Source: a virus
Virus record (IMG/VR): IMGVR_UViG_3300030101_003309
Coordinates: 10,318 to 65,897 of that record
Length of the DNA stretch: 55,580 bases
Strand: one strand, 5' to 3'
The notes under the pieces were generated by a model. The model did no database searches, was not told the origin of the DNA, and saw nothing but the letters and a program-made list of their open reading frames with translations. Numbering within the stretch: the first letter of the stretch is position 1; every line of letters begins with the position of its first letter. This document shows, in pieces, positions 1-55,580 of this stretch. The position numbers were made by a program, and so were the translations under genes.

Positions 1-2
1 AT

Positions 3-1424
3 GGAAGAGATAATCGTATAAGAGTAGTTAGTTGTGAGTGGAAATCATTACGTGCTTTGAGATTTAAGGTTTCTGAAAATAAATACAATCCAGAAAGACC
101 ATTTAGAAAATTAGTACCAGACACTTATAGAAAAAGAAGAGGAGAAGTAATAGAAACTAAATGGGTAGACGATATATGGGAAGCTACTATGATAGGTGGT
201 AAAATATTGGTAAATGCCAGACGTAGAGATAATCAAGTTAGAAGCGTAGATGATCCAGGTAAAACTCCGCTTTCGTATGTTGGATGCATATATGGAAATA
301 CAACAGGTAAATCAACATCTATGGTTGATCTTTTAGATAATATACAGATGCTTTATAACATAGTAGTATACCAAATAGAACTTGCTATGGCTAGATCAGG
401 TGGTAAGGCTGTTGTATATGATGTGTCACAGTTGCCGACTAATGTTGGTATGGACATGTCGCAAGTTTTATATCATTTAAAGACAGATGGTATAATACCA
501 ATCAATTCAAAAGATGAGGGTAACCAATTACAGTCGTTCAATCAGTTTCAACAAATAGACTTTACATTATCACAGTCAGTTCAGCAACTTATTAATTTAA
601 AAGTCATGCTAGAAGACATGGCTGGTCAAATATCAGGTGTATCAAGACAAAGAGAGGGTGCTGTAGGACAATACGAGTATGTAGGTAATGTACAAAGAAG
701 TGTAGTACAAAGCGCAACAATTACTGAAAGCTGGTTTTATTCACATTCTGAATGCAAACAAAGAGTTATGGAAAGAGTTTGTAATTTAATGAAGATATGT
801 TGGGCAAACGGAAAAAAGGCTGGTATGATACTAGGCGATGGAGCTTATAAATTTTTAAACGTTATGCCAGACATAGCCCTTCAAGACTATGGAGTGTACG
901 TTGGAGATAGCGGTAAAGATGATTCTATGAAACAAGTAGTACAACAGTTAGCACAAGCTGCACTGCAAGCTGGATCAATAGATATGTTAGGAGTAGTAAA
1001 AGTTTTAAAGGCCGACACTATGACTGAAGCTGAAAAAGTATTACAACAAGCTATGAATGAAATGAAAAAACAACAAGATCTTACTGCAGAACAACAAATG
1101 CAAGCACAACAAGTAGTAGCTCAAGCTGAACAATCTAAGTTTGAAGCTGAGGCACAACTTAAACAAATGGACAATGAGGCAAAACTACAAGTTGCTCAAA
1201 TAAGTGCAGAGTCAAGAATGCAAGTTGCTAAAATACAAGCTGAAGTTGATAGAGACATACACGATACCAAAGAAAGAAATGAAGTAAGTAAAAAAGCTGC
1301 AGAATATTACATAAATAGAGAAAATAAAATGGAAGATATAAAAAGAGAAGATGACAAAGAACAAAAACGTACACCAGCAAGAACATCTTCTGACGATCTT
1401 AAAAAAGTAGCAGAAAACTTATAA
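3..1424 (+). CDS. Portal protein, 5'-truncated by window edge
   Basis: The reading frame is open from base 3 to the stop at 1422-1424, so the true start lies upstream; the TTG at 57 is only an internal codon. The portal is the dodecameric ring through which DNA enters the capsid and to which the tail attaches. Support is the stretch SGVSRQREGAVGQYEYVG followed by NVQRSVVQSATITE, the arrangement seen in crAss-like and related portals, and its place directly ahead of scaffold and major capsid genes. The last ~130 residues are Gln/Ala/Glu-rich (QQMQAQQVVAQAEQ) and predicted as a long coiled coil, the expected wing/barrel end of a podovirus portal. The terminase gene is presumably just outside the window. 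Confidence 0.8.
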   Translation, partial: GRDNRIRVVSCEWKSLRALRFKVSENKYNPERPFRKLVPDTYRKRRGEVIETKWVDDIWEATMIGGKILVNARRRDNQVRSVDDPGKTPLSYVGCIYGNTTGKSTSMVDLLDNIQMLYNIVVYQIELAMARSGGKAVVYDVSQLPTNVGMDMSQVLYHLKTDGIIPINSKDEGNQLQSFNQFQQIDFTLSQSVQQLINLKVMLEDMAGQISGVSRQREGAVGQYEYVGNVQRSVVQSATITESWFYSHSECKQRVMERVCNLMKICWANGKKAGMILGDGAYKFLNVMPDIALQDYGVYVGDSGKDDSMKQVVQQLAQAALQAGSIDMLGVVKVLKADTMTEAEKVLQQAMNEMKKQQDLTAEQQMQAQQVVAQAEQSKFEAEAQLKQMDNEAKLQVAQISAESRMQVAKIQAEVDRDIHDTKERNEVSKKAAEYYINRENKMEDIKREDDKEQKRTPARTSSDDLKKVAENL

Positions 1425-1427
1425 TAA

Positions 1428-1443
1428 TAATTTTGTATATTTG
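1428..1443 (+). promoter_or_regulatory. Tandem TAnnTTTG boxes (candidate promoter)
   Basis: TAATTTTG (1428-1435) is followed directly by TATATTTG (1436-1443), then CAAA. Both fit the Bacteroidota -7 consensus TAnnTTTG. They lie in the 53-bp gap between portal and scaffold genes, 34 bp before the scaffold ATG. No clear TTTG -33 element is seen ~20 bp upstream. Confidence 0.45.
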
Positions 1444-1477
1444 CAAATCAGGGAATATTAATTAAAATAAAATAAAA

Positions 1478-2512
1478 ATGTCAGAAGAATCAAAATTAGT
1501 AGATGAAGTTGTAGAAACACCATCTACAGAAACAACAGAAAGTAAGGAAGTCTTTAATCCGCTAGCCTTTGCAGGTGATGAAGTTTACAATCCAAATGAT
1601 GATAAGACAGAGGCAGTAGAAGAAAAACAAGACGAAGTTGAAGAAACAAAAACAGAAGATACAGAACAAGATGATGATGGATTTTCTTGGGATAAAGTTG
1701 AGGTAGATGGGCAAGAGGACACACAAGAAGAAGAGTATGATTGGGACGGTACCGCAGGACAAAAACAAGAAGAAAAACCTGCTGAAACTGAATTAGATTG
1801 GAATAAATTTGGAAAAGAGCTTGGTATAGAAACTGCGTCCAAAGAAGATTTTGTAAACGCAATAAATGCATTACAAAAAAACGCACAACAAGAGCAAAAT
1901 CCACAAGCTCAAAAAAATGCTACAGTATCAGATCAGGTAGCTGAATTAAAATCTTATTTAAATTATTCAGACAGAGATTTGGTAGCAGAAGAATTGAAAG
2001 CTGATGGTATAGAGGATTCAGAAATAGAAGAATCTCTTGATAAATTGGAAGATTCTGGTATGATGAAGATGAAAGCAAAAAGCATAAGACGTGTTATAAA
2101 TAATGCTATAGACCAACAAACAACTTATGCACAACAACAAGCACAACAAAACGAAGAACAAAGAAAGCAAGCAGCAGAACAAGCAAAAAAACAATTGAAA
2201 GAACAAATAAAAAACATGAACGAATTCATGGGCGGGAAAGTAACAAAAAAACAGAAGGAAGAAGTATATAGATATGCTACTGGCGATCTAATGAAAGACA
2301 TTTACGCAAATCATGCCAATGTTGCTGATGTTGCAATGTTTATGTTATATCGCAAGCAGATTGAAAAAATTCTTCGTTCTCAAGGTTTAGAAGACGGCAA
2401 AGCCGCTATCATGGATAGTATAGTCTCACCAAACCTTAACACTGGAAAGGGCAAATCTAACTTTAAAGTAAAGTCTAGTAAGTTTGATCCAAAAGCGTTC
2501 ATGAGCGAGTAA
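1478..2512 (+). CDS. Scaffold-like capsid assembly protein
   Basis: A 344-residue protein between portal and major capsid genes, the standard site of a scaffolding gene in podoviruses. The first ~110 residues are extremely acidic (Glu/Asp/Thr-rich, with DWDG and DWNKFG motifs), the middle (about 195-255) is a Gln/Lys/Glu coiled coil, and the tail end is basic (GKGKSNFKVKSSKFDPKAF). An acidic, helical, mostly disordered protein with a basic C-terminus is typical of scaffolds, whose C-terminal end binds the capsid shell. Identification rests on position and composition, not on a recognised domain. The ATG follows an A-rich leader, as expected for Bacteroidota translation. Confidence 0.65.
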   Translation: MSEESKLVDEVVETPSTETTESKEVFNPLAFAGDEVYNPNDDKTEAVEEKQDEVEETKTEDTEQDDDGFSWDKVEVDGQEDTQEEEYDWDGTAGQKQEEKPAETELDWNKFGKELGIETASKEDFVNAINALQKNAQQEQNPQAQKNATVSDQVAELKSYLNYSDRDLVAEELKADGIEDSEIEESLDKLEDSGMMKMKAKSIRRVINNAIDQQTTYAQQQAQQNEEQRKQAAEQAKKQLKEQIKNMNEFMGGKVTKKQKEEVYRYATGDLMKDIYANHANVADVAMFMLYRKQIEKILRSQGLEDGKAAIMDSIVSPNLNTGKGKSNFKVKSSKFDPKAFMSE

Positions 2513-2596
2513 GCTGAAAAAGAAAAGACAAAGTCTGCTTATAGTTGAAAGTTAATTGAACAAGAAAAAAAATGTTTAATTAATAAAATAAAAAAA

Positions 2597-4135
2597 ATGG
2601 CAAAATTATTTTCTGGAACTTATGGTTCTGGTACAACGGCAGAGAATGCTTTGAATACAGCCCTAATGCAATACCCAGAGATTGCAAGAACGCTAATTCA
2701 ACAGTATCCTCGTTATGCAGCGACTTACCTTTTAGAAAGAACAGGTCGTTTTGCAACAGAGAAAGTCTTAGGTGACAACTCTTTTGAATGGAAGGTTATG
2801 GGAAGATATAACCGTCCAAGTTTTAACGTTGGGTTTTTCTCAACTAATGGAACTTCATTTACAGCTTCTGGATCTGTTACTGCAACAGGCGGAACAATAG
2901 ATGATGCAGATGCTAATGGTGATAAGTTCTTCTTAATTATAGAAGGTGACACTGGATCTAATAATAGAACTGGTGACTTCTTAAATAAATTTGATATGGT
3001 AAGATTTCAGTCAGGAGCTACAGCAGTAGTTATAGCTGACCCAATAGCAAACACTTCTTCAAGTGGAGCTTCAACAGATCATATCGTACAATTTGAAATG
3101 ATAGACGCAACAGCTCAAGCTTTATTACCTAGTGATATTGCTGATGAAGCTATAGTAGCATCTATCGGTTCTGCATTCCCTAATGGATCAGATGGTGCTG
3201 ATGTAGGTGAAAATCACATGTATCCTGAAACTCACACTAACTGGTTAACTACAATGCGTAAAAAATGTTCTGTTACAGGTAAAGACCTTACTGATGTAAC
3301 TTGGATTGAAAATAATGGTTCAAGATTATGGTACTTTACAAGAGAACAAATGATGATGGATGAGTTTATGTACCAACAAGAATTACAAAGATGGTACGGA
3401 AGAAAGTCAGTAACTGACACTTCTATTAGAAGACCTAACGCTTATCAAACTGGTCTTTTAGGTACTTCAGGTACACAAGCTACTTCTGTAATCACAGGTG
3501 ATGGTTTATTGGCACAGATTGATTCTGCTAACCAAGCAACATACTCTTACGGTTCTTTAACTGAAGACATCATTACTGAGTTTATTGCAAAAATTTCATT
3601 AAATACACAATCTGCTGAAGGAAACGAGTTTGTTGTATTTACTGGAACTGAAGGTAGATTAGCATTCCACAGAGCTATGAAAGATTTAATCGTTGCGCCT
3701 GCGGGCTCGCTTACGGGAGGATCTATGAAAGGTGTTAGTGGTGATGTAGATTTAGGTGCAAACTTTGTATCCTACAGCGCATTAGGTAATAAGATAACTA
3801 TTGCTCATTGTCCTGTATTTGATGATCCAAACTTACACTCAGCAGCTGGAGGAACCAATTCATTTGGTGACAACAGATTAAGAGAATCTGCTAAGATGGT
3901 ATTCATGGACTTCGGAAGGTCAACTGGTGTGTCTAACGTTGAGTTAATCACAAAAGGTGCTGAAGGAGTTAACAGAAGTATGATCAAGAAGTATGTAGCT
4001 GGAATGGTGAATCCTTATGACCAAAAAGCAATATTGGCTGCTAACGCTGATGACAAATTTGAGGCACACGTGCTTTCAGAAACTGGAATCGTAGTTAGAA
4101 ACCCATTGTCTTGTGGTATCTTAAGTGCATCGTAA
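2597..4135 (+). CDS. Major capsid protein
   Basis: A 512-residue protein directly after the scaffold-like gene and before small head proteins. It begins MAKLFSGTYGSGTTAENALN and lacks signal peptide or membrane segments. The body alternates helical (residues ~240-265, FTREQMMMDEFMYQQELQ) and Gly/Ser/Thr-rich beta segments, and length fits HK97-fold shell proteins of podoviruses and crAss-like phages. Codon use is noticeably richer in GGT/ACT/TCT codons than its neighbours, which suits high expression. The leader is A-rich (AAAATAAAAAAAATG). The family assignment is from position, size and composition; I cannot show the fold from sequence alone. Confidence 0.75.
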   Translation: MAKLFSGTYGSGTTAENALNTALMQYPEIARTLIQQYPRYAATYLLERTGRFATEKVLGDNSFEWKVMGRYNRPSFNVGFFSTNGTSFTASGSVTATGGTIDDADANGDKFFLIIEGDTGSNNRTGDFLNKFDMVRFQSGATAVVIADPIANTSSSGASTDHIVQFEMIDATAQALLPSDIADEAIVASIGSAFPNGSDGADVGENHMYPETHTNWLTTMRKKCSVTGKDLTDVTWIENNGSRLWYFTREQMMMDEFMYQQELQRWYGRKSVTDTSIRRPNAYQTGLLGTSGTQATSVITGDGLLAQIDSANQATYSYGSLTEDIITEFIAKISLNTQSAEGNEFVVFTGTEGRLAFHRAMKDLIVAPAGSLTGGSMKGVSGDVDLGANFVSYSALGNKITIAHCPVFDDPNLHSAAGGTNSFGDNRLRESAKMVFMDFGRSTGVSNVELITKGAEGVNRSMIKKYVAGMVNPYDQKAILAANADDKFEAHVLSETGIVVRNPLSCGILSAS

Positions 4136-4161
4136 TTATTAACCTTTAAAAATTAGAAAAT

Positions 4162-4464
4162 ATGGCAAATAGATGTTTTTTCTTCGCTGCAGATAGCGCA
4201 ACTGATATGGTTTGTGTAGACAGCGATAAGATAACTGATATAGAAGTTTCAGATGCAACAACAGTAAACGTTAACTACGGCACAAACGCTGGAGGTAACG
4301 GTTCTATTATAATTGGCGTTACAAGTGGTAAGGCTGATAACGTTGTAAAAGAAATAGCTAGATTAGTTTTAGCTGGAAGAGGTGTAATTACTTTGGCAGA
4401 TGATGTTAATTCTGTATATGGAATTGACGGAGTTGAAGAAGTAGATTCAATTGCACACTCATAA
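4162..4464 (+). CDS. Small head protein, unknown
   Basis: A 100-residue protein 26 bp after the major capsid gene, read from an A-rich leader (TTAGAAAATATG). It is acidic, beta-rich and begins MANRCFFFAADSATDMVCVD. No domain is recognised. Small acidic proteins right after the capsid gene are often capsid decoration or head-completion proteins, and that is the likely role here, by position only. A long-stem hairpin follows the stop codon. Confidence 0.6.
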   Translation: MANRCFFFAADSATDMVCVDSDKITDIEVSDATTVNVNYGTNAGGNGSIIIGVTSGKADNVVKEIARLVLAGRGVITLADDVNSVYGIDGVEEVDSIAHS

Positions 4465-4473
4465 TTAATTAAC

Positions 4474-4511
4474 GGAGGTCTGTAGAAGATAGTGCCTTTA
4501 TACAGGCCTCC
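4474..4511 (+). terminator. 11-bp stem hairpin, possible terminator or processing site
   Basis: GGAGGTCTGTA (4474-4484) pairs with TACAGGCCTCC (4501-4511), with one G-U pair and a 16-base loop. It sits between two head genes. The following sequence (TATTTATAAAC) lacks a U-run, so it may be an attenuator or an RNA-stabilising hairpin rather than a full intrinsic terminator. Confidence 0.45.
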
Positions 4512-4539
4512 TATTTATAAACTTTAAAAATTTAGAAAA

Positions 4540-5037
4540 ATGGCAATAAAATTTGATTTTAACAAACTAAGAACTGCAATTAGCGGCTTCTTAACTGGTA
4601 CGGACCTTTCGGGGGGTACTTTAGCTGCTGGAGAACAGGCAGTTCATGTACCAAAAATACGTACTGCGAAAATAGTAGAACCTTTAACTGGTGATAAAAC
4701 ATTAACTACTGAAGATAGTGGTAAAGTTTTTATACTATCTCAAGCTGCAGCAGATGATATTACAATACCTGCTGTAACAGAATCTGGTTGGAACGCTAAG
4801 TTTATCTTAGGTACAGCTGGTTCAAACGATGTAGATATCATTGGAGGTACTGCTGATAAAATGGTAGGACTAGAAATGGCTGATACGAATACAGCAATCT
4901 CTGCTGATTCAGACAAAGTTACTTTCGTTGCATCCAATGCAGGAGTAGGTGACTTCGTTGAAGTTGTTAGTGATGGTTCAAATTATTATGTTGTACACGC
5001 TTCTGTGGCTGACGCTGGAGCTGCACACAGTGGATAA
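4540..5037 (+). CDS. Small structural protein, possible head decoration/fibre
   Basis: A 165-residue Gly/Ala/Thr/Asp-rich, beta-predicted protein preceded by an A-rich leader. The middle (LTGDKTLTTEDSGKVFILSQ) has the repeated turn-strand pattern common in phage surface proteins, similar in style to the 8535 and 40178 genes. It lies in the head module between hairpins at 4474-4511 and 5054-5073, so its mRNA may be separately stabilised for high expression. No catalytic motif, signal peptide or membrane segment is visible. Decoration protein is a positional guess. Confidence 0.6.
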   Translation: MAIKFDFNKLRTAISGFLTGTDLSGGTLAAGEQAVHVPKIRTAKIVEPLTGDKTLTTEDSGKVFILSQAAADDITIPAVTESGWNAKFILGTAGSNDVDIIGGTADKMVGLEMADTNTAISADSDKVTFVASNAGVGDFVEVVSDGSNYYVVHASVADAGAAHSG

Positions 5038-5053
5038 TAACAATTAGAGTTTC

Positions 5054-5073
5054 GGGGGAGCTTCGGTTCCCCC
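5054..5073 (+). terminator. GC-rich hairpin with UUCG tetraloop
   Basis: GGGGGAGC (5054-5061), loop TTCG, GTTCCCCC (5066-5073): an 8-bp stem with one G-U pair, strikingly GC-rich for this genome, with flanking TTT/AAA that can extend it. There is no downstream U-run on the + strand, so it may cap the 3' end of the head-gene mRNA, acting with the new promoter at 5082. Confidence 0.5.
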
Positions 5074-5081
5074 AAAATTCT

Positions 5082-5089
5082 TATATTTG
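5082..5089 (+). promoter_or_regulatory. TATATTTG box 4 bp before an ATG
   Basis: TATATTTG (5082-5089), then TAAA, then the ATG at 5094. If this is a Bacteroidota -7 box, transcription would begin at or next to the start codon, giving a leaderless mRNA. The same 4-bp spacing occurs at 49060-49067 on the other strand. Confidence 0.45.
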
Positions 5090-5093
5090 TAAA

Positions 5094-5291
5094 ATGAGAA
5101 CAAGACTAGTATACAGAGACGGGAAAGTAATAGAGCAAAAAGAAAATAAAATAGAAAAGCCTAAAGGAAAACAAGTATTTTCAATAGGAAATAGATCAGG
5201 TTTCAAATGGGCAAAACAATCTTCTAATAAAACATGGATTGAGGATGGAAATGTAATTAGAGAAAAAAAGGGAAAAAAAGTAAATAATTAA
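5094..5291 (+). CDS. Small basic protein, unknown
   Basis: A 65-residue, lysine-rich protein (MRTRLVYRDGKVIEQKENK) with no recognised domain. It sits behind a stable hairpin and a promoter-like box, so it may start a new transcript. Its charge suggests nucleic acid or virion contact, but nothing more can be inferred. Confidence 0.55.
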   Translation: MRTRLVYRDGKVIEQKENKIEKPKGKQVFSIGNRSGFKWAKQSSNKTWIEDGNVIREKKGKKVNN

Positions 5292-5319
5292 CAGGGAGTA
5301 ATAACTAAAAAAAAACAAA

Positions 5320-6099
5320 ATGAAAAAACACATTGTACACATTAAAGCAAGAAAAGCTGGAAAATTCAATTATTGTAAATTTGGAAACTATAAAGACAAA
5401 CAAGGTAGAATAATTGAACTAATAGACATCAACGATCAGAAAACAGAAGGATATGAAATGTTTCAGCCATTAGTTTCTTTAGATATAACTGAAAAACAAG
5501 ACAGAAGAGTATATGAATTTTTAAAAAATCATCCACTGATAAATAAATTTATAGTTGACGATATTAGAGCAAATGAAGAAAAAAATGCAGAAGGAGCGTT
5601 AAAAAGTGCAGAAGCTATAACAAAAGCAACTAGTTTATCTATAGCCGCAATGAATGATTTAGCAGTTCTTATGGGCTTAGATCCTGATATAGACGAAACT
5701 ATGCTTAGAGCTAAAATAATTCAGTTTGCTAACACAACACCAGAAAAGTTTTTATCATTGACAGATGATATAGATCAAGAGTATAGAGTATTCTTAAAGA
5801 AAGCTGAAAACAAAAAGGTTTTAACAAGAGTAAATGGTGTATGGAAACATGGATCTTTAAACATAGGATTGTCAGACGATCAAGCAATTGTTTGGTTAAA
5901 AGATAACGCAGACGTATACGCTTTGTTAAGAAGACAATTAAGAACAGGAAAGCCTGCTATAGAAGAAAAAGAAGATCCTATAGTCGTGGAAACTGAAAAT
6001 AGAGAAGCACAAACATTTTCAACAAATTTAATAAATGAAATGGAGAACACGACAAAAAAATCAGGAGGTTGGTTTAACTCAAAAAAAGATAATGCATAA
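5320..6099 (+). CDS. Unknown protein in head module
   Basis: A 259-residue protein starting MKKHIVHIKARKAGKFNYCK after a strongly A-rich leader. It is mostly helical from residue ~75 on, with no membrane segment or signal peptide, and ends in a charged, probably disordered tail (from about residue 210). It overlaps the next gene by one base (TAATG). Its place between capsid and connector genes argues for a head or head-tail joining role, but no family is recognised. Confidence 0.65.
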   Translation: MKKHIVHIKARKAGKFNYCKFGNYKDKQGRIIELIDINDQKTEGYEMFQPLVSLDITEKQDRRVYEFLKNHPLINKFIVDDIRANEEKNAEGALKSAEAITKATSLSIAAMNDLAVLMGLDPDIDETMLRAKIIQFANTTPEKFLSLTDDIDQEYRVFLKKAENKKVLTRVNGVWKHGSLNIGLSDDQAIVWLKDNADVYALLRRQLRTGKPAIEEKEDPIVVETENREAQTFSTNLINEMENTTKKSGGWFNSKKDNA

Positions 6100-6935
6100 T
6101 GGATTTGAATGAAGCCTATAATTATATGGATATGCTTTTAGATAAAGCGGATCAACCATATTTTACAGTAAACGAAAAAAATAGGTTTCTTGATTTAGCA
6201 ATATCAGATTTTATAAATAGTCATTATCAAAGAATGGGGGCTGATGAAGATTCAAGAAAAGCTCTTACACCAATAATAGATTACGGAAATTACAATATAT
6301 CTGCAGCTGACATAGTAAGCGGATCTTTTATTTATAATAACAATTATCCAGCATTATCTGAAAAATATACTGAAGCTGCACACTTGCTTAGAAGTAATGA
6401 GATGCATGATGTGGGTACACAAAAGGATGTAGGTTATTTTATATATGGCAATCAGTTTTTAATGCCAGAAAGACATTTATATACGATTACTTGTCAAGTA
6501 TCTACATACAATTATAATCAAATAATTGATCCATCTACAGGTATGCCTTACAGTGGCGTAACTGAAGCTGATGTAAAAACATCAGACCTAATAAACGTAG
6601 ACCTACAGGCTACAGCAGATTTTCACGATCAAAAAGAAAGTCAAGATCCTTTCAATGGATATAAAAATAGAAAAAGTGAATTAAGTACGCCAGAAATAAG
6701 AGCGCATTATGTAGAAAATAGAATTGTATTTACAAATCCTAGGCATATAAGGCAAGTAGTGATGCACGTTATATTTTTACCAACATTTACAAATATTTTT
6801 TATTATAAAGGTGAAGGAAGTTCTAATTTGCCTAAACGTCCAACATTGTCTGAGCATCATCAAAGACAAATTATTGAATTAGCTGTAAGCAAAATGACAC
6901 AAGTAGATGTAGGATTGATGACAGGGCCATCATAA
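6099..6935 (+). CDS. Head-tail connector (adaptor/ring-like) protein
   Basis: A 278-residue protein translationally coupled to its upstream neighbour (TAATG). The N-terminal ~45 residues (MDLNEAYNYMDMLLDKADQP, then a segment ending LAISDFINSHYQR) form the helical hairpin pattern of connector/ring proteins that dock under the portal. The C-terminal part is beta-rich then ends in a helix (QRQIIELAVSKMTQVDVG). Position between capsid genes and the nozzle-like gene supports an adaptor role similar to T7 gp11 or crAss-like ring proteins. It is followed by a terminator and a new promoter. Confidence 0.6.
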   Translation: MDLNEAYNYMDMLLDKADQPYFTVNEKNRFLDLAISDFINSHYQRMGADEDSRKALTPIIDYGNYNISAADIVSGSFIYNNNYPALSEKYTEAAHLLRSNEMHDVGTQKDVGYFIYGNQFLMPERHLYTITCQVSTYNYNQIIDPSTGMPYSGVTEADVKTSDLINVDLQATADFHDQKESQDPFNGYKNRKSELSTPEIRAHYVENRIVFTNPRHIRQVVMHVIFLPTFTNIFYYKGEGSSNLPKRPTLSEHHQRQIIELAVSKMTQVDVGLMTGPS

Positions 6936-6968
6936 AATATAAAAAGTTCTTTTGCTCCCTGCTTCAAG

Positions 6969-7010
6969 AATAGGTTGCGACTAGAAATAGTCAATGCCTA
7001 TTTTTGTTTT
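6969..7010 (+). terminator. Intrinsic terminator with GAAA tetraloop
   Basis: AATAGGT pairs with GCCTATT, a 3x3 internal loop follows, then GACTA-GAAA-TAGTC, and a U-rich tail TTTTTGTTTT (7001-7010). It lies 33 bp after the stop of the 6099 gene, so it would end the capsid/connector transcript. Confidence 0.65.
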
Positions 7011-7034
7011 ATAAATAAAAATTAACTAATTTTG
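7003..7034 (+). promoter_or_regulatory. Bacteroidota-type promoter (TTTG / TAnnTTTG)
   Basis: TTTG at 7003-7006 and TAATTTTG at 7027-7034 are separated by 20 bp, matching the -33/-7 consensus of the Bacteroidota housekeeping sigma factor. It overlaps the terminator U-tract and lies 22 bp ahead of the ATG at 7057. It is the only site in the window where both elements are seen. Confidence 0.6.
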
Positions 7035-7056
7035 TAATTGTCTAAAACTGCGTCTT

Positions 7057-8163
7057 ATGGTTACACTCAATGAAATTGCATACAATATTAAAAACATTGC
7101 TTACGGTGGACAAACATCGGATGAGAATTTTATAAGCATTGAACAAATAAAATTTTGGGTGCATTATCATAGAGCAAGATTAATATCAGAAAATCTAGAT
7201 AAAGGAATATTAGATCGTCCAGAAATATATCAAAACATACAGTTAAATAATTACAATTCTAATGAAAAATTTATTGTAGATTATATAAAAGATTATGATT
7301 TGTATTTACAGGGGCAAGCAACAGCACCAGACCCTACAGCTATAACAGAGTTAAGCCAAGTGCCAAGAGATTCAGCAGACATGTTACGCGCGAACTTTAT
7401 AGTTTATAATTCATTAAGTTTTGCTAGTTCTGATATAGCGGAAAGTGGAGCAAGAACAAGAGATAAATTTGGACAAGATTTATATTCTACTAACGGAACT
7501 TTTAGAGGTGACTTCAGAAACAAAGGTAGCCATACTTTCAACATACCAAAAGTGTTAATTTTTGACCACAATAAAGGTATAGGAAATGTAAAATACAAAA
7601 GAACTTTTTTTAGTAAAGAAAATGGAGCTTACAGAAGACAGACAGCACCAAGAGAAATGATGTATAAATCAGAAGATGATGCAATATATTCTGGACACAA
7701 TAGGTTTACGAATTTTAGAAATGAACCTTTTTATCATTTGGAAAAAACAGATTCTAATGCATATCTTGGGTCACAGGAAGAACAATTGATAACACTAAAT
7801 AATTTGAGGGTAACGAATCATTATTTTAGAAACAAAACTACACCAGGTTCAGCTAAAATTTATTTTTCTTATTTAGCAAGCGCTAATGCAATATTTCAAA
7901 ACCCTACAGCTGTAGCTGAAAAGGGAGGATATGATCCTGTAAATTTTGAAATTTATAATGATTATAACAGATCAAACAAACCAAAACTATGGGATGATAG
8001 TAAATCATCATATCCGATACCTATGGATATGGTAGGGGATTTAGTACAAAGAGTTGTACAATTAGAAGTATCTCCAACACTAAAAACTATGCCAGAAATA
8101 GTATCAGATAATTTTGATGATACAACAAAAATGAAAACAAGTGGGACACAAGTACAAAGATAA
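7057..8163 (+). CDS. Connector/ring protein, crAss-like type
   Basis: A 368-residue protein starting MVTLNEIAYNIKNIAYGGQT with ISIEQIKFWVHYHRARLI at about 28-45. This pattern (short helix, then an I-x-FWV-YHRA-LI helix) matches ring/adaptor proteins of crAss-like and other podoviruses, where it forms the collar between portal and tail. The remainder is beta-rich with aromatic segments. It starts a new transcription unit behind a terminator/promoter pair. The end overlaps the next gene by 23 bp. Family call is by pattern recollection, not a computed match. Confidence 0.65.
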   Translation: MVTLNEIAYNIKNIAYGGQTSDENFISIEQIKFWVHYHRARLISENLDKGILDRPEIYQNIQLNNYNSNEKFIVDYIKDYDLYLQGQATAPDPTAITELSQVPRDSADMLRANFIVYNSLSFASSDIAESGARTRDKFGQDLYSTNGTFRGDFRNKGSHTFNIPKVLIFDHNKGIGNVKYKRTFFSKENGAYRRQTAPREMMYKSEDDAIYSGHNRFTNFRNEPFYHLEKTDSNAYLGSQEEQLITLNNLRVTNHYFRNKTTPGSAKIYFSYLASANAIFQNPTAVAEKGGYDPVNFEIYNDYNRSNKPKLWDDSKSSYPIPMDMVGDLVQRVVQLEVSPTLKTMPEIVSDNFDDTTKMKTSGTQVQR

Positions 8164-8533
8164 ATACGTATCTTTAAAAGATATATATAATAAAATAAAA
8201 TCTAACTTTTATAAAAAAGTAGATTATAAATTATATTACAAAATAATTACTAAATATTTAAATATAATTTTAAGGGACGCAGTACAAAGAAAACGTAGGG
8301 TAGCTCTACCAGATAAGATGGGATATATAAGTTTGGAAGAAAAAATACAAACGAGAGCTTTTCATTACAGAGTGGATAACGCTGCAACAAAAGAAAAAGG
8401 AGAAACGGTTTTTTATAAAGTGCCTATATTTGATGATTATTATAAAAAATTAGTTTGGAAAAGACCAAGAAAATATAAACGTTGTAAAGTTATGCCTTTA
8501 CGGCTTACAAAAAGAATAATAAATAATAATTAA
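8141..8533 (+). CDS. Small basic HU-like or structural protein
   Basis: A 130-residue, very basic protein. The only start compatible with the frame near its N-terminus is the GTG at 8141, because an in-frame stop sits at 8132; this overlaps the upstream gene by 23 bp and suggests coupled translation. The segment IITKYLNIILRDAVQRKRRV followed by LPDKMGYISL resembles a small family found among phage virion genes that recalls HU proteins (helical hairpin, basic turn, LP-x-x-G). C-terminus is Lys/Arg-rich (WKRPRKYKRCK). DNA contact in the connector is possible but unproven. Confidence 0.55.
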   Translation: MGHKYKDKYVSLKDIYNKIKSNFYKKVDYKLYYKIITKYLNIILRDAVQRKRRVALPDKMGYISLEEKIQTRAFHYRVDNAATKEKGETVFYKVPIFDDYYKKLVWKRPRKYKRCKVMPLRLTKRIINNN

Positions 8534-8534
8534 T

Positions 8535-8996
8535 ATGGGAACAGAATTAACAGCACAAACATTAACAGTTACAATAACAGAAGCATTAGCGGTGGATCAC
8601 GCAAATGGCACAACTAATGATATTGATTTCGCGCAGACGTACACGCACACGTACGGGAGCATTGCAAATGTTTCAAAAAGAATTATTAAATTAGCAAACA
8701 CAAATTTGACTGAAGTTGCTACTTTTGGTACAGATACGCAGAACGGATCTTTTGTAAGAGCTGACGTAAGGTATATTAGAGTAACTAATTTAGATAGTTC
8801 AGACGCTTTACAGGTTGGTTTAGATGACGAAGACTCAGACGCTGCTTATACCTCAGTAGCTGCAGATAGTAGTATTATGTTTACTGGAACAACTGTTGAA
8901 GGAGGTAATGGAGGTAGCACTTTAGATAATGCAACAGCTTTAAAAGTTAAAGGGGCGGCAAATCAACAATTAGAAGTAATGATAGCATCAGTATAA
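8535..8996 (+). CDS. Small structural protein
   Basis: A 153-residue Thr/Ala/Asp-rich beta protein with no cysteine, starting MGTELTAQTLTVTITEALAV. The middle contains VRYIRVTNLDSSDALQVGL, which resembles the LYALIKNVD...VAVK and FIYVKNLDDTNFVKIY strands of the products at 40578 and 40178. The three may share one jelly-roll-like fold. Placed between connector genes, it is probably a virion protein; its exact location in the particle is unknown. Confidence 0.6.
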   Translation: MGTELTAQTLTVTITEALAVDHANGTTNDIDFAQTYTHTYGSIANVSKRIIKLANTNLTEVATFGTDTQNGSFVRADVRYIRVTNLDSSDALQVGLDDEDSDAAYTSVAADSSIMFTGTTVEGGNGGSTLDNATALKVKGAANQQLEVMIASV

Positions 8997-8999
8997 GAT

Positions 9000-10142
9000 A
9001 TGCATATAAATATAGATAGAATATTTACAACAGTAGCAAGAAACCTAGGATTAAAAAAATGGTCTAGACATCTAGATAGTTGGATTGAGTGGACATACGA
9101 GGCAGAAAAATTAATTGGTAGTATTGATACTTTTGTTACAAAAGAAGCAACATACTCAGCAGAAGGAGCTAAAGCTTCAGGAACAATAAAATTTTCAACA
9201 GATAGACCACAAGATGGGGATCTTATAGAATTAAACGGAACAACACTGTACTTCAGAAAAAATGACGGAGCAGGGCAAGGAAATAATAATACAGGATTAG
9301 AGACTAACGAAATTAGAATACATAGTACAAGTTCTAGTTTTGGCTTAGGAGCTACGTTTACACAGCCTGGTGGTATAAAAGATAATTTAACAAGAAGTGA
9401 TGATGATGGTAATGGTGCAATCCAGTTTTATCCAGAAACATTAGGATTGGCAAATTATACCTATTCTATAGCCTCTGGTGGATCAATAACTGCATTTACA
9501 GATGAGGAGATAACTATAACCGTAGAGGCTGCTCACATAGGACCACAAGGAAATGATTTTACTATGTCTTCTAATGTTGCAAACAGAATTAAAACAAGCG
9601 GTCTAACATTAACTGGAGGAAAAGGATTATATAATAATCAACAGATAACATTACCAAATAATTTAGTAAAACTATTAGCAGTAAGGGTAGGCGAAGATTG
9701 TCACCATTTTAAAAATGCACAAATATTAAAAACACCTTCTATACATAGAAGCAGAATTGGAAAATTTGAAAACAGTTCAGAACAAAAAGCATTAAGATAT
9801 TATGTGGACGGCAATAGGCTAAATATAACACATGATGATCTTGATGAAATAACCATAGTATATTTAGCATACCCAACAGACATGAGGGGTTGGCCCATGA
9901 TAAAAGAAGGACACGAAACAGCAGTGGCTCAATACATAATGTGGCAAATGAAACTAATAGAATTTTATAATGGAAAGCTACCACAATACATAACTAAAGA
10001 ATTAGAAAGAAGATGGTATCAATTGTGTGCAAAAGCCAGAGGTGACGACTCAATGCCTTCATCAGAAGAATTAATGCAAATAGGGAGATTGTGGAACACT
10101 TTGATTCCTGTAAAAAGCAACAACGGTTTAATAGACTTATAA
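9000..10142 (+). CDS. Tail/adaptor protein
   Basis: A 380-residue protein ahead of the nozzle-like gene. The N-terminus (MHINIDRIFTTVARNLGLKK) is helical. Residues ~50-215 look like an inserted beta domain (FSTDRPQDGDLIELNGTTLY; AAHIGPQGNDFTMSS), the kind of repeat seen in tail and fibre proteins. The C-terminal third returns to a helical connector pattern (YIMWQMKLIEFYNGKLPQYI). A connector-type protein with an inserted beta domain exposed at the neck is a reasonable reading. No enzyme motif is seen. Confidence 0.55.
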   Translation: MHINIDRIFTTVARNLGLKKWSRHLDSWIEWTYEAEKLIGSIDTFVTKEATYSAEGAKASGTIKFSTDRPQDGDLIELNGTTLYFRKNDGAGQGNNNTGLETNEIRIHSTSSSFGLGATFTQPGGIKDNLTRSDDDGNGAIQFYPETLGLANYTYSIASGGSITAFTDEEITITVEAAHIGPQGNDFTMSSNVANRIKTSGLTLTGGKGLYNNQQITLPNNLVKLLAVRVGEDCHHFKNAQILKTPSIHRSRIGKFENSSEQKALRYYVDGNRLNITHDDLDEITIVYLAYPTDMRGWPMIKEGHETAVAQYIMWQMKLIEFYNGKLPQYITKELERRWYQLCAKARGDDSMPSSEELMQIGRLWNTLIPVKSNNGLIDL

Positions 10143-10143
10143 A

Positions 10144-13100
10144 ATGGCAAAAAAAAGACAGCAGGCTAGTCCAACTCTAGGACAATCAGCACCAGAAGGA
10201 TTTACACAAGGAATGGTGAGTGATCTTGATCCGAGATTCCAACTTAAAGGAAGTTATGCGGACGCTCAAAATATAAGACTTACAAATTCAGAAGGAGATA
10301 CATTCACTGTAGAGAATATAGAAGGTAACAGTTTATTTGTAGACTTGGCAGACCACCCAATTCACCAGGCAAACAACATGAACAATGCTGCTTACCCAAC
10401 ATTTTATGATAGAGGTCCAAATCATGATTTATATTTAAATTCTAAAATAGATAATAGATGCTCTATAGTCGGTAGCGTAAATTACGCAAATACTATAATA
10501 CTTGTTTTAGTTGGAAGATTTGATTATATAAGAAATCATCCAAATTTTACAGGAGATCCCAATTCAGTTCCTTTAACTAATAATCCAGACTTAGCAAGCG
10601 CAGGGGGTCCAAATTATACAAGTGATAATACACAAATAGATAGAACAATTTTTTTAAAAGTAGATTTTGATTCTAATTTTAGGGTAAGCAAAATTACTGA
10701 TTTACTTGTTTGTTATAGTGCTTCTCAATATCAATATCCAGATTTAAAAATGGATATAGATAATCCACTTAGAATGGAAGTTCTTATAGAAAACGAAAGT
10801 ATACAAAGAATATATTGGACAGATAATAAAAATCCACTAAGAACGCTAAATCTAAAACAAGACAATCTATGGGATCTTGATCCAGAAGCTTTGGATATAA
10901 CCCCTTTGATGAAACCTTCACAACCTGTATTAGACTCAACTATACATGGAAATTTGCCAGTTGGAGTTTATCAATATACTTATAAATTTATATCAGAAAA
11001 CGGAGGACAAACAACTTTCGCACCTTTAAGTAACATGTATCATGTGACTGATCAATCCTTTTCAAATTCATCTACATACGGTGGTGGGCCAAAAGGTAAT
11101 TTAGGCTCGCAAGGCTTTAATATAAGAGTTCATGGAATTGACGACAATTTTGATTACATAGAATTGTATTCGTTATATTACGACACGTTAAATCAGCCGC
11201 CAAGAGTTGCTGTAGTATCAAGAGTAGAGATAGATGCCGCTTCAGCTGCTGAGGTAACAATTCAGCATGTAGTGTGGAATAACGAAGTAGAAAGAGGTTT
11301 AGAAGAAATATTAATAGAATCAAACACATTTGATGTTTGTAAAGATATAGCCATAAAAGACAATATATTGTTTGCTGCTAATTTACGGCAAAAAAGAAAC
11401 TATATATCAGAAAAAGAATGGAATGTTAAGGTGATGAGGTTTAGACAAGCGCCAGGAGGATCTGGTAAACTTGACGCTATGCTAACCACAATAGATAGTG
11501 AAGTAAAACATTATACAACAACAGGAACATATCCTAATCATACAGTTATAGAAGTAACAGAAGGTGCTACGGATTACGCTAGTAATATAGTTGGTCACGG
11601 ACAGCTTCTTGGCGCTCCAGGATCAATGTATGATGCCGTCAATAACACTGCGTTTTTGTATAACGGTGTTTTAAATTGTCCTATGTGGACTACACCTATA
11701 TCAAACCTTAGAGCAGCAACTGGCGGTGCAAGCGATCAAACATATACAAGGAATTATATGTATAGATTTTTAGGAGATAGAATGACTTTAGGTGCAGAAA
11801 GCTTTGATTATGCACAAAATGTGTTAGGTGGATGTCGTATATCTTTTGCGCTACATGAAAAAGTAGCAGATCAAGCAGCGAATGCATGGGATACACCATT
11901 TATTACAGCAGTAAATGATAACGAAGAAATAACCACAGACTTTGTTCATAGTGCTAGTAGTACAGAAGAAGGAGCGGTTTTTAGGACATCTATGTCTCTA
12001 GGCGGAACAAAAGACCCGCATTTAGCAGGTAATACTAGAGGTTATCAAAGAAGTGAAATATATAGATTCGGTGTGCAAACATTTGATTTGACAGGCGCTC
12101 CAGGAAATGTTTTGTGGATAGGTGACATAGAAATGCCAGGTCAATATGATTTGCTAAGGATGATAGATGTAGAAAATGAAAATGCTGGATTTAACGGAAC
12201 ATCAGATTACAGCCCATTAAGACCTACATTTTATTTAAGTTCGTTCACGGGCTATTCAAATGTGGGTTTAGCACCATCTGATCCAGGAAGAAGTTTACAT
12301 ACCGCAGACAACATACATACACATCATAAAGTACACGATCATAGATTATCCCATGTATATGGTCACACTGTAGCGCCGCCAGATGTAGAGTGGTTTACCT
12401 GTAGGGATGGTTCTGGTAATGAAAAACCAGAAGCATATAAAAATGAATATGGAGCCGATGTTGATGGTAGATTTTTACCTGGACCTGCAGGAACTTCAAA
12501 TCCATACCGAACTTTCCCTCCAAACGGAACAGAAAGAATTAATAAAGCAATGCCATATAGTTCTAGTGATGTAAGTGGATTTAGAAGATGGGATTATGTA
12601 ATAGCAGAACACACAGACACACATTATTTATATGATTTGTATGTTGTATTTGAATTTATAATACCACCTGAAGTAGTAAAGAAAATATCAGGATTTAGAG
12701 TGGTTAGAGCTGAAAGAAAAGAAGAGGACAGAAGAATTGTACAACAAGGTTTGTTAAATCAAACAGCCCAGTATGGAAGCGCATTAGATGGACAAAAATA
12801 TGGATATGATAACACTAAGTTTTGCGCAAAAGACAATGAAGCTTTTGATGACGATCCTGTTTTTGTAAATGATTGGAATGATCAAAATCCAGGCGGTAAT
12901 CCGTCCAACTCAGTACCACCAACAGATCCAGAACAACCAGAATTTAATGTATATCTAAATGGTTATCTAGGTTTAGCTGAAAATTCACATTTAGCGTTTT
13001 ATGAAGCAAGTGCTAATAATAGCTACTGGACGAGCGGCTCACCTGATGGGCAGGCAACAGTAGGAGGTAATTCTGCAGGTAAAGTTTTTTATTGGCCAGA

Positions 13101-16100
13101 AAGAGAAGACACTAAAGAATGGGGACCATATGGTGCAGGAAGAGTAAGAACAGCGCCTTCAGGTGCAAATGGAGGGGGTCCAGCGTTTTATGGTGGGCCA
13201 GGTACTTGGGGAGTGCATTATAGGCATAGTGCATATTTTGGAAGTTATGATAAGTCACATATTTCTAGCAGTAATTATGGTTACGAAAAAGAGGACACTA
13301 ATTCAGCTAATCATAGTCAAATAGATTGTAACATATTTACACTTGACTCGCCAGACAGCGCATTTGGAATTAGGCCATATACATACAGAGATGGAGATAT
13401 GTTGCGTATTGATTGTGTTCTCAAGTTGACTGACGAGGTAAGATATAATAACCAAATAGGATTCAATTGGGGTCAAGCAAATGCTCATTCTTATTGGACA
13501 CACACAAGGGGAGCAACAAAAAACAGAAAAAACGATACTAGTTCTGCCTTACCAACATGGGAACAAAATGGTGCACAAGATGCAAACGACAATGAATGGA
13601 GGCCAGACGCAACAGACAACTCTTATTACGATTCTATAAGTTTTTGTTCACGAAAAGAAATTGACGAAAACTACTCGGTACTAATCGGAAAATATTATTG
13701 TTTTGATCCTTATTTTGGTATAGGTATGGAGATAACTGGAGGAAGTTTTGCTGGTATAGGGCATTTTGTGTCAAATGCTAGTCAACAGTTTAGACCTTCA
13801 CAGCAATACGGCTGGCAACTGCCTATATCAGCAGCAAAGGAAATCACGGATGGAGAAATTGTACCCAGCGCGTTTTTTAAAAAATCTAAACGTATGAAAG
13901 ATGGGCAGGTTGACGGATTTTCTAATAACACATTGGGTTTTGTACGTAGAGCAATTTCAAGCGGTAAACCTGCTGGTCAAGCAGAAAGGTATTTTGTTTT
14001 TGGAGCTGTTGATAAAAGTATAGCGTATATACAGAACTCAAACAATGGAGGTAATGCTAGCACACAACATGGTACAGTCAAAGAACAAGATTATACTTAC
14101 GATACAGTATCTACAATGCAGATGGGGTTAAGATCAATATTAGTAGAAATAAATGCCAATAGACACGAGGTTAGAAAATATGGACCAGGCCCTGAAGACA
14201 CATATTGGCAATTAGGTTCAGGTAGGGATAGATTACCATTCAATTCTTGGTTTGCACCTTTAAATCTTGGAGCTTTGTATGAACACGGTTCATGGCATTC
14301 TTATAATGTACATACAAATTCATATGATGATGGGGGTGGTGATCAGGAACAAAAATGTTGGATGTCTAACTTTATGAGCATGTATGGACCTATTGCATTA
14401 TCACATATAGACACTGAAACTCACGATGGTGGAACGGAAAATAGTTTTTCTTTAAAAGGTAAAAGTTTAGTACCATACAAATATTTATGTTCTATAGTAA
14501 GGTATTCTACGCCATATGGTGGATATACTAAATCAGCAATAGAAAAAACAAGATATATTCCTTGTGGAAATTTTCACAGAGTATCACTTAATTATCCTAA
14601 TGCTAACTTTACAGAAAATATGGTTCAAGGACATGTAAGTAAGGTATTTGGTGGAGATACTTTTGTAAATTTATACTCACATCAAAAAACTTCAAGTCCA
14701 TATATGAAAAAATCTGCATCTAGATTTCAGGTTTTTCCAGTTGAATCTTTTGTAAATACAGATATGCGAAGTGGTTTGACTTTAAACAATGGCGATACAG
14801 TTGTAGGTAAAAGCATGCAACAACCACCATTTAGTAATGATTGGTTATATAATAGTGTGTATTCACAAGAAAGCAACATTAAATCTTCATTAGTTGTTGA
14901 TGAAAAAAAGTTTGACGACAGTTTGAATTTACCATACGAAATAGCTTATTCAAACACTAAAATTTTAGGTCAACAAACAGACGCATTTAGACAATTTCCA
15001 ATAAATCAATTTCACGACATGGAAGGAATTTATGGTGAAATAAACAGAATTGTAAATTACAAAAATGAGTTATATATTTTACAAGATTCTGCTTTTGCAA
15101 AATTAGCTGTAAATCCTGTTTCGGTTTTAACAGATGAATCAGGAGCATCACTGTTTACTGGAACTGGAGACACTATTGAATATCACACATATATATCAAC
15201 TAAATTTGGATCAAGACATAGGTTTAGTGTAACAACAAGTGATAAATCTTTATATTTTGTAGATACTAATTACGCAAAAGTTTTTAAATACGATACAGAA
15301 AAATTAATATCTTTAGGTGATGCATTAGGACAAAGAGCTTATTTGAAATACATAATGCACGACTGGAAAAAAATTACATATAGAGAATGCCCAGCATCTA
15401 CAGGAGCAGGAGGTGGTGTTAGTCATGCAGGTGGTCCAGTGGTTCACGGAACTTTATATGGCGATTTAAAGTCGGTTGAGAAACCAGATGGAAGAAGAAA
15501 TTATTTAGCCGATAATCCTTTAAGATTTTTAGGCATAACATCTATATTTGATTATAACACAAAAGAACTAATGGTAACGTTTCACAATTCATCTTTTGCA
15601 GATAAAAATAAATTAAGGCAGGAGTTTGCAAGAACATATGATAATCATACAATGGGAAGCACAACTAATGGACAGCCAATCGGTATATCAGAGACTTTAG
15701 TTTATAGCGAGGCGGTAAATGCTTTTACGTCTAAATATACAGTAGCGCCACCGCAGTGGATACCTGGAGGATTAGGCACTTTTATAGTGTGTCCGCAAAA
15801 CGAAATAGGAATAAATGCAATTGCAAATTTTAATAGTAATAATGGTTTGAGAAGCAGTTATTCATACTTACCGTATGATGTTTATGGAAGTTACGATGAT
15901 GCAGGTTACAAGCAATACAGGACAGATCCTTTAAAGTTGTGGATGTGGGGAAGGCATGATGAAAATAAAAAAACACATTTTTTTGGTAAAAAAGATGACG
16001 TATTGCATCGTGTTCCAGTAACATCTCCTATCACAAATACCGATCACAATGGCATAGTAGCAGCTATTGATGGTGTCCAAGACATGCCTGACGAAAGTTA

Positions 16101-17007
16101 CATAGTCAAAGTAATAAACTCAGAAGCTAGTAGCAGCAAAATATTTGACAACACAAAAGTTGTTATGACACCAGAGTATGTAAATTACAGTCATATTGAG
16201 TACACTACTGACTTATCGCATGATACTATAGATGTTCAATCTTTGCCAGATCAATTTGGTTTAGTTCATCCAAAAAAATTAGATGAGGTAGAAGAATTAA
16301 CAATAAACAAAAGGTGGGATTTTAAAGACGATTCAGGTCATTTAGGATGGTATGGAACAATAACTGTAGGCGGTCAACTTGAAGTTCAAACAAATTTTAT
16401 TGACAACAACGTATTCACTTTCGGTGATGACAAAATAAGTATATACAGTCCAAGAGATAAAGATGGCTACGGTAATTTTATATTTGCAGGAAAATACAAC
16501 AACAAAATAAGAATAAGGTTAAAAAGAACTACTGCGCCTGCTACAGCGAAAACATGGCTAGGTGAGCTTTACTACCAAGGTTACGATCCAATAGACAAAG
16601 AAAATGGTCAATATCAAAGATTTGGATTTAGTGGTAGTAGAGTAGTAACGGTGGATGATCCTGGAAGCGCAATTGAAGATGATTTTGTAATATTAGAATG
16701 GGATATGGCGGGCAATGAAGGAATAGATGGTAACCAAAAGTTTGCAGCTTGGGATGATAGTATGATTGAACAAATACAAATCCGACTAGAACAAGATCCA
16801 GGAACCTCGGTATATGAAGTAGACTACATAGAAATAGGTGGATTAAAAGCACATAAATATACAGACGGGACGCTAAAAGCACCCCTAAGAACAGAAAAAA
16901 GTATACGCAGAACAAGGGGTACATATTCTAAAATAAAGTATCGTGCAAAAACTAACGAAAAATTTAATATCTTTGCAATACTTGCAAAGTATAGAAAAAC
17001 TTATTAA
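10144..17007 (+). CDS. Giant tail nozzle/muzzle-like protein
   Basis: A 2287-residue protein. Its N-terminus reads GFTQGMVSDLDPRF then GSYADAQNIRL then ENIEGN, the opening pattern of crAss-like muzzle proteins and broadly of T7 gp12-type nozzle proteins (beta-propeller fold that closes the tail). The body is Tyr/Gly/Asn/Asp-rich and beta throughout, as expected of a large tail assembly. Near residues ~1620-1800 there are further propeller-like strands (NRIVNYKNELYILQDSAFAK). The C-terminal ~200 residues look like a carbohydrate-binding-type beta sandwich (WDFKDDSGHLGWYGT) and may act in receptor contact. Typical nozzles are ~800 residues, so much of the length is extra. Confidence 0.7.
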   Translation: MAKKRQQASPTLGQSAPEGFTQGMVSDLDPRFQLKGSYADAQNIRLTNSEGDTFTVENIEGNSLFVDLADHPIHQANNMNNAAYPTFYDRGPNHDLYLNSKIDNRCSIVGSVNYANTIILVLVGRFDYIRNHPNFTGDPNSVPLTNNPDLASAGGPNYTSDNTQIDRTIFLKVDFDSNFRVSKITDLLVCYSASQYQYPDLKMDIDNPLRMEVLIENESIQRIYWTDNKNPLRTLNLKQDNLWDLDPEALDITPLMKPSQPVLDSTIHGNLPVGVYQYTYKFISENGGQTTFAPLSNMYHVTDQSFSNSSTYGGGPKGNLGSQGFNIRVHGIDDNFDYIELYSLYYDTLNQPPRVAVVSRVEIDAASAAEVTIQHVVWNNEVERGLEEILIESNTFDVCKDIAIKDNILFAANLRQKRNYISEKEWNVKVMRFRQAPGGSGKLDAMLTTIDSEVKHYTTTGTYPNHTVIEVTEGATDYASNIVGHGQLLGAPGSMYDAVNNTAFLYNGVLNCPMWTTPISNLRAATGGASDQTYTRNYMYRFLGDRMTLGAESFDYAQNVLGGCRISFALHEKVADQAANAWDTPFITAVNDNEEITTDFVHSASSTEEGAVFRTSMSLGGTKDPHLAGNTRGYQRSEIYRFGVQTFDLTGAPGNVLWIGDIEMPGQYDLLRMIDVENENAGFNGTSDYSPLRPTFYLSSFTGYSNVGLAPSDPGRSLHTADNIHTHHKVHDHRLSHVYGHTVAPPDVEWFTCRDGSGNEKPEAYKNEYGADVDGRFLPGPAGTSNPYRTFPPNGTERINKAMPYSSSDVSGFRRWDYVIAEHTDTHYLYDLYVVFEFIIPPEVVKKISGFRVVRAERKEEDRRIVQQGLLNQTAQYGSALDGQKYGYDNTKFCAKDNEAFDDDPVFVNDWNDQNPGGNPSNSVPPTDPEQPEFNVYLNGYLGLAENSHLAFYEASANNSYWTSGSPDGQATVGGNSAGKVFYWPEREDTKEWGPYGAGRVRTAPSGANGGGPAFYGGPGTWGVHYRHSAYFGSYDKSHISSSNYGYEKEDTNSANHSQIDCNIFTLDSPDSAFGIRPYTYRDGDMLRIDCVLKLTDEVRYNNQIGFNWGQANAHSYWTHTRGATKNRKNDTSSALPTWEQNGAQDANDNEWRPDATDNSYYDSISFCSRKEIDENYSVLIGKYYCFDPYFGIGMEITGGSFAGIGHFVSNASQQFRPSQQYGWQLPISAAKEITDGEIVPSAFFKKSKRMKDGQVDGFSNNTLGFVRRAISSGKPAGQAERYFVFGAVDKSIAYIQNSNNGGNASTQHGTVKEQDYTYDTVSTMQMGLRSILVEINANRHEVRKYGPGPEDTYWQLGSGRDRLPFNSWFAPLNLGALYEHGSWHSYNVHTNSYDDGGGDQEQKCWMSNFMSMYGPIALSHIDTETHDGGTENSFSLKGKSLVPYKYLCSIVRYSTPYGGYTKSAIEKTRYIPCGNFHRVSLNYPNANFTENMVQGHVSKVFGGDTFVNLYSHQKTSSPYMKKSASRFQVFPVESFVNTDMRSGLTLNNGDTVVGKSMQQPPFSNDWLYNSVYSQESNIKSSLVVDEKKFDDSLNLPYEIAYSNTKILGQQTDAFRQFPINQFHDMEGIYGEINRIVNYKNELYILQDSAFAKLAVNPVSVLTDESGASLFTGTGDTIEYHTYISTKFGSRHRFSVTTSDKSLYFVDTNYAKVFKYDTEKLISLGDALGQRAYLKYIMHDWKKITYRECPASTGAGGGVSHAGGPVVHGTLYGDLKSVEKPDGRRNYLADNPLRFLGITSIFDYNTKELMVTFHNSSFADKNKLRQEFARTYDNHTMGSTTNGQPIGISETLVYSEAVNAFTSKYTVAPPQWIPGGLGTFIVCPQNEIGINAIANFNSNNGLRSSYSYLPYDVYGSYDDAGYKQYRTDPLKLWMWGRHDENKKTHFFGKKDDVLHRVPVTSPITNTDHNGIVAAIDGVQDMPDESYIVKVINSEASSSKIFDNTKVVMTPEYVNYSHIEYTTDLSHDTIDVQSLPDQFGLVHPKKLDEVEELTINKRWDFKDDSGHLGWYGTITVGGQLEVQTNFIDNNVFTFGDDKISIYSPRDKDGYGNFIFAGKYNNKIRIRLKRTTAPATAKTWLGELYYQGYDPIDKENGQYQRFGFSGSRVVTVDDPGSAIEDDFVILEWDMAGNEGIDGNQKFAAWDDSMIEQIQIRLEQDPGTSVYEVDYIEIGGLKAHKYTDGTLKAPLRTEKSIRRTRGTYSKIKYRAKTNEKFNIFAILAKYRKTY

Positions 17008-17009
17008 AT

Positions 17010-18248
17010 ATGGCTTATTCGGATATATTAAACGCAACACAACTATATGGTAATTTACTAAACAATAAGTATGCTAATACGGCAAATAATATAAACCAGT
17101 CAAAATTAGAATATACACCAGTAAATCCGTATTCTTCATCTGCTTTTGCGACACAATCTTCAAGATCTTTATATCCAGGAACAGGTAGAGGATTATTAAC
17201 TGGCATGCAGTTACAAGAAGAAAATCAACTAGAAGGCATGGATAAAACATTGACAAAAGTTGGGCAAGGATTACAATTTGCAAACTTTGGAAATAAGGCA
17301 ACGCCTTTTTTAAATCAAGCGTTAGGTAGTTTAGGTGTTTCAGGAGAGGTGGGAAGTCTAGGACCAGCGGCAGCTCTTTACGGAGCAACAAGAGATAATA
17401 ATCCATATGATTATTCACAAACAGAAGCTTTAGGAACATTAGGAAGTACTGTTTTAGCAGCTCGTTCTTTCTCAAATGTATTAAATCCTATTTTAGGTAA
17501 AGTCATGCCGCTTGCTAGTTCCGCAGCAATTCCTGCGGGTATTGCAGCGCCATCATTAGCTGCTGGTGTAGCAGGTCCTTTAGCGGCTCCAGCCGCAGCA
17601 GGTGTAAAAACAATATTTGGTATGCATCCTCTTCTTTTAATAGGATCTTTACTGTTAGGAGGTTTGTTTAATAAAAAGGCAAGAAAAAACGCTAGAAAAG
17701 AAGTAGAAAAAGAAATTCAAAGAGTGGCGGGAGAACAAACTAAAATATCAGAAGATAGAGCAGAGGCTGTAGAAGAGCAAAGAGAAGACATGTTAGCAAG
17801 ACAAGCTGCTGATATGTACGAAGACACAGCAGCAATGTACACAAATCAATACGGTGGCAATTACCAAAGATCTTATAATATGGAAAAGGGAGGTAAAATG
17901 GATGTTGTAGCGGAATTCACTGGTAATGAATTAATAGTTAATGATCAGAACGAATTAGAGGCAGACATATCAAGAGGTGATAATAAATCGGCAGCAAATA
18001 GAATAAGAAAAGCAATGAAAGGAGGTAGAATTACACCAGGCAAAGAGACACACAAAAGCAACCCAATACCAGTGTCTAGTGACGGCACAATGTATACAAA
18101 AGGAGGTCCGATGAATTTTAAAGTAAAGAAGGGTGCTGGGGTTTATGATCATGCAACGGATCAATTTAAAATGGATATGGATGACAATTCTATAGTAAGT
18201 GTTGTAAAAAAGAATATGGCTAAATGGAGAAAAAATAATATGGCGTAA
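17010..18248 (+). CDS. Internal virion protein, membrane-active candidate
   Basis: A 412-residue protein. Residues ~145-225 are Ala/Gly/Pro/Leu-rich and hydrophobic (AAPSLAAGVAGPLAAPAAAG, then MHPLLLIGSLLLGGLF), followed by a charged coiled coil (ARKEVEKEIQRVAGEQ). The C-terminal ~115 residues carry VAEFTGNELIVNDQNELEAD and GAGVYDHATDQFKMD, a module I associate with virion proteins of Bacteroidota phages. The hydrophobic stretch and location between nozzle and tail lysozyme suggest an ejected protein, comparable in role to T7 gp14. It ends with a TAATG overlap into the lysozyme gene. Confidence 0.55.
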   Translation: MAYSDILNATQLYGNLLNNKYANTANNINQSKLEYTPVNPYSSSAFATQSSRSLYPGTGRGLLTGMQLQEENQLEGMDKTLTKVGQGLQFANFGNKATPFLNQALGSLGVSGEVGSLGPAAALYGATRDNNPYDYSQTEALGTLGSTVLAARSFSNVLNPILGKVMPLASSAAIPAGIAAPSLAAGVAGPLAAPAAAGVKTIFGMHPLLLIGSLLLGGLFNKKARKNARKEVEKEIQRVAGEQTKISEDRAEAVEEQREDMLARQAADMYEDTAAMYTNQYGGNYQRSYNMEKGGKMDVVAEFTGNELIVNDQNELEADISRGDNKSAANRIRKAMKGGRITPGKETHKSNPIPVSSDGTMYTKGGPMNFKVKKGAGVYDHATDQFKMDMDDNSIVSVVKKNMAKWRKNNMA

Positions 18249-19975
18249 TGGCAAAACCAGGAAAAAATAAAATATCACAACAAGAAATCTATAATTATCT
18301 AATGACTAGACCAGGCATGGATGATATAAAGGCTCGTGGTATATTAGCAAACATTCAAGCAGAATCACTTTTTTATGCAGATGCAGTAGAGATTGGTGAT
18401 ATGAAAAACAAAGGAATAGGTTTGTTTCAACATACATTTCCTGCTAGAAAAGAAGCTTTTTTAAAAGCTGTGCCAGATTGGAAAACTAATTGGAAAGGTC
18501 AAATAGATTTTGCACTACAAGAAGCAGAGGCACAAAATTACAAAAATACAAATTACCCAACCGTAGCAGATTCTACACGAGCGTTTATGTTAGAGTTTGA
18601 AAAGCCTTTTGATCAATCAGAACAAGCTATAGAAAGTAGGGTAGATATAGCAAATGATATAAAAATAGAACCTGAAAAAGATAAAGATGTGTTGGTAGAC
18701 GCTGGACAATTACCAGAGGTTACGATCAATGAGCAAGAACTAATAGGAGATGGTGGCACATTACCAGAAGTAACTATAGAAGAAGAAGGAAAAACTTTTG
18801 ATGCGGGTACTTTACCAGAAATAAAAATTGAATCTAAGTTAGATATTGATACAATTAGAAGTTTACCCCCACAAGCTTTACAGGTAGACAGCACAGGTAC
18901 CTTGAGAGGTTCAATACCTACTGTTGCTCAAACAGAAGAGAATAAAAGCGCGGCAAAAACGGAAGTTGTAGAGACACAATATATACAGGTTATGGGTCCT
19001 AATGGTGAATTAGTAACAATACCTGTCGGCAAAAATGTAACAAAAGAAGATATTCAAAAATCTTTAGAATCACAGCAAGAAGGTATAGGAAAAAGACAAG
19101 AAGTAACACAACAGTTAGAAGCTCGTGATCAAATGATTGATAAAGATAATGATGGTATACCTGACCTCATAGATGCAGATGGAGGCACTGGACAATCAAC
19201 AGCAGAACAAGAAAATCAAGAAGCAGTAGTAGAACCTCAAGCGGAAGTAGAACCTGAAATAATACAAACGCCGCAAGATGATGCGGTACAAACTGTAACT
19301 ACAGATAAAAAAGGACCAAACGTAATGGGTGTAGCAAATGCATTATTACGTGGAACAGGAGCGATTTTAGACGGTTTGGGAGGTCCAGGAGCACTCATAT
19401 CATATGTAATGGGTAAAAAAGGATTAGATGCGGCTATGAAAGAAGTTGAACCGCAATCAAAACCTGAACTATCACCTATGTTTATGCAGCACTTGAGACA
19501 AACAAGAGAGCTTGCAAAAAGAGGTTTTCATCCAGATCAAGAAAGAGAATTTAGAAATGAATTAGACAAAACCTATCAAATGGGTTTGGAAAATGCAGTT
19601 AGAGGATCGGGAGGACAAAGAGCGAGATTCTTAGCGCAAAGCGGAGTATTAGATGCCCAAAGATCAGCAGCTCTTTTAGATTATGCGGCCAAAGATGCAG
19701 AGCTACAATCAGCCAATCAAGATAAATATGAAAAAATGATGTTGTTCAAAGAAAATTTTGACATCCAAAGAAGTGAAGAACAACGAAGTGAAGATTTAGC
19801 AAGACAAGAAAGGGATAAACAGGCTGCAGCAAAGTTTGTAGGTTCTGCCTTTTCTAGCATAATGAACTCATATGCCAATATGAATTCAGGTGCTGTTATA
19901 AATAAATTAGGTAGAGGAACGTTAGATCTTGTAAATCGTCTTACGACTACAGGATTAAATCAAAACAATAATTAA
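18248..19975 (+). CDS. Virion tail lysozyme with calcium-binding motif
   Basis: A 575-residue protein. Residues ~10-125 match the phage tail lysozyme pattern (RGILANIQAESLF with predicted catalytic Glu39, then GIGLFQHTFPARKEAF), a peptidoglycan hydrolase used during entry. Next come three spaced copies of an LPE(V/I)(T/K)I motif within residues ~150-195. A DKDNDGIPDLIDADGG motif at 298-313 is a thrombospondin type 3/EF-like calcium site. A Gly-rich hydrophobic patch lies at ~360-400 and a Gln/Arg/Glu helical region follows. It is coupled by TAATG to the preceding gene. Start ATG at 18248 gives the complete lysozyme domain. Confidence 0.75.
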   Translation: MAKPGKNKISQQEIYNYLMTRPGMDDIKARGILANIQAESLFYADAVEIGDMKNKGIGLFQHTFPARKEAFLKAVPDWKTNWKGQIDFALQEAEAQNYKNTNYPTVADSTRAFMLEFEKPFDQSEQAIESRVDIANDIKIEPEKDKDVLVDAGQLPEVTINEQELIGDGGTLPEVTIEEEGKTFDAGTLPEIKIESKLDIDTIRSLPPQALQVDSTGTLRGSIPTVAQTEENKSAAKTEVVETQYIQVMGPNGELVTIPVGKNVTKEDIQKSLESQQEGIGKRQEVTQQLEARDQMIDKDNDGIPDLIDADGGTGQSTAEQENQEAVVEPQAEVEPEIIQTPQDDAVQTVTTDKKGPNVMGVANALLRGTGAILDGLGGPGALISYVMGKKGLDAAMKEVEPQSKPELSPMFMQHLRQTRELAKRGFHPDQEREFRNELDKTYQMGLENAVRGSGGQRARFLAQSGVLDAQRSAALLDYAAKDAELQSANQDKYEKMMLFKENFDIQRSEEQRSEDLARQERDKQAAAKFVGSAFSSIMNSYANMNSGAVINKLGRGTLDLVNRLTTTGLNQNNN

Positions 19976-19976
19976 T

Positions 19977-22040
19977 ATGGATTACGCATTATTTGAAGCG
20001 CTATCAGGACCGTTAGCTAATGCTGGCCTAATACAGCAACAAAGAGAGCAACAGCAGTTGCAACAGTTACAAATACAAGAAAGACAAAGACAGTTAGAAT
20101 TACAGCAATTAGACAAACAAAAAAGAATACAAGCAGATTTAAATAAATTTGCTAATGCTGCACAAAAAGATTTGTATACAAAAACAAATTTTTCTAGACA
20201 AAAAGACTTAGATGATTTTAGAGATTGGCATAACGAATTGTCAGGCTGGAGCGATATACAAAGCGTTCTAAGAGAACAAGGGTCAATAGATAATGCTAGA
20301 CTATATGGAAATTTAGATTATTTACTTGAAGAATACAGAACAAGAGTGCAAAACAATCCTATCTCTAGAAGAGTCAACAAAAACAAAGCTGCATTAGAAC
20401 TGTATCATTCATATGCACTAGATAAAGAAGGAAATGCAAAGTTCTTAACACAAGGATCAAAACAAAGGTATAATAACTTTATAAAGGGCAATACAGATAA
20501 TTTTGTTTTTTATGGAGGTAGAGGGGATTATTTAGGAGAATCTATAAAAGGTAATTTGGTTACAGACCAAATAGATCTTGACGATGTTTTAAATAGAAAT
20601 GAGAGTGCCATAAGAATTGATATGATAAATGATGGTAATCTAAATCCTAATACTACATTTTCGCGTGATGAAATGAAAAATTACTTGAAAAGAGAATTGC
20701 AAGCTAATGAGTTTAACGGTATAACTTATTTCCAAGGTAAACCATATTACGGAGAACAAGAAGTAGAATTAGACGCAGCTGGAGAAATAAACAATATGTT
20801 AGAAGGAGTGCAAGCAATGAAAGGTAGCGATTATTTTCAAACATATAATTTAGATGAAGGGCGTACTTTCGCTCAAGACTTTGTTGCAAGTGGTAGTGAT
20901 CAACAATTTGGAAAATTTGGCGGAACAACAGACGAAACTATGTTTGATTACTCTGATGATAACTATGGATTCCTTACTAAAGGAACACAAACAGTAGGAT
21001 CAACTAGAGTATTTACAGATCCAGATATGGAAACAAAATTAGCTAGAGCACATTTTGGAAAGTCAGGTGATAAATACCTATACAATGAACAAGATAGAAC
21101 ATTAGGTAAAGTTTCTATGAGAGGTTTATTTACTGAAAAAGGTAGCATAATTAATAGTCAAGATATAGATAAATTTTTTGGTGATGCAGGGAAAAGTGGT
21201 ATTCCATTTGAAGAAGATTTTATAGGGGAAAACGAATTTATGAAAGGATTACAATTAGAAGGATATTTTGTAGGATTTAGAGGAAAGTCAGCTGACGGAG
21301 AAGATATTCTATTAACAGACGTAACTAATGAAGATGATAGAAAAAAGTTAATGAATGCTTACAAAGATGTAGATTTTGAACCAGTATTAGTTGCTGAATT
21401 AAGAGATGAAGATTATCTTCTATTAGGTGGTGCTGATGATCGTTATTACAGTGTCGTTGATATGGGTAATTATGGTGTGAGGGAAAGATTGCAGCAAGAA
21501 ATGCCTTTGGATGATACGAGTGACGCATTAAATAAAGCTGCTACTTATGAAAAAAGGAAAGCAGAGAACGATTATTTTGCTCAAAAGAAAGTAGCAAACC
21601 AAATAAAGCTACAACAAATGTTAAAGCAGCCAGATGAAAAAAACACACAACAATTAGTAAACGGATACGATCAACAACTCACTGTGACTCTTGGTATGTC
21701 AGGTGTTGCTTCAGGGCAAATTCAACAAGCAGTTCCTTTGTTAATTGCAGATTTATATGTAGATTCGCAATTAAATAGAACTTATCCTTTTGATTTTACA
21801 CCTAACGAAAGTGATCCAAGAAAAAAGAAAATAGCAAATTCACCAGGTGAATATATGGCTTACGCTACAATGCAACTAAAGGAAGGTTTAATGTCAGGTA
21901 ATCCAGCATATCAAGCTATGTTAGAGGCAATAAGAACAGGTAATTATAATCAGTTTAGCAGAACATTATATGACGGAAAATCTTTCAAAAAAAGAAGAAT
22001 GTTATCAAAACAAATAAACTTATATCAAAGAGGTAGATAA
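19977..22040 (+). CDS. Internal virion protein, coiled-coil
   Basis: A 687-residue protein with a marked N-terminal coiled coil of Gln/Leu/Arg (QQQREQQQLQQLQIQERQ, residues ~20-55), then mixed alpha/beta sequence without a recognised domain. It starts 1 bp after the lysozyme stop and its own stop overlaps the giant downstream ATG (TAATG). By position it corresponds to the middle internal virion proteins of T7-like or crAss-like phages, which are ejected to build a channel or ride as cargo. No enzyme motif is seen. Confidence 0.55.
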   Translation: MDYALFEALSGPLANAGLIQQQREQQQLQQLQIQERQRQLELQQLDKQKRIQADLNKFANAAQKDLYTKTNFSRQKDLDDFRDWHNELSGWSDIQSVLREQGSIDNARLYGNLDYLLEEYRTRVQNNPISRRVNKNKAALELYHSYALDKEGNAKFLTQGSKQRYNNFIKGNTDNFVFYGGRGDYLGESIKGNLVTDQIDLDDVLNRNESAIRIDMINDGNLNPNTTFSRDEMKNYLKRELQANEFNGITYFQGKPYYGEQEVELDAAGEINNMLEGVQAMKGSDYFQTYNLDEGRTFAQDFVASGSDQQFGKFGGTTDETMFDYSDDNYGFLTKGTQTVGSTRVFTDPDMETKLARAHFGKSGDKYLYNEQDRTLGKVSMRGLFTEKGSIINSQDIDKFFGDAGKSGIPFEEDFIGENEFMKGLQLEGYFVGFRGKSADGEDILLTDVTNEDDRKKLMNAYKDVDFEPVLVAELRDEDYLLLGGADDRYYSVVDMGNYGVRERLQQEMPLDDTSDALNKAATYEKRKAENDYFAQKKVANQIKLQQMLKQPDEKNTQQLVNGYDQQLTVTLGMSGVASGQIQQAVPLLIADLYVDSQLNRTYPFDFTPNESDPRKKKIANSPGEYMAYATMQLKEGLMSGNPAYQAMLEAIRTGNYNQFSRTLYDGKSFKKRRMLSKQINLYQRGR

Positions 22041-25000
22041 TGGCAGAAAATAACGACTATACTTTAGGGTTAGATAACATATTATCGCAAGCAGCATCTC
22101 AACCACAAGCACAGCCGCAATCACCAGCAGACGATTTACAAAGTCTGTATGATAACAATATGGTAGAACAACCTGAAACGGAACAAAGCCCGTTGGGAAT
22201 ATCTGGTATAATAGAAAGTACCATACCTTCATATTCGGCATCTGATATGCAAAAATACACTGAACTTGTTGAATCAGTATCAGCACAAGATCAAATTGAT
22301 CAGACATTTGCACCCTTTAATAGATTTGACGAAGCACCAAATCAACAAATAATACAAGATCCAGATTCCATGATAGCAGGTACACCTGAAAGAATAAGAA
22401 GAGGTTTATCAGCAGGATGGGGAGATTTAGTATATGGAACAGGAGATACCTACGATTATGTCAATGCTTATCTTTTTAATGAGGCAAAACCAACAACATC
22501 AGTTGGTGATTATTTAAGAAAAGTAGGATCTACATACCAAAATGACAATGTTTTGGTTTTATCAGAGGATCTTAAAGATATGCAATTTGATGATTTAATT
22601 AAAGGTGAGTTTTGGACATCAAAAGCTTCAAGACTATTACCATATGCACTAAGTTTCTTTATACCTTACGTAGGTGGAGCTAGATTGGCAAATTTAGCAC
22701 TTAAAGGTGCTGCATATGGCAGAAGAGGTCAGAAGTTTGCAAGAGGACTGTCATCTACGGGAATATTAGGATCAATGGACAAAGGTGTTAAAGTTGCAAA
22801 AGCGGGAGAAAAAGGATTAAAAGGATCAGGATTATTAAGACACATTTCTAAAGATTTAGGAAAAAAAGGTGTAGTACCTACAGCATTGACTAGAAACGTG
22901 ACAGGTTTTATAGGTGGTGGTGCTGCAGCTAACTTAATGGAAGGTGCGTATTTAGCAGGAGAAGCTTATCAAGAAATGATAAATGACATAGATCCAGAAA
23001 CAGGACAACCTGCGTTCACACCACAAGAGGCGGCAGAAGCGGCAGCAGGTGTAGTCAGGGATAATGCTAAATACATGTATGTTGACATGTTACAGTACGG
23101 AATTTTATTTGGAGGAGCTGGAAAAGGTATAATGGGCAGGATACTTAGAAACCCAATAACTAAATCAACTATAGGCCAAAACACCAGAGGTCAAATAGCA
23201 AATTTAGTTAGAAGAGCTGCAGGAGCAGCGCCAGCAGTAGGAGCATACGGAACTATAGAAGGTGTTTCCGAAGGTTTTCAAGAAGTATATCAAGAGTGGG
23301 CAAAATATAAAAATATGCAAGAAGCAAAAGGATTAGATTATGATCCAATGACCACTTGGTTAAAAGACGCTCCTTTTGGAAAAAACAATCCAGAGTTAAG
23401 AGATATATTTTGGTCATCAGTAGGTCTGGGTGGTGCAATGGGTGGATTCAGAGGGTATTTTGATTCTGCTGCAGAACGAAAAGCATTAACAGACAAAAAA
23501 ATTGATCAATACAATAATGCCATAGATATTATAAGAGAAGCATCTGCCGATCAAACTGCTGATCAAAAACTAGCAATGGAAAGAGCTGTTGATAATTTAT
23601 TAGCTTCTAATATATGGAACTATTCAGGTGATGGATCAGTTGCTATGTCAATAGTAGAAAATTTGGTGGCAGACAAAAAGATTACAGAAGAACAAGGAAA
23701 TGCTTATAAAATAAAAATAGAACAAGCCGAAGCAAATTATGCAAAGCATCACGTCAATTCTACTTTAACAGAAGCGGGTGCTGAAACAGCTTTCTATCAG
23801 GAAATGAAAAAAACTAGACAGGAAGGTGCAATAGCGCAAGAAATAGAAAGTCATGAAGAGAGAAAAGCTAAGGCTAGAGAGATGATAAAAAACAAGAATA
23901 AGCTAGATAAAAAATTAGCTATGCTTGAGGATGAGCATAATCAAACAATGCAACGTTTAGAAGCAGAACTAGCAACAACAAATCAAGCAATAGAAGATAT
24001 ATATACAGCAGAAGTGGACAAAGCGCCAACAGCCAAGACCACAGGACAAAGAGATAAAAGATTTAAGAAAAAAGGTTTATCAAAAGATGAGTTTGAAACC
24101 TTTACGCAAAAAGGACAAGAACAAAAAACAGAAAGACAAGAGCAAGAGCAAAAAGAGAAAGAAGAAGCTGAAAAGGCCGAGCCTAAAAAAACGCTAAGAG
24201 AAACTTTGACAGAGGTTGGAACCAAAGCATTACAGACAGCTAAGGATGTAGGTGCAGCTGCTGTAAAAGGCGTAAAGGGAGTAGTTGACAGAGTAACAAA
24301 GCCTGCGTCAGAAAGAGAAGCTACTGCTGCAAAGCAAGAAGTAGAGGAAACTGTAGAAAAAATTAACAATCTTACTAACAAAGAAATAACATCCTCAGCT
24401 AAAAAAAAATTAATTGAAGCTTTAGAAAATGGAGATATATCAGTAGAAGCAGCAGAACAAATAAAAGGAAGCGGTAGGGGCGGTACAATAAACAATAGAG
24501 ATGTGTCAAGCGCGATTAGGAAAGACGCAAGAAAACAAGAAAAAACTACTGAAGAGTCTCAAGAAGACGTAAAAAAAAAAGACCAACCGAAGGTAGCGCC
24601 CAAAACTGAACAGTATGAAAGGACAGAAGAAGCTCTAAAAGGCAAAGGAATAAAGCCTTTCGTGGCATCTATATCTAAATTAGTAGATAAAAAAGCTGGT
24701 GCATTTAGTTATATGATTAAGGCAGCTGCTGGCAATACAATAAAGTTTTTTGCAAAGAGAGATGTAGATATACTTAAATACACAAGAGAAGCACAAAACA
24801 TAACGTTACGTTTGGTAAATCCAGTAGCAGGTGAATCCAATGTAGTAGAGGTAGATGGTAAACTGTATTTTCAATTTAAAAATAATGGACTATTATATGA
24901 AAATAAAATAGAAGTAGTAGCTGATGGTACTGTTATTGGAGAGTTAGAGCAAACAGCCCAAGAGTTTTATGAAGAAGGTAAAACCAGAACAAAAGCAAAG

Positions 25001-28000
25001 AAAAAAGATCAACGTAAAATAGATCAATTAGTCAAAGGTGTAAAAGAAGCTAAAGAAAAAATAATAAAATTTTTTACAAGAAGTCAAAAAGAATTACCAG
25101 ATTTTACTCCTACAGTTTTAGATATTAGACCTGCATTCAGATACGGATCAGGAGTCATAGCAGATTCTATAGTTAAAGATGTAGTGAACAAAAAATTTCC
25201 AGGAGCAAAAGGTGTTCTTGCTTATAATAAACTAATGGATGATTATGGACAAGAAGCGTCATCATTAGCTATTGGTTCAACTGTTTTTATAAATATAGAT
25301 TCGGTAGGACAAACAGATATAATACACGAAGCAGGACATATATATTATGGGTTGATGGAAGACACTCCGTTGATGAAAAGAATTAAAAAACTTCTACCTA
25401 AATCTGGATTATATACAAAAACAAAACAAGATTATCCTGAGCTATTACTTATGAAGTTTAAAGGTAGAACTGCTACATTAGGTGAGATTTACCGAAACAT
25501 AGTCAATAACACAGACAGTATGTCTGAGAATGATTTAATAAGCATATCTAATAGTATAAGCCAAGCAATAAAAGAAGGTGACAATACAAGAATAAATGAA
25601 TTGTTTATAAATCTTAGAACGCAGTTGAAAGCAAATGGCGCAACAGAATTAAGAAACAGTCAGCAAAAACATATATTAGAAGAAACATTTGTAAGAACAT
25701 TAGAGCTGTATTCAAAGGGAACAGTAGACGCTGTGATAGAAGGTTCAGCTGCACAAAAAAGATTAGAAGAAGATCTTATAAAATTCTACAAAGAAGTCAA
25801 GAATTTGACTAATGATGAAGACGCTAGACAAATATTAAATTTAACTGTAAAAGATATAGCTTCTTTAGATTTAGAAAATGCAACAAAAGCTGTTCTTCTT
25901 AACTTTGGATCTGATAACAGAACATTACCTAGAATGCGTAATTCTGCATACGGACCAATAAATAAAGCAATAAAAAAACCTTTTGAAAAAAACACATCTT
26001 ACTCTGCAGTGTCTTTTTATATATCTGAATATATAGGTGCTAACAGAAGCGTACAAGAAATCACAGACAATGTAATGCAAGCCATTGCCGATGACTCCAA
26101 TTTATCTATCAAAGATGAAAATGTGCAAAGAACAAGAAACTACATTGAATCAATAATTGCACAAATACAAAGACCTAAGCAGCTACAGCAAGCTGATAAA
26201 ATATTAGATAAAGAGCTATCTAGGATAGGTATAGATTTGAAATCAAAAGAAGACATTACAGGTCAATCTGAAGAAACAAATGATATCAACAGTAGAGAAG
26301 AAAAAGACATAGCTTTACCAAAAACTACTACAAACTTTGTTAAGAAACTTGTAGAGGTACATAACAATAGCGTAGAGGAAGGGGGTAGAATAGATGCAAA
26401 ACAAGTGTTAGCAGCTCTTATGTCTGCAGCTAAAGCAACAAGAGAGAATCCGATGGACTTTGCATATGAGGTAAGAAGATCACCAAACGAAGCATTGACA
26501 GCGATAGTTAATGTAATGGACAGGATTTATGGTAATGATCAAGTTTTAACGAATGCAAAGTTATTACAAATTAAAGGTCCAGTAGAAGGTATAACAATAG
26601 AAACATTAGCTCACAATGTATTAACTATACAAAATGAAAATGATAGATATTGGACCAGGTATATAAGCACAAGCGCAACTGTAGAAAAGAGTGTTGTTGA
26701 CGGTGTAGTAAAATCAATAAAAGGCAATGAAGATGTTATTAAAGAAGTTGTAAGAGTGTACAACACTTTGTTTCAAGACAAAAATCCTGGTAGTAGTAGA
26801 GACAGGTATGATGCCGCTAAAGCTATCTTTCAAACTATATTGTCTGCTGATAATAAAGGTGTTTTAATTGACATAGACTCTATGCTTAGTCAAACTATGA
26901 TATACAAAGGCAAAAGACAATCAGTGTCAGATATATTATTTGATAATACAATAAACAAGTTTGGTAATCCAGATTTAAAAAACAAATTTATAGTTAGACA
27001 TATTAGTAAGAAAAAAGGTTTTGCTGATGAAATAAACAACAGAAAAGTTTTAGGAACCTTTCATGGTAATCAATCTGATATAAGAACAATATTAACGCAT
27101 GGGGTCATAGCATCTAGAGCGACTAATTATTTATCTATGGTAGATAATGTAGATATGGATGGTGTTAGTATATTTAACAAGGAGAATGGTTTAAGAAACA
27201 GAGCTGACAATGTAGAAAGAATATTTAACGAAGATATACAGTTGGACAAAAACGATATAATGCATCATGATAACAACATATATAGTTTGATGGCATTACG
27301 TAATAAAAACAAAGATGGTAAAAAAACTTTTCACTTTACCATACATTCTGGTTTAATGCGTAGATTTATCAATCAAGCAAAAGGTTTAAAAAACAAAGAC
27401 AACAGAACAAAAAAGTTTACAGATATAAATCCTGATGAATTAATTGCAGCAGACTTCTTTATGTTTCTAAATAAATATAATGATGGTATAAAGAATAATG
27501 AAAAAGTTATACGGTACGATCAGCCTATTGCAGTATTTTCTGACAAAAGCAGAAGGTATTATGTAGAAAGTATAGCTGCTCATAATCCTGCAATGAGAAA
27601 ACTATTGTTGTCAAAAATAGAAAACAATCCTGCATATAAAGCAAAATATAAAAATGGAGATCGTGTATTTCCATATGACATTGTTAATGGCAAAATAAAA
27701 CAAATGCCTGAGTTGCTAAAAAAATGGAGAGACTACGCGAACAAAAACAAAGAGTTATTTAAGAATAATAACGCTCTTAAAAAAGGTGTGTTTGAAGAAG
27801 GTGCGGTAGAGGCATTTTTAACTTCTTATATTGCTAATAAGTTTATGGCGCAGCAACTGTTTGTTCATGATCATAGACAATCTAAAAATCAAGTAGACTA
27901 TATAAAACGTGCTGCAGGAGCTATAGCTAGTCACACTGTGTTTGATAGAAATACTACAGTAGAGTTTGTAGTTACAAAAGATTATTACGAAACAAAAGAT

Positions 28001-31000
28001 GGTGACATACTAACAGAAGATCAAGCAAAAAAACAATTTGGAGATAATTGGAAAGACAATGTAGCGATTGAAAATGACGCTATGGGTTACGTATTACCAG
28101 AAGAAGCAAAGATGATAAGAGCAAGATACGGTGAATCGCAGAATGTAGGTAATGTGTTTAAGTTTGTATATCATTACACACAGTTAGAAGGCCCGCAAAA
28201 GGGCAGGACTACATACATGAAGTTTGCGGTGCATACACTAACACCAGAGCTAGAAGCAAAAAGTGAGTATTTAAAAAACATAGGTGATGTATTAAGAGCT
28301 AGAACACAAGAGGTAAGAGCAATAGGAGCTAACGGAGGTTTGGTTATTGCAGCATCAGAATCTGCAGCAAAACTATACTCAGGAGGCAACAGGGTAATAC
28401 ACGATATTAGTGAAGGATATGACATGGCTAACATAATGTCCATACAAGACGAAATATATTCTGACGAAAGTGGATATGTAGGTTTATCAGGTGAAGGTTT
28501 TGGTATACAGTTAGAGTTAGACAAACAAACGGACGAAAGATTCTTTCCTTCGCAATTGTTCTACAACTTGGCAACAAACATAGCGCCCGAAGAACAAACT
28601 ACATTAAATACTATGCTTTCACTCAGACAAAGGGTTATGGAAGAAAACAATGCTAGTAGAAATGCAAGCTTAATAATGAACGACAAAGGTACTGAATCAG
28701 ATGTAATAAAGGAAAGAGATTCATTCAAGTCTTCTGTGTCTGCTGATATATTTGATGTTCTTGTAGATAATACATATGAAAATCTTGATCCAAGATACCC
28801 GTATCTAAACGCTGTACACAATTCAATTGCTACAGGGCGTATAACGCATAAAGGTACAAAAATGTATACAAAAGGATCTATAGGCTATCAATCTGCTAAT
28901 CTAGGTATGGGTCTAAAATTTTACGAAAAAGGTTTGTTTGCAGAAGACCCATCTATTGTAGCGTCAGAAGCAATAGTTCCTGGCTACTTACAAGATCAGG
29001 GAGTTAAGATTGGTGATTTGTTTATTGGAACAAGGGTGCCTGCACACGGTAAGGTAAGTAGCGCAGTGTTTGTAGTAAAAGACTTTCATAAAAAAATAGG
29101 CGATACACCCACATCAAATATTACTATACCTTCTTGGGTTAGTAAGTACTGGGGTGCTGACTTAGATGGCGATAGCATACATATGAATTTTAAATACACA
29201 CTTGAAGAGGTTAGTGATAAGTCTTGGAGAAAGCTGTCTAATGATTTCTTTGATGCATATGTAAAACTCATTAGTAGATCGGAGAAAGAGGGCGAGATAC
29301 AAGCTGACATAGATTTTGAGAAAGATGCAGAAGCTGCAATAGCAAAAGTATTTAAAGGCAAAAAACAAGATTCACAATTAGAACCAACAGGTGATGGGCA
29401 AATGTTTGCAGACAATGTGCCTGCTAAAAATTTAGTTGGTATGATTGCTTCATTAATGAGATCATTCAATGTATTTTCTAATAGTCGGGATTCTTTACCT
29501 TTTAAAATAACAATAAAAGGAGAAAAAGGTCCAATAACACATGATAAGTTTTACGATGACGCAACAGCAGAAAACGGTGTCGGTAACTGGTATGGTGTTG
29601 CACAACTATTAAATATAGCATTAGATAATGCGAAACATCAATATGCTAGTAAACTTGGTATGGACATGCAAAGTGTATTTTCATATGTAATGCTACGTAG
29701 ACTTGGTTACTCTTTAAATGATTTAGCTGTACTATATAATTCTGATATAGTTAAAAGCTACATGGACTTTAAAAGAAACAGCAGTTCTGATTACGTTTCA
29801 AGAGATAGCGACATTAAAGATATGTTTATAGAAAAAGATAGTATAAACGAAAATCAATTATTAAAGTTTGCAAAGCAAGAAAAACTAGGCACTATTGATA
29901 TAAAAAAGTTTGTCAAAGATGGGGAAGTGTCACTAGATCTAAACAAACTAAACACATTAAAAGAAAAGCAAAAAGCAGTTTTGATGTTATATGCATTAGA
30001 TAGATATAAAAAGTTTGCAGTAGATCCAATATCAAAAGCTTTCACGGTACATCAAACTATTGAAAAGAATCCACTTGAATTAAAGAAAATAAGAGACGGT
30101 ATACAACAGGCGCAAGGTGTGGTCAACATACCAATGATAGGTAAGACAGGATTTACATATACGTTTACTGATCAAACTAAAAACAATTTTATAATTGATC
30201 ATGCTACAAAATTATTTGATTCGGTGTTACAAAGAGCTGAAAGAACAGACGTAAGATACTCACCGTATATGCAAAGAATACTTACTATACCTGCATCTTT
30301 AGATAGACTGAATGACATAGGTGAACTAAAAGCAGAAGTTGTAAATCAGGTTATAGTAAATAACATAAAAGAACAATTTACATTCTTGAATGATGTCAAG
30401 TCAGAGACAGTTTTAGTACAACAGTTTCAAGCATTAAAAGACAGTAATCCTGATAACGCTTTCTTGAGAGATGTTATAGAGGTAGGAGAACGTAAAGGTC
30501 AGAAGTATATTGTAATGAATAGAGCAAAGATTACAGAGTTTACATCTTACAAAGCTATAGAGCAATACAAACAAGCTTTTGGTCAGTTGTTAGAAGCTGA
30601 ACAAAATTTAATATTTGAAATAGAGTATGCGTTCAATAGGTTTGGATTATCAGGTGGTGCTGGTAAAGCTTCTTCGTTTGTACCATTCTTTAGTGATGCG
30701 TATGTAGAAAAAATAAACACTGCAATGTCTAATTTAACACAGGACAATCAAAATAAACAACCTGACTTTACAAAAGGCCCTGTACCACAAGAACTAGAAA
30801 ACGCTATAGCAGATGTAAATAGAAGGCAGTCAGGTGTGCAAAACATGACACCAGCAGAGAAAACAAAAATGCATGCAAGAGAAAACAACAACATAGTTTT
30901 ACCAAAAGCAAAAAAAGTAATACCAGCAGATCAATCATACAATGGTGATTACTTGGGTGGTGATGTAGAGGTGTTATCTTTTGATGAATTCTTGCGTGAT

Positions 31001-33484
31001 AAAGGTATAGATCCAGCTAAATTAAATGAAGAAGACCAAACATTAAAGGGATTGCGAGATCAATACACCGCGTACTTGAATCAACTAAAAACAGTTAAAG
31101 AGTTTGAAGAAACACTTACAAGAAAACCACTCAGCGGGTATACAATAGAAGGTCTGTATGACTTAGCAAGAGACTTTGGTAAGTTTCATGCTGCTGCATC
31201 TAAAAGTATAAGGTACAAGATAGAAAGAGAGATAGGCCAAAAAGCATTTCAAGAACAAGCAGAGTTTTTAAGAAAAAGAGGTAAACAACAAGATTATAAG
31301 TACAACATACCTGGTGTAGACGGTACACCACAACAAGATCTTACTAACTTTCAAGCCTGGTTGGGATCTAACAATATGACATCTAATAGGCCAGAAATAC
31401 AATACCTTATAAACGAAGCACAAAAACAATATAGAAAATATATAAGAAGTTTTAAAGAGCACAAAAGACTATTAGAGGAAAAGAATAGAGCTCTAGTTAG
31501 ATCAAAGTTACGTGGGCTTACTGTGTTAGAAAGATTACAAAAAGAATTTAGTAGACAAGATCGTTACAGGTTTATTTATGGTAACATAGCTTCTGTAGAA
31601 GATGGTAAAGTAAGACTATTTACTGAACAAGAAATAGTAGAAAGGGGTGTAGATTTGACCAAAGAAGAAAGAGAATATTACATAAGATACAAAGCTTTAG
31701 GTGAGGTTATGTTATCAGCAAATGATGGTAAAGCAAATATAAATGCTGGTCAGTTAGGTGTGCTTGAACATATGGGAAGAAGTGGATTGTTTGGACTTTA
31801 TAGCACAGCTATAGACGGACAAGACTATCATAGAGTAAGAGTCAAAGGTATAGACAAAAACGGTAAAAGAGTATTTAAAACGTTTTACGAATGGAGATAT
31901 GATGTATACAAAGGCAGAACAAGTAAACTTACATTAGATTCTGGTAGACAAATATTTGAGCTTGATAAATTAAGACGTAAAGCAAAACAGTTGAAAGCAA
32001 AAGGTATACATGAAGATGGTGAAAAAATTATGTTGTCTGATATGGAGTATGATGCATTAGTTAATGATGGGCATATGATGAGAAGACTATTAGGTTCTGA
32101 AAACTTAACTGACTTTGATCAAGAACTAATAAAAGAATACGAAAGAAGAAAAGGTGTAAAAGCACAAGATGTATCTTATGATATAAACACGGCTATGTTA
32201 GAATTTATGCGCGGTCATTTATTTTACAATGGAGACGGACAATATAAATTAGAAAACAATGATGTGGTTGCAAGAGAAGACAGGTTTACTGGTATGGGTG
32301 ATTTAGCTATACTTACCGATTCTATTATAGCATTTAATAAAAATTTGGATAACAAGAATGCCGTAAAATATTTGACTGGTTGGTGGAAAGAAGGTTTCTT
32401 AACTATGGGTCAAACGCAAGAAAGTGCATTAGGTAAAACAGGTGATAAAGTTATAGACACCTTTGTAAGACTTACATCCCTTAGATTATTAGGTTTTAAT
32501 ATGTCTGTCGGTATTGGTAACTTACTAGCAGGTAAATATCAAGAATTACGTAAACGTGGTGGCAAACAGTTTATATTAGGTGAATCTAGATATTGGAGGA
32601 ACTTAAAAAGATCAAGAGAAATATTAAAGGACTTAAGAGTAGTGGATTATAGTTTTGACGAATTTATACATTTGGCAGAACAAAGTGGACCTGCAAAACA
32701 ATTAGAAAAGTTTTCGTATTTATTTATGGATTATACAGAAGGCTACATACAAGGTGCAGCATTTTTAGGTATGTTGACTGAACAAGAATTTAATAATCCA
32801 GAAACAATTAGTGAAGAAAGAATAATGCAGATCAATCATAAAATATCTACATTGCATGGTGAGGGTTACACATCATTAGACGCAAGTCTTTTATCTATGT
32901 ATTCTTATGGTAGAGCACTGCTTCAATTTAAAAAATGGTTCATCACATTATTCAAAGACAGATTTTCGGCAGAAGATATAGATAGATTTGGTGATGTTAA
33001 TATAGGTAGTTATCGTGCTTCATCTGAATTTGTAACTGATTTGTTTAGAAGATATTTTGCTGGCGGTATAACAAAACAAGAAATAATAAAAATATATGAC
33101 AATGCAAGCGATACTAGAAAAGCAGCAATACGTGCACACGCAAGAGGTGTAGGTCTTGGTGTAACAGTATTGTCACTAATAGCAATATTAGAAGATGATG
33201 ATGATCCAGATACAGCAACTATAAAAACACTTAAAAAGTTCTCTAACGATATATTTGTAACTACTGACGTTAGAAGATTTTTAAACTACACTATAGTTCC
33301 ATCTTCTTATGGTACTGCAAAGAATACAATGAAAGCTATAAATCAGGCTACATCAGGAGAAAAAACGCAACGGAAAAGCGAATATGCAGATAGAGGACAA
33401 TCTAAAGCATTGAAAACATTTATGACAGAAGTTTTACCTGGCGCAGAAGTAAGAAAACAAATAGCAAGACTGGGAGAAGAATAA
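22040..33484 (+). CDS. Giant virion protein with zincin motif and DPBB RNA polymerase signature
   Basis: A 3814-residue polypeptide, the largest gene here. Order seen: disordered Gln/Pro N-terminus; Gly/Ala-rich hydrophobic region (~190-480); Lys/Glu coiled coil (~620-850); HEAGH at 1096-1100 with a possible third zinc ligand at Glu1214/1215 (HILEETFVRTLELY); an RNA polymerase signature, TRVPAHGK (2331-2338; Arg2332, Pro2334, His2336) followed by GADLDGDSIHMNF with DLDGD at 2374-2378; and a C-terminal region from ~3450 with hydrophobic helices (MSVGIGNLLAGKYQEL; GLGVTVLSLIAILEDD). The RxPxH...ADxDGD order is that of the beta-prime catalytic barrel (RPPTLHR...NADFDGD), whose aspartates bind Mg2+. 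Position and size fit a packaged RNA polymerase/polyvalent protein of crAss-like phages. Confidence 0.75.
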   Translation: MAENNDYTLGLDNILSQAASQPQAQPQSPADDLQSLYDNNMVEQPETEQSPLGISGIIESTIPSYSASDMQKYTELVESVSAQDQIDQTFAPFNRFDEAPNQQIIQDPDSMIAGTPERIRRGLSAGWGDLVYGTGDTYDYVNAYLFNEAKPTTSVGDYLRKVGSTYQNDNVLVLSEDLKDMQFDDLIKGEFWTSKASRLLPYALSFFIPYVGGARLANLALKGAAYGRRGQKFARGLSSTGILGSMDKGVKVAKAGEKGLKGSGLLRHISKDLGKKGVVPTALTRNVTGFIGGGAAANLMEGAYLAGEAYQEMINDIDPETGQPAFTPQEAAEAAAGVVRDNAKYMYVDMLQYGILFGGAGKGIMGRILRNPITKSTIGQNTRGQIANLVRRAAGAAPAVGAYGTIEGVSEGFQEVYQEWAKYKNMQEAKGLDYDPMTTWLKDAPFGKNNPELRDIFWSSVGLGGAMGGFRGYFDSAAERKALTDKKIDQYNNAIDIIREASADQTADQKLAMERAVDNLLASNIWNYSGDGSVAMSIVENLVADKKITEEQGNAYKIKIEQAEANYAKHHVNSTLTEAGAETAFYQEMKKTRQEGAIAQEIESHEERKAKAREMIKNKNKLDKKLAMLEDEHNQTMQRLEAELATTNQAIEDIYTAEVDKAPTAKTTGQRDKRFKKKGLSKDEFETFTQKGQEQKTERQEQEQKEKEEAEKAEPKKTLRETLTEVGTKALQTAKDVGAAAVKGVKGVVDRVTKPASEREATAAKQEVEETVEKINNLTNKEITSSAKKKLIEALENGDISVEAAEQIKGSGRGGTINNRDVSSAIRKDARKQEKTTEESQEDVKKKDQPKVAPKTEQYERTEEALKGKGIKPFVASISKLVDKKAGAFSYMIKAAAGNTIKFFAKRDVDILKYTREAQNITLRLVNPVAGESNVVEVDGKLYFQFKNNGLLYENKIEVVADGTVIGELEQTAQEFYEEGKTRTKAKKKDQRKIDQLVKGVKEAKEKIIKFFTRSQKELPDFTPTVLDIRPAFRYGSGVIADSIVKDVVNKKFPGAKGVLAYNKLMDDYGQEASSLAIGSTVFINIDSVGQTDIIHEAGHIYYGLMEDTPLMKRIKKLLPKSGLYTKTKQDYPELLLMKFKGRTATLGEIYRNIVNNTDSMSENDLISISNSISQAIKEGDNTRINELFINLRTQLKANGATELRNSQQKHILEETFVRTLELYSKGTVDAVIEGSAAQKRLEEDLIKFYKEVKNLTNDEDARQILNLTVKDIASLDLENATKAVLLNFGSDNRTLPRMRNSAYGPINKAIKKPFEKNTSYSAVSFYISEYIGANRSVQEITDNVMQAIADDSNLSIKDENVQRTRNYIESIIAQIQRPKQLQQADKILDKELSRIGIDLKSKEDITGQSEETNDINSREEKDIALPKTTTNFVKKLVEVHNNSVEEGGRIDAKQVLAALMSAAKATRENPMDFAYEVRRSPNEALTAIVNVMDRIYGNDQVLTNAKLLQIKGPVEGITIETLAHNVLTIQNENDRYWTRYISTSATVEKSVVDGVVKSIKGNEDVIKEVVRVYNTLFQDKNPGSSRDRYDAAKAIFQTILSADNKGVLIDIDSMLSQTMIYKGKRQSVSDILFDNTINKFGNPDLKNKFIVRHISKKKGFADEINNRKVLGTFHGNQSDIRTILTHGVIASRATNYLSMVDNVDMDGVSIFNKENGLRNRADNVERIFNEDIQLDKNDIMHHDNNIYSLMALRNKNKDGKKTFHFTIHSGLMRRFINQAKGLKNKDNRTKKFTDINPDELIAADFFMFLNKYNDGIKNNEKVIRYDQPIAVFSDKSRRYYVESIAAHNPAMRKLLLSKIENNPAYKAKYKNGDRVFPYDIVNGKIKQMPELLKKWRDYANKNKELFKNNNALKKGVFEEGAVEAFLTSYIANKFMAQQLFVHDHRQSKNQVDYIKRAAGAIASHTVFDRNTTVEFVVTKDYYETKDGDILTEDQAKKQFGDNWKDNVAIENDAMGYVLPEEAKMIRARYGESQNVGNVFKFVYHYTQLEGPQKGRTTYMKFAVHTLTPELEAKSEYLKNIGDVLRARTQEVRAIGANGGLVIAASESAAKLYSGGNRVIHDISEGYDMANIMSIQDEIYSDESGYVGLSGEGFGIQLELDKQTDERFFPSQLFYNLATNIAPEEQTTLNTMLSLRQRVMEENNASRNASLIMNDKGTESDVIKERDSFKSSVSADIFDVLVDNTYENLDPRYPYLNAVHNSIATGRITHKGTKMYTKGSIGYQSANLGMGLKFYEKGLFAEDPSIVASEAIVPGYLQDQGVKIGDLFIGTRVPAHGKVSSAVFVVKDFHKKIGDTPTSNITIPSWVSKYWGADLDGDSIHMNFKYTLEEVSDKSWRKLSNDFFDAYVKLISRSEKEGEIQADIDFEKDAEAAIAKVFKGKKQDSQLEPTGDGQMFADNVPAKNLVGMIASLMRSFNVFSNSRDSLPFKITIKGEKGPITHDKFYDDATAENGVGNWYGVAQLLNIALDNAKHQYASKLGMDMQSVFSYVMLRRLGYSLNDLAVLYNSDIVKSYMDFKRNSSSDYVSRDSDIKDMFIEKDSINENQLLKFAKQEKLGTIDIKKFVKDGEVSLDLNKLNTLKEKQKAVLMLYALDRYKKFAVDPISKAFTVHQTIEKNPLELKKIRDGIQQAQGVVNIPMIGKTGFTYTFTDQTKNNFIIDHATKLFDSVLQRAERTDVRYSPYMQRILTIPASLDRLNDIGELKAEVVNQVIVNNIKEQFTFLNDVKSETVLVQQFQALKDSNPDNAFLRDVIEVGERKGQKYIVMNRAKITEFTSYKAIEQYKQAFGQLLEAEQNLIFEIEYAFNRFGLSGGAGKASSFVPFFSDAYVEKINTAMSNLTQDNQNKQPDFTKGPVPQELENAIADVNRRQSGVQNMTPAEKTKMHARENNNIVLPKAKKVIPADQSYNGDYLGGDVEVLSFDEFLRDKGIDPAKLNEEDQTLKGLRDQYTAYLNQLKTVKEFEETLTRKPLSGYTIEGLYDLARDFGKFHAAASKSIRYKIEREIGQKAFQEQAEFLRKRGKQQDYKYNIPGVDGTPQQDLTNFQAWLGSNNMTSNRPEIQYLINEAQKQYRKYIRSFKEHKRLLEEKNRALVRSKLRGLTVLERLQKEFSRQDRYRFIYGNIASVEDGKVRLFTEQEIVERGVDLTKEEREYYIRYKALGEVMLSANDGKANINAGQLGVLEHMGRSGLFGLYSTAIDGQDYHRVRVKGIDKNGKRVFKTFYEWRYDVYKGRTSKLTLDSGRQIFELDKLRRKAKQLKAKGIHEDGEKIMLSDMEYDALVNDGHMMRRLLGSENLTDFDQELIKEYERRKGVKAQDVSYDINTAMLEFMRGHLFYNGDGQYKLENNDVVAREDRFTGMGDLAILTDSIIAFNKNLDNKNAVKYLTGWWKEGFLTMGQTQESALGKTGDKVIDTFVRLTSLRLLGFNMSVGIGNLLAGKYQELRKRGGKQFILGESRYWRNLKRSREILKDLRVVDYSFDEFIHLAEQSGPAKQLEKFSYLFMDYTEGYIQGAAFLGMLTEQEFNNPETISEERIMQINHKISTLHGEGYTSLDASLLSMYSYGRALLQFKKWFITLFKDRFSAEDIDRFGDVNIGSYRASSEFVTDLFRRYFAGGITKQEIIKIYDNASDTRKAAIRAHARGVGLGVTVLSLIAILEDDDDPDTATIKTLKKFSNDIFVTTDVRRFLNYTIVPSSYGTAKNTMKAINQATSGEKTQRKSEYADRGQSKALKTFMTEVLPGAEVRKQIARLGEE

Positions 33485-33499
33485 ATAATTTAATTTGAT

Positions 33500-33507
33500 T
33501 ATATTTG
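33500..33507 (+). promoter_or_regulatory. TATATTTG box (candidate promoter)
   Basis: TATATTTG (33500-33507) followed by TAAAAA, in the 36-bp gap after the giant gene and 13 bp before the next ATG. It resembles the other TAnnTTTG boxes of this genome. No -33 TTTG is seen. Confidence 0.45.
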
Positions 33508-33520
33508 TAAAAAATAATAC

Positions 33521-33892
33521 ATGAACGTAAACGATTTATTTAAAGCATCTTTTGGACAGTTTGGGTCAGTATATTTGACTGGTGACGGTGCACAGTTAGA
33601 TTTAGACGGGGCAACTGCAAATAGATTTGTAATAGCTATAACTATGTTAGAAACAGTAACGTTTCAGGAGCTACAAACTTTAGATAATTTAGTCGGTTCC
33701 ATTACAACAGAAACAACACAATCACAAATAGATGATGCTTTTGGAGCTTTCACAAATAATTCAGATAATGATCAAACAGAAATAACGACTAGTCATGAAT
33801 TTCCAAAAGGTATAACTATATATGGCAAATGGGATTTTGTTGAACTAAATGCTGGTTCTTGTATTTGTTACTTAGCACCAGTAGGATATTAA
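33521..33892 (+). CDS. Small virion-type protein, paralogue of next gene
   Basis: A 123-residue beta-rich protein. It is a paralogue of the 33905 product: both have a start-proximal FG(S)xYLxG / FGSTLLSG segment, then a CAITIL/VIAITML strand, and both end in IYGKWD followed by CxCYLAPxG or CIVYFAPKG. Tandem duplication is evident at the protein level. No catalytic motif. A TATATTTG box lies just ahead, so it may head the distal late operon. Small surface or fibre-associated protein is a positional guess. Confidence 0.6.
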   Translation: MNVNDLFKASFGQFGSVYLTGDGAQLDLDGATANRFVIAITMLETVTFQELQTLDNLVGSITTETTQSQIDDAFGAFTNNSDNDQTEITTSHEFPKGITIYGKWDFVELNAGSCICYLAPVGY

Positions 33893-33904
33893 AAAATAAA
33901 AATT

Positions 33905-34282
33905 ATGAGTTTTAAAAACATTGACCACAATAAATACCGTTTAGGAGCTTTTGGCTCTACATTATTATCAGGAACAGCAGGAATAGACCTAACAGGATCA
34001 AGCGCAAAAGTTTATGTTTGTGCTATTACTATATTAAATTCTGATGACGCTGACTCAACTTTTAGCGCTATGGAATCTTTAAACGGTGAAGTGGGCTGTA
34101 TAAGCAGTGTAACTGCAGAAAATGATTTAGATGGATCAAACGGAATTGGAGCTGCAGGTAATGGGGTAGATTTAGATAATAGTATACTTTTTGCAGCAGG
34201 TACAACCATATATGGTAAATGGGATAAAATTACTATGGCAAGCGGTGCGTGTATAGTATACTTTGCACCTAAAGGACATTAG
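33905..34282 (+). CDS. Small virion-type protein, paralogue of previous gene
   Basis: A 125-residue protein, 12 bp after its paralogue and sharing the TIYGKWDKITMASGACIVYF C-terminal pattern. It is rich in Ser/Gly/Asp and predicted beta. The two copies have diverged strongly, so the duplication is old. Function is unknown. Confidence 0.6.
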   Translation: MSFKNIDHNKYRLGAFGSTLLSGTAGIDLTGSSAKVYVCAITILNSDDADSTFSAMESLNGEVGCISSVTAENDLDGSNGIGAAGNGVDLDNSILFAAGTTIYGKWDKITMASGACIVYFAPKGH

Positions 34283-34283
34283 A

Positions 34284-34442
34284 ATGGGTTTTATACAAAA
34301 ATTAGCAAGCAGAAATCCAAGGGTTTACAAAAAAACTATTGAAGAAAAACCTGACGTAATCGTTAAAGACAACGTAGCATATCAAAAAATAAAACCAAAA
34401 AAGAAAAATTTCTTATATTATATAAATCCAAAAAATTGGTAA
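34284..34442 (+). CDS. 52-residue basic protein
   Basis: A short gene filling the gap between its neighbours: ATG at 34284, one base after the upstream stop, and TAA at 34440-34442, one base before the ATG at 34444. The product starts MGFIQKLASRNPRVYKKTIE and ends FLYYINPKNW, with Lys/Pro-rich middle. The tight packing on both sides supports a real gene. It resembles in style the 65-residue basic protein at 5094. Function is unknown. Confidence 0.6.
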   Translation: MGFIQKLASRNPRVYKKTIEEKPDVIVKDNVAYQKIKPKKKNFLYYINPKNW

Positions 34443-34443
34443 T

Positions 34444-35190
34444 ATGGTATTAGGCCTAGGTATAACAAACGAGCCATTAGAGTACCCGCCAGATTGGTCA
34501 CCAACGGATGATAATCTACATTTACGTTTAGCGCTATGGTTGCAAGGAGGTGTAGGGGTTTCGTCAGCAGTATGGGTTGATTCATCCGATTCAGGTCGTA
34601 ATGCTACAGCACCAGAAGTATCAAATCAACCCTCCGTAACCATATCAGATGGTATAGAAGGCTTAGATTTTGACCAAACAGGTACATCGCAATTTTTAGA
34701 TTTTAATACTATAACTATTTCGGAGCAAGAGCCTTTTACGTTTGCTATTGTGGTTAGGTTAGACGCAAACACAAATCAAGTTATATTTTCTGACAGCAAC
34801 AATGAATTTATAGAAATTCAAAACAACAGAAGTTTAAGAATTAAAACAGATGTCCCAAGCAACGTAACTACAAATCTAAAACATACCTCGTCTGTATTTA
34901 CAACTGGAAGTACAAAAATTATATATCTATCAAGAACAGATGATGGGGTGTTTGAATGGAGAGTAGATGGCGAAAAAATTGTTATAGATTCTGCGACTTC
35001 TACAAATATAACAAACACAGGTGGATTTGACATACAAAATCTTTGTATAAGAAATGACAATGACAGAGCTTTAGACGGTCAAGTGCGTGAAGTAATATTC
35101 TATGAAAGCGTAGTGTTTAGCACATCACAAAGCAGAAATTTACATCAATATTTAAGTGATAAATACAACATTACAATTAATCATGATTAA
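34444..35190 (+). CDS. LamG/concanavalin-like structural protein
   Basis: A 248-residue protein with the layout of a LamG/concanavalin A-like jelly roll: LRLALWLQGGVG near residue ~28, WVDSSDSGRNATAP, then PFTFAIVVRLDANTN, a strand DGVFEWRVDGEKIV and the closing LDGQVREVIFYE. Such domains bind carbohydrate and are common in tail spikes and host-surface proteins. There is no signal peptide, so it is more likely part of the virion. It is flanked by the 52-residue gene (1 bp gap) and an exported outer-membrane candidate. Confidence 0.7.
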   Translation: MVLGLGITNEPLEYPPDWSPTDDNLHLRLALWLQGGVGVSSAVWVDSSDSGRNATAPEVSNQPSVTISDGIEGLDFDQTGTSQFLDFNTITISEQEPFTFAIVVRLDANTNQVIFSDSNNEFIEIQNNRSLRIKTDVPSNVTTNLKHTSSVFTTGSTKIIYLSRTDDGVFEWRVDGEKIVIDSATSTNITNTGGFDIQNLCIRNDNDRALDGQVREVIFYESVVFSTSQSRNLHQYLSDKYNITINHD

Positions 35191-35196
35191 CAAAAT

Positions 35197-36312
35197 ATGA
35201 AAAAAATTATTTTAATATTTATATTTTTATATATAAGTTTTTGTCTTAAAGCACAAGAACAAATCTCAGTATATTTAAAAAATTACAATATAGAAAAATC
35301 TATAAAAAAACAATTAAAGTTTGCTACATTTTATACGGCTGTAAACGGAGGTACATCAAAATCTGACTTAAAAACATTTTCTATTACTTCTGGATCACTA
35401 CAAGAAGAAATTATAGAAACTCCATACGATTATTCATTGACAATAGGTTTAAGAAAAATTGCAAGGTTTGGTTATGAAAACAAAGCAAATACATTTTATG
35501 ATGGAACAGAGTCAAATTATACAGATGCTGCTACTGTAGGAAAAGTTCAGGGTTTTGAGTATCTCTTTGAAATAGATTACGCTAGACAGCAAGGCGTTGA
35601 GTACATAGATCAACATCATTTTATTAGATACAGTTCTGATGATGATTGTGAAGGGCCTTTATGTGTAGATCATTTTGCTGCTAAAATAGAGTATTTAAAA
35701 GATGGATTTGCAGATGTAGAATATTTTGAAGTATCTGAAAGATATAGACACAAACATAATAAAGACTTATCTTTTAGTATAGGTTTCACACACAGACTTG
35801 CAGAACCATACGGATATAATCCGCTGCAAGAATGGATCTTGGATAATGGAAATTTACATTACACTTACTTAGCAATACAAGAAGGATACACAATAGATGT
35901 TGTAAATAGTGAGTATAAAGATCCTTCTGGAAACCTAGTTGCTACAAGTCCAGAGGTTTGGAAAGAGGTGGTAATACCAAAAGTATTAGCAGACTACACG
36001 CAGAAGAAAAGAAACGAATTAGAAAGAATTATACAACACTCTTTAGTTATTGGTTTTGACTATTATAAATACAGTAAAAATACATGGCTACACGCATGGG
36101 GCAATTTATTGCCTTGGCATTATAATGATAGTAATCAATTTTCTTATCACAATTATATAGAGGATGATCAATGGTATGACTATACTGCAGGTTTGATATA
36201 CGGAATAAAAGTAAACAAAAATTTAGGATATTTTGTAGAAGGCAAATACAATAAGTACTGGAATAGAGAATGGTACGACTTTAAATTAGGTGTTAACTAT
36301 ATAATATTTTAA
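35197..36312 (+). CDS. Exported outer-membrane beta-barrel candidate
   Basis: A 371-residue protein with a clear signal peptide: KK, hydrophobic core (IILIFIFLYISFCL), and KAQ|EQ cleavage site, the typical Bacteroidota form. The mature part has alternating aromatic/polar strands and ends in GVNYIIF, with the terminal Phe that marks beta-barrel outer-membrane proteins for BAM insertion. Family is not recognised. It is not an expected virion protein, since it would be placed in the host outer membrane during infection; masking or altering the receptor, or aiding lysis, are possible roles (inference). It precedes two other exported-protein genes. Confidence 0.65.
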   Translation: MKKIILIFIFLYISFCLKAQEQISVYLKNYNIEKSIKKQLKFATFYTAVNGGTSKSDLKTFSITSGSLQEEIIETPYDYSLTIGLRKIARFGYENKANTFYDGTESNYTDAATVGKVQGFEYLFEIDYARQQGVEYIDQHHFIRYSSDDDCEGPLCVDHFAAKIEYLKDGFADVEYFEVSERYRHKHNKDLSFSIGFTHRLAEPYGYNPLQEWILDNGNLHYTYLAIQEGYTIDVVNSEYKDPSGNLVATSPEVWKEVVIPKVLADYTQKKRNELERIIQHSLVIGFDYYKYSKNTWLHAWGNLLPWHYNDSNQFSYHNYIEDDQWYDYTAGLIYGIKVNKNLGYFVEGKYNKYWNREWYDFKLGVNYIIF

Positions 36313-36313
36313 A

Positions 36314-36397
36314 ATGAAAAAAATAATTTGTAAATTTGTAAAAATAATAACTTTTGGAAAAATTTGTTTGAACGACTGTTATTGTAACAAAAAATAA
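36314..36397 (+). CDS. 27-residue Cys-containing micropeptide (candidate)
   Basis: ATG at 36314, one base after the outer-membrane protein stop, TAA at 36395-36397. The product begins MKKIICKFVKIITFGK and ends CLNDCYCNKK, with four cysteines and an amphipathic N-terminal half. It occupies the 88-bp gap that otherwise holds only a promoter-like box at 36331. Short length makes it uncertain; it could be a chance frame. Confidence 0.4.
   Translation: MKKIICKFVKIITFGKICLNDCYCNKK
36331..36338 (+). promoter_or_regulatory. TAAATTTG box (candidate promoter)
   Basis: TAAATTTG (36331-36338) followed by TAAAAATAATAA, 62 bp before the ATG at 36401. It is the same motif type as at 40154. It lies inside the possible micropeptide frame, so one of the two readings may be wrong. 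Confidence 0.35.
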
Positions 36398-36400
36398 AAA

Positions 36401-36682
36401 ATGGCTAAAGAGTTAAGCGAAGAAACATCCTTTCAGGTAAGTGTAAAAACACTTGGAGGTATTGCTGCCTTAATTGCAACATTAGTTGGTATGTGGTTTA
36501 CATTACAAGCGGATATTGCTGAAGCAAAAGAATTGCCCGCTCCACCAGATCCAGAGGTTACAAGAATGGAGTTTGATATGAAAGACCAGATGATACGTCA
36601 AACAATCATGGACACAAAAAAAGATGTGGAAGAAATGAAAGAAACTCTTGAGAAAATAGAAGATAAGCTTTACAACAGATAA
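36401..36682 (+). CDS. Single-pass membrane protein with coiled coil
   Basis: A 93-residue protein with one membrane segment (~18-37, LGGIAALIATLVGMWFTLQA), a Pro-rich linker (LPAPPDPE) and a C-terminal coiled coil (KKDVEEMKETLEKIEDKL). The design resembles inner-membrane spanins or accessory holins of marine phages. It overlaps the next gene by one base (TAATG) and stands ahead of the holin by ~2.8 kb. Lysis function is inferred from topology only. Confidence 0.55.
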   Translation: MAKELSEETSFQVSVKTLGGIAALIATLVGMWFTLQADIAEAKELPAPPDPEVTRMEFDMKDQMIRQTIMDTKKDVEEMKETLEKIEDKLYNR

Positions 36683-37041
36683 TGAAAAAATCTGATAGTT
36701 TTTACCAGTTCGTAATATACTTTTTAATAATGATATTTGTGTTTTTTGCTGGTACTGCTTTTGGACAAATAAAGGTAATACAGTTTAATGCTGCTTGGAA
36801 TAGTGCAAATGATGTTGCTTGGGTTAACAATTTAAAAGAATGTAAAAGCATAGGATACACAGATGTAGCAAAAAATGTAGAAGCACAAAAAAAACATAAG
36901 ATTGCAGTCGTGCCTACTATAATAATATTTAAAGATGGAGAAGAAGTGGCAAGATTTCAAGCTGATTTGAGTTTTAAAATGGTTGCAACAAAAGAAGAAG
37001 TACAAGAAGAAATAGATAATCAAATGATGAGTGATTTTTAA
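36682..37041 (+). CDS. Exported thioredoxin-fold protein lacking the active-site cysteines
   Basis: A 119-residue protein: signal peptide or anchor (YQFVIYFLIMIFVFFAGTAF, FGQ site near residue 28), then a thioredoxin-like body with FNAAWNSAND (35-44) in place of the WCxxC active site and VVPTIIIFKDGEEVARF (76-92) with the expected cis-Pro78. The two catalytic cysteines are replaced by Asn40 and Asn43, so it cannot act as a normal oxidoreductase. A binding or chaperone role in the periplasm is possible. It is coupled to the upstream gene (TAATG) and lies 1 bp before the T9SS-protein ATG. Confidence 0.65.
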   Translation: MKKSDSFYQFVIYFLIMIFVFFAGTAFGQIKVIQFNAAWNSANDVAWVNNLKECKSIGYTDVAKNVEAQKKHKIAVVPTIIIFKDGEEVARFQADLSFKMVATKEEVQEEIDNQMMSDF

Positions 37042-37042
37042 T

Positions 37043-39253
37043 ATGAAAAATATATTTTTGTCTATACTATTATTACCTTTATTTGTTTTTGGACAAAAGG
37101 ATTTTGTAGTACATATAACTACTGATAGCTATCCGTCAGAAACAAGGTGGGTATTGTTTGCAGACAGTTTTCAAGGACCAATTATATCGGAAGTACAATT
37201 TGGGCATTATACTTTACAAAATACAACACACACAGATACGGTATTATTAGCGGACAGCATAACGAATATATCTTGGGTTATATATGACTCGTATGGCGAT
37301 GGTATACCAGGAGGTAGTTATTATGTTTCAGTTTGTGAAGATACTATCGTTAGTTACCCTAACCCTACATTTACAACTGGCTTAATTCATAATAGAGTAG
37401 TGCCTCAATGCATGCCTCAACCACCACCTTGCGTTCCTGCTAAAGTTATAATAAATTTAGACCAATATCAAGGCGAAACTAGTTGGGACATAAAAGACAG
37501 TAATGGTGTAGTGTATGCACAATCAGTAACTTATGCGGGTAATCCAGATTACGCGACTATTGTAGTGCCTGTATGTATACCAAAAGGTGAGTTAATATTT
37601 ACTATGTATGACAGCTATGGTGACGGATTGAATGGTTCGTTATGGCAAGGACAAGACGGATCATATTTCGTAAAGCAATGTAATGATACATTAGTATATG
37701 GCACAGATCCTGCTTTTGGGACTGACACGTCACATGTATTTGTTTCTGATTCTTGCCCACCCATATATGGATGTACAGATGATGATTATGTAGAATGGAA
37801 TCCATTTGCAGACGTAGACGATGGTAGTTGTCAAACTTTAAAAATATATGGATGCACCGATTCTACAATGTTTAATTTTGATCCGAATGCTAATACTATG
37901 GATATGATTGCAGATTGTGAGTTTACCTTAGTGTTGCATGATCTAATGGGTAACGGATGGGTAGGTTCGCATTTAGTTTTGAATCATCCAGATAGTGTAT
38001 ATCACTTTAATCACACAGGTGGATTTAACGATGAATATCAAATGAATTTATCAGCACCTGCACCAATGGAGTTTATATTTCATATATCGGCTCAAGCAGC
38101 ACTAACAACTATAGAGTGTGGTTTTACTTTTATTAATCCTGAAGGAGATACCTTGATAAGTATACAGCCACCTTTTATACAGCCTTTATTTCCATATGGA
38201 CTACTTACAAATTGTGGTAATACCTGCGAAGAAAAAGTTTATGGGTGTTTAGATTCATTGGCAATTAATTATGATGAAGAAGCAAACACTAGTGACTCTA
38301 GTTGTTATTATACGCCAGGTTGTACTAACTCAAGTTATTTAGAATATTATACACAAGGTTTTGTAGCAGACTATGATGATGGCAGTTGTATTATTAAAGC
38401 TGTATGGGGCTGTATGGATACATCAGCATTCAATTATGATTCTACTGCTAATATAGACAATGGAGGCTGTGTTCCTGTAATATACGGATGTATGCAGCCG
38501 CTTGCCTATAATTACAACCCAAATGCAAATACCGCAGATACTTGTATAGCATTTTTGTATGGGTGTACTGATCCAACAATGTACAATTATAATCCGTTAG
38601 CTAATGCTGATGATGGTAGTTGTATACCTTATGTGTTTGGTTGCACAGATTCAACAATGTTTAACTTTAATCCACTAGCAAATGCTGACAATAATTCTTG
38701 CATACCTTATATTTATGGTTGTACTGACCCTAGCATGCTTAATTACAACCCACAAGCAAACACTGAAGATTTTAGTTGTATCGCTTATATATATGGTTGT
38801 ACCGATAGTTCTGCTTTTAACTATGACTCTTTGGCTAATACTGATAATGGTTCGTGTATATCTATTGTTGAAGGATGTATGGATCTCAATGCGTACAACT
38901 ACAATGAAATAGCTAATGTAAACGACACATTGTCTTGTTTATATGCTGCGAATTGTATAACTGGACCAGGAGTACCATATTGGTTAAATGATCCGTGCTA
39001 TGAATGGGTAATATCTGTAGATGAATATTGTTGCCAAAATCAGTGGGATAATATATGTCAATTAACTTATAACTATTGTGATGGTTCTTATTATGGTCCA
39101 ATTCCTAAGCGTGTAGCCAAAAAATTAATTGCAATAACAGATCTGTTGGGTAGACCTGTAAACAATATTAAAAATAAATTTGTTATCTTTATATACGATA
39201 ACGGCACAACAGAAAAAAAATTAATAAAAAAATGGCGGTACTTACAACAATAA
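37043..39253 (+). CDS. Phage-encoded T9SS-secreted repeat protein
   Basis: Start chosen at ATG 37043 (736 residues), because it begins a clean signal peptide MKNIFLSILLLPLFVFGQ. Two copies of a domain centred on YDSYGDGIPGGSYYV and YDSYGDGLNGS fill residues ~20-235. Eleven YGCTD...NANxDDGSC-type repeats follow at ~242-632. Then comes a Cys-rich WDNIC module and a C-terminal sorting domain, IAITDLLGRPVNN (from ~696) then FVIFIYDNGTTEKKLIKK. That is the type A signature of the Bacteroidota type IX secretion system. The protein should cross the inner membrane by Sec and the outer membrane by the host T9SS, then sit on the cell surface or be released. Probably host-derived cargo; function may be adhesion, receptor masking or exclusion. 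Confidence 0.8.
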   Translation: MKNIFLSILLLPLFVFGQKDFVVHITTDSYPSETRWVLFADSFQGPIISEVQFGHYTLQNTTHTDTVLLADSITNISWVIYDSYGDGIPGGSYYVSVCEDTIVSYPNPTFTTGLIHNRVVPQCMPQPPPCVPAKVIINLDQYQGETSWDIKDSNGVVYAQSVTYAGNPDYATIVVPVCIPKGELIFTMYDSYGDGLNGSLWQGQDGSYFVKQCNDTLVYGTDPAFGTDTSHVFVSDSCPPIYGCTDDDYVEWNPFADVDDGSCQTLKIYGCTDSTMFNFDPNANTMDMIADCEFTLVLHDLMGNGWVGSHLVLNHPDSVYHFNHTGGFNDEYQMNLSAPAPMEFIFHISAQAALTTIECGFTFINPEGDTLISIQPPFIQPLFPYGLLTNCGNTCEEKVYGCLDSLAINYDEEANTSDSSCYYTPGCTNSSYLEYYTQGFVADYDDGSCIIKAVWGCMDTSAFNYDSTANIDNGGCVPVIYGCMQPLAYNYNPNANTADTCIAFLYGCTDPTMYNYNPLANADDGSCIPYVFGCTDSTMFNFNPLANADNNSCIPYIYGCTDPSMLNYNPQANTEDFSCIAYIYGCTDSSAFNYDSLANTDNGSCISIVEGCMDLNAYNYNEIANVNDTLSCLYAANCITGPGVPYWLNDPCYEWVISVDEYCCQNQWDNICQLTYNYCDGSYYGPIPKRVAKKLIAITDLLGRPVNNIKNKFVIFIYDNGTTEKKLIKKWRYLQQ
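37766..38940 (+). repeat. Eleven GCTD-type protein repeats
   Basis: Within the T9SS protein, 11 units of about 28-36 residues of form (Y/F/W)GC(T/M/L)D-x-x-x-x-NYxPxANxDDGSC. Each carries two conserved Cys at the ends. Units 7-10 (about 38560-38860) are the most alike, suggesting the most recent expansion. The last is a degenerate EGCMDLNAYNYN unit. Confidence 0.8.
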
Positions 39254-39501
39254 ATGGTATACCTTTGTATACTACAGTAGCTGAAGCTTTATCGTATGCT
39301 GCAGCAAATGGGCTATCAGGGTTTCACACACATAATTATCAAGGACAATTAGGGTATATGGGTGGAGCTACACATAGTCAAGCAGCTACACCATCTTCAG
39401 GTTTTAATCCAAATAATCAAACTAACACACCCCCTGCAACAAGCTCTGCTGGTTTTTCTAGTGGCGGAAGTAGTGGTGGAGGCGGTGGCGGAGGTTACTA
39501 A
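39232..39501 (+). CDS. Small Gly-rich protein with HTH-YQGQ motif
   Basis: An 89-residue protein overlapping the end of the T9SS gene by 22 bp. It begins MAVLTTINGIPLYTTVAEAL, contains FHTHNYQGQLGYMGGATHSQ, and ends in a poly-Gly tail (GGSSGGGGGGGY). The HTHxYQGQxGYMGG motif is one I associate with small proteins of marine phages; its role is unknown. The disordered Gly/Ser tail suggests a linker or virion appendage. No signal peptide is present. Confidence 0.6.
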   Translation: MAVLTTINGIPLYTTVAEALSYAAANGLSGFHTHNYQGQLGYMGGATHSQAATPSSGFNPNNQTNTPPATSSAGFSSGGSSGGGGGGGY

Positions 39502-39511
39502 ATAATTTAAT

Positions 39512-39898
39512 ATGTTAAGCAAAATATTTTCAGCAGGTGCAGGAGAACTAATAAAAAATGTAGGTGGAGTTATAGATAATCTTCATACATCAGCAGAAGA
39601 AAAAGCAGATGCTGAAAGAAAAATAAAAGATATGATAATGGGTTACGAAGCAGAAATGCAAAAACAAGTAACCGAACGTTGGAAAGTAGACATGGCCTCT
39701 GATTCTTGGTTGTCAAAAAATATCAGACCATTAGTGTTAATATTTTTATGCGTATCTACAGTACTTTTAATATTTATTGATGCTGGTGTAATATCTTTTG
39801 AAGTAAAAGCATCTTGGGTAGATTTGTTACAATTAGTTTTAATAACTGTAATTGGTGCGTATTTTGGAGGTAGATCATTAGAAAAAGTTAAAAAATGA
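39512..39898 (+). CDS. Holin, 3TM gene-transfer-agent type
   Basis: A 128-residue protein with an N-terminal amphipathic/coiled region (EEKADAERKIKDMIMGYEAE), then DSWLSKNIRPLVLIFLCVST and two further hydrophobic helices (VISFEVKASWVDLLQLVLIT, GAYFGG). The D(S/K)W-x-x-NxRPLV pattern plus 2-3 membrane spans is that of the 3TM holin family. Holins form holes in the inner membrane to time lysis. It neighbours a DUF5675 protein (41015) and the membrane/coiled-coil protein (36401), together a plausible lysis set. It overlaps the next gene by ATGA. Confidence 0.75.
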   Translation: MLSKIFSAGAGELIKNVGGVIDNLHTSAEEKADAERKIKDMIMGYEAEMQKQVTERWKVDMASDSWLSKNIRPLVLIFLCVSTVLLIFIDAGVISFEVKASWVDLLQLVLITVIGAYFGGRSLEKVKK

Positions 39899-40164
39899 TA
39901 GACGACTTAGACGGAGAAGTAAAAGAAATTATACATGAGTCTATGACAAACTCATACATGATTATAACAAATAAACTTACTTTTGAAGATTTATTAGATT
40001 ATAATGGATGCGCATTACCATTTAATCCTCAAAAAAAAATAGACAACAAAGTAATTGACAAAATAATTGATTATTTTTGTGAGTTGGAGGAATATGAAAA
40101 ATGTAATGAGCTTAAAAAACTTAAAGATTCTAAAAAATATAAGAAAAATTTCATAAATTTGTAA
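39895..40164 (+). CDS. Unknown 89-residue protein
   Basis: Begins at ATG 39895, overlapping the holin stop by four bases (ATGA). It is charged, helical, with a Lys-rich C-terminus (LKKLKDSKKYKKNF) and Cys residues at ~40, 64 and 74. No domain is recognised; coupling to the holin suggests coexpression in late infection. Confidence 0.55.
   Translation: MIDDLDGEVKEIIHESMTNSYMIITNKLTFEDLLDYNGCALPFNPQKKIDNKVIDKIIDYFCELEEYEKCNELKKLKDSKKYKKNFINL
40154..40161 (+). promoter_or_regulatory. TAAATTTG box (candidate promoter)
   Basis: TAAATTTG (40154-40161) followed by TAAAAAATAAAA, 16 bp before the ATG at 40178. It overlaps the last codons of the upstream gene. Same class as the boxes at 33500 and 36331; no -33 element is seen. 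Confidence 0.4.
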
Positions 40165-40177
40165 AAAATAAAAAACT

Positions 40178-40567
40178 ATGCCGCAAAATTATACATTAAA
40201 CGCAACCATGAGCATGACTGCTAGCTCAGCAACAGGATATTCACAATCACAATCTGGAGCATATACATTAAATATTACTGGAGTAGATCAAATAGCGACT
40301 GGAAGAATTGATGTTGCGCATAACAGTGACGCAACTATAATGGCTGCACCTGGACATGGAAGATTTATTTATGTAAAAAATTTAGATGATACAAATTTTG
40401 TAAAAATATATGACGGACCGTCTAGTGAGGCTGATTACATTGGTATATTAAAACCAGGAGAGTTTTTAATGACAGTAATTAGAGGAACAGGTACAACGGT
40501 TGCAAAAGCTGATACAGCCACAGTAACAGTAGAGTACGCTGCAGTAGAAATAGATTCAAACGCATAA
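40178..40567 (+). CDS. Small structural protein
   Basis: A 129-residue Thr/Ala-rich, beta-predicted protein with the pattern GRFIYVKNLDDTNFVKIYDG followed by LKPGEFLMTV. The next gene shows the same design (LYALIKNVD, then DLKPGECMV), and the 8535 product resembles both. These are likely virion proteins of the tail-fibre region. A promoter-like box lies ahead. Confidence 0.6.
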   Translation: MPQNYTLNATMSMTASSATGYSQSQSGAYTLNITGVDQIATGRIDVAHNSDATIMAAPGHGRFIYVKNLDDTNFVKIYDGPSSEADYIGILKPGEFLMTVIRGTGTTVAKADTATVTVEYAAVEIDSNA

Positions 40568-40577
40568 AAAATAAAAT

Positions 40578-41006
40578 ATGGCAACACAATCATTAACAAT
40601 ATCAATAACAGGTTCTGTAACTTTAGTAGACGCTACAGGAACAACAGTATTTACATATACTCCTAATTTTACTACAGATGCAACTACAGTTGATTCTGCA
40701 TTAATATCTACAGGAGAAATACTTACTAACGGAACATCAGACACTACTATAAATTTAGCAAGTCACAATAAAGACCGATTATATGCATTAATAAAAAATG
40801 TAGACACAGACTATCCAGTAGCTGTCAAACCAGACGGTGATGTAATAGCTGATTTAAAACCAGGAGAATGCATGGTAGCCCCTTTAAATTTAGATGGAGC
40901 GGCAAATGATTCAGCAAATTTAGATGTTGCGGCAACAACAGCAGCCCAAAAAGTACAATATTTATTATGTGATGGGGCAGACTTAGGTTTGTCGGATGAT
41001 GACTAA
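40578..41006 (+). CDS. Small structural protein, paralogue of 40178
   Basis: A 142-residue beta-rich protein, 10 bp after its relative, with VDTDYPVAVKPDGDVIADLK and LKPGECMVAPLNLDG. The shared KN(L/V)D...LKPGE(F/C) arrangement indicates common origin. The C-terminus is acidic (GADLGLSDDD). Function unknown, probably virion-associated. Confidence 0.6.
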   Translation: MATQSLTISITGSVTLVDATGTTVFTYTPNFTTDATTVDSALISTGEILTNGTSDTTINLASHNKDRLYALIKNVDTDYPVAVKPDGDVIADLKPGECMVAPLNLDGAANDSANLDVAATTAAQKVQYLLCDGADLGLSDDD

Positions 41007-41014
41007 AATATAAT

Positions 41015-41491
41015 ATGAAACTTAAAGTATTAAGATTTAGTAGCCAGGAGGATAGTACTTCTGGCTTACTTTTTTTAGAAGGAGATTTAGGTCTTGAATT
41101 TTTGTGTTATACATTAGAAGATGAAAGAAGAGCACTAAAGATAAAAGGAGAAACAAGGGTACCTGCAGGTATATACGAAATAAAATTAAGAACAGAAGGT
41201 GGTTTTCATGCTAAATACAAAAAAAGATTTGCTCCAATACATAAAGGGATGCTACACGTTATTGACGTGCCGAATTTTAAATGGGTACTTATACACACTG
41301 GTAATACTGATGAACATACTGCTGGATGCCTTTTGGTTGGCGACTCGCAAGAAAACAATATCATCATCAAGGATGGGTTCATTGGAAAATCAACTAATGC
41401 GTACAAGAGAATATATCCGAATATTGCTAAAGCGATAGACAGGGGAGATAAGGTTACCATACAATATATAGACTTAGATAAAAATATCTAA
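41015..41491 (+). CDS. DUF5675 protein, possible lysis enzyme
   Basis: A 158-residue protein with the DUF5675 pattern: YTLEDERRALKIKGETRVPA, GIYEIKLR, WVLIHTGNTDEHTAGCLLVG. The closing HTGN...T-x-GCLLVG resembles the His/Cys arrangement of L,D-transpeptidase (YkuD) active sites (HG...S-x-GC). The family is often found near holins and has been suspected as a cell-wall enzyme; I see no other dedicated endolysin in the window. It stands 2 bp before the tail-fibre gene. Enzyme activity is not proven. Confidence 0.65.
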   Translation: MKLKVLRFSSQEDSTSGLLFLEGDLGLEFLCYTLEDERRALKIKGETRVPAGIYEIKLRTEGGFHAKYKKRFAPIHKGMLHVIDVPNFKWVLIHTGNTDEHTAGCLLVGDSQENNIIIKDGFIGKSTNAYKRIYPNIAKAIDRGDKVTIQYIDLDKNI

Positions 41492-41492
41492 A

Positions 41493-43934
41493 ATGAAATT
41501 TATAGGACAGTTTATACAAAATTTTATTGCAAGATTTCGTAACGATGTTTTCTTAGAAGACGTTGATACAGGAACTATTGCTAGTGGTGGTAACTTAGGA
41601 TTAGATTCAAATAATAAAATTGTAAAAGCTTCAATATCCGCATCTGATACTACTTATGGTGTTTCCTGTGTAGACGGAGATAATTCAGATGAAGAAAAAA
41701 TTAGATTAACGTCTAGTGACGGTGAAACTGACGATGTTGTTTTGGAGGCTGGAACAGGATTATCAATAGCCAGAGATGATGATAAGATAACATTTACAAA
41801 CACAGTTTCAGATACTAATACACAGTTAAGTAATGCAGAGGTTAGAACAGCTGTTGAAGCCGCTAGTGATTCTAATGTGTTTACTGACGCTGATCACACT
41901 AAGTTGAATGGCATAGAAGCCAGTGCAGATGTAACGGACACGTCTAACGTTACAGCCGCAGGTGCATTAATGGATAGTGAAGTAACAAATCTTGCAGATG
42001 TTAAGTCTTTTGATACAAGCGATTATGCTACAGCTGCTCAAGGAGCTAAGGCTGATAGCGCACAACAACCGCCATCAGAAGGTGCATTTGCAAATGGAGA
42101 CAAGACTAAGTTAGATAATATAGAAACAGGAGCTACAGCAGATCAAACAAATGCAGAAATTAGAGCTGGTGCGTTAATGGATTCAGAACTTACAGATTTA
42201 GCTGGAGTAAAAGGTGTTACAATAAGTACTCTACAGGTTAAACCATCAGAAGGTGCTTTTGCAAATGGAGACAAGACTAAGTTAGATAATATAGAAACAG
42301 GAGCTACAGCAGATCAAACAAATGCAGAAATTAGAGCTGCAGTTGAAGCGGCATCAGACAGTAACGTATTCACGGATGCTGATCATACTAAGCTAAATGG
42401 TATAGAAACATCTGCAACCGCTGATCAAACAGCAGGTGAGATTAGAACTTTATTAGGAACTGGTAATGGTAATTTAGTACCAGCAGCAGGATCAGACGGT
42501 GAGTTTTTAAAGCATGACGGTACGTTTGGCACTCCAAGTTATACAACTAATACTAACACTCAACTTAGCACCGAACAAGTACAAGACATTGCTGGTCCGT
42601 TAGTAGCAACTGGTGGTACTAAAACACTAATTAGCGTTACTTATGATGATGCTAATAATAATATGGATTTTGTTGTAGATAATGATTTATCTAACTATGA
42701 TAACAGTTCAAGTGGATTTGTAACTTCAGATACTAATACACAGAACTCATACGCGATATCTTGTGTTGATGGAGACAACTCTGATGAAGAAAAAATAAGA
42801 CTTACTCAAAGTGGTGCTGATGGCGCGGCAACAGATGATGTTGTATTAGAAGCAGGTACTGGTTTAAGTATTGCTAGATCTGGAGATAAGATAACATTTA
42901 CAAACACTGTATCTGACACAAACACTAATCAATTAACTGAATTTACATTAACAGGTGATAGTGGTAGTAATCAAACAATAGCTCATGGTAATACACTAGA
43001 CATTGCAGGCGGTAATGCTATCAGTACAGTTGTTGGTGCTACTGATACAGTTACCATTAACCATGACGATACATCGTCTCAAGCTAGTGTTAATAATTCT
43101 GGTAGAACTTTTATACAAGATATACAGTTAGATACTTATGGTCACGTAACAAGTATAACTTCTGCAACAGATTCTGATACACATGTTGGCGATATAACAG
43201 GAGTTACTATTCAAACGGATGATGAAGGCGTGGCTTCAGACACGGCAGGCTCTGCAGATTTTATTTTATCAGGTGGTGAAGGTATAGATACAAGTTCATC
43301 TGGCACTACTATAACTATAGCTGGTGAAGATGCTACAACGTCTAATAAAGGTATTGCTAGTTTTAATAGTAGTCACTTTAGCGTAAGCTCAGGTGCTGTT
43401 AGCCTAAGATCACCGGCAATAGCTAATTATTCTTTAGTAAGTTCATCTGGTACCACGACAACTAGTACTACAGCAGGAGAGGCAAATGCAGTAGTAATAC
43501 CATATGACACAGAAGATTTAGTATCATCTAATAATACTGTAATATTAACAGGTTCAAGTGGTTTGACAGGTATTTCTGGAAGTTCTTATGCTTGGTACTC
43601 AGAAACACAAGGTGATTGGGAATATCAATGGAATGTTATGACTAATACAAATATAGTAAACAATAGAATATTAAATGGCGTTAAATTACAAAGAGGTACT
43701 CACAATGGCAGTACTATGACTTGGACTGATTATGATCCATCTACTTCTTTTATATATGATAGAGGTACTGGTACTGTGAGAAAAGGATCTACTACAAATC
43801 AAACGTTGGTTACACAAGGTGGTACTCAATATTATTGGAGATTAGTAATTTGGAAAGAAGCCGCATCAAATGCCTCAATGAATGCTATAACCGTAGTTAC
43901 AGGTGTTAGTTTAATAGTAAAACAAATAAGTTAA
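41493..43934 (+). CDS. Tail fibre with internal repeats
   Basis: An 813-residue Ser/Thr/Asp/Asn-rich protein without cysteine clusters. The N-terminus (MKFIGQFIQNFIARFRNDVF) is likely the tail attachment segment. Repeats follow: SCVDGDNSDEEKIRLT occurs twice (near residues ~57 and ~425); EAASDSNVFTDADHTKLNGI occurs twice; PSEGAFANGDKTKLDNIETG occurs twice. The last ~150 residues differ (WYSETQGDWEYQWNVM onward) and are the probable receptor-binding tip. Repetition and position after the lysis genes fit a trimeric fibre. A 97-bp near-exact DNA repeat lies inside. Confidence 0.75.
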   Translation: MKFIGQFIQNFIARFRNDVFLEDVDTGTIASGGNLGLDSNNKIVKASISASDTTYGVSCVDGDNSDEEKIRLTSSDGETDDVVLEAGTGLSIARDDDKITFTNTVSDTNTQLSNAEVRTAVEAASDSNVFTDADHTKLNGIEASADVTDTSNVTAAGALMDSEVTNLADVKSFDTSDYATAAQGAKADSAQQPPSEGAFANGDKTKLDNIETGATADQTNAEIRAGALMDSELTDLAGVKGVTISTLQVKPSEGAFANGDKTKLDNIETGATADQTNAEIRAAVEAASDSNVFTDADHTKLNGIETSATADQTAGEIRTLLGTGNGNLVPAAGSDGEFLKHDGTFGTPSYTTNTNTQLSTEQVQDIAGPLVATGGTKTLISVTYDDANNNMDFVVDNDLSNYDNSSSGFVTSDTNTQNSYAISCVDGDNSDEEKIRLTQSGADGAATDDVVLEAGTGLSIARSGDKITFTNTVSDTNTNQLTEFTLTGDSGSNQTIAHGNTLDIAGGNAISTVVGATDTVTINHDDTSSQASVNNSGRTFIQDIQLDTYGHVTSITSATDSDTHVGDITGVTIQTDDEGVASDTAGSADFILSGGEGIDTSSSGTTITIAGEDATTSNKGIASFNSSHFSVSSGAVSLRSPAIANYSLVSSSGTTTTSTTAGEANAVVIPYDTEDLVSSNNTVILTGSSGLTGISGSSYAWYSETQGDWEYQWNVMTNTNIVNNRILNGVKLQRGTHNGSTMTWTDYDPSTSFIYDRGTGTVRKGSTTNQTLVTQGGTQYYWRLVIWKEAASNASMNAITVVTGVSLIVKQIS
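42072..42339 (+). repeat. 97-bp direct repeat inside tail-fibre gene
   Basis: 42072-42168 and 42243-42339 are the same 97 bp with one difference seen (GCATTTG versus GCTTTTG). The offset is 171 bp, a multiple of three, so gain or loss keeps the frame. The flanking protein repeat (VEAASDSNVF) has diverged at the DNA level and is older. Confidence 0.85.
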
Positions 43935-43947
43935 TAAAATATAAAAT

Positions 43948-44550
43948 ATGGTATACATAAAAGATAAATATAGAGGTAAAGGTGCACAAATAAGATCAAA
44001 TTTTATAGCAAGACAAAAAGATTCAGCAAAAAAAGAAAACGCACCTACTGGCCTGACAAATCAACAAAGGGATCAAATTGCTACAGAAAATTTTAGGTCT
44101 TTTTCAAATGAAACAGCAAGGGGTCAATCTTTAAATATGACTGGAGCATCTACATTAGCAACAAATCAATTACAATCTAAGATTAGAGGTTTCAAGATAG
44201 AAGATGCTAATGTTGCGCTACGAATACTTGATCTACAACAAGGGTCTAGTTTAAATAATATTGTAATTCACAATCATCATACAAGTGAGGCTAATATTAA
44301 TATTTATTGGAGTCCAGGTGACCAAACAAGAGCTACGTTTGATATATCAACTGGTTTTATAACATCATTCAAAGGAATATCTTTAATAAATTTATACGGA
44401 GATAATTTTTCTGCTAACGCTACAGTATCATTAGAAGGTTTAGTTCAACATACATATAGAAATATTTCTAATCCAATAACTTTTTATGCAGTTTCTTCAG
44501 TAGTTGGACCAAGCATAACTATTAGCTCAACTGATGAACTATCCCAATGA
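43948..44550 (+). CDS. Probable tail-fibre-associated protein
   Basis: A 200-residue protein starting MVYIKDKYRGKGAQIRSNFI, 13 bp after the fibre gene. The N-terminal ~60 residues are basic and disordered; residues ~85-200 are beta-rich (VALRILDLQQGSSLNNIVIH; NHHTSEANINIYWSPGDQ). A second fibre component, chaperone or minor virion protein is likely by context. It overlaps the next gene by 17 bp. Confidence 0.5.
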   Translation: MVYIKDKYRGKGAQIRSNFIARQKDSAKKENAPTGLTNQQRDQIATENFRSFSNETARGQSLNMTGASTLATNQLQSKIRGFKIEDANVALRILDLQQGSSLNNIVIHNHHTSEANINIYWSPGDQTRATFDISTGFITSFKGISLINLYGDNFSANATVSLEGLVQHTYRNISNPITFYAVSSVVGPSITISSTDELSQ

Positions 44551-44785
44551 TACATATTGCGTGCCTATATGGTTAAGCAGCTGGACATTCAGAGATAGTA
44601 GAAACAAAATTTATACATTAAATAATCAGGTTGTTAAAGGGTATAATAAAGAAGAAATATTTGCTAATCCAAAAATTGTTAATAAACTTGTTAATAAAAT
44701 TAAAGGAAGACGATCAAAACAAAAGCTTGTTGCCTTAAATTTAACATTAACAAGTCAACACGGTTATGGTGTTGAAGAAAATTAA
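44534..44785 (+). CDS. Unknown 83-residue protein
   Basis: Starts at ATG 44534 within the end of the upstream gene (17-bp overlap, different frame). It begins MNYPNDTYCVPIWLSSWTFR and has a basic segment (VNKIKGRRSKQK) near the middle. No family recognised. Tight overlap on one side and 11-bp gap on the other support a real gene. Confidence 0.5.
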   Translation: MNYPNDTYCVPIWLSSWTFRDSRNKIYTLNNQVVKGYNKEEIFANPKIVNKLVNKIKGRRSKQKLVALNLTLTSQHGYGVEEN

Positions 44786-44796
44786 ACAATTTTACA

Positions 44797-46080
44797 ATGT
44801 CTTTAAACGATAAAATAAGAGAATATTTATTACAAAATCCTAATTTCTTACGCAGCAAATATGCAGATACAGCAAAAAAATTTGGAACTAATTATGAACA
44901 AATTAGAACTATAGCAAGAGCACTTAGAAGAAAAAATCCAGACACAGAACCAAAAGAAAAAGAAGTAATTAATTTTCAAGAAACCAAATCTAGTGCTGTG
45001 CTTACTGCAGAAAATTGCACAAGAGTTAAATCACTAGAAGATTTATTAGCAGCATGTGAGGTGGATTTGGATTTGTGGGATGTTGAAAAATATGATATAG
45101 GTACTTATGAGGTAACTGGTTTTGATAATGATCGTAACCCTGTTACTGTTACTATGTATAGAACAAAAGCGTGGTTAAAAAAAATAAAACAAGATTTAAA
45201 TATAAAAAAAATAAAACAAGAACTTATTGAAGACTTACGTAATATATCGCCAATAGTTTCAAAAAAAGATAGAAAAAGACCAAATGATAGAAAAGATTTA
45301 CATTTATTAGAAATATCTGCATTTGATTTACATTTAGGTAAAATAGGAATAAAAGGAGATGAGTATAGTTTAAAAATAGCTGAAAAACGTCTTTTAAACG
45401 CCGTAGAGCACCTTTTGTATAGGGCTAAAGGGTTTTACATAGATAAGATACTTTTTATCGTAGGACAAGATTTATTGAATTCTGATGGTGATTGGCCAAT
45501 ACCATCTACTACAAAAGGAACGCCACAGTTTAACAGTGATTACCATATAGATATGTATAGATCAGCTAGAAAGCTAATGATAAAGGCTATAGATATATTA
45601 AGTGAAGTTGCTGATGTTCATGTTATGGTAATACCAGGTAATCACGACAGAGAATCTGTAATGCATTTAGGAGATACATTAGAGTTGTATTATGATAATA
45701 ATGAAAATGTAAAAGTGGACAATGGAGATTGCTTAATGAAAGCTTTACCATACGGTAATAATCTTATTATATCAGATCATGGTGACGGTCCAAAAACAAA
45801 TGACCTGCCAGGTATTATAGCTCAAAGATTTAAGAATCTATGGAGCAATACAGTATATGTTGAAGTACATAGAGGCCATTATCATACCAATAAAGCTATG
45901 AAATTACAAGCAATAGAAGAATTGAACGGTATAACTGTTAGAAATTTATCTTCTATGTCTGCCACAGATTATTGGCATGATAGTAAGGGTTTTATAGGTA
46001 ATATTAAAAAAGCACAAGCTTTTATATATAGTAGACAAAATGGTTTACAAGGTATATTAAACTACAACGTTAGCATTTAA
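44797..46080 (+). CDS. Calcineurin-like phosphoesterase with N-terminal HTH
   Basis: A 427-residue protein. The first ~60 residues look like a helix-turn-helix (YADTAKKFGTNYEQIRTIAR). Metallophosphoesterase motifs follow in order: DLH (177-179), GQDLLNSDG (223-231, in place of GDxxD/N), GNHD (281-284), HGD (328-330) and GHYH (360-363). These residues bind two metal ions and hydrolyse phosphoesters; the substrate is unknown, though nucleic acids or cyclic nucleotides fit the DNA-binding-type N-terminus. It is the last + strand gene before the convergent junction. The Gln at the GD position is a departure from the consensus that could alter activity. Confidence 0.8.
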   Translation: MSLNDKIREYLLQNPNFLRSKYADTAKKFGTNYEQIRTIARALRRKNPDTEPKEKEVINFQETKSSAVLTAENCTRVKSLEDLLAACEVDLDLWDVEKYDIGTYEVTGFDNDRNPVTVTMYRTKAWLKKIKQDLNIKKIKQELIEDLRNISPIVSKKDRKRPNDRKDLHLLEISAFDLHLGKIGIKGDEYSLKIAEKRLLNAVEHLLYRAKGFYIDKILFIVGQDLLNSDGDWPIPSTTKGTPQFNSDYHIDMYRSARKLMIKAIDILSEVADVHVMVIPGNHDRESVMHLGDTLELYYDNNENVKVDNGDCLMKALPYGNNLIISDHGDGPKTNDLPGIIAQRFKNLWSNTVYVEVHRGHYHTNKAMKLQAIEELNGITVRNLSSMSATDYWHDSKGFIGNIKKAQAFIYSRQNGLQGILNYNVSI

Positions 46081-46122
46081 TTTTTATTTTACTCATACCA
46101 AACTTTATATACTTTTACACCG

Positions 46123-46344
46123 TTATAAGTGATACATGCGAGTTCTTTTCTTTTTATTTTTTGTGTCACTATCTGACTTGGGTCCATGTATTTCGGATTT
46201 TTGCTGTTTAGTTTTCTTTTTTTCGGCATAATTATTCAAATTATTAATTAATGATTTATTTTGATCTGTTTTTACAAAATCATACACATACGCTATAATT
46301 ATAAATAACGTAAATAAAAGTATAAAATAAGCTACGTATTGCAT
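46123..46344 (-). CDS. Small single-pass membrane protein
   Basis: A 73-residue protein with an N-terminal membrane segment (VAYFILLFTLFIIIAYVYDF) and a Lys-rich soluble tail (KKKTKQQKSEIHGPK). It is the last gene of the left-reading operon, overlapping its upstream neighbour by 13 bp. Location in the inner membrane with tail inside is likely. Function unknown. Confidence 0.55.
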   Translation of the reverse strand: MQYVAYFILLFTLFIIIAYVYDFVKTDQNKSLINNLNNYAEKKKTKQQKSEIHGPKSDSDTKNKKKRTRMYHL

Positions 46345-46610
46345 TTTTCTAATTTTTCTAGTTCAAATTGTAAATGTGCTATTGCTTTTTTTATACAATC
46401 AACTGGAGATGTATGTTTGCGGTTAGCACGTAAAAGATAAGTCACTGCAGTCCCGCAGTTGTAAGAAAGATCAAAATCTTCTACAACTTTACGGGCTTCA
46501 TATTTATGTATTTTTCCTATATAATAAGAAGGTATTCTTTTGTCTACAGTTGTATCAGCAATATAGCCGTTTCTACCTACCTCCCAATAGTATTTATTGT
46601 GTTCTGTCAT
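46332..46610 (-). CDS. DUF3310 protein
   Basis: A 92-residue protein with the DUF3310 pattern: EARKVVEDFDLSYNCGTAVT, YLLRANRK, then PVDCIKKAIAHLQFELEKLE (compare the family's F-x-GNaiKYllRagkK...dl-KA). The family is common in phage replication/nucleotide regions and is related to one part of a bipartite nucleotide kinase; the direct role here is unknown. It starts one base into the stop of the upstream gene. Confidence 0.65.
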   Translation of the reverse strand: MTEHNKYYWEVGRNGYIADTTVDKRIPSYYIGKIHKYEARKVVEDFDLSYNCGTAVTYLLRANRKHTSPVDCIKKAIAHLQFELEKLEKCNT

Positions 46611-47002
46611 TAGTCTAGTTTAGTTTTAAAGTGATCTATAATTTTATTCATTTGTCTTTTATAAAACAATTCAAAATCTACATATTCCATTTGCCCTGTA
46701 TCTCCATTTATAGATTTTGGTTGTGTTTTTTCCCATAGTTTATACAATACACCACGCATTCTTTGACTAGGTGTTTTTTCATTAAACTCATTAGTTGCTG
46801 TAGCTTTTTCTACAGCATCAATTTGATCTTGATTAATGTTATTTGTAGATATTAATACATATCCTGGTTTTTTGATTAAACTAAAAAGGTTAACCATAGT
46901 TTCGTGTGCTAACTCAGGAGTACCTACGAATATACGTAGGCTCCCGTCAGCTAAGGTGCTAACTTTATCTATACCACCTTCAAATACAACTGAATGTTTC
47001 AT
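46610..47002 (-). CDS. Unknown protein in recombination operon
   Basis: A 130-residue protein starting MKHSVVFEGGIDKVSTLADG, with a conserved-looking helical part (SQRMRGVLYKLWEKTQPK; FELFYKRQMNKIIDHFK). Its ATG overlaps the exonuclease stop (ATGA), so the two are coupled. Similar proteins accompany recombination exonucleases in phages, but I assign no function. Confidence 0.6.
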   Translation of the reverse strand: MKHSVVFEGGIDKVSTLADGSLRIFVGTPELAHETMVNLFSLIKKPGYVLISTNNINQDQIDAVEKATATNEFNEKTPSQRMRGVLYKLWEKTQPKSINGDTGQMEYVDFELFYKRQMNKIIDHFKTKLD

Positions 47003-47808
47003 AATATATCTTCTGTCATTATGTGAATAGTTCGTTTTGATTTTTTGTCCAAGTAATCAAATCCTTGACCTGGCCAATAATTATTATCTAAACAGTATTT
47101 GTATATTTCTAGATCTCTATTGTATAGTTCTCTTCCTCTATCTATTAGATCATCACCTAACTGCACAATACTTATACTATACGGTTTAGTTTTTTCTACC
47201 GCTACTATATAATATTCATCTGCTTTGACAGCATCCATATAAAATGCTGCTTGTTTGTGATAGTTATATCTTTTGATAGCTTTAGCAAAACCATAGTAAG
47301 ATGTATCTTTAGTAGTTTTTAGGTCTACAATAATATTTCTTTCTTTATCAAATACGTCTAGCATACCTTTGCAATTTACATCATATTCTTCATTATGCCA
47401 AACAACTATATGTTCTTTTTCTCCATTAGATAATAGCTGTACAGCATCACTATCTTGAAATAATTTGCTTGTTATCTCCTGTATAGTATCATGATCTTCT
47501 TGTGATAATAAAGTTTTGAACATATGTTTGTTAGTAAATGCTTCAAAATCTTCTTTACCCTGCTTAGTTCTTTTGTCAAATTTAGGCATAACTACATAAT
47601 GTTTGCTGTATTCTTCAGGCTGTAAAACTTGCATATGTAAAGCAGATCCAAATTTCATAGCTGCAGAAGCAGGCTGTGGATTTTGTATCATGTGTTTAAA
47701 ATATTCAGGCGATTTACCTGTTAAATTATTCAGCATACTATTTGTTACATGCTCTGTATCAATATAATAGCTGTCGTGATCAATATTGTGATTATTAATT
47801 AATTTCAT
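46999..47808 (-). CDS. RecE/PD-(D/E)XK exonuclease
   Basis: A 269-residue nuclease. The N-terminal part (MLNNLTGKSPEYFKHMI; MKFGSALHMQVLQPEEY) matches the RecE/DUF3799 exonuclease VIII-like family. The catalytic core reads GMLDVF...IIVDLKTTKD (Asp, then DxK) and YHKQAAFYMDAV, giving the Q-x3-Y motif of the RecB/Cas4/RecE group. It degrades double-stranded ends to leave single strands for annealing by the Rad52-type protein at 50150. A structured intergenic region precedes it and may tune its expression. ATGA coupling links it to the downstream gene. Confidence 0.8.
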   Translation of the reverse strand: MKLINNHNIDHDSYYIDTEHVTNSMLNNLTGKSPEYFKHMIQNPQPASAAMKFGSALHMQVLQPEEYSKHYVVMPKFDKRTKQGKEDFEAFTNKHMFKTLLSQEDHDTIQEITSKLFQDSDAVQLLSNGEKEHIVVWHNEEYDVNCKGMLDVFDKERNIIVDLKTTKDTSYYGFAKAIKRYNYHKQAAFYMDAVKADEYYIVAVEKTKPYSISIVQLGDDLIDRGRELYNRDLEIYKYCLDNNYWPGQGFDYLDKKSKRTIHIMTEDIL

Positions 47809-47833
47809 ATATTTTATTTTAAAGACATCAAGA

Positions 47834-47909
47834 CCCTACCGAAGTAGGGCCCTAATGAATCAAAACAAAAACCATGTGAACATGGATAAGAAAGCAGTAC
47901 AAAAGTACT
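47834..47909 (-). terminator. Three consecutive tetraloop hairpins, one a terminator
   Basis: Reading the - strand: AGTAC-TTTT-GTACT (47909-47896), CCATG-TTCA-CATGG (47885-47872) followed by TTTTTGTTTT, and CCCTAC-TTCG-GTAGGG (47849-47834). The middle one with its U-run fits an intrinsic terminator after the 47928 gene. The third has the extra-stable C(UUCG)G loop and stands 26 bp before the exonuclease ATG. Confidence 0.6.
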
Positions 47910-47927
47910 AAATATATTCTTTGCTCC

Positions 47928-48266
47928 CTATTCTTTCTCTTTTTTGTTTTGAACTTTCTGTTTTTCTTTTAATCTTTCTTGTATATCTTTCTCTAGACGA
48001 TCATCTATCTCTTGCATTCTTTTTAGAATTTTATCTGATTCTGGTATTTGCTCACAATATTCATTCAAACTTTTTCTGAAACTTTCTACTTCGTTTTTGG
48101 AAAATTTGCCTGATGAAGTATAATCTTTATGTACCCATGTTAATAAAGCTACTTCATGTGATTTTAATGCTTCTGACATAGATTTTAGTGTTTCATTGAT
48201 TTGTTTTTCTACTTTATAGGTTTTACCCATAACTTTAATTTCAATTTTTTCAGTTTTTGTTGTCAT
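47928..48266 (-). CDS. Unknown charged helical protein
   Basis: A 112-residue protein starting MTTKTEKIEIKVMGKTYKVE, then helical with a strongly charged coiled-coil end (DDRLEKDIQERLKEKQKVQN). It overlaps the DnaA-like gene by 17 bp upstream and ends before the triple hairpin. No domain recognised; a replication accessory role is possible by context. Confidence 0.55.
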   Translation of the reverse strand: MTTKTEKIEIKVMGKTYKVEKQINETLKSMSEALKSHEVALLTWVHKDYTSSGKFSKNEVESFRKSLNEYCEQIPESDKILKRMQEIDDRLEKDIQERLKEKQKVQNKKEKE

Positions 48267-48693
48267 TTAATTCTTTTTTTAATTGTTTTATTTTTGATTT
48301 AAGTTTATCATTATTATCTAGTAGTATGTCTACAAGTTGTTTATTTCTTTCAATATCTGATAGTATTGGAGATTTGTAATATTCTGCTAAATTTTCTTTA
48401 TGTTCAATTAAACACTCTTCTGCTACATCATAATATCTTCTTATGTATGGGTATATTTTTAGAAAATTTTCTATTGTTTTTACAGCATGCATTACAGTAG
48501 CGTGGTTTTTATCAAAAGCTTGAGCTATTTTGTGTAAAGTCATACCAAGTGATCTACGCAAAGTATACATTAACACCATTCTTTTTTCTACTAAATCTCT
48601 TTTGCGTGATTGTCCACATAATTCTTCAACAGATATATCTACCTCTGCAGCATAGTCTGTAAAATAATCTATTAGGCTTTGATTATCTGTCAT
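48250..48693 (-). CDS. Stand-alone DnaA domain IV-like protein
   Basis: A 147-residue protein whose residues ~25-75 (KRMVLMYTLRRSLGMTLHKI, AQAFDKNHATVMHAVKTIEN) match the DNA-binding domain IV of the bacterial initiator DnaA (compare IGxxFGGRDHTTVLHAxxKI). The AAA+ ATPase part is absent. The C-terminal half is helical (NKQLVDILLDNNDKLKSKIK). It could bind DnaA-box-like sites at the phage origin or act as a regulator. The ATG overlaps the resolvase stop (ATGA). Confidence 0.75.
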   Translation of the reverse strand: MTDNQSLIDYFTDYAAEVDISVEELCGQSRKRDLVEKRMVLMYTLRRSLGMTLHKIAQAFDKNHATVMHAVKTIENFLKIYPYIRRYYDVAEECLIEHKENLAEYYKSPILSDIERNKQLVDILLDNNDKLKSKIKQLKKELNDNKN

Positions 48694-49055
48694 ATCACTT
48701 CTATTTTAACACCAGCATTATTTTTATCTACAGAATATATGCCAAAGCTAGGTATTATATTTTCACAGTTATCATTTTCTACGTAGCCATAATGTTCCAT
48801 AAGATCCTGTATAGTTTGACAAGGGTTTATATAATCAAATTTACGTTTAGTATCTCTAATAAATGTAAATTTTATATTATAAGGTTTTTGTTTGTTTTGT
48901 ATCAATTGTAAAAATTTTTTTTTGTTTTTCATCCAGTCTGCTTTTGTTTCTTTTATGTAATTTCTAACTGTTTTAGAATGTACTAAATACTTGCCTGTCC
49001 ATTGTTTACTATTTTTGCTAGACGGCACATTCTTTGGTATAAAAATTGCACACAT
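48690..49055 (-). CDS. RusA-like Holliday junction resolvase
   Basis: Start taken at the ATG at 49055 (121 residues), 4 bp after a TATATTTG box; the frame is open further upstream but with no better start. Pattern: FIPKNVPSSKNSKQWTGK, VRNYIKETKADWMKNKK, then FDYINPCQTIQDLMEHYGYV and DNCENIIPSF. This is the RusA layout (substrate-binding Asn/Lys segment, then D-x2-NPxQ-x2-DLM acidic centre). RusA-type enzymes cut four-way DNA junctions before packaging. It is coupled to the DnaA-like gene. Confidence 0.7.
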   Translation of the reverse strand: MCAIFIPKNVPSSKNSKQWTGKYLVHSKTVRNYIKETKADWMKNKKKFLQLIQNKQKPYNIKFTFIRDTKRKFDYINPCQTIQDLMEHYGYVENDNCENIIPSFGIYSVDKNNAGVKIEVI

Positions 49056-49059
49056 TTGA

Positions 49060-49067
49060 CAAATATA
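49060..49067 (-). promoter_or_regulatory. TATATTTG box 4 bp before an ATG
   Basis: On the - strand TATATTTG occupies 49067-49060, followed by TCAA and the resolvase ATG (49055-49053). The 4-bp spacing equals that at 5082-5094 and predicts a leaderless transcript. Confidence 0.5.
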
Positions 49068-49142
49068 GTAAAAAAAATAAAGAGTTGCACCCATGATGTT
49101 CTTACGACTAGAATAGAGGAATTTGGCGCATTTAAGTCTTAA

Positions 49143-49161
49143 AAAACTAACTAGTAGTTTT
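49143..49161 (-). terminator. Hairpin with U-run
   Basis: On the - strand AAAACTA-CTAGT-TAGTTTT followed by TTTAAG: a 7-bp stem with 5-base loop in the gap between the SSB-like gene and the resolvase. It would end or attenuate the upstream transcript before the promoter box at 49067. Confidence 0.45.
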
Positions 49162-49204
49162 ACCTGATACTCTAGGGATTTGTTATCTCTTTATTTTATT
49201 TTAT

Positions 49205-49777
49205 TTAGAACGGCATATCATCATCAGCATCTTGTGCTACTGCTTTCGCTCTGCCCCATGATGCATGTTTAACATTAAACTCAGCCATTTCTTCTTCAGT
49301 CAAAGTCTTGTTCATATCATTATTATATGTACATTTACCTCCAACTTTAGAAGACCATCTGTATTTAACAGCTGTCCTTATAACAGGCTCTTCTGTTTCT
49401 TTATTAATACCTATATATTCTTCTGATATAAAAGCTATCATTAAATCTTGATGTATAGCTTCGTTCATAGCAGTGCTATCATCACTAAAGTCTTTTACAC
49501 CTGCATTAATAAGAAAGTCTTTAATTTGTTTAGTTTTCCATTCTTTAGTAGATGGTTTGTCAGATTCTTTTACAACCCAAAACCTACATCTACCTACTTT
49601 GCCATTTGTACTTTTTACAGTATACTGTATAAATGGAGAGCCATTATAATTTTCAAGATTATCGGATGATGTAAGTCCTGTGATTTTGCAATGATGAGCT
49701 CCAGGTTCAATATATTCTACTTTTTCACCTTGTGTTCTTGTAGTAGTTGTTGTGTTTAAATTAAAAGGTAATGCCAT
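49205..49777 (-). CDS. Single-stranded DNA-binding-like protein
   Basis: A 190-residue protein with an OB-like beta body (GAHHCKITGLTSSDN; GRCRFWVVKESDKP; VIRTAVKYRWSSKVGG) and the acidic tip AQDADDDMPF, matching the DDDIPF tail that SSB proteins use to recruit partners. Size fits phage SSBs. It stands between annealing and resolvase genes, which supports a role in protecting single strands during replication and recombination. The start at 49777 gives MALPFNLNT; the next upstream gene ends 2 bp before. Confidence 0.7.
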   Translation of the reverse strand: MALPFNLNTTTTTRTQGEKVEYIEPGAHHCKITGLTSSDNLENYNGSPFIQYTVKSTNGKVGRCRFWVVKESDKPSTKEWKTKQIKDFLINAGVKDFSDDSTAMNEAIHQDLMIAFISEEYIGINKETEEPVIRTAVKYRWSSKVGGKCTYNNDMNKTLTEEEMAEFNVKHASWGRAKAVAQDADDDMPF

Positions 49778-49779
49778 AT

Positions 49780-49983
49780 TTATTTATTAATTAGTTCTTG
49801 TACTTTGTTTAACTTTTTTTTGATTTCAATATACTCTAATTTATAATACTGATTATTTTGTCTTAATCTTGAATTTTCTTTTTTAAGATCATGTAAATCA
49901 TTAATTAACTCATCTCTTGAATGTTCTATAGGTGTGTTAATACTGTTTTTTGGTAATGCTGGTGCATATTCTTGTTTTTCCAT
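49780..49983 (-). CDS. Small coiled-coil protein
   Basis: A 67-residue protein, disordered at the N-terminus (MEKQEYAPALPKNSINTP) and a coiled coil from residue ~24 (RDELINDLHDLKKENSRLRQ; IEIKKKLNKVQEL). It lies 3 bp from the next upstream gene and 2 bp before the SSB-like gene. Function unknown. Confidence 0.55.
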   Translation of the reverse strand: MEKQEYAPALPKNSINTPIEHSRDELINDLHDLKKENSRLRQNNQYYKLEYIEIKKKLNKVQELINK

Positions 49984-49986
49984 TAT

Positions 49987-50160
49987 TTATTGTTTTTGAT
50001 TTTTATTTATTTTTAATTCTTCATACAGATCATATCCATAAGATTCTTGGTGTTCATCGTCTTCATTAAATCTGTCATAAACAACACCTTCTATGTCAAA
50101 CTTGATTTGTATGTAATCTCCACTAGGTAAATATATATATCTATATTTTTTATTTTCCAT
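49987..50160 (-). CDS. 57-residue unknown protein
   Basis: ATG at 50160-50158, stop at 49989-49987. It overlaps the annealing-protein stop by 11 bp and ends 3 bp before the next gene. The product (MENKKYRYIYLPSGDYIQIK..., acidic DRFNEDDEHQESYGYDLYEE) is a short acidic protein with a beta start. Operon packing supports it; function unknown. Confidence 0.6.
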   Translation of the reverse strand: MENKKYRYIYLPSGDYIQIKFDIEGVVYDRFNEDDEHQESYGYDLYEELKINKNQKQ

Positions 50161-50632
50161 TTTTGATTTTCCAGTTAATATATTTAGTTAATGTATCTCC
50201 ATCAAAGATAATCTTATCTTTTTCAGGAGCATATGGATAGTCCTTCCCTTTCCATTGTTTAGTTTGTAGCGTTTGTATTGGTAATCTGTATAAAAATCTA
50301 CCTATACCCCACTCTACACATGCACGTTTAAATGCATCTGATACGTGACCTTTGTCTTTTTCTACTTTAGTTTCTGATCCTGTGTCTGATTTCCACACCC
50401 ATTTACCATATTCTTCAGCACCAGTTTCTGGACAATATATACCTACTTTACAAAACAATAATCCGCTTGCTTCGTAAAATATACTTTGCCAGTTTTCTGG
50501 ACCACATACTTCGTCTAATATATCCATGCAGTCTCTAGCGTCTATATACGCTACACAGGTAGTTTTTCCGTATTTAGTGGACTGTACACGCCACTTATAC
50601 GGTAGTTCTTTCTTTAGATCGTTTAAATTCAT
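50150..50632 (-). CDS. Rad52-type single-strand annealing protein
   Basis: A 160-residue protein with the Rad52/22 family pattern: AYIDARDCMDILDEVCGPEN (near residues 28-47), YEASGLLFCKVGIY, and the hallmark KGHVSDAFKRACVEWGIGRF followed by LYRLP. These proteins form rings that anneal complementary single strands. With the RecE-type exonuclease at 46999 it forms a two-part recombination system. It overlaps the upstream HU-like gene by 38 bp, so a downstream start is conceivable, but no later Met fits the family. Confidence 0.85.
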   Translation of the reverse strand: MNLNDLKKELPYKWRVQSTKYGKTTCVAYIDARDCMDILDEVCGPENWQSIFYEASGLLFCKVGIYCPETGAEEYGKWVWKSDTGSETKVEKDKGHVSDAFKRACVEWGIGRFLYRLPIQTLQTKQWKGKDYPYAPEKDKIIFDGDTLTKYINWKIKNGK

Positions 50633-50864
50633 TTTTGTTTTCTTTACTTTGTTTTTTCATTTTTCTAATAGCTGCAGCTGCAACTACAAATTTTACAAAA
50701 CGTCTTATCATAACGTTCTTACCTTTTAGTAATAGGGTAATACCTATTTCTTTAAATGTAAGTATAAGAACCTCTTTGACAAGTTTTTTGTTAATGCCTA
50801 GATCGTAAGCAATCTCATTAATTATGGATAAAAACTTAGATTTTTGCTTATCTTTCTTATTCAT
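50595..50864 (-). CDS. HU/IHF-like DNA-binding candidate
   Basis: An 89-residue basic protein. SIINEIAYDLGINKKLVKEV, LILTFKEIG, then LLLKGKNVMIRRFVKFVVAA follows the HU/IHF layout of two helices, then G-x-V-x-(L/I)-x-x-F-x-x-F, though the arm sequence is short and not canonical. A Lys-rich tail follows. It may compact or bend DNA at replication. ATG at 50864 lies 7 bp after a TATATTTG box. Confidence 0.45.
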   Translation of the reverse strand: MNKKDKQKSKFLSIINEIAYDLGINKKLVKEVLILTFKEIGITLLLKGKNVMIRRFVKFVVAAAAIRKMKKQSKENKNEFKRSKERTTV

Positions 50865-50871
50865 TAGAAAG

Positions 50872-50879
50872 CAAATATA
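50872..50879 (-). promoter_or_regulatory. TATATTTG box (candidate promoter)
   Basis: On the - strand TATATTTG at 50879-50872 then CTTTCTA and the ATG of the HU-like gene at 50864. Near-leaderless spacing (7 bp) like other boxes in this genome. Confidence 0.45.
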
Positions 50880-50887
50880 ATATTTTT

Positions 50888-51046
50888 TTATTTATCATAA
50901 AAAATTTGAACAGCTAAATAAAGGGGTACCATAATTAGTGCTGCTACAAACAAACTAAGTATTATACGCCATGTAAAATATATAATTGTGCCAAGAACAA
51001 CAGTTATTATAAGAGGATATTCTTTTATTATTTTCTGTTTATTCAT
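50888..51046 (-). CDS. 52-residue membrane protein
   Basis: ATG at 51046-51044 overlaps the helicase stop (51039) by 8 bp; stop at 50890-50888. The product is almost all hydrophobic: two adjacent membrane segments (LIITVVLGTIIYFTWRIILS; LFVAALIMVPLYLAVQIFY) after a short basic start (MNKQKIIKEYP). Tight overlap supports it. A small early membrane protein could affect the host or exclusion, but that is speculation. Confidence 0.6.
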   Translation of the reverse strand: MNKQKIIKEYPLIITVVLGTIIYFTWRIILSLFVAALIMVPLYLAVQIFYDK

Positions 51047-52322
51047 AATCAATAAATTTTGTTATTGCACTTTTGAATTTTAAAGTAACTTCACCTACAC
51101 CAATGTTTCTACCTTTTGCAAATATTATATTGGCAGTGCCTTTACTTTCTTTGCCGTTATCATTGAATTCTATACCGTAGTATTCTGGACGATAGATAAG
51201 CATTACAACATCTGCTGCTTGTTCTATTTCACCTGATTCTCTAAGATCGGCTAGTGTTGGTTTGCTATTATTACGCATACCCACACCTCTGTTAAGCTGG
51301 CTTAGTGCGATTACAGTAATATTTAATTCTTTTGCTAAATTTTTTAGTGTTCTAGCTACCTTACTAACTTCCTGTTCGCGACTACCTGCTTTGTTTTTTG
51401 AACTTACTAACTGTAAGTAATCAATCATGACTAATTTAACTTTTTTTGTTTTAACATATTCTTTTATTCTATGCACTAAATATGACAATGATGTAAGATT
51501 ACCTTCATCTATATTCAAAGGTATTTTTTCTATTTCTCCTATAGATTTATGTATTCTTTTTAATTCATCATTATTTAATGTGCCATTGGTTATGTATTTA
51601 TTATTTATTTCTGACTCCATAGAAGCCAGTCTTCTTATTAACTGTAAAGCTGACATTTCATAAGAAAATATTACAGTAGGTGTATTTGTATATTTAGCTG
51701 CATTGTATGCTAGAGCTAAAGCAAAACTTGTTTTACCCATAGATGAGGCACCACCTACTATAATAAGATCTGTTTCTTGCCAACCTCCTGTAAACCTATC
51801 AATATCTTTAAATCCTGAAGCTATACCTAACAAACCATCTGTATTCATACGAACTTCTACGTCTTTTAAAAAAACAGTAATTTGTTTACTAATATCTCCA
51901 AGTTGCTCAGGTTGTCCTATTTGCAGTTTTGACATTTCGCTTGTCAGCTTACCTACAATAAGTTCAAGTTCTTCATGATTAGATAATTGATTGTGTACAT
52001 TATGTACAATGCCTGATAAAGTTCTTTTTTGAAAATTTTCAGTTAACACTCCTATACAAGTTAAAGCTTCCATAAATTCAAAAGCTTTATCTGCCATTTG
52101 TGATAATTGAAATACTACGTTTTTTCCTTTTATTAGTTTACCTACAGTTAATAAATCTATAGTTCTGTTGTCATCATGTAGATTTAAAAGAGCATGAAAA
52201 GTTGCTCTATTAAAGTCATCCTCAAATAAATCTACATGTAGTAGTTTGTGAAACTTGTCAATTAATTTTGGTTCAACTATTAATTTACCAAGAAGAGTTT
52301 GTTCTATATCATAGTCGTTCAT
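51039..52322 (-). CDS. Replicative DNA helicase, DnaB type
   Basis: Start taken at ATG 52322 (427 residues, MNDYDIEQTLLGKLIVEPKL); an in-frame extension to 52346 has only a TTG. The N-terminal domain (residues ~1-100) and the RecA-like core match DnaB: GGASSMGKTSFALALA (Walker A), VKLVMIDYLQLVSSKN (Walker B and DYLQL), VIALSQLNRGVGMR (motif H4), and ESGEIEQAADVVMLIYRPE. It unwinds DNA at the fork as a hexamer. No separate loader or primase is visible in the window. A TATATTTG box lies 21 bp upstream of the ATG. Confidence 0.92.
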   Translation of the reverse strand: MNDYDIEQTLLGKLIVEPKLIDKFHKLLHVDLFEDDFNRATFHALLNLHDDNRTIDLLTVGKLIKGKNVVFQLSQMADKAFEFMEALTCIGVLTENFQKRTLSGIVHNVHNQLSNHEELELIVGKLTSEMSKLQIGQPEQLGDISKQITVFLKDVEVRMNTDGLLGIASGFKDIDRFTGGWQETDLIIVGGASSMGKTSFALALAYNAAKYTNTPTVIFSYEMSALQLIRRLASMESEINNKYITNGTLNNDELKRIHKSIGEIEKIPLNIDEGNLTSLSYLVHRIKEYVKTKKVKLVMIDYLQLVSSKNKAGSREQEVSKVARTLKNLAKELNITVIALSQLNRGVGMRNNSKPTLADLRESGEIEQAADVVMLIYRPEYYGIEFNDNGKESKGTANIIFAKGRNIGVGEVTLKFKSAITKFIDYE

Positions 52323-52343
52323 TTTGATTTTTGTTTGAACCAA

Positions 52344-52351
52344 CAAATATA
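52344..52351 (-). promoter_or_regulatory. TATATTTG box upstream of helicase
   Basis: On the - strand TATATTTG at 52351-52344, 21 bp before the helicase ATG (52322). Same class as the other boxes. No -33 TTTG at the expected distance. Confidence 0.45.
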
Positions 52352-52366
52352 TAATTATTTACAAAA

Positions 52367-52573
52367 CTAACGTCTTTCGTCAGCCATCATTTCTAAATAA
52401 TTTTCTCTTTGTATAGCTTCATACTCATAATCTTCAATAGCTTCACAACCTTCACCACAGTATGAGCATCTGTACTCTGACTCGTCCACTCTTTTTCCAC
52501 AGCAATTGCTTACCATGTCATATCCATAGCCATCATCTGCTGGATTACTTAATTTCCATTGATCGTAATTCAT
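52367..52573 (-). CDS. Zinc-ribbon-like small protein
   Basis: Start set at ATG 52573, which overlaps the upstream stop by ATGA (68 residues, MNYDQWKLSNPADDGYGYDM). It has a paired-cysteine pattern NCCGKRVDESEYRCSYCGEG (CC, then CxxC), suggesting one zinc site. Acidic and Tyr-rich otherwise. Function unknown; small zinc ribbons often bind nucleic acid or polymerase. Confidence 0.6.
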   Translation of the reverse strand: MNYDQWKLSNPADDGYGYDMVSNCCGKRVDESEYRCSYCGEGCEAIEDYEYEAIQRENYLEMMADERR

Positions 52574-52746
52574 TTTTTCCAATTTTCTTTAATTATTATA
52601 TCATTGTGAGTTATCATCCATTGACAATGCAAAGGTTTGTGACCCATTTCTATTAATAGGTCACTTACCTCATCGTCTAATATTCTTTCATCTAAAGTAT
52701 ACATGTAAGTAATGTCTTTGAAAAAATCTAATACTATTAGTTTCAT
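52570..52746 (-). CDS. 58-residue unknown protein
   Basis: ATG at 52746-52744 overlaps the upstream stop by ATGA, and its own stop (52572-52570) overlaps the next ATG. The product (MKLIVLDFFKDITYMYTLDE...) is acidic, ending in a basic KENWKK. Double ATGA coupling makes it convincing despite its size. Function unknown. Confidence 0.65.
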   Translation of the reverse strand: MKLIVLDFFKDITYMYTLDERILDDEVSDLLIEMGHKPLHCQWMITHNDIIIKENWKK

Positions 52747-53189
52747 GCTATTTCTTTTTTTAATGCAATAAATTTTTCAGGTTTACCATCAAATATAATC
52801 TCTTTAGCCCAAATATCATATATACGCATGTGCACTTTTCCATCTTTTTTATAAATAGTGTAAGTATATTCTTCGCCACAATCTTTGTCATCAGGATGAT
52901 GTATGTATATATTTCCAATACCATCTTTGTAATGTGCAATTATTTGAGCCGCCAAACATCCCATACCATTCGCAGAAGGTTTAGGATCAGTAATACTATA
53001 ACCATTGACAATATTAAAATCTTGCAAAAATTCAGCAAGCTCCATGCCATGACCACTAGGATACCCATCATACTGACGATACATACAAAGTATGTTTTTT
53101 GTTGTTTTATGTACTTCATTATTATTTTCTTCATCTGCTACGCATGTTTCATAAGATTCTTCTATGTAAGTTAAGCTTCTTGTTCCCAT
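52743..53189 (-). CDS. Conserved phage protein, MGTRSLT family
   Basis: A 148-residue protein starting MGTRSLTYIEES, with CMYRQYDGYPSGHGMELAEF (near residues 50-70) and MGCLAAQIIAHYKDGIGNIY. This combination is one I associate with a conserved uncharacterised family in phages and bacteria. No membrane segment. Function unknown. Confidence 0.65.
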   Translation of the reverse strand: MGTRSLTYIEESYETCVADEENNNEVHKTTKNILCMYRQYDGYPSGHGMELAEFLQDFNIVNGYSITDPKPSANGMGCLAAQIIAHYKDGIGNIYIHHPDDKDCGEEYTYTIYKKDGKVHMRIYDIWAKEIIFDGKPEKFIALKKEIA

Positions 53190-53191
53190 AA

Positions 53192-53305
53192 TTATTTCGT
53201 TTTAGATTTAGTTTTTTTTAATTCTTTTTCTAATTCTTTTGTTGTTTTGTTTTCTTTAATCATTTTTTTAATTATACCAAAATATCTTTGTGATAATTCA
53301 TCCAT
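53192..53305 (-). CDS. 37-residue Lys-rich peptide (candidate)
   Basis: ATG at 53305-53303, stop at 53194-53192, filling the gap between two clear genes (2 bp to the next ATG, 4 bp from the upstream stop). The product MDELSQRYFGIIKKMIKENK, then KELEKELKKTKSKTK, is a short basic helix. Plausible by packing only. Confidence 0.45.
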   Translation of the reverse strand: MDELSQRYFGIIKKMIKENKTTKELEKELKKTKSKTK

Positions 53306-53309
53306 AATT

Positions 53310-53915
53310 TTAGTGTTTTATTAGTCCTACTTTGTTATTTTTATTAAACCATTTTGTAGCATACAGATCTATTTTAGATGCATTGATATAATTATTATTT
53401 AGCAATTCTTGATAATTATCAAATATTTTTGTATGTCTATCTATTTTTCTGTTAATCAGATGTTTTTGTTTACCGCTATCAGAAAATATGATATCATAGT
53501 TATCTGGTAGCTTAGCTTCTTTGAGCATTTTTACGCAATTAGTATAGCTGTAGAACTTAACTGCGTGATGCATTACTGCAAGATCTATCCACTTTTGTAA
53601 ATACTTAGGTGAATAGTAATCGCCAGAGTCATGTACACGTACAAAGTCTGGTTGTTTTTTTATAATTTCTTTGGACATAGCTTCTACAAACTGATCTGTA
53701 AGTGTAAGCTGGTAACGTTTCTCAAAGGCAGGTTGTACATTACTCCATATGTAAGCACCTTTCTTTGCGTAACAAAACTTTACACACTCGTCAGCAAAAG
53801 GGCAAGTTAGCTTACCACTAGCAGATTTGTATGCAGGTATACCAAAGTTGTATACTTTTACGCCAAGCTCTTTAGATGTTTTTTTAAGCTTGCTGTTCTG
53901 TGTCAGTAAGTTCAT
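53310..53915 (-). CDS. GP88-family protein
   Basis: Start at ATG 53915 (201 residues, MNLLTQNSKLKKTSKELGVK) is preferred over an upstream non-ATG start. The family signature is present: NSKLKK, then GIPAYKSASGKLTCPFADEC, VKFCYAKKGAYIW (Cys-x5-Cys-x3-Cys), DFVRVHDSGDYYSPKYLQKW, and FYSYTNC. This is the gene product 88 family first named in mycobacteriophages, widespread but of unknown function; the cysteine set suggests metal or Fe-S binding. It overlaps its upstream neighbour by 32 bp. Confidence 0.75.
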   Translation of the reverse strand: MNLLTQNSKLKKTSKELGVKVYNFGIPAYKSASGKLTCPFADECVKFCYAKKGAYIWSNVQPAFEKRYQLTLTDQFVEAMSKEIIKKQPDFVRVHDSGDYYSPKYLQKWIDLAVMHHAVKFYSYTNCVKMLKEAKLPDNYDIIFSDSGKQKHLINRKIDRHTKIFDNYQELLNNNYINASKIDLYATKWFNKNNKVGLIKH

Positions 53916-54105
53916 GTATTTCCCAATTATCGTTAGATACATCCATTTGTTCTAGTTCTTTTTCAGCTATTAGATCCCATACACCTATATCTCCTGCTGA
54001 TATTTTATCATCAATAATATCCATATGATTTCTACCATCATCTGGAAAATGTAATTTTATATATGTAGTGTATGTTCTACTAATTGCTACTTCATATGTT
54101 TTCAT
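53884..54105 (-). CDS. Unknown 73-residue acidic protein
   Basis: Begins MKTYEVAISRTYTTYIKLHF and is acidic later (EKELEQMDVSNDNWEIHELT). Overlaps both neighbours (14 bp upstream, 32 bp downstream). The N-terminal beta pattern and aspartate-rich middle recall small phage proteins of unknown role. No domain recognised. Confidence 0.55.
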   Translation of the reverse strand: MKTYEVAISRTYTTYIKLHFPDDGRNHMDIIDDKISAGDIGVWDLIAEKELEQMDVSNDNWEIHELTDTEQQA

Positions 54106-54349
54106 AATAATAACTTTTAATTCTTTCTATTATACCTCTGCCATTCGCAGTATGAAACCCATAACTATGCGTATACAAAGAAGGTATTGGTTTATTTTCA
54201 ATTAACAAATATAATAAATCCCACTCATCAGAATAATCCATATCCTGTTGTGTTTGATTTATAGCCTCTGCTAATGCATAAGGATCGTGTCTTAATGCTT
54301 CTTTTCCATATGTTTTGCATATGTATTTTTCTACATCTAATGCTGTCAT
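54092..54349 (-). CDS. Unknown 85-residue protein
   Basis: Starts MTALDVEKYICKTYGKEALR and includes YSDEWDLLYLLIENKPIPSL. ATG overlaps the upstream stop by ATGA (54346-54349). Helical, neutral, no membrane span. Function unknown. Confidence 0.55.
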   Translation of the reverse strand: MTALDVEKYICKTYGKEALRHDPYALAEAINQTQQDMDYSDEWDLLYLLIENKPIPSLYTHSYGFHTANGRGIIERIKSYYYENI

Positions 54350-54612
54350 AGTTCTAATTTTATTTGTTTATGTGATTCTGTATCCCATTCGTAATAGTAT
54401 AGTGTATATGTTTTATCTCTACCAAACTTATCAGGAAACGTTTGTTCTCCAAGTAATGGAGTGTTTTGATCTATAGTCATTTTCTTGTTACTATGTTCAA
54501 CAAGTATTTTTGTATTATTGTACTTATACGGCAAAGCCACAAGCTGTTTGTCCTTGTGATCTGGACCTAGCTTGTAGCCTGGTATAAGTTTTTTAAGAAG
54601 ATATGGTTTCAT
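54346..54612 (-). CDS. Unknown 88-residue basic protein
   Basis: Starts MKPYLLKKLIPGYKLGPDHK and is beta-rich with many Lys (LVEHSNKKMTIDQNTPLLGE). Coupled to both neighbours by ATGA overlaps. No family recognised. Confidence 0.55.
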   Translation of the reverse strand: MKPYLLKKLIPGYKLGPDHKDKQLVALPYKYNNTKILVEHSNKKMTIDQNTPLLGEQTFPDKFGRDKTYTLYYYEWDTESHKQIKLEL

Positions 54613-54788
54613 TCCGATGTAATTAATAATACTTCTCCATCTTCTTCGTAACCACTTATCCCTTTATTATATTCTTCTACATCTACAACCCAATAGTTTG
54701 TAGGATCATTAGAATTTTGTTGAAAAGTGTTTACTTGTAAGTCTGGATCGCATTCTTGTAATAATTTAATTAGCTCTATTACTTTCAT
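54609..54788 (-). CDS. 59-residue protein of the VIELIK family
   Basis: ATG at 54788-54786, stop at 54611-54609, with ATGA junctions on both sides. The product starts MKVIELIKLLQECDPDLQV and ends in an acidic stretch (GYEEDGEVLLITSE). It is a paralogue of the next upstream gene, sharing M-x-VIELIK-x-LQ. Similar short proteins (M-x-V-x-ELI-x-LL-x-x-DPD) are common in phage early regions; function unknown. Confidence 0.65.
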   Translation of the reverse strand: MKVIELIKLLQECDPDLQVNTFQQNSNDPTNYWVVDVEEYNKGISGYEEDGEVLLITSE

Positions 54789-54961
54789 ATAATATTCATA
54801 AATAACGTTATACTTTCATCTCCGTCATCCCACACTTCTATATTGTTAAAAATAACGTCCAAGTCTGTATCCTCTCCATTAGTTTTATTTCCTAATAAAT
54901 GTATATACTTATCTTGATTTTCTACTTGTTGTAGTTCTTTAATTAGTTCTATTACTGTCAT
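54785..54961 (-). CDS. 58-residue protein, paralogue of 54609 gene
   Basis: ATG at 54961-54959, stop at 54787-54785, ATGA-coupled. Product MTVIELIKELQQVENQDKYI, then DLDVIFNNIEVWDDGDESIT, parallels the neighbour in its first 11 residues and acidic C-terminal half. A tandem duplication is likely. Confidence 0.65.
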   Translation of the reverse strand: MTVIELIKELQQVENQDKYIHLLGNKTNGEDTDLDVIFNNIEVWDDGDESITLFMNII

Positions 54962-55107
54962 GATTTTTTTAATTTTGATTCCAAAATTTCTATATATTTC
55001 ATTAACGCATTTATATAGTATACATCGTCAGACTTTAACTCTTCTAATCTAAATCCGTTAAAGTAATTAAATGCATCATCTACCTGATCTATAAGTTTTC
55101 TACCCAT
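54958..55107 (-). CDS. 49-residue helical protein
   Basis: ATG at 55107-55105, stop at 54960-54958, coupled by ATGA to the next gene and overlapping the upstream stop by 8 bp. Product MGRKLIDQVDDAFNYFNGFR, then YYINALMKYIEILESKLKKS, is predicted as two helices. Function unknown. Confidence 0.6.
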   Translation of the reverse strand: MGRKLIDQVDDAFNYFNGFRLEELKSDDVYYINALMKYIEILESKLKKS

Positions 55108-55351
55108 TTACTTTGCTTTTATAAGTTGTTCTATTCTTTTTAGAGTCAACGTGTACAACGCTTTTAAGCGTCCATAACGCTGTTTCTTTCTTAACAGTAG
55201 CGTAGCATTCCTGTATAAGTTCTTGCCTTTGTTCTTCAATAGATCTTGTAGGATCCACAGTAATACTTTGACCATAATTAATCTTAATAGCTTCAAAGTT
55301 ACCGATGTTAATAGTTTTGCTGACATTAAATGATATTGTATTAGTTTCCAT
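55100..55351 (-). CDS. Unknown 83-residue protein
   Basis: Starts METNTISFNVSKTINIGNFE and contains KINYGQSITVDPTRSIEEQR, then a helix (ELIQECYATVKKETALW) and a basic tail. The beta-then-helix arrangement recalls small nucleic-acid-associated proteins, but no family is recognised. ATG 55351 lies 3 bp after the upstream stop. Confidence 0.6.
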   Translation of the reverse strand: METNTISFNVSKTINIGNFEAIKINYGQSITVDPTRSIEEQRQELIQECYATVKKETALWTLKSVVHVDSKKNRTTYKSKVNG

Positions 55352-55354
55352 AAT

Positions 55355-55531
55355 TTATTTTTTAAAATAGTTTAATAATTCAGTTAAGTTTAAATAATAT
55401 ATAGACCATCCATCTACAGTACAGTGTACTTCCCATTTGTCTGTATTTGCTCTTCTTATTAATTTTGTTGAAAGTCCTTTTTTAATTTCTAAGTGTTCAT
55501 TCATACTCATTGATAAAAATTTTTTTTTCAT
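55355..55531 (-). CDS. 58-residue unknown protein
   Basis: ATG at 55531-55529, stop at 55357-55355. Product MKKKFLSMSMNEHLEIKKGL, then WEVHCTVDGWSIYYLNLTEL, a basic start and aromatic end. Packing (3 bp to the next gene) supports it. An internal ATG (MSMNEHLE) could be used instead. Confidence 0.55.
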   Translation of the reverse strand: MKKKFLSMSMNEHLEIKKGLSTKLIRRANTDKWEVHCTVDGWSIYYLNLTELLNYFKK

Positions 55532-55533
55532 AA

Positions 55534-55580
55534 TTAATTTTTAAAGTTTTTATTGTACCATTGTTTCATAGAATTAAGTT
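55534..55580 (-). CDS. C-terminal fragment of a gene entering from the right edge
   Basis: The frame ending at the stop 55536-55534 (last residues MKQWYNKNFKN) stays open to the window edge. It is 2 bp from the next ATG, as expected for this operon. Only 15 codons are visible, so nothing more can be said. Confidence 0.35.
   Translation of the reverse strand, partial: LNSMKQWYNKNFKN

Follow-up and report, generated by a model that had tools for sequence, protein, structure and literature searches.

The analysed window is a stretch of 55,580 nucleotides from the viral record IMGVR_UViG_3300030101_003309 (positions 10,318–65,897), and its main features are listed in Table 1. Portal, Crass_capsid and crAss_MUZ families were recognized in this genome, which supports its crAss-like nature. 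The TerL encoded just upstream of the window in the record showed about 30% identity to crAss-like phage terminases. Three medium genes, one of which encodes a tail lysozyme domain, came after the muzzle gene and were followed by a giant gene whose ATG start overlapped the stop of the gene before it (TAATG). The giant gene sat among late virion genes of the same strand. The gene order was as in phage phi14:2, where gp079, gp078, gp077 and gp076 are consecutive and where gp076–gp079 carry an annotation as structural proteins based on MS/MS. Such a block of large multidomain transcription proteins was described by Yutin et al. (PMC7886860), and in crAss001 mass spectrometry detected gp47, gp49 and gp50, the RNAP-associated cargo of the virion (PMC10172136). 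A search for sigma-70-like promoters in the right arm gave 64 sites against 71.6 ± 9.0 in shuffled sequences, which is no enrichment. The muzzle protein was larger (2,287 aa) than its phi14:2 counterpart gp082 (1,340 aa). A run of unknown bases, translated as XXXX, was present within the portal gene (L160, about position 10317 of record G000), so that the window begins right after an assembly gap.

Table 1. Position of the genes, modules and motifs in the window (residue numbers are those of the giant protein).
Feature	Position	Strand	Basis
Portal protein, C-terminal part	3..1424	+	phrog_6547, E 5e-73
crAss major capsid protein	2597..4135	+	PF23898 Crass_capsid, E 1.5e-37
crAss muzzle protein, 2,287 aa	10144..17007	+	PF25731 crAss_MUZ, E 3.7e-134
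Cargo-region protein, N-terminal phage tail lysozyme domain	18248..19975	+	PF18013, E 5.8e-15
687-aa gene without family match, directly preceding the giant gene, in the phi14:2 gp079 position	19977..22040	+	Gene order
Giant ORF, predicted crAss-like virion RNA polymerase with flanking cargo modules, 3,814 aa	22040..33484	+	Translation, homologues
N-terminal module, residues 1–780, hydrophobic Gly/Ala-rich segments	22040..24379	+	Hydropathy; weak hhalign match to gp078
HEAGH (1096–1100), zincin-like metallopeptidase motif	25325..25339	+	Conserved in 18/19 family members
Predicted RNA polymerase catalytic core, residues 1975–2610: barrel A, barrel B, downstream helices	27962..29869	+	AF2, Foldseek, hhalign
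K2041 to K2061, conserved lysines, proposed barrel A	28160..28222	+	Near-invariant, n=79 sequences
Proposed beta-prime-type double-psi barrel, residues ~2265–2390	28832..29209	+	AF2 strand order; Pol II match of the core model
TRVPAHGK (2331–2338)	29030..29053	+	R2332, P2334 invariant 79/79
GADLDGDSIHMNF (2372–2384), predicted metal-binding DxDGD catalytic loop	29153..29191	+	G2372, D2374, D2376, D2378 invariant 79/79 (aspartates partly through the retrieval pattern)
Conserved AQLLNIALDNAK motif (~2521–2533), downstream of barrel B	29603..29638	+	D2529, K2532 at least 90% conserved
C-terminal module, residues ~3439–3772	32354..33355	+	hhalign to cargo proteins adjoining the vRNAP

The giant gene translated into 3,814 residues and a stop. 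The two motifs on which the original prediction of an RNA polymerase was built, TRVPAHGK at residues 2331–2338 and GADLDGDSIHMNF at residues 2372–2384 of this ORF, were found on translation exactly where they had been placed. Translated in all six frames, the window contained a single DxDGD string, with 0.08 occurrences expected from composition in a protein of the size of the giant ORF. TRVPAHGK would be equivalent to the RxPxLHR motif of beta-prime and to the RIPNQG of crAss virion RNA polymerases (vRNAPs), enzymes that would be packaged in the particle and enter the host together with the DNA. The vRNAP of phi14:2 is gp077 of KC821624, a 2,180-aa protein which matched PDB 6VR4 by phmmer and which we take to be the protein that the literature names gp66 (PDB 6VR4). 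Its GYRIPNQGQSS...GSDFDID segment corresponded to GTRVPAHGKVSS...GADLDGD of the giant protein, with a spacing between RxP and DxDxD of 39 residues in phi14:2 and 42 here, and its LNAFVDNAK was matched by the AQLLNIALDNAK motif. Further upstream, K2041 and K2061 may be likened to the active-site lysines of a beta-type barrel.

Single-sequence searches of Pfam, PHROGs and PDB with the giant protein produced no RNA polymerase match. PDB HMM searches with family profiles returned nothing useful, the best being a spurious carboxyltransferase (E 0.4), and blastn and tblastn found no matching phage record. By profile-to-profile comparison, the window family aligned over 561 columns with A6, a profile of nine crAss-like vRNAPs (hhalign 99.3%, E 4.7e-20); the C-terminal part of the family, taken as a negative control against the same profile, gave an E of 0.16. 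When a crAss vRNAP profile built without the window family was run on the 65.9-kb record itself, the giant ORF was the only one matched (E 1.3e-8), and two pieces of this match fell within positions 29018–29833 of the window.

With the giant protein as query, 17 IMG/VR loci were found, and further ones by profile. Complete homologous genes consisted of a single uninterrupted frame of approximately 3,700–4,110 aa, full-length in more than ten contigs. The family showed 44–95% identity, to which was added a distant giant homologue at locus L044 (positions 2951–13648, more than 3,600 aa) with 19–22% identity, in which DHDGD is kept within a GSDHDGD motif. In the alignment of 19 homologues including L044, the invariant residues included K2274, G2279, R2332, P2334, G2372, D2374, D2376, G2377 and D2378, and because its residues do not vary across this set, the DxDGD-containing motif is no random string. 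When these 19 were aligned jointly with 60 crAss-like vRNAPs, only R2332, P2334, G2372, D2374, D2376 and D2378 were invariant, the invariance of the aspartates being partly built in because the search pattern used to collect the 60 proteins included GxD[FY]D[IV]D. The R and P, the lysines and the DNAK were absent from this pattern, and the remaining members of A6 were obtained by tblastn without any pattern. K2041, K2061, Q2157, G2279, D2529 and K2532 were near-invariant among the 79 sequences. G2377 lost its invariance once the 60 crAss-like proteins were added: the sampled crAss vRNAPs carried DxD[IV]D where the family had DxDGD, and I or V was likewise present in nine of the nine A6 members. 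The core showed a dN/dS of about 0.1, the lowest among the regions compared for L022 and L003. The family and L044 formed one clade on a long branch with a support of 0.99, in a midpoint-rooted FastTree tree drawn from a very divergent alignment.

Two AF2 models were calculated. The first covered residues 1560–2755 and used an alignment of the window family only. Its pLDDT was 67 and barrel B was of low confidence, and it had a single significant match in the PDB, 6VR4 (E 2.0e-17, probability 1.00). The second, limited to residues 1975–2610 and made from the 79-sequence alignment, reached a pLDDT of 85.3 and a pTM of 0.85, and matched 6VR4 in Foldseek with an E of 5.3e-18 and a TM of 0.65 over the query. 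The PDB matches ranked after 6VR4 were QDE-1, RDR2, P23-45 gp96 and cellular RNAPs, and the named BFVD matches were mostly crAss-like phage proteins, including those of phi14:2 and cr111_1. The core model also matched Pol II (2e2h chain A) over 98 columns at 4.0 Å. As crAss vRNAPs were part of its alignment, the second model does not provide evidence separate from the crAss homology; the first one does. A double-psi barrel around residues 2374–2378, the structural check proposed for the polymerase assignment, was thus predicted within a 6VR4-like two-barrel fold. A fold lacking the barrel at this position is not what was obtained, because the models match 6VR4, the barrel being predicted and not solved. 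Profiles, conservation and predicted fold together support the identification of this region as the catalytic core of a single-chain two-barrel RNAP of the crAss-like vRNAP type.

The regions on both sides of the core also resembled cargo proteins. The C-terminal module was related to phi14:2 gp076 (hhalign E 4.4e-7), to cr55_1 gp_05963 (E 8e-8) and to crAss001 gp49 (E 6.2e-5). The N-terminal 780 residues showed a weak collinear match to the N-terminus of phi14:2 gp078 (E 7.9e-4, probability 25%), and the link to gp078 is only suggestive. The simplest reading is that three collinear cargo genes, of the gp078, gp077 and gp076 types, appear to be fused in the giant protein. The polymerase had been proposed to be fused to entry domains. 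This part of the proposal was supported in part: the C-terminal side matches the neighbouring cargo protein and the N-terminal match is weak, and both would be putative entry domains.

The zincin-like HEAGH motif stood 1,278 residues ahead of D2374, the first catalytic Asp. This layout is common among crAss vRNAPs, because an HExxH was located 1,282–1,523 residues ahead of DxDxD in approximately 31 of the 38 crAss-like vRNAP ORFs with enough upstream sequence. Compared with the crAss zincin region, the zincin region of the giant protein gave a weak profile match (E 0.004); it did not match phi14:2 gp078, and no Pfam peptidase match was found for the HExGH region. The distant homologue L044 reads FEELGH, having lost the first His of HExxH, and since it keeps DHDGD, at least one lineage can do without the peptidase motif.

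With the phi14:2 vRNAP, the giant protein shares the single-chain two-barrel fold, the order and spacing of RxPxxG...GxDxDxD, the LNxxxDNAK motif, and the location in a crAss-like genome after muzzle and cargo genes. It differs in that the phi14:2 enzyme is separate from gp078 and gp076, whereas the 3,814-aa chain appears to span all three, and in the active site, which is DFDID in phi14:2 and DLDGD here. Giant fused vRNAPs exist in Suoliviridae and Intestiviridae: 4,551 aa in cr55_1, 4,774 in cr50_1, 4,946 in cr118_1, 4,070 in crAssphage LMMB and 4,245 in crAss002. The cr55_1 and cr50_1 proteins are likewise a giant chain made as one polypeptide, in which an HEAFH metallopeptidase motif precedes the RNAP; in cr55_1, however, a gene of its own (2,007 aa) encodes the gp076-like module, and crAssphage LMMB differs by a separate RNAP-associated/zincin fusion gene. 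The giant protein had been thought larger than the polymerase genes of the group, and this did not hold, as crAss RNAP genes of 4,000–4,950 aa were found and a review mentions crAss RNAP genes of up to about 6,000 aa (PMC10136315). Another, separate example of a giant virion protein that conceals a polymerase is gp96 of P23-45, a tape-measure-fused protein of 5,002 aa (PMC10770324). It also holds a two-barrel vRNAP together with a metallopeptidase and membrane segments, with a DFDGD motif (PMC10770324), but it is a siphovirus tape measure with an N-terminal RNAP of clampless, flat architecture, and the fold similarity is weak. The N4 vRNAP and the polyvalent injected proteins share the principle of a giant multidomain polymerase that is injected and includes a metallopeptidase domain (PMC5512222); the N4 catalytic core is unrelated, with a T7-type polymerase fold. 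As a crAss-like vRNAP, the giant protein is a real and mostly expected find. As judged from sequence comparison, the features in which it is a variant of the known crAss vRNAPs are the apparent three-in-one fusion, the DxDGD in place of DxD[IV]D and the long-branch clade.

We consider, with a probability of about 0.88, that the giant protein is the vRNAP of a deep-branching crAss-like podovirus, fused with neighbouring cargo proteins. It is probably packaged, because the phi14:2 and crAss001 homologues were detected by mass spectrometry in virions (PMC10172136), and homology together with gene order would make it a virion protein; it would be expected to synthesize RNA. It is hardly conceivable that a DxDGD-like string arose by coincidence within an unrelated giant ejection or tape-measure-like protein. 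This reading would explain the single-sequence family searches without an RNAP match, but profile, fold and invariant residues converge on one family and the negative control was clean. A vRNAP of another kind, either N4-like with a T7-type fold or tape-measure-fused as in P23-45, is very improbable. Such proteins follow a like logic, with polymerase, metallopeptidase and membrane-active parts in one giant virion chain (PMC5512222; PMC10770324), but the predicted fold is two-barrel and not T7-like, and crAss podovirus muzzle and capsid genes are present. The N4-like type was rejected as no T7-type polymerase was present among the 50 PDB matches listed, which were all two-barrel RNAPs or complexes containing one. 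The P23-45 type was rejected on the rank of gp96, eighteenth with an E of 3e-3 compared with 5e-18 for 6VR4, and on the presence of the podovirus muzzle.

It is also unlikely, though less so, that the protein has the crAss two-barrel fold but has lost its polymerase activity or its place in the virion, serving instead in structure or ejection, or acting as a non-virion polymerase synthesized once infection has begun. The strong divergence, with about 14–20% identity between the family and the other crAss vRNAPs, and the G that replaces I or V between the second and third Asp are consistent with such a loss. On the other hand, purifying selection, as indicated by the dN/dS, has retained the three Asp, R2332, P2334, G2372 and the lysines of barrel A, and the gene is surrounded by same-strand late virion genes at the position of the block detected by MS in phi14:2.

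In the model that we propose for the fused vRNAP, residues ~1975–2610 would form a single-chain two-barrel polymerase in which barrel A contributes the conserved lysines K2041 and K2061, and barrel B the Mg-binding DLDGD loop with D2374, D2376 and D2378. The gp078-like N-terminal part, which carries the hydrophobic segments and the HExxH, and the gp076/gp49-like C-terminal part would correspond to cargo proteins encoded beside the polymerase elsewhere. The chain would be packed in the capsid as cargo and would exit via the portal and muzzle before the DNA, in a partly unfolded state. An ejection of this type, with cargo partly unfolded and preceding the DNA, was proposed for crAss001 (PMC10172136). 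After refolding in the host, probably a Bacteroidota bacterium, the protein would transcribe early genes without the host polymerase, probably those of the minus-strand replication block; it would presumably also determine promoter choice, and might have some peptidase function. A more speculative possibility, which we hold to be rather doubtful, is that the lineage merged the complete set of injected crAss-like transcription proteins (gp078-, gp077- and gp076-type) into one chain of ~430 kDa with a cellular-like DxDGD site, and that the embedded metallopeptidase-like region cleaves this chain into functional pieces, either while it is being ejected or afterwards.

The crAss-like vRNAP family would thereby gain a deep branch missed by ordinary Pfam and PHROG searches, and a DxDGD clade would join those with DxD[IV]D. 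Their fusion in a single gene suggests that the three large cargo components work as a unit in ejection and transcription, and makes tests on one protein possible. Genes of 3.7–4.1 kaa labelled "hypothetical" or "structural" behind the muzzle gene of such phages could be annotated as predicted virion RNA polymerases. A comparable case was seen in Flavobacterium phage Fpv2 (L055; L058, 34343–47548), in which a 4,401-aa "virion structural protein" aligned with crAss vRNAPs (RTP...GLDYDID). This protein, annotated as structural only, is apparently a vRNAP; compared pairwise with the window family it gave no match, although Fpv2 belongs to the A6 alignment.

Three genes located to the right of the giant gene encode proteins with possible features of export. 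The 371-aa protein at 35197–36312 has a signal-peptide-like start, MKKIILIFIFLYISFCLKAQ, and may be exported or located in the outer membrane; it had no PHROG or Pfam match. The 119-aa protein at 36682–37041 looks by eye like an exported thioredoxin-like protein (FNAAWNSAND...VVPTIIIFKDGEEVARF). The 740-aa protein at 37031–39253 possesses an N-terminal signal-like segment and many YGCTD-type repeats, and its C-terminal segment, LLGRPVNNIKNKFVIFIYDNGTTEKK, resembles a Bacteroidota type IX secretion sorting domain. ORFs of 930–970 aa similar to this last protein were present in two other loci, L014 and L016.
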